Positions 1-32,920 of a stretch of 32,920 nucleotides of DNA are shown here, in pieces. Below the pieces are notes generated by a model. It did no database searches. It saw nothing but the letters and a program-made list of their open reading frames with translations, and had not been told where the DNA came from. A program made the position numbers and the translations under genes. The stretch is from Gammaproteobacteria bacterium (GTDB lineage: Bacteria > Pseudomonadota > Gammaproteobacteria > Natronospirales > REEB76), in contig JAGXAZ010000008.1 of NCBI GenBank assembly GCA_018971365.1, positions 1-32,920 of the forward strand. Direction: 5' to 3'. Within the stretch, counting starts at the first letter, position 1, and each line of letters starts with the position of its first letter.

Positions 1-479
1 ATCACGAATTTCACCTGATCCTGCGCATGCAGCACGGCCAAGTTGATGTACAGGTTGCGCGCAGATTCTCCCGAGCCGGGAGTTTTCAGGTCCATGACGC
101 GCACTACGCGTGCATCAATGCCCGCAATCGACAAGGCGCCGCCGGTTTCAATGGACACCCGGTAGCCGGCATCGCAAAGTCGCGTGAGCAACCCCAGGCA
201 GTTCGGCTGCGCCAGCGGTTCCCCGCCCGTGACGGTGACGAACTCCGGCCGATATTGCGCCACGTCTTTCAGGATCGCATCGAAGCTGCGCCACTCACCG
301 CCGTGGAACGCATAAGCGGTATCGCAGTACTGGCAACGCAGCGGACAACCGGTGAGCCTGACGAACACCGTCGGCCAACCGACGCTGTCCGCTTCGCCCT
401 GGATGGAATGGAAAATCTCGGTGATCCGCAAACGCTCGGTCACCGGCAGATCGTCGCGGCGCATACTTGCCGAATTCAT
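1..479 (-). CDS. queE: 7-carboxy-7-deazaguanine synthase QueE, 3' end truncated by window edge
   Basis: Minus-strand translation from the ATG at 479: MNSASMRRDDLPVTERLRITEIFHSIQGEADSVGWPTVFVRLTGCPLRCQYCDTAYAFHGGEW...VTGGEPLAQ; radical-SAM CxxxCxxC-like cluster motif and QueE-type FHSIQGE; located just after cpoB. Confidence 0.9.
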   Translation of the reverse strand, partial: MNSASMRRDDLPVTERLRITEIFHSIQGEADSVGWPTVFVRLTGCPLRCQYCDTAYAFHGGEWRSFDAILKDVAQYRPEFVTVTGGEPLAQPNCLGLLTRLCDAGYRVSIETGGALSIAGIDARVVRVMDLKTPGSGESARNLYINLAVLHAQDQVKFV

Positions 480-496
480 GCGAGCGGAACTCAGCG

Positions 497-1291
497 TCAG
501 TGACCCTCTTTGCGCATGCGATCCAGGCGCTGGCGTGCAAGTTTCGCCGCGCTGCTTTTGGGGTACTGCCGCAGGACGTTCTGCAGGGTTTTGCGCGCGA
601 CGCTGAACTTGCCGAGTTCGTATTGCGAATATCCCAGCTTGAGCAGCGCATCCGGCGCCTTGTTGGAATCCGGATAGCCCTGCACCACAGCCTGATAGTT
701 CACTACGGCACCCTGGAAATCGCTCATCTGGTAATGCGCCTCACCCATCCAGAACTCCGCATTCGGCACCAGCGGACTTTGCGGATACTGCTGAATGAAA
801 TTGGTGAATCCATTGATCGCATCCTGATAGCGGCCCTGTTTCAGCAGGCTGAAATTCTGCTGGTAGGCCACTTGGTCACCGCCGGCGGCAGCGGATGCCG
901 TACCCGCAGTCGGTACCGGCGCCGCACTGCTCGCGGCGGTCGCTCCAGTGCCCACGCTCAGCTCAAGCTTCTGCAAGCGCTTGTCGAGATCCGAATACAA
1001 ATCCCGCTGTTGTTTGACGCTGAGTTGCTGATCGTGCTGCAGCACCTGGACATCTCCACGCAGTTCGTTGACCTGCTGCTGCAGGCTTTCCTGGTTCTGC
1101 GACAGATTCACCAGACTCTGATTGTTGAATATCTGATCGAGCCGACCAACGCGTGTCTCCAGTTGCTGCTGGCGCGCCAGCAACTGCTGCTGCCGGATGT
1201 ACACCGGATCGTCCGGCCGCACCGTCATGCAGCCGACCAGCAGCACGGCCGGCACCGCGAGTACGCACGCGCGGATACCAAGCGCTTTCAT
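497..1291 (-). CDS. cpoB: Tol-Pal system coiled-coil/TPR protein CpoB (YbgF)
   Basis: 264 aa ORF; signal peptide, coiled-coil Q-rich N-terminal part, C-terminal TPR (YQQNFSLLKQGRYQDAINGFTNFIQQYPQSPLVPNAEFWMGEAHYQ); 4-bp ATGA overlap with pal. Confidence 0.92.
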   Translation of the reverse strand: MKALGIRACVLAVPAVLLVGCMTVRPDDPVYIRQQQLLARQQQLETRVGRLDQIFNNQSLVNLSQNQESLQQQVNELRGDVQVLQHDQQLSVKQQRDLYSDLDKRLQKLELSVGTGATAASSAAPVPTAGTASAAAGGDQVAYQQNFSLLKQGRYQDAINGFTNFIQQYPQSPLVPNAEFWMGEAHYQMSDFQGAVVNYQAVVQGYPDSNKAPDALLKLGYSQYELGKFSVARKTLQNVLRQYPKSSAAKLARQRLDRMRKEGH

Positions 1292-1815
1292 TGCGTCAGG
1301 TACACCAGCACCGCCCGCCGGTTCAGGTGCCAGCAGGCTTCGTCATGTTCATGGCACACGGCATGCGCTTCGCCATAACTCACGGTGCTCAACTGGTTGG
1401 GATTGACGCCCTGGAACAGCAGGAAGCGGCGTACCGATTGTGCACGGCGGTCACCGAGGGCAATGTTGTATTCCCAAGTACCGCGCTCGTCGGTATAGCC
1501 CTCGATCCGCACTCTGGCTTCGGGGTGCGCCATCAGGTATTTGGCGTGCGCCGTCAGTAAGTCCAGATACTCGGGTTTGATGTTGCTCTTGTCAAAATCG
1601 AAATACACGGTCTTCTGGTAAAGGATATTGTTCGGGTCGTCCAAAGGACTGAGCGTGGTTTGCGGCGGAGCCACGGCGGTCGTCGTGGTGGGCGCGGTGC
1701 TGGCAGGCGGCGCGGTGACCGCCGGCGGTGCCGGCACGGGTTTCACGGTCTTGGCGCAACCGGCAAGCACCAACGCCACCGCCAAAATCAACGAAGCGTA
1801 TCGTTCCATCTTCAT
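1288..1815 (-). CDS. pal: Peptidoglycan-associated lipoprotein Pal
   Basis: MKMERYASLILAVALVLAGC lipobox, OmpA-like domain VYFDFDKSNIKPEYLDLL...RVRIEGYTDERGTWEYNIALGDRRAQSV; start placed at the signal peptide with upstream AGAGG. Confidence 0.95.
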   Translation of the reverse strand: MKMERYASLILAVALVLAGCAKTVKPVPAPPAVTAPPASTAPTTTTAVAPPQTTLSPLDDPNNILYQKTVYFDFDKSNIKPEYLDLLTAHAKYLMAHPEARVRIEGYTDERGTWEYNIALGDRRAQSVRRFLLFQGVNPNQLSTVSYGEAHAVCHEHDEACWHLNRRAVLVYLTQ

Positions 1816-1882
1816 AATTGTGCCTCTGCAAAGAAAATATGGTGATGCAAAAAAGCGCTCGGACCACTCCCCCGCCTGCTTA

Positions 1883-2226
1883 CTATTGTGACAGGAATAG
1901 ACGGTAAACGGGAGTGTGCCTGCTCGCCGCGGGTGGAGATTGCGACCGTCACTCGCCAAGTGGGCCGTCTTCCCCAATGTCCACGGAAACCCGCATGGCC
2001 GCGATAATGCACGCCGCGGCGGATGATTACGTTGCCCCCTGGAAGAAACCCAGCACCTTGTCCGCGTCACCACAAACAGGGCTCCGCGGCCGGGAATGCC
2101 GGGTTTAACGCTGGCATTGCGCAAACCCCATGTCTCACTATGCGCCGCCGCGAGCGTGTTGCCGTCCGCCGACACCCTGGCCCGAGCAGCGACGCCGGCG
2201 TCAAACGTAGCGCGCTCCGGTGTCAC
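1883..2226 (-). pseudogene. Decayed 5'-truncated duplicate of the tolB 3' end (psi-tolB)
   Basis: Minus-strand frame 1 reads TPERATFDAGVAARARVSADGNTLAAAHSETWGL, matching intact TolB [34 protein letters not shown]. The 3' end in another frame reads HTPVYRLFLSQ* at 1883 versus HAPVWGPFLSQ* in intact tolB. The frame change implies frameshift decay. Weaker similarity may extend to about 2440. Confidence 0.85.
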
Positions 2227-2459
2227 GCCCGCACTGCTACCATCGTCACGATTGCACGTGACTCTAAGGGCGCATGCATGCAGAAGCTGCTGCCATGGTT
2301 GACCTCCGCCGTCAGCGCGCGTCAGCCGGACACTTCAAGACGCTGATAGCACATGCGTGGAAGATCTCGTGTGATGGCAAAACTGGCAATCTTGTCGCCG
2401 CATCGCCGTCACACGATCTGAATCCGTCACGTGGTCATGCTACCCGTCGGCCCCGCCAT

Positions 2460-5400
2460 TTAATCCGTACCAAGCAGTACGGCAGCCGGCAAGGGACTCA
2501 ACAGCCGGGCGGCGATGAACTCGTCGCTTTGACACTTGCGTCCGGTAAAAAGTTCGCGCCAGGTTCGCGTTTTCGAATCTTCCACGACGCAGCGTGTATC
2601 CCCCCACGATGCGGCGGCAAGCGCGCACCGGTCGCCATCCATCAGACCGGGAGACACGCGGGCGACGAAGACGCGTACCGCCGTGCCCGCATGCGCGCGC
2701 TCGAAGGCCAGCACCTCCCCGGCGCGCGGTCCTTGCATCGCCAGGGATTGGTAGCTTGTGCCTGTAAACACCTGCGGATAACGGCGGCGAAGGGCGAGAA
2801 GGCACGCCAAGATATAAAGTTTGACGCGGCCGTCGGGCCACGCGTGCAGCAGCCCGTGAACCGGCGGCGTCGAATTTATCGGACGATCGCCCTGCGCCGA
2901 GGAAAACTCAGCCAGCAGGCGCTCACGCAGAACGAAATCCACCGCCCGACGGTTGTCCGGATCCACCAGCGTGAAATCCCAGAGTTCGCTGCCCTGATAA
3001 ACGTCGGGCACGCCGGGCGCCGTGCACTTGAGCGTGAGCGCGGCGAGACCGGCCAACGCTCCGCTGCGAGCGACGGCGCCTGCAAAGGGCAAAAAACCGC
3101 GCTGAAACTCCCCGCCCCGCGCCGGATCAAGCAAAGCCTCCGCATAGTCGCCGACGACCGCCTCGTATCGGATGTCGGGTGCGAGCCAGGAGGAACGCAG
3201 CTTGCCCTCGCGCAGCGCCTTAGTCAGATATTCACGGAGCCGTGCCGAGAATTCCGCGCACCTCTCCGCATCCGGCGGTGCATCGGCGGGCGGCGGCCAG
3301 ATGGCGAGCAGAGTCTGCCAGACCAGGTATTCGTCCGCGGGATGCAGCCCGGCGGGACGCATACGGGCAGCGGCGGCGCGCAGCCTCGGAACGAGTGCCT
3401 GCCAGTCCTGTGCGTGGGCTGCAAGCATGGCGAGGCGCAGACGCGCGTCCTCGCCGCGCTTGGTGTCATGCGTGGTGCTTGCATTCAGCGCCGCCGGCCA
3501 GTCGCGTGCGCGCCGGCGCATGCGGGCGTGAACATCCTCGGCCGTGATCGCGGCGACGCGCGGATCGCCGCCAACCTCATTCAGGGCGAGCAGCCCGAAA
3601 TCGCGGTAAAAAGCCGTGTCTTCGAGCCCCTTGGCCATCGCGGTGGCGGCGAGCTGCCAGAGGTGCGCCACGCCGTCGCGAAGTGGAGCCGGAAGCCGCG
3701 CGGTTTCCTCGTCCCGCAGCGCCAGTAGTTGCACGAGCCATGTGCGCGCCGGCGCGTCGCCGATCGCAGCCGCCGCGCGTGCGACGATCGCCTCCTGTGC
3801 GGCGCGGGCGGCGGGCGGCGCATCGGCATAAGCACGGTACACGGGCAGCGCGATCACGAAAGCGGTTAGAGCTTCGCGCAGCCGCTCCGGCGCCACCGGT
3901 GCGCGTGCTGCGAGCGCCGCGACGATGCGATCCAGCATCGGCGCAAACAATTCCGTGACGGCCTCGCATTTGGCCCCTACCAGCGCCTCGGTAAAGGGCC
4001 GCGCATCGGGCACAAACGCGCCCCACAGTGCGCGCAGCCGGTCGGCGCCCGCGGCAGGCACGAACACCCGGGTCACGGTGTTGAGGAACTCGTAACCCGT
4101 CGTGCCGGCAACCGGCCAAGGACAAAGGGCCTCGTCCGCGGCGAGAATTTTCTCCACCCACAGGGGTGCGCCGCCCTGCGCCGCAGCCAATTCGTGCAAG
4201 GTCTCGAGATAGCGGCCCGGCGCCGCGAGCCCATCCACGTGATCGAGCCTGAGCCCCGCTACCCCGTCCATGGCAAGCAGGCTGCGGATGCCGGCGTGCA
4301 CCGCAGCGAAGACCACCGGACGCTCCATGCGCAGGGCCGCGAGATCGGTGATGTCGAAGAAGCGGCGGTAATTGATTTCCTGCGGCCCGCGGCGCCAGTG
4401 CACCGGCCGCCAGACCTGCCGTTCGAGGAGCCGTGCGACGCGGTTTGCGTCATCCGAAATCGCGGCGGCGGCCGCGTCCAGCGCGTCCGCTATGGGGACG
4501 TGTTCAGCGAGCGTGGCAAGTTCGGCCTCAAGGGCAAGTCCGGCGGCACGCCTCGTCTCCGTCGCCGACGTGGCAAGTGCGCGCAGGCGGCGTGCAAGCT
4601 CGGTAAGACGGGTGGCTTCCGGCGCCCCGATGCGGAGCCCGGCCAGCCGGACGAGTCCCGCGGTTGAAGCCGGCGCGAGCGGCAGGCGATGGGAAAAATA
4701 CGTAGCGCAAAATCGGCCCGAGGGTTCGAAATTCACCCGGATTTCGCCGCGGGCGAGCACGGTTTCGAGAGGTGCGCCGAGTATCGGCAGCGTCAGACGG
4801 CCGACTTCCGCCGACCAGTCCACGTCGAAGCTCGCATCATGCACTGAGGCGTGGCCCCATTCGAGGAGGTCCATCCACCAGGGATTGGCGGCATCCGCAC
4901 CCATGTGATTGGGTACAAAATCAATGATGGCCTGCATCTTCGCCAGCCTCAGCACGTGCAACAGCGCGGCAAACTCTCCGGGCCCGCCGCGATCCGCGTC
5001 CAGCCGGGCGGGATCGGTCATATCGTAGCCGTGCGCGCTGCCCGGCACGGCGCTCATCACGGGCGAGAGGTAAAGATGACTCACGCCGAGGCGCGCAAGG
5101 TAGGGCACGATCGCGGCCGCCTGCCGGAACCCGAACTGCTTGTTTAACTGCAAGCGATAAGTCGCGATAAGTGCGGATCGCGGGAGCGGCGCCGGTTTGC
5201 CGCGTTCCTGCTGCACGCCACGCAGTACTTCGATGAAGCGGGGATCGCTCAGCCACTGCGGCCAGGGGGGAAGGCGGCGGCGACACCAGTTGGGCTCCTC
5301 ATCTGTTGTGCCCGGCACGTTAACCGGATCCGCGATGCCGAGCGCGTCCTCGGGCTGAATCGCGAGCAACCGGCTCGGGGTGCGCGCAAGCCAGCGGTAC

Positions 5401-7262
5401 ACGGCGGCGGCCGGCGGCTCGGCCTCGGCTCCCGGCAACCCGGCGCGCCGCAGGCACTCGCGGAGTACCGCGCGCTCCCCGGGCCGCGCAGCGTGTGCCG
5501 CCTCACGTGCCTCGGTTGAGGGCCACAACCCGAGCCGGTCCGTGCGCGCGAGATCTGCCCCGGCCCACCAGCCGGCGAGAGGTGGCAGGTCGTGAGTGCC
5601 GGCCATCGTGAGCGCCTCACGCGGATAGTCTTCAGGAGCCCGCGGCTGTCCGGTTTCTCCGCGCTCGAAATACAGCAAACGCAGCGAGAGAATACCGCGC
5701 GCCGCGAGCTGGTTTCGCAGTCCCTCGGGCACCGTGCCGAGGTCCTCGCCGATGACCAGGCAGTGCGCACGATGACTTTCGAGCACAATCGCAGCGAGCA
5801 ACGGCTCCAGCGGGTAGCGCAGGTAGGTGCCCTCTACCGGCTCCACTCCGGGTGGAATCACGAACAGCCGATTGAGCCCGAGCACGTGATCGAGGCGCAG
5901 CGCGCCGGCGTGACGCATATTGGCGCGCAGCAGCTCAATGAATGGCGTGAGCCGCCGCACGCATAGACGCCGCGGATGCAGCGGCGGGAATCCCCAGTTC
6001 TGTCCCCGAGGATTGAGCGGATCGGGCGGCGCGCCGACCGCAAGCCCCATCGCAAAATCCTTGCCACCGGCCCAGACTTCGGCACCCGCGGGATCAGCGC
6101 CGAGCGCGAGATCGCGATAAAACCCCAAACCGAGGCCACCCGCGCGGGCACGCCCGGCTGCCGCCGCAAGCTGCTCGGCCGCCTGCCACTGCAGCCAGAG
6201 AAAGAAATCGCAGACTTCCCGCCGCTCCGCGATGAAACGTTCAAGCGCCGAGGATTCTGGCGCGCGCAACGCCGCCGGCCAGTGACGAAAATCCGCACCG
6301 AACTCGGCGGCGACGGTTTCGTGCCGCGCCCAGGCTGCGATTCCCGCAGACGGTTGCCCACAGAACGCGGCGAAGGCCGGATCGCCGCCCGCGGCCCGAA
6401 AGTTCGCAAAGGCCTCGCGCGCAATGCGGAGTTTCAGCTTTGTCACCGCCGGATAGTCAATCCGCGGCTGGGCGTTGAGTGCGGCGATGCGCGCGGCGCA
6501 GGCCGGACTTGCAAGCCGTTCACGCAACGGTGCGTTCAAGCCCGGCAGCGAGCGCACGTCCAGATACAACGGATTGAGTGCAAGGCGCGAACTTGGCGAA
6601 TAAGGGCTCGCCTGCCCCGGTGCGGCCAGGAACGGCGCATGCAGCGGATTGAGTCCCAGAATGGTCGCGCCCATCGCGCCCGCAGCCTCGCCGAGACCGG
6701 CGAGATCGCCGAAATCGCCGAGGCCAATGCTCGCCGGCCCAAGCTGTTCGTAGAGCTGGATTGCAAACCCGTAGCCACGCAGCGGAGTCTCCGGCCACCA
6801 AGCCCGGGCCGGCGCGCGTATGAGCAGGGTCTCGCTTGTGTTTACGCCGGCCCGTACAGAAACGCGGTAATAACCGGGTGCGAGCGGCGGAAGCATGAGC
6901 ACCCGCTCCGTGCCGCGGTCCTCGAGATCGGCGATTGCGCATGCGCCAGCGGCCTCCCGCGCTTCACCCGTGAGCCGCCATTCGAGCCGGCTTCCGGCAA
7001 GCGCCGCCGGATTCAGGGCGAGACGCGGGGGCGCCGGTTCGAAACTCGCGGCGACCGCGGGCGCCGGTTCACGGGCGTATTCTGCTTCGAGCGCGACGAG
7101 CGCATCCGCCGCCCCGCTGCCGTCCACAGCGTAACCGAGCCCCTCGAGCAGGGCCTTTAGCGTGACCGGCGTTGCCTCGTGGCGGGTGCCGGCGATGTCG
7201 GTATAGGCGGTCGCGAGGCCGACGGCCGCAGCCAGTTCTTCGAGCCGCTGCGGTTCATTCAT
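2460..7262 (-). CDS. Fusion protein: 4-alpha-glucanotransferase (MalQ, N-terminal about 690 aa) + malto-oligosyltrehalose synthase (TreY, C-terminal about 910 aa)
   Basis: 1600 aa continuous ORF. MalQ part: ALRLDHVLGLNRLFVIPPG, VIGEDLGTVP. TreY part starts near SALIATYRLQLNKQFGFRQAAAIVPYLARLGVSHLYLSP, with GLRLDHVDGLAAPGRYLETL and TTGYEFLN. No internal stop. Confidence 0.93.
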   Translation of the reverse strand: MNEPQRLEELAAAVGLATAYTDIAGTRHEATPVTLKALLEGLGYAVDGSGAADALVALEAEYAREPAPAVAASFEPAPPRLALNPAALAGSRLEWRLTGEAREAAGACAIADLEDRGTERVLMLPPLAPGYYRVSVRAGVNTSETLLIRAPARAWWPETPLRGYGFAIQLYEQLGPASIGLGDFGDLAGLGEAAGAMGATILGLNPLHAPFLAAPGQASPYSPSSRLALNPLYLDVRSLPGLNAPLRERLASPACAARIAALNAQPRIDYPAVTKLKLRIAREAFANFRAAGGDPAFAAFCGQPSAGIAAWARHETVAAEFGADFRHWPAALRAPESSALERFIAERREVCDFFLWLQWQAAEQLAAAAGRARAGGLGLGFYRDLALGADPAGAEVWAGGKDFAMGLAVGAPPDPLNPRGQNWGFPPLHPRRLCVRRLTPFIELLRANMRHAGALRLDHVLGLNRLFVIPPGVEPVEGTYLRYPLEPLLAAIVLESHRAHCLVIGEDLGTVPEGLRNQLAARGILSLRLLYFERGETGQPRAPEDYPREALTMAGTHDLPPLAGWWAGADLARTDRLGLWPSTEAREAAHAARPGERAVLRECLRRAGLPGAEAEPPAAAVYRWLARTPSRLLAIQPEDALGIADPVNVPGTTDEEPNWCRRRLPPWPQWLSDPRFIEVLRGVQQERGKPAPLPRSALIATYRLQLNKQFGFRQAAAIVPYLARLGVSHLYLSPVMSAVPGSAHGYDMTDPARLDADRGGPGEFAALLHVLRLAKMQAIIDFVPNHMGADAANPWWMDLLEWGHASVHDASFDVDWSAEVGRLTLPILGAPLETVLARGEIRVNFEPSGRFCATYFSHRLPLAPASTAGLVRLAGLRIGAPEATRLTELARRLRALATSATETRRAAGLALEAELATLAEHVPIADALDAAAAAISDDANRVARLLERQVWRPVHWRRGPQEINYRRFFDITDLAALRMERPVVFAAVHAGIRSLLAMDGVAGLRLDHVDGLAAPGRYLETLHELAAAQGGAPLWVEKILAADEALCPWPVAGTTGYEFLNTVTRVFVPAAGADRLRALWGAFVPDARPFTEALVGAKCEAVTELFAPMLDRIVAALAARAPVAPERLREALTAFVIALPVYRAYADAPPAARAAQEAIVARAAAAIGDAPARTWLVQLLALRDEETARLPAPLRDGVAHLWQLAATAMAKGLEDTAFYRDFGLLALNEVGGDPRVAAITAEDVHARMRRRARDWPAALNASTTHDTKRGEDARLRLAMLAAHAQDWQALVPRLRAAAARMRPAGLHPADEYLVWQTLLAIWPPPADAPPDAERCAEFSARLREYLTKALREGKLRSSWLAPDIRYEAVVGDYAEALLDPARGGEFQRGFLPFAGAVARSGALAGLAALTLKCTAPGVPDVYQGSELWDFTLVDPDNRRAVDFVLRERLLAEFSSAQGDRPINSTPPVHGLLHAWPDGRVKLYILACLLALRRRYPQVFTGTSYQSLAMQGPRAGEVLAFERAHAGTAVRVFVARVSPGLMDGDRCALAAASWGDTRCVVEDSKTRTWRELFTGRKCQSDEFIAARLLSPLPAAVLLGTD

Positions 7263-9051
7263 CGAGCACGACCCGGACCGACCAGGCGGGCAACGTGGCC
7301 TCCGCGCTCACGGGCTGCGCATAGACGAGCCGGCCCGCCGTGGCCGGCGCCGCGAGCGGCATCGCGCCCAGATTCGCCGCCACCTGCCACTGCCCGCCGC
7401 CGGCAAGCGGCCAGGCGACCGCGAACACCGCTGTATCGAGCATTTTCCTGCGGCCGCTCGCAAGACCTGCGAGTCGGGGTACGAGTTCGCGTCGCCGGCA
7501 GGCGATCAAATTGGACAGAAATGCAAGCCACTCGCCGTGCCGCGGCTCACGGGTTTCGGGCCAAACAAGCCGCGAACGCACAAAGGTTTCATCAACGTTT
7601 GGATCGGGAATATCCGCGCGCGAGCGCGGATCGCGAAAGCCGGCGAAGCGGGCGAATTCCGCGCGCCGGCCCGAGCGTACGGCCGAGGCCAGTTCCCCCG
7701 TATAATCGCAAAAATAAAGAAACGGGGTCCCTGCCGCCCACTCTTCGCCCATGAAAAGCAACGGCACGGATGGCGACAGGAACAGCAGGGCATATAACGC
7801 GCGCAAACGCTCGGGCGGCGCGAGCGCCGTCAGGCGTTCGCCGTAAGCACGGTTGCCGATCTGATCATGGTTTTGCAAAAAGTTGACGAACGCGAGCGGT
7901 GGCAAGTGCGCGCTGCGTTCGCCGCGCGGCCGGTTGCGGTAAGCGGAATGCTCCCCCTGATAAACAAAGCCCTCGGCCAGCGCCCGTGCGAGTGCCGCCG
8001 CCGGTTGTCCGGCATAGTCCGCGTAATAGCCGTCGCCCTCGCCGGTGGCAAGAACGTGCGCGGCATGGTGGAAATCGTCGTTCCACTGCGCGGTGCAGCG
8101 CCGCGGCTTGCCGGCCGCATCGCGTTCCAGATAACGCGCCGCATTGTCGTCGTTTTCCAGCACCAGATGCACATGACGATCCGTAATCCTTTCGCGCACC
8201 GTCTCCGCGATTTCCGTCAGGATGTGCACGGGGCTCGGGTCGCGGATTTGGTCCACCGCATCGAAGCGCAGTCCGTCGAAGCGGTACTCTTCCAGCCAAT
8301 ACAGCGCGTTATGGATGAAGAACTCGCGCACTTCGCGGCGCGTGAAATCAATCGCCTCACCCCAGGGCGTGTGATGACACACGGTGAAAAAGTCCGGCGC
8401 GTAACGCGCCAGATAATTTCCGCTCGGGCCGAAGTGGTTGTAAACGACGTCGAGAAATATCATCAGCCCGCGTGCGTGCGCGGCGTCAATCAGATGTTTG
8501 AGGTCATCGGGTCGGCCGTAGGCGGCAGCCGGCGCGAACGGCAGCACGCCGTCGTAACCCCAGTTGCGGCTCCCGGCAAAGTCACTCAACGGCATCAGTT
8601 CCAGCGCCGTCACGCCGAGTGCGGCGAGATGCTCGATGCGGCCGCGCGCGCCGTCGTAATTGCCCGCGGGTGTGAACGCACCGAGATGCACTTCATAAAT
8701 CACGGCCTCAGCCCACGGCCGCCCCCGCCAATCGGTGCTGGTCCAAGCATAGGCGCGCGGATCTATCACCTCGCTCGCACCGTGCGCATCAGCAGGCTGA
8801 AGCCGCGAGGCCGGATCAGGCACCCGCCCACCGTCGCCGAGTACATAGCGGTAACGGCTGCCGGCGCGGGCCTCCGCCGTGGTGCACTCGAACCAGCCTC
8901 CGTCGCCGGCGGTCATCGGCAGGAGACGCTGGTCTTCGTCTTCGAGCAGTACACCGATATGCTTCTCGCCCGGGGCCCAGAGCCTGAAGCGCACGCCGTT
9001 TTCCGTTAATTGTGCTCCCCACGGTGCAGCGTATGAATAATGCAGCGTCAT
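7255..9051 (-). CDS. treZ: Malto-oligosyltrehalose trehalohydrolase TreZ
   Basis: 598 aa; GVRFRLWAPGEKHIGVLLED, VIYEVHLGAFTPAGNYDGA, LRFDAVDQIRDPS, LVLENDDN, FLQNHDQIGNRAYGERL; overlaps malQ-treY by 8 bp. Confidence 0.93.
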   Translation of the reverse strand: MTLHYSYAAPWGAQLTENGVRFRLWAPGEKHIGVLLEDEDQRLLPMTAGDGGWFECTTAEARAGSRYRYVLGDGGRVPDPASRLQPADAHGASEVIDPRAYAWTSTDWRGRPWAEAVIYEVHLGAFTPAGNYDGARGRIEHLAALGVTALELMPLSDFAGSRNWGYDGVLPFAPAAAYGRPDDLKHLIDAAHARGLMIFLDVVYNHFGPSGNYLARYAPDFFTVCHHTPWGEAIDFTRREVREFFIHNALYWLEEYRFDGLRFDAVDQIRDPSPVHILTEIAETVRERITDRHVHLVLENDDNAARYLERDAAGKPRRCTAQWNDDFHHAAHVLATGEGDGYYADYAGQPAAALARALAEGFVYQGEHSAYRNRPRGERSAHLPPLAFVNFLQNHDQIGNRAYGERLTALAPPERLRALYALLFLSPSVPLLFMGEEWAAGTPFLYFCDYTGELASAVRSGRRAEFARFAGFRDPRSRADIPDPNVDETFVRSRLVWPETREPRHGEWLAFLSNLIACRRRELVPRLAGLASGRRKMLDTAVFAVAWPLAGGGQWQVAANLGAMPLAAPATAGRLVYAQPVSAEATLPAWSVRVVLDE

Positions 9052-11177
9052 TTATCGCCGACGAGGTGGAACAGCGCGAGCGCGTGGGCATCGAGCACGA
9101 ACGCCGCGTCGAAAGCATGCAGCGCGACTTTCGCCGCGGCGTCGTTCGCCGTATTGAGCACGCAGGCCCAGCCGTTTCCAAACGCCAATGCCGGGAGTTT
9201 GAACGGCATAGCCACGGCACCGGCGTTCAACAGCAGCAGCAGGATTTCCGCGGGTGAATGCGGTTCTGCCGCCGTCGCCCCGCCCGCGTTGCCGTTTAAC
9301 ATGAGACCCAGCGCGCGTGCTTCGGGATCCTGCCAGCGTTCCGGGGTCATTTCGCTCCCTTCGGGGGCAAACCAGGTCACGTCTTTTACCCCGCGTTCGC
9401 ATTGCGCCTTGCCGTGCATGAAGTGCGAACAGCGCAGCGCCGGATGGCGGCGGCGCAGTTGCAACAGCCGCCGCACGAAAGCGATTTCCCGGCGCTCCGT
9501 CTCGCCTACCCGCTCCCAGTCCAGCCAACTGATTTCATTGTCCTGACAATAGGCGTTGTTGTTGCCCTTCTGGGTACGGCCGAACTCATCGCCCGCAAGC
9601 AGCATCGGCGTACCCTGGGAAAACAGCAGGGTCGCAAGCAGGTTGCGCCGCTGGCGGCGGCGCAGGTCGAGGATCGCCGGATCGTCAGTCTCGCCCTCGA
9701 TGCCGCAGTTGGCGCTCAGATTGTTGTCGCTGCCGTCGCGGTTGTCTTCGCCGTTGGCCTCGTTGTGCTTGGACTCGTAGGACACGAGGTCGGTGAGCGT
9801 AAATCCGTCGTGGCAGGTCACGAAGTTGAGACTTGCACGCGGGCGACGCCCGTCATGATCGAACAGGTCCGCGGAGCCCATGAGACGGGTCGCCAGTTCC
9901 GGCAGCACGCCCGCGTCGCCGCGCCAGAACCGGCGCACGGCGTCGCGATAGCGGTCGTTCCATTCCGACCAGCCGTGACCGTAGTGCCCGAGCTGGTAGC
10001 CCCCGGGGCCGAGATCCCAGGGCTCGGCGATCAGTTTGCGCGTCGCGAGTACCGGATCCTGGCGCAGCGCGTCGAGGAAGCTGCTATGCGGATTGAAACC
10101 TTCGGGCCCGCGCGCAAGCGCGGTCGCCAGATCAAAACGGAACCCGTCCACGTGCATGTGGACGGCCCAGTAACGCAGACTGTCCATGGCCATCTGCAAC
10201 ACACGCGGGTGGCCGAGATTGAAGGTGTTGCCGGTGCCGGTGTCATCGGTGTAATAGCGCGGATTGTCCGCTTGCAGCCGATAGTAACTCGCGTTGTCAA
10301 TGCCGCGGAAACACAGCGTGGGCCCGAGGTGGTTGCCCTCGGCGGTGTGATTGAAGACGACGTCGAGAAGGACCTCGATGCCGGCGTCGTGCAGGCGTGC
10401 AATCATGGTTTTGAAGGCGAACAGTTTCCCGCGCGCGAGATAACGCGGGTCGGGCGCGAAATACGCGATTGTGTTGTAGCCCCAGTAATTGCAGAGTCCT
10501 TTCTCCACCAGATAGCGGTCGTTGAGAAAAGCCTGCACCGGCAACAGTTCGATCGCGGTAATGCCGAGGTTTTTCAAATACGCGATCATCGCGGGAGAAG
10601 CGAGCCCCGCGTCGGTGCCGCGAAAGCGCTCCTCGACCGCCGGATGGCGCAGGGTGAGCCCGCGCAAATGTGCCTCGTAGATCACGGTTTCATCCCAGGG
10701 CCGCGCGCCGACGCAATCACCGCCCCAACTGAACGCCGGGTCCACAACCTCGCATTTCCACATGCCGCGCGCATTGTCGCGCCGGTCAAAGGAAAGATCC
10801 GCGCGCGGTGATCCCACGCGGTAGCCAAAATGGCCATCGGTCCACCTGAGCCGGCCGTGCAGGAGGCAGGCATAGGGGTCGAGGAGCAACTTGTGGTGGT
10901 TGAAGCGATGGCCGCGCTTCGGGTCGTAGGGCCCGTACACCCGGTAACCGTAAAGCGTGCCCGGATGCGCGTCGGGAAGATAACCGTGCCAGACCTGGTC
11001 CGTGCATTCGGGAAGCGCAATGCGTGCACGCTCGCGCGTACCGTTGGGATCGAACAGACACAGCTCGACCTTCTCGGCATGCGCCGAAAACAGCGCGAAG
11101 TTGACCCCGCGGCCGTCCCAGGTCGCGCCGAGCGGGTAGGAATTTCCGGGCAGGACACGCGGTCCGGTTTGAGGCAT
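9048..11177 (-). CDS. glgX: Glycogen debranching enzyme GlgX
   Basis: Start chosen at MPQTGPRVLPGNSYPLGATWDGRGVNFALFSAHAEKVELCLFD (ATG at 11177, upstream GGAG); FRFDLATALARGPEGF, LIAEPWDLGPGGYQLG, SYESKHNEANGEDNRDG; 4-bp overlap with treZ. Confidence 0.93.
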   Translation of the reverse strand: MPQTGPRVLPGNSYPLGATWDGRGVNFALFSAHAEKVELCLFDPNGTRERARIALPECTDQVWHGYLPDAHPGTLYGYRVYGPYDPKRGHRFNHHKLLLDPYACLLHGRLRWTDGHFGYRVGSPRADLSFDRRDNARGMWKCEVVDPAFSWGGDCVGARPWDETVIYEAHLRGLTLRHPAVEERFRGTDAGLASPAMIAYLKNLGITAIELLPVQAFLNDRYLVEKGLCNYWGYNTIAYFAPDPRYLARGKLFAFKTMIARLHDAGIEVLLDVVFNHTAEGNHLGPTLCFRGIDNASYYRLQADNPRYYTDDTGTGNTFNLGHPRVLQMAMDSLRYWAVHMHVDGFRFDLATALARGPEGFNPHSSFLDALRQDPVLATRKLIAEPWDLGPGGYQLGHYGHGWSEWNDRYRDAVRRFWRGDAGVLPELATRLMGSADLFDHDGRRPRASLNFVTCHDGFTLTDLVSYESKHNEANGEDNRDGSDNNLSANCGIEGETDDPAILDLRRRQRRNLLATLLFSQGTPMLLAGDEFGRTQKGNNNAYCQDNEISWLDWERVGETERREIAFVRRLLQLRRRHPALRCSHFMHGKAQCERGVKDVTWFAPEGSEMTPERWQDPEARALGLMLNGNAGGATAAEPHSPAEILLLLLNAGAVAMPFKLPALAFGNGWACVLNTANDAAAKVALHAFDAAFVLDAHALALFHLVGDK

Positions 11178-11256
11178 GGGGCCATTCTCCGTATGCGCTT
11201 CGTTTCGCGGGCCACAGCGATCGCAACCGGCAGATTCCCGTTCATGCAGAACCTGC

Positions 11257-11308
11257 CGCACCCGTGCGACCTTTCGGGTGCGAGCGTTACTTTTACAGAC
11301 TACGCTCG
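11257..11308 (-). other. Two adjacent inverted repeats at the glgB stop / glgX leader
   Basis: CGCACCCG (11257-11264)/CGGGTGCG (11275-11282), and CGAGCG (11281-11286)/CGCTCG (11303-11308) overlapping the glgB TAG; no T-tract, so not called a terminator. Confidence 0.5.
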
Positions 11309-13489
11309 CGCGTGCGTGAGAATCAACGTGGCGAGCGGCGGCAGGACAAGTACCAGCGATTGCCCGTAGCGATGCGCAGCGATCGGTTCGGTCGAAACGC
11401 CGCCGGCGTTGCCTAGATTGTTTCCGCCGTAGACCGCGGCATCGGTATTCAGCGCCTCGCGCCAGTATCCGGCAAGCGGTACGCCCAGACGATATCCGTA
11501 GCGTGGTACCGGCGTGAAGTTCGAGACCACAAGCGCCGGCGGATCGGTCTCCTCACCGTAGCGCAGGAATGCGAACACGCTCTGCCCGGCATCGTCGGCG
11601 ACCACCCAGGCAAAACCAGCGGCGTCGCAATCGCGCCGGTGCAGGGCCGGCAGCTCACGGTAGGCGCGATTGAGGGCGCGCACCAGGTTCTGCATGCCGC
11701 GATGTGGCGCGTGCTCCAGCAGATGCCAGTCGAGGCTCGCGTCGTGGTTCCATTCGCGCCACTGCGCGAACTCGCCGCCCATGAACAGCAGTTTTTTCCC
11801 CGGGTGTCCCCACATGAAACCGTAGTAGGCACGCAAATTTGCGAATTTCTGCCAATTGTCGCCCGGCATTTTCCCGATCAACGAGCCCTTGCCGTGCACC
11901 ACTTCGTCGTGCGAGAGTGGCAGAACGAAATTCTCGCTGAAGGCATAGAGCAGGCCGAAGGTCATCCTGTCATGGTGCCAGCGCCGATACACCGGGTTTT
12001 CACGCATGTAGGCAAGCGTATCGTGCATCCAGCCCATGTTCCATTTGTAGCCAAATCCGAGGCCGCCGGTGTACAGCGGACGCGACACGCCGGGCCAGGC
12101 GGTGGATTCCTCGGCGATCGTGGTCGCGCCGGGAACTTCGGAGAAGACGAGTTCGTTGAGGTGCCTGAGAAACTCTATCGCTTCCAGGTTTTCGCGCCCG
12201 TCATAGCGGTTAGGCAGCCACTCACCCGGTTTGCGGCTGTAGTCGAGATACAGCATCGAGGCAACCGCGTCCACACGCAGGGCATCAAGATGATACTGCT
12301 TGAGCCAGAACAACGCGTTGCCGATCAGGTAGTTCGCGATTTCGCGCCGGCCATAGTTGTAAATTAGGGTGTTCCAGTCGGGATGAAATCCCCGCCGCGG
12401 ATCGGCATGTTCGTAAAGGTGGGTGCCGTCGAACCGGCCGAGTCCGTGCGCGTCGCTCGGAAAATGCGCCGGCACCCAATCGGCGATGACGCCGATGCCG
12501 GCCGCGTGTGCGCGCTCGATGAAACGCGCGAAGGCCGCCGGCGATCCGAAACGGCTCGTGGGCGCATACAGTCCGAGCGGCTGGTAGCCCCAGGAGCCGT
12601 TGAAGGGATGTTCGCTCACCGGCAACATCTCGATATGCGTGAAGCCCAGGTCCTGCGCATAGCCGACAAGCTGATCGGCGAATTCCTCGTAGTTGAGCGG
12701 GCGGTTGCCTGCTTCGGGCACCCGCCGCCAGGAGCCAAGATGCACCTCGTAGATCGAGACCGGCCTGGCGTAGGTCGGGCTTGCGGCACGGCGCGCGATC
12801 CAGTCCGCGTCGCGGAGCTGCAAATGCCCGATATCGAATACCCGCGAGGCGGTGCGCGGCGGATGTTCGGCGGCCAGCGCCAGCGGGTCGGCCTTGAGCG
12901 GCAGCAGCCCGCCCTGCGGGCCACGGATTTCGTATTTGTAGAGCGCGCCCTCGCGCACCTGCGGCACGAATAGCTCCCATACCCCGCAGGCGTGGCGCAG
13001 GCGCATCGGCAGCCGCCGCCCGTCCCAGCCGTTGAAGTCGCCGACCACGGACACGCGCCGCGCATTCGGCGCCCACACGGCGAAGGCCGTGCCGACGACG
13101 CCATCCAGCGTCCGCGGATGCGCGCCGAGTACCCGCCAGGTTTCATGATGAGTGCCTTCGGCAAGTAGGTGCACGTCAAGTTCGCCGAGCACGAATCCGA
13201 AGCGGTAGGCATCGTCAAAGACGGAATCGCCTCCGGGCCACGCGACCCGCAAACGATATTTGTCCTTGCCGTGCGGCAAGCGCGCACAAAACAGGCCCGG
13301 ATAGCGCTCGTCGGCCGCGGCGAGCGCATGCCTATCCCTCTCAATCAGCGTCACCGCACGCGCACCCGGCTGAAACACCCGCACCTCGACACCGTCGCCA
13401 TGCGGGTGCGGACCAAGTATGGAAAAGGGATCGCCACATTCGCCGGTGGCGAGCGCGGCGGCGGCGCTGGCAAGCGGGCTCTCGTTCAC
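11300..13489 (-). CDS. glgB: 1,4-alpha-glucan branching enzyme GlgB
   Basis: 729 aa; [78 protein letters not shown]; 4-bp overlap with the treS fusion gene. Confidence 0.96.
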
Positions 13490-16400
13490 GCCGCGCCCCC
13501 GGCCTCGAGCAGCGCAAGCGTGCCGGCGAGCGGGATGGCGAGCCAGTCCGGACGGTTCGCCGCTTCGTAATACACTTCATACAGCGCTTTTTCCAGCCGG
13601 AACAGGCCGAGCAGGCGCTCCAACGCCGTGCGCTCGCCGGGCACGCCGGGAATACCCTCGGCCGAGGCGAGATAACCCTCAAGAAAACTCCGGATGCTGG
13701 CTGCCTTCCATTCATTGGCGGCGGCGGCCAGCGCCTCGGGCGCGAGTCCTGCCCGGCTCGCCGCCGCGCGCGCCGCTGCCGCCGAGGCGTAATCGAAGGA
13801 GCGCAGCATCCCTGCGACGTCTTTCAAGGGCGAGCGTTTTGCGCGCCGTGCGGCGAGTGAGCGTTCCGGCTCGCCCTCGAAGTCGAGAATGTACCAGTCG
13901 TTTTCATGCACCAGCACCTGGCCGAGATGCAGATCGCCGTGGACGCGGATCTTTTCGGTGCCCGCGAGCGCCGCCTCCATTCCGCCGAGGCGGGCATGAA
14001 CCTCACGTTCGCGCGCAAGCAGCGCCGCCGCGAGCCCGGCGGCCGGCGGCAACAATCGGCGCCGCATCTTGCGCAGGGTGACGAAGGCGCGCCGCGCAAT
14101 CGCCTGCGCTTCGCGCGTCCAGCCGTGCGCGTCACGCGCGCCGAGCGCCTGCGGCATGAACGCCCGGTCGCGGCGATTGCTCGCGAGCGCCCGGTGCAAC
14201 TCGGCGGTGCGGCGCCCGAGACGCGCAACAAGGTTCAGATAGGCGGCATGCCGGGCGCTGTCCTGTGGTTCCGCGAGCACCGCCTCTTCGAGTACGCGTC
14301 CGAGGTAATCGAGCGTCCAGGTCCAACCGTCGCCCTGGTTGGAAAGGTAACGATAGGCGGCGGCAAGCGCGGTGGGCCGGTCGTCCGCGTCCCGCCATTC
14401 AAGCGTGCCGAGCAGTGCCGCGATATTTTCGTAACCCGTGCGCGCGAGAAAGCGCAGCACTTCAATCTCGGGATTGATACCCGTGCTCAGACGCCGATAA
14501 ATCTTGAGGATCACGCCCTCGCCGTAGCGCACCGAGGTGTTGCTCTGCTCGACTCCGAGCAGACGCACCGGGGCGCGTTCGCAATCGGTCGGCGCAAGCG
14601 CGGGCAAGGCGGTAAAGTGCAGCCGCCCGCCGCCGCCCGGGATGCTGCGTCCCGCGCGCATTGCACCGAGCAGCGTATGTGCAAAGCCGGGCAGCAACGC
14701 CGCTTCGACCAGCGCATGCAGGCTCGCACCGCGGCGCACCAGGGCCAGCGTATAAGGCGCGAGATCGGTGCGCTCACCGCCATCCTCGGCGCTGAGCCCG
14801 AGCGGCAGGAAATAGCGCTGCACTTCTTCGTGCGCGGCAACTTCGGCCACAGCAAGCCAGAAGCAACCGCCGTCGCTGCCGGGGAGCTGCCCGAGCGAGG
14901 CCAGGCGCGGGCTGCTTATATTCTCGCTTTTGCCGGCGAACCAGCGTTGTGCTCCCAGCCAGGGCGGCAGCGCTTCGCGCTCGAGCTGCGTGCGCGCCGC
15001 GCCCTGTTCCAGTTCGGCGAGGCCGCGGCGCGTTACCAAGGTCACAAACTCGGGCGCGAACTCGGTTACCGGTCCATACCAAGCCGGGGCCTCGTCCGGC
15101 GAGGCCAGCACGAACCAGAACCAACCGTAGCCGGGAAGCGTAAGCGGGTAACCGCGCTCACCGATCGGAGGGAACGGCGTGCGGCCAAAGAGTTCGATCG
15201 GGATGCGCCCGCGGAACTCGGCGAGTTCGAGTTCGATCGCCTGCGCCGGACGCCCGAGGTTGAACACGCACAGTATGGTCACGCCCCCGTATTCGCGCAG
15301 GTAGGCCAATACATGGCGATTGCGCGGGAAGAGAAAGCGCTGGGTGCCGCGCCCGAAGGCCGGACGCGAATTGCGCACCGCGATTAGGCGACGCATCCAA
15401 TTGAGCAGGCTCGACGGGCTTTTCTGCTGCGCCTCGACGTTGAGCGCCTCGTAGCCGTACTCGGCGTTCATCACCGGCGGCAGATAGAGTGCAGCGGGAT
15501 CGGCGCGCGAAAAACCGGCGTTGCGGTCCGGCGACCATTGCATCGGCGTACGCACGCCGTCGCGGTCACCGAGAAAAATGTTGTCGCCCATGCCGATTTC
15601 GTCGCCGTAATAAAGCACCGGCGTGCCGGGCATGGAGAAGAGCAGCGCGTTCATCAATTCGACCTTGCTACGGTCTTTTTCCATCAGCGGCGCCAGCCGG
15701 CGGCGGATGCCAAGATTGAGGCGCATACGCCGGTCCGCGGCGTAATGCTGCCAGAGATAGTCGCGCTCGCGATCGGTCACCATCTCCAGGGTCAGTTCAT
15801 CGTGGTTGCGCAGGAAGATCGTCCACTGGCAGTTAGCGGGAATCGCCGGCGTCTGGCGCATGATGTCGGTGATCGGGTGACGGTCTTCCTGGGCAACCGC
15901 CATGTACATGCGCGGCATGAGCGGGAAATGAAAGGCCATGTGGCATTCGTCACCGCTGCCGAAGTACGCGCTCACGTCCTCCGGCCACTGATTGGCTTCA
16001 GCGAGCAGCATGCGTCCCGGATAACACCGGTCCACCTCGGTGCGGATGCGTTTGAGTATCGCGTGCGTTTCGGGAAGATTCTCGTTCGTCGTGCCTTCGC
16101 GCTCTACGAGATAGGGCACGGCATCGAGACGCATGCCGTCCACGCCCATCTCCATCCAGTAATGCAGCACCTTGACGATCTCGTCGAAGACCCGGGGGTT
16201 GTCAAAATTGAGATCGGGCTGATGCGCATAGAAGCGGTGCCAGTAATAGGCCTTAGCGACCGGATCCCAGGTCCAATTGGAACGCTCGGTGTCGAGAAAG
16301 ATGATGCGCGTTCCCGCGTACTTCTGGTCGCTATCGCTCCAGACGTAGAAATCGCGCGCCGCCGACCCGGGCCTGGCGCGCCGGGCACGCTGAAACCACG

Positions 16401-16740
16401 GGTGTTGATCCGAGGTGTGATTCACCACCAATTCGGTGATGACCTTCAAGCCGCGCGCGTGGCAGGCGCGCACGAAGCGGCGAAAATCTCCGAGTGTGCC
16501 GTAATGCGGATGCACCTTGCGGTAATCGCTGATGTCGTAGCCGTCGTCCCGGAGCGGCGACGGGTAGAACGGCAGCAGCCAGATGGCGGTGACGCCGAGT
16601 TGGGCTATGTAGTCAAGTTTTTCCCCGAGACCGCGAAAGTCGCCGATTCCGTCGTCGTTGGCGTCAAAAAACGCCTTGACGTGGGTCTGGTAGATGACCA
16701 CATCTTTGTACCAGTCGGGCGCCGGTGCCGTGTCCGCCAT
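13486..16740 (-). CDS. treS: Trehalose synthase / maltokinase fusion (TreS-Mak)
   Basis: 1084 aa; TreS half: [58 protein letters not shown]-terminal maltokinase half: [71 protein letters not shown]. Confidence 0.95.
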
Positions 16741-16743
16741 GCA

Positions 16744-19700
16744 TCAGCCCCTGTTCACGCGCAGTATCATCGCCGGGCGCGCAGGTTCGAGGCGCACGCG
16801 CTGGTGCCGCCCCCGCCACCGCCAGCGCTCGCCGCCGAACAGATCTTCGACGGCGATCGGCGTCTCCTCGTCGGCTTCCAGCATTTCCAGCGGCAGTTCC
16901 ACGTCCGCTTCCTGCGCGCTATGGGAATCGAGACTCACAAGTATCCAGAGCACGTTGTCCGGCGCGCGTTTGGCGTAGAAAAGCACGTGCTCGTTCCAGG
17001 CGGGATGAAAACTCAGGTTGGCCAACTCGGCGAGCGCCGGGTTGTCTCGGCGGATGCGGTTGAGCCGCGTGATTTCGGTTCTGATGTTGCCAGGCGCGTC
17101 GAAGTCGCGATGCTTCAACTCGTATTTTTCCGCATCGAGATATTCCTCGCGCTCCGTTCCGTCTGCGTTGCGCAGCGGCTCGGCCTCGCACAGTTCGTAA
17201 CCAGAATACATGCCCCAGGAGGGCGCAAGCGTCGCCGCGAGCACGGCGCGAATCACGAACCCGGCGCGCACGCCGTCATGCAGATAAAACGGATTGATGT
17301 CGGGCGTGTTGACCCAGAAGTTCGGCCGGAAGTATTCGGCTACCGGGTCGTGGACAAGTTCCTGCAGATAGGCCGTGAGTTCGGCCTTGGTCTCGCGCCA
17401 GGTGAAGTAGGTGTAGGACTGCGAAAAACCGAGCTTCGCGAGCCGGTACATGAGCTTGGGCCGCGTGAAGGCCTCGGCGAGAAAGACCGCGTCCGGGTAG
17501 CGCATACGTACCTCGCCGAGCAGCCATTCCCAAAACGGCAGCGGCTTGGTGTGCGGATTATCCACGCGGAAGATGCGTACGCCCGCCTCGCACCAGAAAA
17601 GCACGACTTCGACGAGTGCTTGCCATAAACCATCGCGATCGCGGCTGAAAAAATCCACGTTGACGATGTCTTGGTATTTCTTCGGCGGATTTTCCGCGTA
17701 GCGGAGGCTGCCGTCGGGGCGCCAGCGGAACCACTCCGGGTGCTCTCTGACCCAGGGATGATCAGGTGAGCACTGGACGGCGAAGTCGAGCGCAACTTCG
17801 AGCCCTTCGGATCGCGCGGCGGCGAGCAGACGGCGAAAGTCGGTGAGCGTGCCAAGCACAGGGTGAATAGCCGTGTGCCCGCCTTCCCGCGCACCGATTG
17901 CCCACGGGCTGCCGGGGTCGCCGGGGCCGGCTTCGAGAGCGTTGTTTTTGCCTTTGCGTTGGCTCGTCCCGATGGGGTGAATCGGCGGCAGATACACGAT
18001 ATCGAAGCCGAGCCCGGCGATGTAGGGCAGATGACGGATGAGATCGTCAAAGGTTCCGTGTTGGCCGTTTTCGCCGAGCGAGCGTGGAAAACATTCGTAC
18101 CAGGCGCCGGTGCGCGCGCGTGAGCGTTCCACGAGCAGCGGATACACGGCTGACTCGCTCAACCCGACGCGCGGCAGGCTCCGCTCGATGAGTGCGGCCG
18201 TGGTATCGGCGAGCAGGAGCTCTGCCCGCGCCGCGACCTCTTCCGCATGCGTCTCGAGCAGCGCCGCGATTTCCGCGAGTTGCGCCCGGGTGCGCCCGCC
18301 GGCGGCGGCACGCGCCTCCGCGAGCAGCGCCTCACCCTCGCCGAGCTCCGGCGCAAGCGGCTGAGCCGCGTCGCGTCGCTTGATCGCGTCCTCCCGCCAG
18401 TTGGCATAGCGGTCGCGCCAGGCGAGCACCTGAAACTCCCAGTTCCCGATGCGATCGGGCGCGAAGCGGCCGCGCCAGCAGTCATTGTCGAAAAACCCGA
18501 GCGGAGCCTCGCGCCATTCGCGCGTGCCCTGCAAACGATACCGCAACGCCGCCGCCGGACGGGCGTGTCCTTCGGCAACCAGATCGGAGAACACCTCAAC
18601 CGTCTCACCCAGCACTCGTTTGACCGGCCAACGGCCGGCCGCGATCCGCGGCATTACGTTTTCTATGGCAATCGGTTGGCCGATTTTCGCCGGCACTCGC
18701 AGGGGGCACGCGACCGCTTCCGCGTGCGCGACCGCAAGTTCGAACCAGCGCACGCCCCGGGGTTCGAGCGCCAGCCGGCTTTCGGCCGTGAGCATCTCGG
18801 GACTGCGTCCGGGCGTGAGTTCGCGAGCGAGCGCGGCATGCAGATCGAGGCGTGCAAACAGCGGCCCGACGTCGATTTCGGCCTCGCGAACGGGGTCGGG
18901 ATTGAGCACGATCAGCACGGGCGCCACGGTGTTCCCCGGCACATGCGCCGCGAGAACGACCGCCTGCGTATCGGCCGCGCTCAGCCGCTTTAGCCGGCCC
19001 GGTGCGGCCAGGGCCGGCACGCGGGCGCGCGTCTTGTTGAGCGCAGCGATTTCCGCGCGCAGATCGAAGCGCGCCGGTTCCGCCGCGCCTGCTTTGCCAA
19101 GCGGTTCGCGCCAACCGCGCGCATAGCCCATCGGCAACACCACGCCCCAGGCCACGGCGGCCGCATAACAGTAGCGGAAGCGCGCCTGGGCCTCGGCCTC
19201 CTCGGCATCGGCAAGGCCCGACGCAATACGCGTGCCGCCGGGTTCTTCGGGAAACGCGATGGTCGGCGCCATCCGCCGCAGCCGCGCCTCCTGCTCGAAA
19301 AACCAGTCGGCATGAAAGTCCCACCAGCAGGCGCTGGAGAAAAACGCGTCAAAACCGACCGATGCGAGCGCCTCGCTGGCCTCGATCGGCGCGCCCAGAG
19401 TCTCGGCCCAGAACGCGGTGCCGCCCGCGCGTCCGGCGGCGAGGATCGCGGTCCAAACCGCCGGCGGCAGACGATGCGCCGCGCGACATACGAGCGCATC
19501 GAAGCCGCGTCGCAACATGCGCTCCGTCACCGCGCACCAGAATTCAGCGAGTTCCGTTGCGGCTGCGCCGCCGAAATCGCACTCGACGAGGCTGGCCGCA
19601 AGTTCCGGGGTCCCGACGCCGGATGGAACGGCGGGAGCGCCGTCCGTTCCGGTTACAAACCAGTGCGGATGAGTGCGTACACGAGAGTCGGCGCGTGCCG

Positions 19701-20004
19701 TGAAGGCGGGCGAAAAATCCGCCGCGACCCGGAATCCGGCGGTGTGCGCCGCCGCAATAAAATTCTTCAGCGCCCGCTCGGCGCTGCTGCGTGCCCCCAG
19801 TTCAGAAGCAAGGCCTCCCGGTTCGAGCGCCGCGAACTCGTGCGTGCCCGCGGCGCGCGGCTGAAGACCACCCAGCCACAGCCAGTCGCAACCAAGCTCC
19901 CCGGCGCGTTCCAGCCACTTGCCCCAAGATGAAACCGGGCCGGCGCGGCGCACACACAGATAAAAAATACGCGGCCCCGAGCGGGGTTCTTCGTGTTCAC
20001 TCAC
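16744..20004 (-). CDS. glgE: Alpha-1,4-glucan:maltose-1-phosphate maltosyltransferase GlgE with about 435 aa N-terminal GH13-like extension
   Basis: 1086 aa, GTG start at 20004. Core: AIENVMPRIAAGRWPVKRVLGE, FPRSLGENGQHGTFDDLIRHLPYIAGLGFDIVYLPPIHPIGTSQRKGKNN, FRVDNPHTKPLPFWEWLL, FLAEAFTRPKLMYRLAKLGFSQSYTYFTWR. Confidence 0.95.
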   Translation of the reverse strand: MSEHEEPRSGPRIFYLCVRRAGPVSSWGKWLERAGELGCDWLWLGGLQPRAAGTHEFAALEPGGLASELGARSSAERALKNFIAAAHTAGFRVAADFSPAFTARADSRVRTHPHWFVTGTDGAPAVPSGVGTPELAASLVECDFGGAAATELAEFWCAVTERMLRRGFDALVCRAAHRLPPAVWTAILAAGRAGGTAFWAETLGAPIEASEALASVGFDAFFSSACWWDFHADWFFEQEARLRRMAPTIAFPEEPGGTRIASGLADAEEAEAQARFRYCYAAAVAWGVVLPMGYARGWREPLGKAGAAEPARFDLRAEIAALNKTRARVPALAAPGRLKRLSAADTQAVVLAAHVPGNTVAPVLIVLNPDPVREAEIDVGPLFARLDLHAALARELTPGRSPEMLTAESRLALEPRGVRWFELAVAHAEAVACPLRVPAKIGQPIAIENVMPRIAAGRWPVKRVLGETVEVFSDLVAEGHARPAAALRYRLQGTREWREAPLGFFDNDCWRGRFAPDRIGNWEFQVLAWRDRYANWREDAIKRRDAAQPLAPELGEGEALLAEARAAAGGRTRAQLAEIAALLETHAEEVAARAELLLADTTAALIERSLPRVGLSESAVYPLLVERSRARTGAWYECFPRSLGENGQHGTFDDLIRHLPYIAGLGFDIVYLPPIHPIGTSQRKGKNNALEAGPGDPGSPWAIGAREGGHTAIHPVLGTLTDFRRLLAAARSEGLEVALDFAVQCSPDHPWVREHPEWFRWRPDGSLRYAENPPKKYQDIVNVDFFSRDRDGLWQALVEVVLFWCEAGVRIFRVDNPHTKPLPFWEWLLGEVRMRYPDAVFLAEAFTRPKLMYRLAKLGFSQSYTYFTWRETKAELTAYLQELVHDPVAEYFRPNFWVNTPDINPFYLHDGVRAGFVIRAVLAATLAPSWGMYSGYELCEAEPLRNADGTEREEYLDAEKYELKHRDFDAPGNIRTEITRLNRIRRDNPALAELANLSFHPAWNEHVLFYAKRAPDNVLWILVSLDSHSAQEADVELPLEMLEADEETPIAVEDLFGGERWRWRGRHQRVRLEPARPAMILRVNRG

Positions 20005-20040
20005 GCTGTCACTATATATATTAGGGCGGCTTTTCGGTTA

Positions 20041-20069
20041 GTCGTAAGCTTATTCGGCCATCATGTCAA
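20041..20069 (-). promoter_or_regulatory. Candidate sigma70 promoter upstream of glgE
   Basis: Minus strand: TTGACA (20069-20064), 17-nt spacer, TACGAC (20046-20041), about 37 nt before the glgE GTG; perfect -35 but weak -10. Confidence 0.4.
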
Positions 20070-20253
20070 ATAATGCTAAACCCATGCAAGCGGGGAATCA
20101 TCCTGCGTTTGCAGACTCAATTCCGGTTTGCGCCGCACATTCCACAATGCTCATCCATGAAGACCCATCAAGTGTAACGCAGCGGTCTAATTGGGCGTTC
20201 TTCTATCGGGAAAATTCAGTGGATAAAACCCGCAGTGGGAAGCCGGCCCTGGC

Positions 20254-21564
20254 CTACTGTGACAGGAACGGACCCCAGACGGGAGCATGCACGCTCACCC
20301 CGGATTGGGATTCCGAAAGACGCTCGCGCACCTGGCCATCCACGGATACCTCGGCAAGTACGCCGCGACCTCCATAACTGGCCTCGTAAATAATCATGCT
20401 GCCGTTGGGCGCAAAGCTCGGTGATTTGTCCAGATCGCCGTCCGTGAGCGTCAACAGCGCGCCGCTGTTGAGATTCATGACGGCGATGTGCAAGCGGCCA
20501 TTTTCGCGGTGCACCATGACCAGCGTCTGGCCGTCGGGCGAAACGCTCGCGCGCGCATTATAGTTGCCGTCGAAGGTGATGCGCTGCGGTGTGCCGCCGC
20601 TCAAACTTACCTTGTAGATCTGCGGACTGCCGCCGCGGTCGGAAGTGAAATACAGGCTCTGACCATCCGGCGACCATGCCGGTTCGGTGTCGATGGCTGC
20701 GGACGTGGTGATGCGGCGCAGCGTGCGGCTGGCAAGGTCCATGATGTAAATATCGGGGTTGCCGGGCGTGGACGACAGCACCAGCGCCAGCCGGCGGCCG
20801 TCGGGCGAGAAGGCCGGCGCACTGTTCAGTCCCGACCGGTCGGAAAGCAGCTCACGCTTGCCGGTATATATGTCCTGCATGTAAATGGCCGGCAAGCCGG
20901 TCTCAAACGATACGTACGCCAGGTCCTTACCGTCCGGCGACCAGGCCGGCGACATGATCGGTTCATTGGAGCTGAATACCGTCTGCGGGTTGTAGCCGTC
21001 GGAATCCGCCACTACCAGCGCATAGTGGCGGTCCAGTCCGCCCTTGCCGGAAACTTCCACGTACGCGATACGCGTGGCGAACGCGCCGCGTTGTCCGGTC
21101 AGCTTCTGGTAAATCAGATCGCTGATCTTGTGCGCGGTCCAGCGCAGAGCCCCGGGAGTAGTAAGCACCGCAAGTCCCAGCAACTGCTGACCGGTATATA
21201 CATTGAACAGCTGGAATTCCACCTGGTAGTTGCCCGCGCCTGCAGGCTTGATACGGCCGATCACCAGGTTGTTGACGCCGAGGATGCGCCAGTTGGTGAA
21301 ATGGATATCCGCCGCCAGCGCCGGCTTCTCCAGCATGGAACTGTCCGGGATTGCCTTGAACCGGCCGCTGCGCGTGAGATCGGCACTGATCACAGCCGCC
21401 ACGTCGGTAGCGGGCGGCGGCCCCGGCACCTGCCAGGCAAACGGCACCACGGCTACCGGCACCGCGGTATTGATCCCCTGGGTAATCTGGATTTCAAGTA
21501 CTGCGTGCGCCACACCCAGTGGCAGCATGGCGAGAATCAAAACCAGGAGCAGTCTGCGCCGCAC
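20254..21564 (-). CDS. tolB: Tol-Pal system beta-propeller protein TolB
   Basis: 436 aa; TolB-type repeats (SPDGKDLAYVSFETGLPAIYMQDIYTGKRELLS, FSPDGRRLALVLSSTPGNPDIYIMDLASRTLRRIT), N-terminal signal peptide, follows tolA. Confidence 0.97.
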   Translation of the reverse strand: MRRRLLLVLILAMLPLGVAHAVLEIQITQGINTAVPVAVVPFAWQVPGPPPATDVAAVISADLTRSGRFKAIPDSSMLEKPALAADIHFTNWRILGVNNLVIGRIKPAGAGNYQVEFQLFNVYTGQQLLGLAVLTTPGALRWTAHKISDLIYQKLTGQRGAFATRIAYVEVSGKGGLDRHYALVVADSDGYNPQTVFSSNEPIMSPAWSPDGKDLAYVSFETGLPAIYMQDIYTGKRELLSDRSGLNSAPAFSPDGRRLALVLSSTPGNPDIYIMDLASRTLRRITTSAAIDTEPAWSPDGQSLYFTSDRGGSPQIYKVSLSGGTPQRITFDGNYNARASVSPDGQTLVMVHRENGRLHIAVMNLNSGALLTLTDGDLDKSPSFAPNGSMIIYEASYGGRGVLAEVSVDGQVRERLSESQSGVSVHAPVWGPFLSQ

Positions 21565-21565
21565 G

Positions 21566-22384
21566 TCAATTCCCCGGACTGTTTTGCGGTGTGAAGTTTA
21601 ATACAAACACGCGCTGGAACAATGACGGCTCGGGTGGCGGCGGCAACGGTGAAGAACGCAACACCGCGGTAATCACGGACTGCTGTATGGCCTCGTTGCC
21701 GTTGCAGGAAATGATCTGTGCATTGGCCACGGTGCCGCCCGGCACCTGCTCGACCTGCACCTTGCAGCTCAAATTGGCCGGTGCGTTGGCCGGTTGATTC
21801 CAGTTGCTCTCCACCTTCTGCCTGACCACTGCCGTCCATTGCTGCAACAAGGATGCGCGGCGCGCATTGAGTGCGCCCTGCTCTACGGCGATCTCGCGCT
21901 GCAATTCGGCTTGACGTCTGGCGTTCTGCTGTTTCTTGGCCGCCGCGGCCGCCTGGGCCTTGAGTTTGGCGATTTTGTCCTGCTGCGCTTTCTCCGCCTG
22001 CGCCTGCTGTTGCAGCTCGGCGAGTTTGGTGTTCAGCGCTTGTTGCGCGGCCGCCTGCTGCTGTTGCAATTGTGCAAGTTTCTGCTGCTCCTGCTCACGT
22101 TCGGTCTTTGCGGCCTGCGCCTGCTGTTCAAGCTTCTGTCGGGCCTCCTGCTTTTGTTTCTCCTGCGCCTGCAGCAGGGCCATCTGCTGATTGATCAATT
22201 TCTGGTCCACTACCGTCGCTTGCACCGGCTGCGCCACCTGCGCTGACCCACCCAACGATGGCAGTGTGGAATTTGTCCAATGGAAGCTCAGGATCATCAA
22301 TACGAGAAATGCCGCATGCAGCAGCACCGAATAAACCCAGGGCAGCAGGCGTTGGGAACGGGCTTGCATCACGGCTTCCGTCAT
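21566..22384 (-). CDS. tolA: Cell envelope integrity protein TolA
   Basis: 272 aa; N-terminal TM segment, long K/Q/A-rich helical domain, C-terminal domain (CKVQVEQVPGGTVANAQIISCNGNEAIQQSVITAVLRSSPLPPPP); overlaps tolR. Confidence 0.95.
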   Translation of the reverse strand: MTEAVMQARSQRLLPWVYSVLLHAAFLVLMILSFHWTNSTLPSLGGSAQVAQPVQATVVDQKLINQQMALLQAQEKQKQEARQKLEQQAQAAKTEREQEQQKLAQLQQQQAAAQQALNTKLAELQQQAQAEKAQQDKIAKLKAQAAAAAKKQQNARRQAELQREIAVEQGALNARRASLLQQWTAVVRQKVESNWNQPANAPANLSCKVQVEQVPGGTVANAQIISCNGNEAIQQSVITAVLRSSPLPPPPEPSLFQRVFVLNFTPQNSPGN

Positions 22385-22836
22385 GACTTGCCGGTGATTT
22401 CCACGCGCGGCGGATTGTTGGGATTGGTCTCCAGCCCCACGCTCGGCGCACCTGCGGCCTGCAGGAGCACCATGCCGCGCAGTACCGAATCGTAGCGGGC
22501 ATCTCGGTCACCGCGCACCACCACGTGGGTGCCAGGCTTGAGTTTGAGCACTGCCGCTACCGTAGCCACCACCAGGCGTGAGTCTATCGGCTGATCCGGA
22601 TGCGCGCCGATATTGAGGTAATACCTGCCGTCCGCCGTCACCGTAAGCACCACTGGAGTCTCGTCGGGTTTCAGGTCCAGCGGTTTGGCGCTCGCCTTCG
22701 GCAAATTTACTTTTACGCCCTGACTGAGCAAGGGCGCCGTGATCATGAAGATGATCAGTAGCACCAGCATCACGTCGATGTAGGGTACGACGTTGATCTC
22801 GCTCATCACCCGTCGTTTGCCGCGTCGTCCGGCCAT
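22381..22836 (-). CDS. tolR: Biopolymer transport protein TolR
   Basis: MAGRRGKRRVMSEINVVPYIDVMLVLLIIFMITAPLLSQGVKVNLPKA; ExbD/TolR family; start placed at ATG 22836. Confidence 0.95.
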   Translation of the reverse strand: MAGRRGKRRVMSEINVVPYIDVMLVLLIIFMITAPLLSQGVKVNLPKASAKPLDLKPDETPVVLTVTADGRYYLNIGAHPDQPIDSRLVVATVAAVLKLKPGTHVVVRGDRDARYDSVLRGMVLLQAAGAPSVGLETNPNNPPRVEITGKS

Positions 22837-22843
22837 GCGATGC

Positions 22844-23533
22844 TTACCCCTGCGCCGGCACGACGCGCGCGCCGACGTGGCGCTGCAGGATCGTGGAAAA
22901 TTCGTCGAGAAATCCGTCAAAGCGCGTTTCCAGACGCTCCACGTGATTGGCGAAACGGTTGTAAGCAATGACCGCGGGAATCGCCGCGATCAGGCCCATG
23001 GCGGTGGCGATCAGCGCTTCGGAAATGCCCGGCGCCACCATGGCAATGGTGGCCTGCTGCACGTTGCCGAGACCGTGGAACGCATTCATGATGCCCCACA
23101 CGGTGCCGAATAGCCCGACGTACGGACTGGTGGAGCCCACGGTAGCGAGAAAGGCAAGGTGCTCCTCCAGCCGGTCCACCTCGCGCAGCTGCGCCACACG
23201 CATGGCGCGGCGCGCGCCCTCGATGACCAGGCCCTGCGCGTCGCTCTGCTTGCGCAGACGCGCAAATTCGCCAAAACCGGATTCAAAGATGCTTTCCATG
23301 CCGCTCTCTGCGCCGGAGCCGCTGATCTCCTTGTAGATGCCGGCGATCTCGCCGCCGGACCAGAAGCGCTTCTCGAAGGTGTCGGTGGCGACCCGTGCTT
23401 CCTTGAGCATACGGTGCTTGCGGAAGATTACCGCCCAGGAAGCCAGCGAGGCCGCCACCAAGATGAGCAGCACGATCTTCACCACCAGACTCGCGTGCAG
23501 GGCGATTTCCAGAAAGGATTCCTGACCATTCAT
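22844..23533 (-). CDS. tolQ: Tol-Pal system protein TolQ
   Basis: 229 aa; ExbB/TolQ motifs LATVGSTSPYVGLFGTVWGIMNAFHGLG...APGISEALIATAMGLIAAIPAVIAYNRF. Confidence 0.96.
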   Translation of the reverse strand: MNGQESFLEIALHASLVVKIVLLILVAASLASWAVIFRKHRMLKEARVATDTFEKRFWSGGEIAGIYKEISGSGAESGMESIFESGFGEFARLRKQSDAQGLVIEGARRAMRVAQLREVDRLEEHLAFLATVGSTSPYVGLFGTVWGIMNAFHGLGNVQQATIAMVAPGISEALIATAMGLIAAIPAVIAYNRFANHVERLETRFDGFLDEFSTILQRHVGARVVPAQG

Positions 23534-24031
23534 TTATTGCAGCTCCGCCGCGATTTCCCGCGGCCAGGGTTGGGGTTTGAAACTCGTGCGGTCCACGCAC
23601 ACCACGCTGATTTCGGCGGAACATAGCCGCGCTTGCTCCGCGCCCAGGCGCTGGATGTCCTGGGCAAACGTCAGGCTGGCGCGCCGCCGGTGCAGGATTT
23701 TGACGCTCACCAGCAGCGCGTCGTTGAAACGTGCAGGCTTATGATAATCGAGCGTCACCCCGGTCACCACGAACAGCACGCCAAAACGCCGGCGCAGGTC
23801 GTCCTGTTCGTAACCCAGATTACGCAACCATTCGGTGCGCGCGCGTTCCATATACTTCAGATAATTGGCGTGATACACCACGCCACCTGCGTCGGTGTCC
23901 TCGTAATACACGCGCACCGGCCAGGTGAATACAGCGTATGCGGCCGGTGCCGGTTTACCGGTTACGCCGCCGTGACCAAGCTGCTTGCGTTTGGTTCCGT
24001 GCGCCACACATTCAACCCGGAGCGCCGTCAA
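23534..24031 (-). CDS. ybgC: Tol-Pal associated acyl-CoA thioesterase YbgC
   Basis: [42 protein letters not shown] hotdog thioesterase; start codon uncertain (overlaps ruvB end). Confidence 0.93.
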
Positions 24032-25055
24032 ACATGTCCGCAGACGGATCGCGCGCCGGCGGCTTCAGGCCGAAATGCTGGTACGCGGCCTTGCTGGCCA
24101 TGCGCCCGCGGGCGGTGCGCATCAAATACCCCTGCTGGATCAGGAACGGCTCGAGCACATCCTCGATGGTGCCGCGTTCCTCGCCGATGGCGGCCGCCAG
24201 ACTGTCCACGCCCACGGGTCCGCCGTCGAATTTTTCGATCACCGTGAGCAGCAGGCGGCGGTCCAGCTGATCGAAACCATGCATATCCACTTCCAGGAGG
24301 TCCATGGCCTGGCGCGCCACCGCCGCGGTGATGCGGCCGTCGGCTTTCACCTGGGCGAAATCCCGCACCCGGCGCAGCAGCCGGTTGGCGATGCGCGGCG
24401 TGCCACGCGCGCGCGTGGCGATTTCGCGTGCGCCGTCTGCATCACACGCCAGCGTCAATATGTGCGCCGAGCGCGTCACGATACGCGCCAGTTCCTCGTG
24501 ACTGTAGAACTCCAGGCGCTGCACGATGCCGAAGCGGTCGCGCAACGGCGAGGTCAGCAGGCCGGCGCGCGTGGTGGCACCCACGAGCGTAAACGGCGGG
24601 ATGTCGAGCTTGATGGAGCGCGCCGCCGGTCCTTCGCCGATCATGATGTCGAGCTTGTAGTCCTCGAGTGCCGGATACAGCACTTCCTCCACCACGGCCG
24701 AAAGGCGGTGGATCTCGTCCACGAACAGCACGTCGCGCGGCTCGAGATTGGTGAGCAGCGCCGCCAGATCGCCGGGCCGCTCCAGCACCGGTCCGGAGGT
24801 CTGGCGCAGGTTGACGCCCATCTCGTGCGCGATGATGTGCGCCAGCGTGGTCTTGCCCAGGCCCGGGGGGCCGAAGATCAGCACGTGATCGAGCGCTTCC
24901 TGGCGCTGGCGCGCGGCACCGATGAAAATTTCCATCTGCTCGCGCACCGCCGGCTGGCCGATGTACTCGGCGAGCGTGCGCGGCCGGATGCTGCGATCGA
25001 TGGCCTCGTCCTCGGGCGTAGTCCGCGTGGTTACCAGGCGCTCGTCGGTCATCAC
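24012..25055 (-). CDS. ruvB: Holliday junction branch migration helicase RuvB
   Basis: 347 aa; [68 protein letters not shown]. Confidence 0.98.
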
Positions 25056-25062
25056 CGCGACA

Positions 25063-25650
25063 TCAACCGGCGCGCGCCGCGTTCTGCAGCGCGCGGCGGA
25101 TCAGTTCGGCGCTGCTGATGCCGGTATCCTTGATGGCCTGCAGCATGCGGCCCGCTTCCGGCGGCTTGTAACCCAGGCTCACCAGCGCGGAAAGCGCCTC
25201 GTCGCGCGCCGTCATCGGTGCGCTGCGGGTCACTGCGTCGCCGCCTGCGTCATCCAGGCGGTCGCGCATCTCGACCACCAGGCGTTCCGCAGTTTTCCTG
25301 CCGATGCCCGGCAGGCGCGTGAGCGCAGTACTGTCGTTGTCGCGCACACAGCGCACGAAATTCTCCACGCTCACACCCGAGAGGATGGTGAGCGCCAGCC
25401 GCGGCCCCACGCCGTTCACGCGTATCAGCGCACGGAACAGGCGACGCTCGGTTTCAGTGCCAAAACCGAACAGCACGTGGGCATCCTCGCGCACCGCGAG
25501 ATGGGTATAGAGCATGATCTCCGCGCCCACCTCGGGCAGACCATAAAACGTGGACATCGGGGCCTCGACCTCGTAGCCCACGCCCTGCACGTCCACGAGC
25601 AGGTGCGGCGCCTGGCGCTGCAGAATGCGGCCGCGCAAAAACCCGATCAT
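25063..25650 (-). CDS. ruvA: Holliday junction branch migration protein RuvA
   Basis: 195 aa; [57 protein letters not shown]. Confidence 0.97.
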
Positions 25651-26138
25651 CGTGCCTCCCCGAGCTGCCGAAGCAGGCGGCGGCTGTGGGCATGACAGAT
25701 GGCCACGGCCAGCGCATCGGCGCTGTCGGCCTGCATGCGTCCCTGCAGACCCAGCAGGATTTTGACCATATGCTGCACCTGCTGCTTGTCAGCGCCGCCC
25801 TTGCCGGTGAGCGCCAGTTTCACTTCTCTCGGGGTATATTCGGACAGCGGCAAATCCAGCGCCAGCGTGGCGCAGATGGCCGCGGCGCGCGCCTGACCCA
25901 GTTTCAGGGCGCTGTCGGCGTTCTTGTGCACGAATGCCTTTTCCACCGCCAATTCCTCGGGCCTGAATTCCGCCAGCACCGCTTCCACCCCCCGGAAAAT
26001 TCCGCGCAGGCGTACGCGGAAGTCGCTACCGGCGACGCGAATGCAGCCGCTGGCCACGTGTCCGAGCCGCTGCCCGTCATAATCCACCACGCCGTAGCCG
26101 GTGAACAGTGAACCCGGGTCAATGCCGAGTATGCGCAC
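25647..26138 (-). CDS. ruvC: Crossover junction endodeoxyribonuclease RuvC (GTG start)
   Basis: VRILGIDPGSLFTGYGVVDYDGQRLGHVASG...LAVEKAFVHKNADSALKLGQARAAAI; 4-bp overlap with ruvA; start placed at GTG 26138 before the conserved RILGIDPG. Confidence 0.94.
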   Translation of the reverse strand: MRILGIDPGSLFTGYGVVDYDGQRLGHVASGCIRVAGSDFRVRLRGIFRGVEAVLAEFRPEELAVEKAFVHKNADSALKLGQARAAAICATLALDLPLSEYTPREVKLALTGKGGADKQQVQHMVKILLGLQGRMQADSADALAVAICHAHSRRLLRQLGEAR

Positions 26139-26148
26139 CTCCGCCCGC

Positions 26149-26892
26149 TCACGAGGCCTTGAGCAGGGCCGCGGGAAATTCGGCGTTGGAATACACTGCC
26201 TGCACGTCGTCCAGGTCTTCGAGTGCTTCCAGCAATTCCAGCACCGCCGGCGCCTGCTCGGCCGAGAGTTGCACCGCGCTGGATGCACGCAGCGTGACTT
26301 CGGCGGATTCCGGCATGAGACCGGCGCTCTCCATGGCTTGCCGGACGCCGTGAAACACGGCCGGATCGGTGAGCACCTCGAAGCTGCCATCCTCGGCCGC
26401 CACGATATCCTCGGCGCCTGCCGCCAGCGCGGCCTCCATCAATAGCGCTTCGCTGGTGCCGGCGGCAAACCTGAGCACGCCGCATTTGTTGAACAGATAA
26501 CCTACCGAGCCGTCCGCACCCAGGTTGCCGGCATGCTTGGTGAATGCATGCCGTACCTCACCCACGGTACGCGTGCGGTTGTCAGTCAGACACTCCACGA
26601 TGATGGCCACGCCACCCGGCGCATAGCCCTCGTAGCGCGCCTCTTCCAGCGCCGCACCTCCGGATTCGCCCGCACCACGCTTGATGGCACGCTCGATGGT
26701 GTCCCTGGTCATGTTGCCGCGCAGCGCGTTGTCCACCGCGAGGCGCAGGCGTGGATTGTGATCCGGATTTGGATCGCCGTGGCGCGCGGCGGTTGTGATC
26801 TCGCGGATCAGGCGTGTAAACAGTTTGCCGCGCTTGGCATCCTGGGCAGACTTGCGATGCTGGATATTGGCCCACTTGCTGTGACCGGACAT
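26149..26892 (-). CDS. yebC: YebC/PmpR family protein
   Basis: 247 aa; MSGHSKWANIQHRKSAQDAKRGKLFTRLIREITTAARHG. Confidence 0.97.
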   Translation of the reverse strand: MSGHSKWANIQHRKSAQDAKRGKLFTRLIREITTAARHGDPNPDHNPRLRLAVDNALRGNMTRDTIERAIKRGAGESGGAALEEARYEGYAPGGVAIIVECLTDNRTRTVGEVRHAFTKHAGNLGADGSVGYLFNKCGVLRFAAGTSEALLMEAALAAGAEDIVAAEDGSFEVLTDPAVFHGVRQAMESAGLMPESAEVTLRASSAVQLSAEQAPAVLELLEALEDLDDVQAVYSNAEFPAALLKAS

Positions 26893-26910
26893 GATTCACC
26901 GTCGCGCAAC

Positions 26911-27483
26911 TCAGAAACTCAGGTTCAGCCCCACCATGAAGGTGTTGTCCAAGGTTACCGTGCTGGTGCCGGTGAAGGCCGCGGAAACGTGCCGATAGCC
27001 CACGTACAGCTCGGCGTTGCGCAGGATTTCATAGCCGGCGGTCACGCCGTACTGCAGGTAGCGATCCGCATTGTTGAAGGACACAACCTTGGGCGCCACG
27101 TACAGCTCACCGCCTATCGTAAAGCGGTTGTAGGTCGGCCAGGTGTAATTGAAATGTCCGCCGAGAGCCAGCACCGTGCCGTTGCCGTTGTACTGCTTGG
27201 GACTGACGAAGAACAGCTTGCCGCCCACGGCAAACACAAACGGTGAACCCACCGGATTGGCGTTGCCGACCACGGTTAAGCCGGCACTGCCGATGTCCAC
27301 GTAATCGGTGTGATGCAGGTAACCGAATTCGGCCTGCAGCCCGGTGTTGGTGAGACCTGCCGCATAATTTATAGACGCGGAATTGCTGCCCAGATTGACG
27401 TTCAGGTCATTCGCCTGAGCAGCGAACGCGGCACACGCCGCAAGCATGAACACCACCAGCAAACCGGCGCGGCGCACGAGCAT
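26911..27483 (-). CDS. YfaZ-family outer membrane beta-barrel protein
   Basis: Signal peptide, alternating beta-strand pattern, C-terminal aromatic (GLNLSF); ATG at 27483 preceded by AGGAG. Confidence 0.75.
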   Translation of the reverse strand: MLVRRAGLLVVFMLAACAAFAAQANDLNVNLGSNSASINYAAGLTNTGLQAEFGYLHHTDYVDIGSAGLTVVGNANPVGSPFVFAVGGKLFFVSPKQYNGNGTVLALGGHFNYTWPTYNRFTIGGELYVAPKVVSFNNADRYLQYGVTAGYEILRNAELYVGYRHVSAAFTGTSTVTLDNTFMVGLNLSF

Positions 27484-27949
27484 GTCAAGTCTCCTCAAAA
27501 TGAAAATCCGGGACTACCGGTATATATGATAGCGTCAATTGACCGGCTTCTGCAGGACGGACGCATGCATGCGTGTGTGTTTTGCGGTTTTGCGGACTCC
27601 GACCTGCACATCCGCCCTCTGCAATTTGCATTCCATAACTGCGGCAGGGTCGGCGGCCTTGACCGTGGCCTTGCGGATGCGCTCGCCGGCACCCGGGTCC
27701 GGCCTGCACCTGGTCCTGCCGGCCTGACGCCTCCGGGGTAACTCCGGAATTTTTGCCCGCGCACACCGTCGGGACCGAGCTATGCGCCGATCCCGTGCGC
27801 TCTGTGGGCTTGCATTCGGGGGGTTCCCTTCAACACTCTCATAGACTACATTTCGCCCGTCCTACCACGAGGAACGGGTCATCCGAGGTCATACCCCCAG
27901 GCAGCCCAGACCCCATCTCATCGGCCGTGCCAGCCGCTTCCTCGGCTAC

Positions 27950-28831
27950 ATGCTGCTGTCGGTGATCCCCTTTCTGGCCGCGGGCTTCATTGTCTGGTAC
28001 TACGGACAGCGCCCCGCGCCCCCCGCACCGCTGATCGCCCAGGCGAAGCTGATTCCCATCAAACCGCCTTCCGCGACCGCACTCGAGAACATCTTTTCCA
28101 GCCAGGACTACTCCTGGCCGCCGCAGGCTGCGGTTCCCCCGTACGCCATCCAGAGCTTGCCCTACGGATTCAACACCCTGGATCCGGATGAGAAGAAAAC
28201 CGTGTTTTTCCGCGCCCTCCTGCCCATGGTGCTGGCGGAGAATCTGAATATCTGGAATCAACGGGTGTTTCTGCTGCAGCAGTTCGGTCACGGCCCGATA
28301 GACCCGTTGTCCGACGCCGGTCAGGAACTCGCAAGCATCGCCGATCAGTACAAAGTCGGCGGCGACCTGAATGACCCCAAAGTGCGCGAAACGCTCTTGA
28401 GCCGCGTGGACATCGTTCCGGTGGCGCTGGTGCTGGCGCAGGCCGCACAGGAGAGCGGCTGGGGTACATCCCGCTTTGCGCTTGAGGCCAACAATTTGTT
28501 CGGCATCTGGACCTGGGACAGCGAACAAGGCAGCGTGCCGGTCAACCGCCCCGGCGACGCCAATCACCTGGTGCGCGTGTACCCCGACCTGCAAAGTTCG
28601 GTGCGCGCCTATCTGCACAACATCAATGTAGGGTTCGCATATGTGGACTTCCGCAATATGCGCGCGCACATGCGCGCCACCGGCAAACCGCTGGACGCCT
28701 TCCAGTTGGCGGGTGCCCTGAACCGCTATTCGATTACCGGCAGCGCGTATATCGAAAATATCCGCGCCATGATCCGCGGCAACGAACTGGGCAAGCTCTC
28801 CGGGGTCACGTTGGACAATGCCGGCAGATGA
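27950..28831 (+). CDS. Membrane-anchored glucosaminidase-domain protein, Bax-like (GH73)
   Basis: 293 aa; N-terminal TM (MLLSVIPFLAAGFIVWYY), VALVLAQAAQESGWGTSRFALEANNLFGIWTWDS, SVRAYLHNINVGFAYVDFR. Confidence 0.85.
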   Translation: MLLSVIPFLAAGFIVWYYGQRPAPPAPLIAQAKLIPIKPPSATALENIFSSQDYSWPPQAAVPPYAIQSLPYGFNTLDPDEKKTVFFRALLPMVLAENLNIWNQRVFLLQQFGHGPIDPLSDAGQELASIADQYKVGGDLNDPKVRETLLSRVDIVPVALVLAQAAQESGWGTSRFALEANNLFGIWTWDSEQGSVPVNRPGDANHLVRVYPDLQSSVRAYLHNINVGFAYVDFRNMRAHMRATGKPLDAFQLAGALNRYSITGSAYIENIRAMIRGNELGKLSGVTLDNAGR

Positions 28832-28921
28832 GGCCCCAGCCCGAGGGTCAATCGCACTTCATTACTGCTTGCCGGCAGCAGTACATTGTTTGACCGTTCG
28901 CTCCTGATACGGAGATTCGCC

Positions 28922-29239
28922 ATGCGATCCACTCTGTGGTTGGCGCACATTGCCGGGTTTTGCCTCAGCGCGGTCTGCGCGGCGGCGCGAGAAAATGAAT
29001 TCGACCCGGCCGGATTGAGCGCGCAATCAGTCCTGGAGTTTCCGGCACCGTGGCGGCGAATCGCCGCCGGCAGCGGAAGCCAGGTCCAATACTGGCCGGA
29101 CGGGTCGCAACGGATTCATCGTCCCCGCTGCACGTTGTGTGCGCTCATCGTCGCCTGGCTAACACGCTCCGCCCCAGTGCGCCGCGTCGTTACCACTCAG
29201 GAATTCGGCGGCAACAGCCAGATTTTGCTGTACCAGTAA
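28922..29239 (+). CDS. Hypothetical short secreted protein (tentative)
   Basis: CGGAGA upstream of ATG 28922; MRSTLWLAHIAGFCLSAVCAAA signal-peptide-like start; tail overlaps the convergent deacetylase gene by 43 bp. Confidence 0.3.
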   Translation: MRSTLWLAHIAGFCLSAVCAAARENEFDPAGLSAQSVLEFPAPWRRIAAGSGSQVQYWPDGSQRIHRPRCTLCALIVAWLTRSAPVRRVVTTQEFGGNSQILLYQ

Positions 29240-30270
29240 TAGCGCCCGTTGACCGGCGCGGTGCAGTTGTAACGCGTACGGCCGACACCGACCGGAACCG
29301 GCGCCTGGATGGCAAACCGGGTGCGCGCCGCGTTCAGCCAGGTAACCGGCATAGGCGGTCCGTTCAGATAGCAATGCAGTGCCTCGGGCGGTACGCGCCC
29401 GGGCACCAGGCTCACTTCCAGCCGTGGCGGATTGTTGGCGGCGGTCACCAGCGGATTCCACGGCTGCACCGACGCAATCGGCATCGGCAGGCTGGTGGCA
29501 TCCAGCGCAAACTGGGAAATGGCGCTGTAGCCCTCCTCGATGGGGAAACGCGGCAAGGCGCGTGCATCCAATGGCTCGCCGATGGCGCCGGCTTGCTGCC
29601 CGAAGGCGACGTAGCCCAGCCCGGTGACCAGCTCGGCCAGATCCTGGTCGTATTCCCCGTAGGGATAAGCAAACAGTTTGGGATCAGCATTGGCCTGTGG
29701 TCCAAGCTCCGCCTGCAAACGTGCCTGAGCTCCCAGGATGTCCTTGCGCATGCGGTCGGCCCAGGCGAGATCGGTCTCGCCCGGCTTGCGAAACGGCAGA
29801 TGCGCATGATCGATGGTGTGATTGCCAAAATTCGCGCCATGTTGCTGCATTTCCCGCAGCTCGTCCCAAGTCATGAAGTCCGGGAGATGCCGGTCCACGG
29901 AACCGGTCTCGACAAACACCGTAAACGGCCAGCCGCGCGCCTTGAGCCGCGGATAGGCATACTCGTACACCGTCTGGTATGCGTCATCGATGGTAATAGC
30001 CACCACGTGATCTGGAATCGCGCGGCCCGCCTTGAGATATTCCACGATCTTCGGCAGCGGCCACACCTGATAATGGCGCTGGGCGAGCCAATTCAACTGC
30101 GCGTCGAAATCCGCGAGCGTGACGTTGGTGGACGGGTAGCGCGCATCACCGAAGCGGTGATACATGAACACCACGGCATGTGAGGGCACGCCGGCCGGCG
30201 GCGATGGCGTTTGCGCCACTGTCGCTAACGGCAGCAGACTGAGAATCACCGCAGAAAACAGCTGGCGCAT
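29197..30270 (-). CDS. Secreted polysaccharide deacetylase family protein (CE4/NodB-like)
   Basis: 357 aa; signal peptide, VVFMYHRFGDARYPSTNVTLADFDAQLNWLAQR, VAITIDDAYQTVYEYAYPRLKARGWPFTVFVETG, FGNHTIDHAHL. Confidence 0.9.
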   Translation of the reverse strand: MRQLFSAVILSLLPLATVAQTPSPPAGVPSHAVVFMYHRFGDARYPSTNVTLADFDAQLNWLAQRHYQVWPLPKIVEYLKAGRAIPDHVVAITIDDAYQTVYEYAYPRLKARGWPFTVFVETGSVDRHLPDFMTWDELREMQQHGANFGNHTIDHAHLPFRKPGETDLAWADRMRKDILGAQARLQAELGPQANADPKLFAYPYGEYDQDLAELVTGLGYVAFGQQAGAIGEPLDARALPRFPIEEGYSAISQFALDATSLPMPIASVQPWNPLVTAANNPPRLEVSLVPGRVPPEALHCYLNGPPMPVTWLNAARTRFAIQAPVPVGVGRTRYNCTAPVNGRYYWYSKIWLLPPNS

Positions 30271-30357
30271 GAATGCAAACCTTAATCGCTGCGCCGCGAG
30301 GATGCAACGCGAAGCAATTCATCCATGCACGGCTTGCCCGGAGCCGGAACGCGGGCG

Positions 30358-31791
30358 TCAGCGGTTGAGCACATGAATCGCGCGCTTGTCCACCGCCAGC
30401 GCCGCTTCGTGCATGGCTTCAGCAAGCGTGGGATGCGCGTGAATGGTACGCTGCAGATCCTCGGCGCTGGCGCGGAATTCCATGGCGGTTACGGCTTCCG
30501 CGATCAATTCGGAGGCCATGGGACCGAGGATGTGCACGCCCAGAATCTCATCGTTGTCGGCCTGGGCCAGCATCTTCACCCGGCCGCTGCCCGCTTCCAT
30601 GGCGTTGGCGCGGCCGTTGGCGGCGAATGGAAAAGTTCCGGCCTTGTACTTCACCCCCTGCTTTTTCAGTTCCTCCTCGGTCTTGCCCACCCAGGCGATT
30701 TCCGGCCAGGTATAGATGACCGAGGGAATGACATCGTAATTCATCTCCGCGATTTTGCCGGCGATCAGGTCCGCGACCATGATGCCCTCTTCCGAACCCT
30801 TGTGCGCCAGCATCGGGCCGCGCACACAGTCGCCGATGGCCCAGGTATTTTTCACGCCTGTGCGGCACTCTTCGTCCACCTGGATGAAGCCGCGCGGGTC
30901 GAACTTCACCGCGCTGCCGTCCTCAGTCAGGTTCCGCGTCGCCGGCCGGCGTCCCACCGCCACGATCAGCTTGTCCACTTCGATGGCGTGCTTGCCCTCC
31001 TTGTCCTCGTAGTTCACCGCGACGCCGCTCTTGCCCTGGCTCGCGCCGGTAACCTTCGCACCCAGCCGGATGTCGAGGCCCAGTTTGCGGAACTGGCGTT
31101 CGGCTTCTTTGGCAATCTGCTGGTCGGCCATGAACAGGAACTGCTCCATGGCTTCAAGCATGGTCACCTGGGAGCCGAGCCGGTGCCAGACACTCCCAAG
31201 CTCCAGGCCAACAACGCCCGCGCCGATCACGCCGAGACGCTTGGGCACCGCGGAGAATTCCAGCGCGCCCCAGGAATCCACGATGTTCTTGCCGTCGAAG
31301 GGCGCAACTTTGAGTTCCACCGGCTCCGAGCCCGCCGCCAGAACGATATGCTTGGATTCGAGGATCTCCTTCTGCTTGGGATCACCGAAGTCCGTCACTT
31401 CCACCGTGCCGTTCTTCAAAAGGCGCGCGCGGCCCGCAATGCCGCTGACGTTGTTGCCCTTGAACAGCAGCGCGATGCCGCCGGTGTGGGTCTGGACGAT
31501 TCTGGTTTTGCGCGCCTGCATCGCGGCCACATCCATCTTCACGTTACCGACCTGGATGCCGTGTGCGGCAAATTCGTGCTGCGCCTTGTGGAACATCTCG
31601 GAGGATTCCAGCAATGCCTTCGAGGGAATGCAGCCGGCATTCAGGCAAGTGCCGCCGAATGCGTGCTTGCCGTCCAGGTTTTTCCAGTCGTCCACGCACG
31701 CGGTCTTGAGACCATTTTGTGCGGCGCGGATGGCGCACACGTAGCCGGCCGGGCCGGCGCCAATGACTACGACATCAAAAGATTGGTTCAT
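30358..31791 (-). CDS. lpdA: Dihydrolipoyl dehydrogenase
   Basis: 477 aa; FDVVVIGAGPAGYVCAIRAAQNG, GGTCLNAGCIPSKALLESS, AIGDCVRGPMLAHKGSEEG, HAHPTLAEAMHEA. Confidence 0.96.
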   Translation of the reverse strand: MNQSFDVVVIGAGPAGYVCAIRAAQNGLKTACVDDWKNLDGKHAFGGTCLNAGCIPSKALLESSEMFHKAQHEFAAHGIQVGNVKMDVAAMQARKTRIVQTHTGGIALLFKGNNVSGIAGRARLLKNGTVEVTDFGDPKQKEILESKHIVLAAGSEPVELKVAPFDGKNIVDSWGALEFSAVPKRLGVIGAGVVGLELGSVWHRLGSQVTMLEAMEQFLFMADQQIAKEAERQFRKLGLDIRLGAKVTGASQGKSGVAVNYEDKEGKHAIEVDKLIVAVGRRPATRNLTEDGSAVKFDPRGFIQVDEECRTGVKNTWAIGDCVRGPMLAHKGSEEGIMVADLIAGKIAEMNYDVIPSVIYTWPEIAWVGKTEEELKKQGVKYKAGTFPFAANGRANAMEAGSGRVKMLAQADNDEILGVHILGPMASELIAEAVTAMEFRASAEDLQRTIHAHPTLAEAMHEAALAVDKRAIHVLNR

Positions 31792-31860
31792 GCAAATTTC
31801 CTTCGAACGGCTGACAAAATGCGCCTTCCCCCAAAATCTCTCCGCGCGCGAAGCGTGGTG

Positions 31861-31975
31861 CCCCTCTTTGCAAAAAGGGGGTGAGGGGGGATCTCGAGCG
31901 CCGGGTTTTTACTGTCACAGTACCTCGGGCGCTCTTGCAAGCAACCCCCTCAACCTGACCGCTCCCCCTTGAGCG
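31861..31975. repeat. Cluster of inverted repeats between sucB and lpdA, including a CCCC..GGGG palindrome resembling dispersed intergenic repeats
   Basis: CCCCTCTTT-GC-AAAAAGGGG (31861-31880, one mismatch); GAGCGCC (31896-31902)/GGCGCTC (31928-31934) enclosing TACTGT-C-ACAGTA (31910-31922); CGCTC/GAGCG (31960-31975). Confidence 0.6.
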
Positions 31976-31995
31976 AGAAGTGACAAGCAAGGAAA

Positions 31996-32920
31996 TCAAA
32001 TCTGTAACAACAAACGTGCCGGATCTTCGAGAGATTCCTTGACCGACACCAGAAACAGCACCGCTTCGCGACCGTCCACGACGCGATGATCGTAGGTAAT
32101 CGCAATGTACATCATGGGCCGCGCCACGATCTGGCCGTTGACCACCACCGGCCGCTCCTTGATGGCGTGCATGCCGAGGATCGCGCTCTGCGGCGGATTG
32201 ATGATAGGCGTGGAGTACAGCGAACCGAACACTCCGCCGTTGGTGATGGTGAAGGTGCCGCCGGTGATTTCCTCGATGCTGATCTTGCCGTCACGGGCGC
32301 GCGCCGCGAGGTCCGCCAGCGTTTTCTCGATCTCCGCGTAACTCATCTGGTCGGCGTCGCGCAGCACCGGCGTCACCAGGCCGCGCGGCGTGGATACCGC
32401 GACGCAGATGTCCCAGTAATCGTGATAAATGATGTCGTTGCCCTCGGTGGAGGCGTTCACCACCGGATATTTCTTCAGCGCCTCGATCACGGCCTTGACG
32501 AAGAACGACGTGAAGCCGAGCCTTACACCCTGCTGCTTCTCGAACCTGTCCTTGTAACGCGCACGCAGCGCCAAGACCTGGGAGAGATCCACCTCGTTGA
32601 ACGAGGTAAGCATCACGGTGTTGGCCTGGGATGCAGTCAGGCGTTCCGCAATGCGCGCGCGCATGCGCGTCATGGGTACGCGCCGGTCCTGGCGCGCACC
32701 GGACGGCGCACGCGCAGCAGCGCCGGACGCCACCGGCGGTTCGGAACCCGCCGGCGCCGCGGTTCCGCCACGATTGATGAAGTTGAGCACATCGCCCTTG
32801 GTGAGCCGTCCATCCAGACCCGTGCCCTGGATGGCCGCGGGATTCAGTTGGTGCTCCTCGACCAGCCGCCGCACCGACGGACTGAGTGGCAGGTCACGCT
32901 CCGCCGGCGTCACGGTTGCC
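31996..32920 (-). CDS. sucB: Dihydrolipoyllysine-residue succinyltransferase (2-oxoglutarate dehydrogenase E2), truncated at its 5' end by the window edge
   Basis: E3-binding domain [36 protein letters not shown]; catalytic domain ...[54 protein letters not shown]. Confidence 0.94.

Follow-up and report, generated by a model that had tools for sequence, protein, structure and literature searches.

Why would a decayed fragment of tolB persist directly upstream of pal in a genome that still carries an intact tolB gene 18 kb away? The question was raised by a stretch of 32,920 nucleotides, hereafter the window, which makes up the entire contig C39 of an assembly from an uncultured bacterium (1.97 Mb in 193 contigs, 81% complete), evidently a metagenome bin. 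The gene order of the tol-pal operon is highly conserved (PMC7391070), and as of 2017 there were just two species for which promoter positions in this operon had been determined (PMC5479800). The arrangement that we describe is known from this one MAG contig.

A complete GlgE/trehalose cluster between tolB and pal

Read along the minus strand, the window carries ruvC-ruvA-ruvB and, further on, tolQ-tolR-tolA-tolB, six long glucan and trehalose genes, a 230-bp stretch, a tolB remnant, a spacer, pal and cpoB. The last two genes overlap and are contiguous, with 18 kb between them and tolB. The features of the locus are as follows.

21566..23533, minus strand: tolA, tolR and tolQ, upstream of intact tolB and syntenic with the sister genomes
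20254..21564, minus strand: intact tolB
20005..20253, minus strand: gap of 249 bp from the tolB stop to glgE; homology to the sister genomes stops exactly at the tolB stop
2460-20004, minus strand: the six long glucan and trehalose metabolism genes together
16744..20004, minus strand: glgE (maltosyltransferase), with an N-terminal extension of ~430 aa
13486..16740, minus strand: treS-maltokinase fusion
11300..13489, minus strand: glgB
9048..11261, minus strand: glgX
7255..9051, minus strand: treZ
2460..7262, minus strand: malQ-treY fusion
2230..2459, minus strand: non-coding stretch from the treY stop to the remnant, without tolB homology or any match
1883..2229, minus strand: decayed tolB 3' remnant (tolB codons ~320 to stop), frameshifted, with 7 indels and 62% identity to the congener consensus
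1816..1882, minus strand: 67-bp spacer before pal, with a Shine-Dalgarno-like AGAGG at 1823-1827 and ~40% identity to the sister spacers
1288..1815, minus strand: pal, likely start ATGAAG at 1815
497..1291, minus strand: cpoB/ybgF, overlapping the pal stop and syntenic in congeners

The inserted genes, with glgE, treS-mak and glgB found together, amount to a complete GlgE/trehalose set according to NCBIfam, Pfam and PDB matches. All six encode GH13/GH77-type glucan enzymes, and no integrase or transposase was recognized in the insert. A GlgE gene was absent from all 18 other genomes of the order that we compared; the nearest cluster found, with the same gene order and a GlgE 68% identical, is that of class member G276, and a similar one occurs in class member G165. 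On the cluster-bearing stretches examined in these two genomes, we observed no match to pal or to an orthologous tolB. The ~430-residue extension of GlgE, also present in G276, lies outside the regions matching solved GlgE structures, in which matches begin at a residue number of at least 424. The MalQ-TreY fusion spans 1600 residues and has similar counterparts in a few other class genomes, the closest being that of G276; a search of named genomes with this fusion for a donor returned only distant enterobacterial and other relatives.

Comparison with related genomes showed that tolB is directly followed by pal in nine of ten congeners and in G011, which belongs to the next genus of the family. 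In the tenth congener, G006, a transposase gene that we assigned by eye from its translation to the IS30 type lies within ~110 bp of the tolB stop (contig C145, about 12970-14013), and pal sits at the end of another contig, so that in this genus the tolB-pal junction has been broken a second time, independently. Synteny of the window with the sister genome G002 extends from 31206 to 20254, the exact position of the tolB stop, breaks off there, and picks up again within the remnant at 1946. The congeners show that the ancestral order was tolQ-tolR-tolA-tolB-pal-cpoB. Because they keep tolB and pal adjacent and lack GlgE, and because synteny with G002 is interrupted at the insert, an insertion split tolB from pal in the lineage of the window or in a lineage with which it recombined. 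Elsewhere in the class, the 1.5 kb that follow tolB in G050 contain no match to pal, a possible further separation.

The tolB remnant and the diverged tract around it

The preliminary description had reported that the tolB 3' end occurs a second time, in decayed form, immediately before pal. When 11 congener tolB genes were made into a nucleotide profile, it recovered this copy at 56.5 bits (E 4e-20), aligning the minus strand from 2229 down to 1883 end to end with tolB nucleotides 961-1305 in one alignment, whereas 1000 dinucleotide shuffles of the remnant region scored 3.5 bits at most. Tblastn with intact TolB likewise matched residues 320-374 and 402-436 in two different frames (combined E 5e-10), and a pairwise DNA alignment scored 60 against a shuffle mean of 16.4 (sd 2.1, max 24). 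The retained stop (1883-1885) lies 67 bp from the pal ATG at 1815, as described. The extent of the copy required revision: similarity holds over 1883-2229 and does not continue to 2440, as nucleotide profile, protein profile and blastn found no tolB homology upstream of 2229, and what is missing is roughly the 5' three quarters of the gene (codons 1-320 of 436) rather than its 5' half.

Relative to the congener consensus, 208 of 333 aligned bases are identical, and identity per 30-nt bin ranges from 50 to 72% outside the last 30 nt. Given its frameshifts and 7 indels, together with an internal stop and the loss of codons 1-320, the remnant cannot encode TolB. Identities by codon position in its first block (21/32, 25/32 and 16/31) hint weakly at past coding constraint, with Ka/Ks not meaningful owing to the frameshifts.

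Which of the two copies is native, a question already posed in the preliminary description, was answered in part. The intact tolB is the lineage's own gene, since it is syntenic with tolQRA and ~90% identical to its sister genomes, and the remnant is a tolB of the same genus, judging from its genus-specific end ...ATTCCTGTCACAATAG. In a tree the remnant falls within the genus near G003, with support of only 56 and a very long branch. We then considered whether an integrative element could have supplied the 3' end of the intact gene, leaving the remnant as the displaced chromosomal end. That the insert is flanked by an intact gene at one end and by a 3' remnant at its opposite end would suit such a replacement, as would the departure of the last 30 nt of the intact copy from the genus consensus. 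However, the six long genes of the insert are glycogen/trehalose enzymes with no integrase recognized among them, the two non-coding gaps share no repeat above shuffles, and the intact tolB is about 90% identical to G002 along its whole length, the same as its flanks, remaining sister-like across the part that matches the remnant and departing only in the last ~30 nt. We therefore regard gene-end replacement as very improbable.

Fourfold sites of tolB differ between the window and G002 by a corrected 0.347, or about 0.17 per lineage (0.347/2), whereas the remnant lies about 0.52 per site from the congener consensus, with a branch length of 0.75 in the tree. This is ~3 times the neutral expectation since the G002 split, and simple in-place decay therefore misfits in time. 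The excess extends beyond the remnant: the spacer shares ~40% identity with the sister spacers, which share ~80% among themselves, and pal differs from G002 at 17 of its first 54 positions (1762-1815), compared to a native-like 22 of 466 in the rest of the gene (p=1.5e-8). Remnant, spacer and pal signal-peptide DNA thus form a tract far more diverged than its flanks and apparently too diverged for decay since the sister-species split, suggesting import from an unsampled relative.

The abrupt step in divergence inside pal resembles a recombination boundary, which would lie near codon 18. Because the tract looks older than the sister-species split, we infer, as the simplest account, that the split arrangement probably arose earlier in an unsampled relative and was then brought in by homologous recombination. 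A search of 369 class genomes turned up no donor with the split arrangement, and a search with the DNA of the tract gave only chance short matches. Positions 1-1760 of the window, on the pal side, are closest to G002, while across tolB (20254-28800) G002 and G003 are closer to each other; this contrast suggests recombination among congeners around the locus.

The same step and the differing phylogenetic signal of the tolB and pal sides could also arise if the contig, from a MAG of 193 contigs at 81% completeness, joined DNA of two related, co-occurring species, the joint lying for instance around codon 18 of pal. Such a chimera is improbable in our judgment. The suspected joint leaves the remnant, spacer, ribosome site and pal start together on one side, so that one of the organisms would have the arrangement in any case, and the window's assembly contains only a single tolB and a single strong pal match.

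Constraint on the last 30 nucleotides of tolB

The last 30 nt of tolB carry a synonymous constraint that has been lost in two tolB genes uncoupled from pal and retained in the remnant. Among nine species with pal behind tolB, 39 of 262 degenerate, amino-acid-invariant tolB codons were also codon-invariant, and these included six of the last eight such codons as opposed to 33 of 254 elsewhere. The permutation probability was 5e-5 for the tolB end and 0.026 for any such interval of the gene, values that come from nine related species and from an end interval noticed before being tested. Four of the six fixed end codons are minor ones (share among the codons of their amino acid: GTT 11%, CCA 12%, TCA 12%, CAA 25%), and just one more invariant minor codon occurs anywhere in tolB, for a total of five. 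The invariant minor codons at the tolB end are not explained by protein constraint. The two ends present in the window are as follows.

20254..20283, minus strand: end of intact tolB, CCCGTCTGGGGTCCGTTCCTGTCACAGTAG, with 3 of 6 otherwise invariant codons changed synonymously
1883..1912, minus strand: retained terminal element of the remnant, CCCGTTTACCGTCTATTCCTGTCACAATAG, matching the congener consensus at 26 of 30 positions

When evaluating the two congener genes that are no longer followed by pal, we observed that the intact tolB of the window has changed three of the six end codons (to GTC, CCG and CAG) compared to one of the 33 others (p=0.008), and that the tolB of G006 has changed five of six compared to eight of 33 (p=0.011), some of these changes possibly reflecting ordinary divergence in what is the most diverged congener. 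The remnant, in turn, has kept 26 of its last 30 nt versus 92 of 139 in its other ungapped blocks (p=0.029), with a GGG to ACC change altering the middle of the 30-mer. In nine congeners the exact 16-mer ATTYCTGTCACAATAG has a single genomic occurrence, which is at the tolB end, and the window's genome has it solely in the remnant. As nine related species underlie the statistics, which were computed once the pattern had been noticed, we hold the functional claim with moderate rather than strong confidence.

We also considered the element as a genome-wide motif or regulon and rejected this, near-matches elsewhere being few and one of them, on contig C151 of the window's assembly, PhoB-box-like ahead of an unrelated gene. 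The PhoB-box-like sequence on C151, TGTCATATTTCTGTCAC (near 5660-5690), lies upstream of an ORF and is conserved in G002 and G003.

We propose that in this genus the last ~30 nt of tolB may be doubly constrained, encoding the TolB C-terminus and serving pal-cpoB as a cis-acting element, the simplest candidates being a promoter and a 5' leader. A partial second tolB end came to lie beside pal, either left there or carried in, and lost its reading frame. The duplication would have separated the two jobs, with the intact copy keeping the coding role and losing the element and the remnant presumably keeping the element and losing the coding role, so that pal expression probably comes from the remnant and is independent of tolQRAB. 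The probable reason for the remnant persisting beside pal would then be that the last 30 bases of tolB double as a switch for pal. A scan found no sigma-70-like promoter in the remnant or spacer, leaving a leader or binding site equally open, and a terminator scan around the remnant returned nothing; the single terminator-like site near tolB lies on the other strand.

The principal competing explanation is that the arrival of the island duplicated the tolB end and that the copy is a functionless leftover decaying neutrally, its clean last 30 nt being due to chance. A frameshifted sequence that is 38% diverged and carries seven indels is consistent with this, the retention of its end is weak when taken alone (p=0.029), and no promoter motif was found. 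Yet in nine congeners these 30 nt show an added synonymous constraint, that constraint is lost in both tolB genes uncoupled from pal, and the divergence of the remnant exceeds what neutral decay in place would give. We consider a passive leftover unlikely, if less so than a chimera. A genus-wide dual-use tolB 3' end, whose uses were divided by a partial duplication that preserved a pseudogene as the regulatory leader of pal, is a tentative but quite possible reading. The account as a whole, comprising a dual-use tolB end, a remnant kept for the pal element and an imported tract, we judge somewhat probable.

Significance and relation to known systems

Beyond the earlier reading, the sequence comparisons indicate an extra constraint on the last 30 nt that would give the remnant a reason to persist, and the tolB end appears to be dual-use, its uses divided by duplication. 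The separation of tolB from pal may thus be read as a natural promoter-mapping experiment, one that indicates a 30-nt element where tolB ends, and it shows codon choice there once the putative extra duty is lifted. It further suggests how an operon can survive an 18-kb insert without losing pal, and that regulatory content may be the reason for which a pseudogene fragment is retained.

Three known systems offer comparisons. Integrative elements at icd carry a substitute 3' end and produce a gene-end duplication at the insertion site. Like them, the present locus has an insert bordered by an intact gene and, at its far end, by a 3' remnant, but it differs in that no integrase was recognized, the intact copy is sister-like almost to its last codon, and the remnant is old and heavily decayed. 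Known GlgE pathway clusters combine glgE, treS-mak and glgB with treY, treZ and glgX (PMC11046441). The enzyme set here is the same, and G276 shares the gene order as well; however, the cluster here splits the tol-pal operon, whereas the cluster contigs of G276 gave no match to pal or an orthologous tolB.

The closest parallel to the proposed expression of pal is the tol-oprL region of P. putida, in which tolB and pal are adjacent. According to Llamas et al. 2003, as cited in PMC5479800, pal (oprL) and ybgF are transcribed there as their own operon. In the window, transcription of pal-cpoB would similarly be expected to be separate from that of tolQRAB and to begin near the tolB end. Unlike P. 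putida, however, an 18-kb cluster and a decayed tolB end intervene here, and the promoter is a predicted one.
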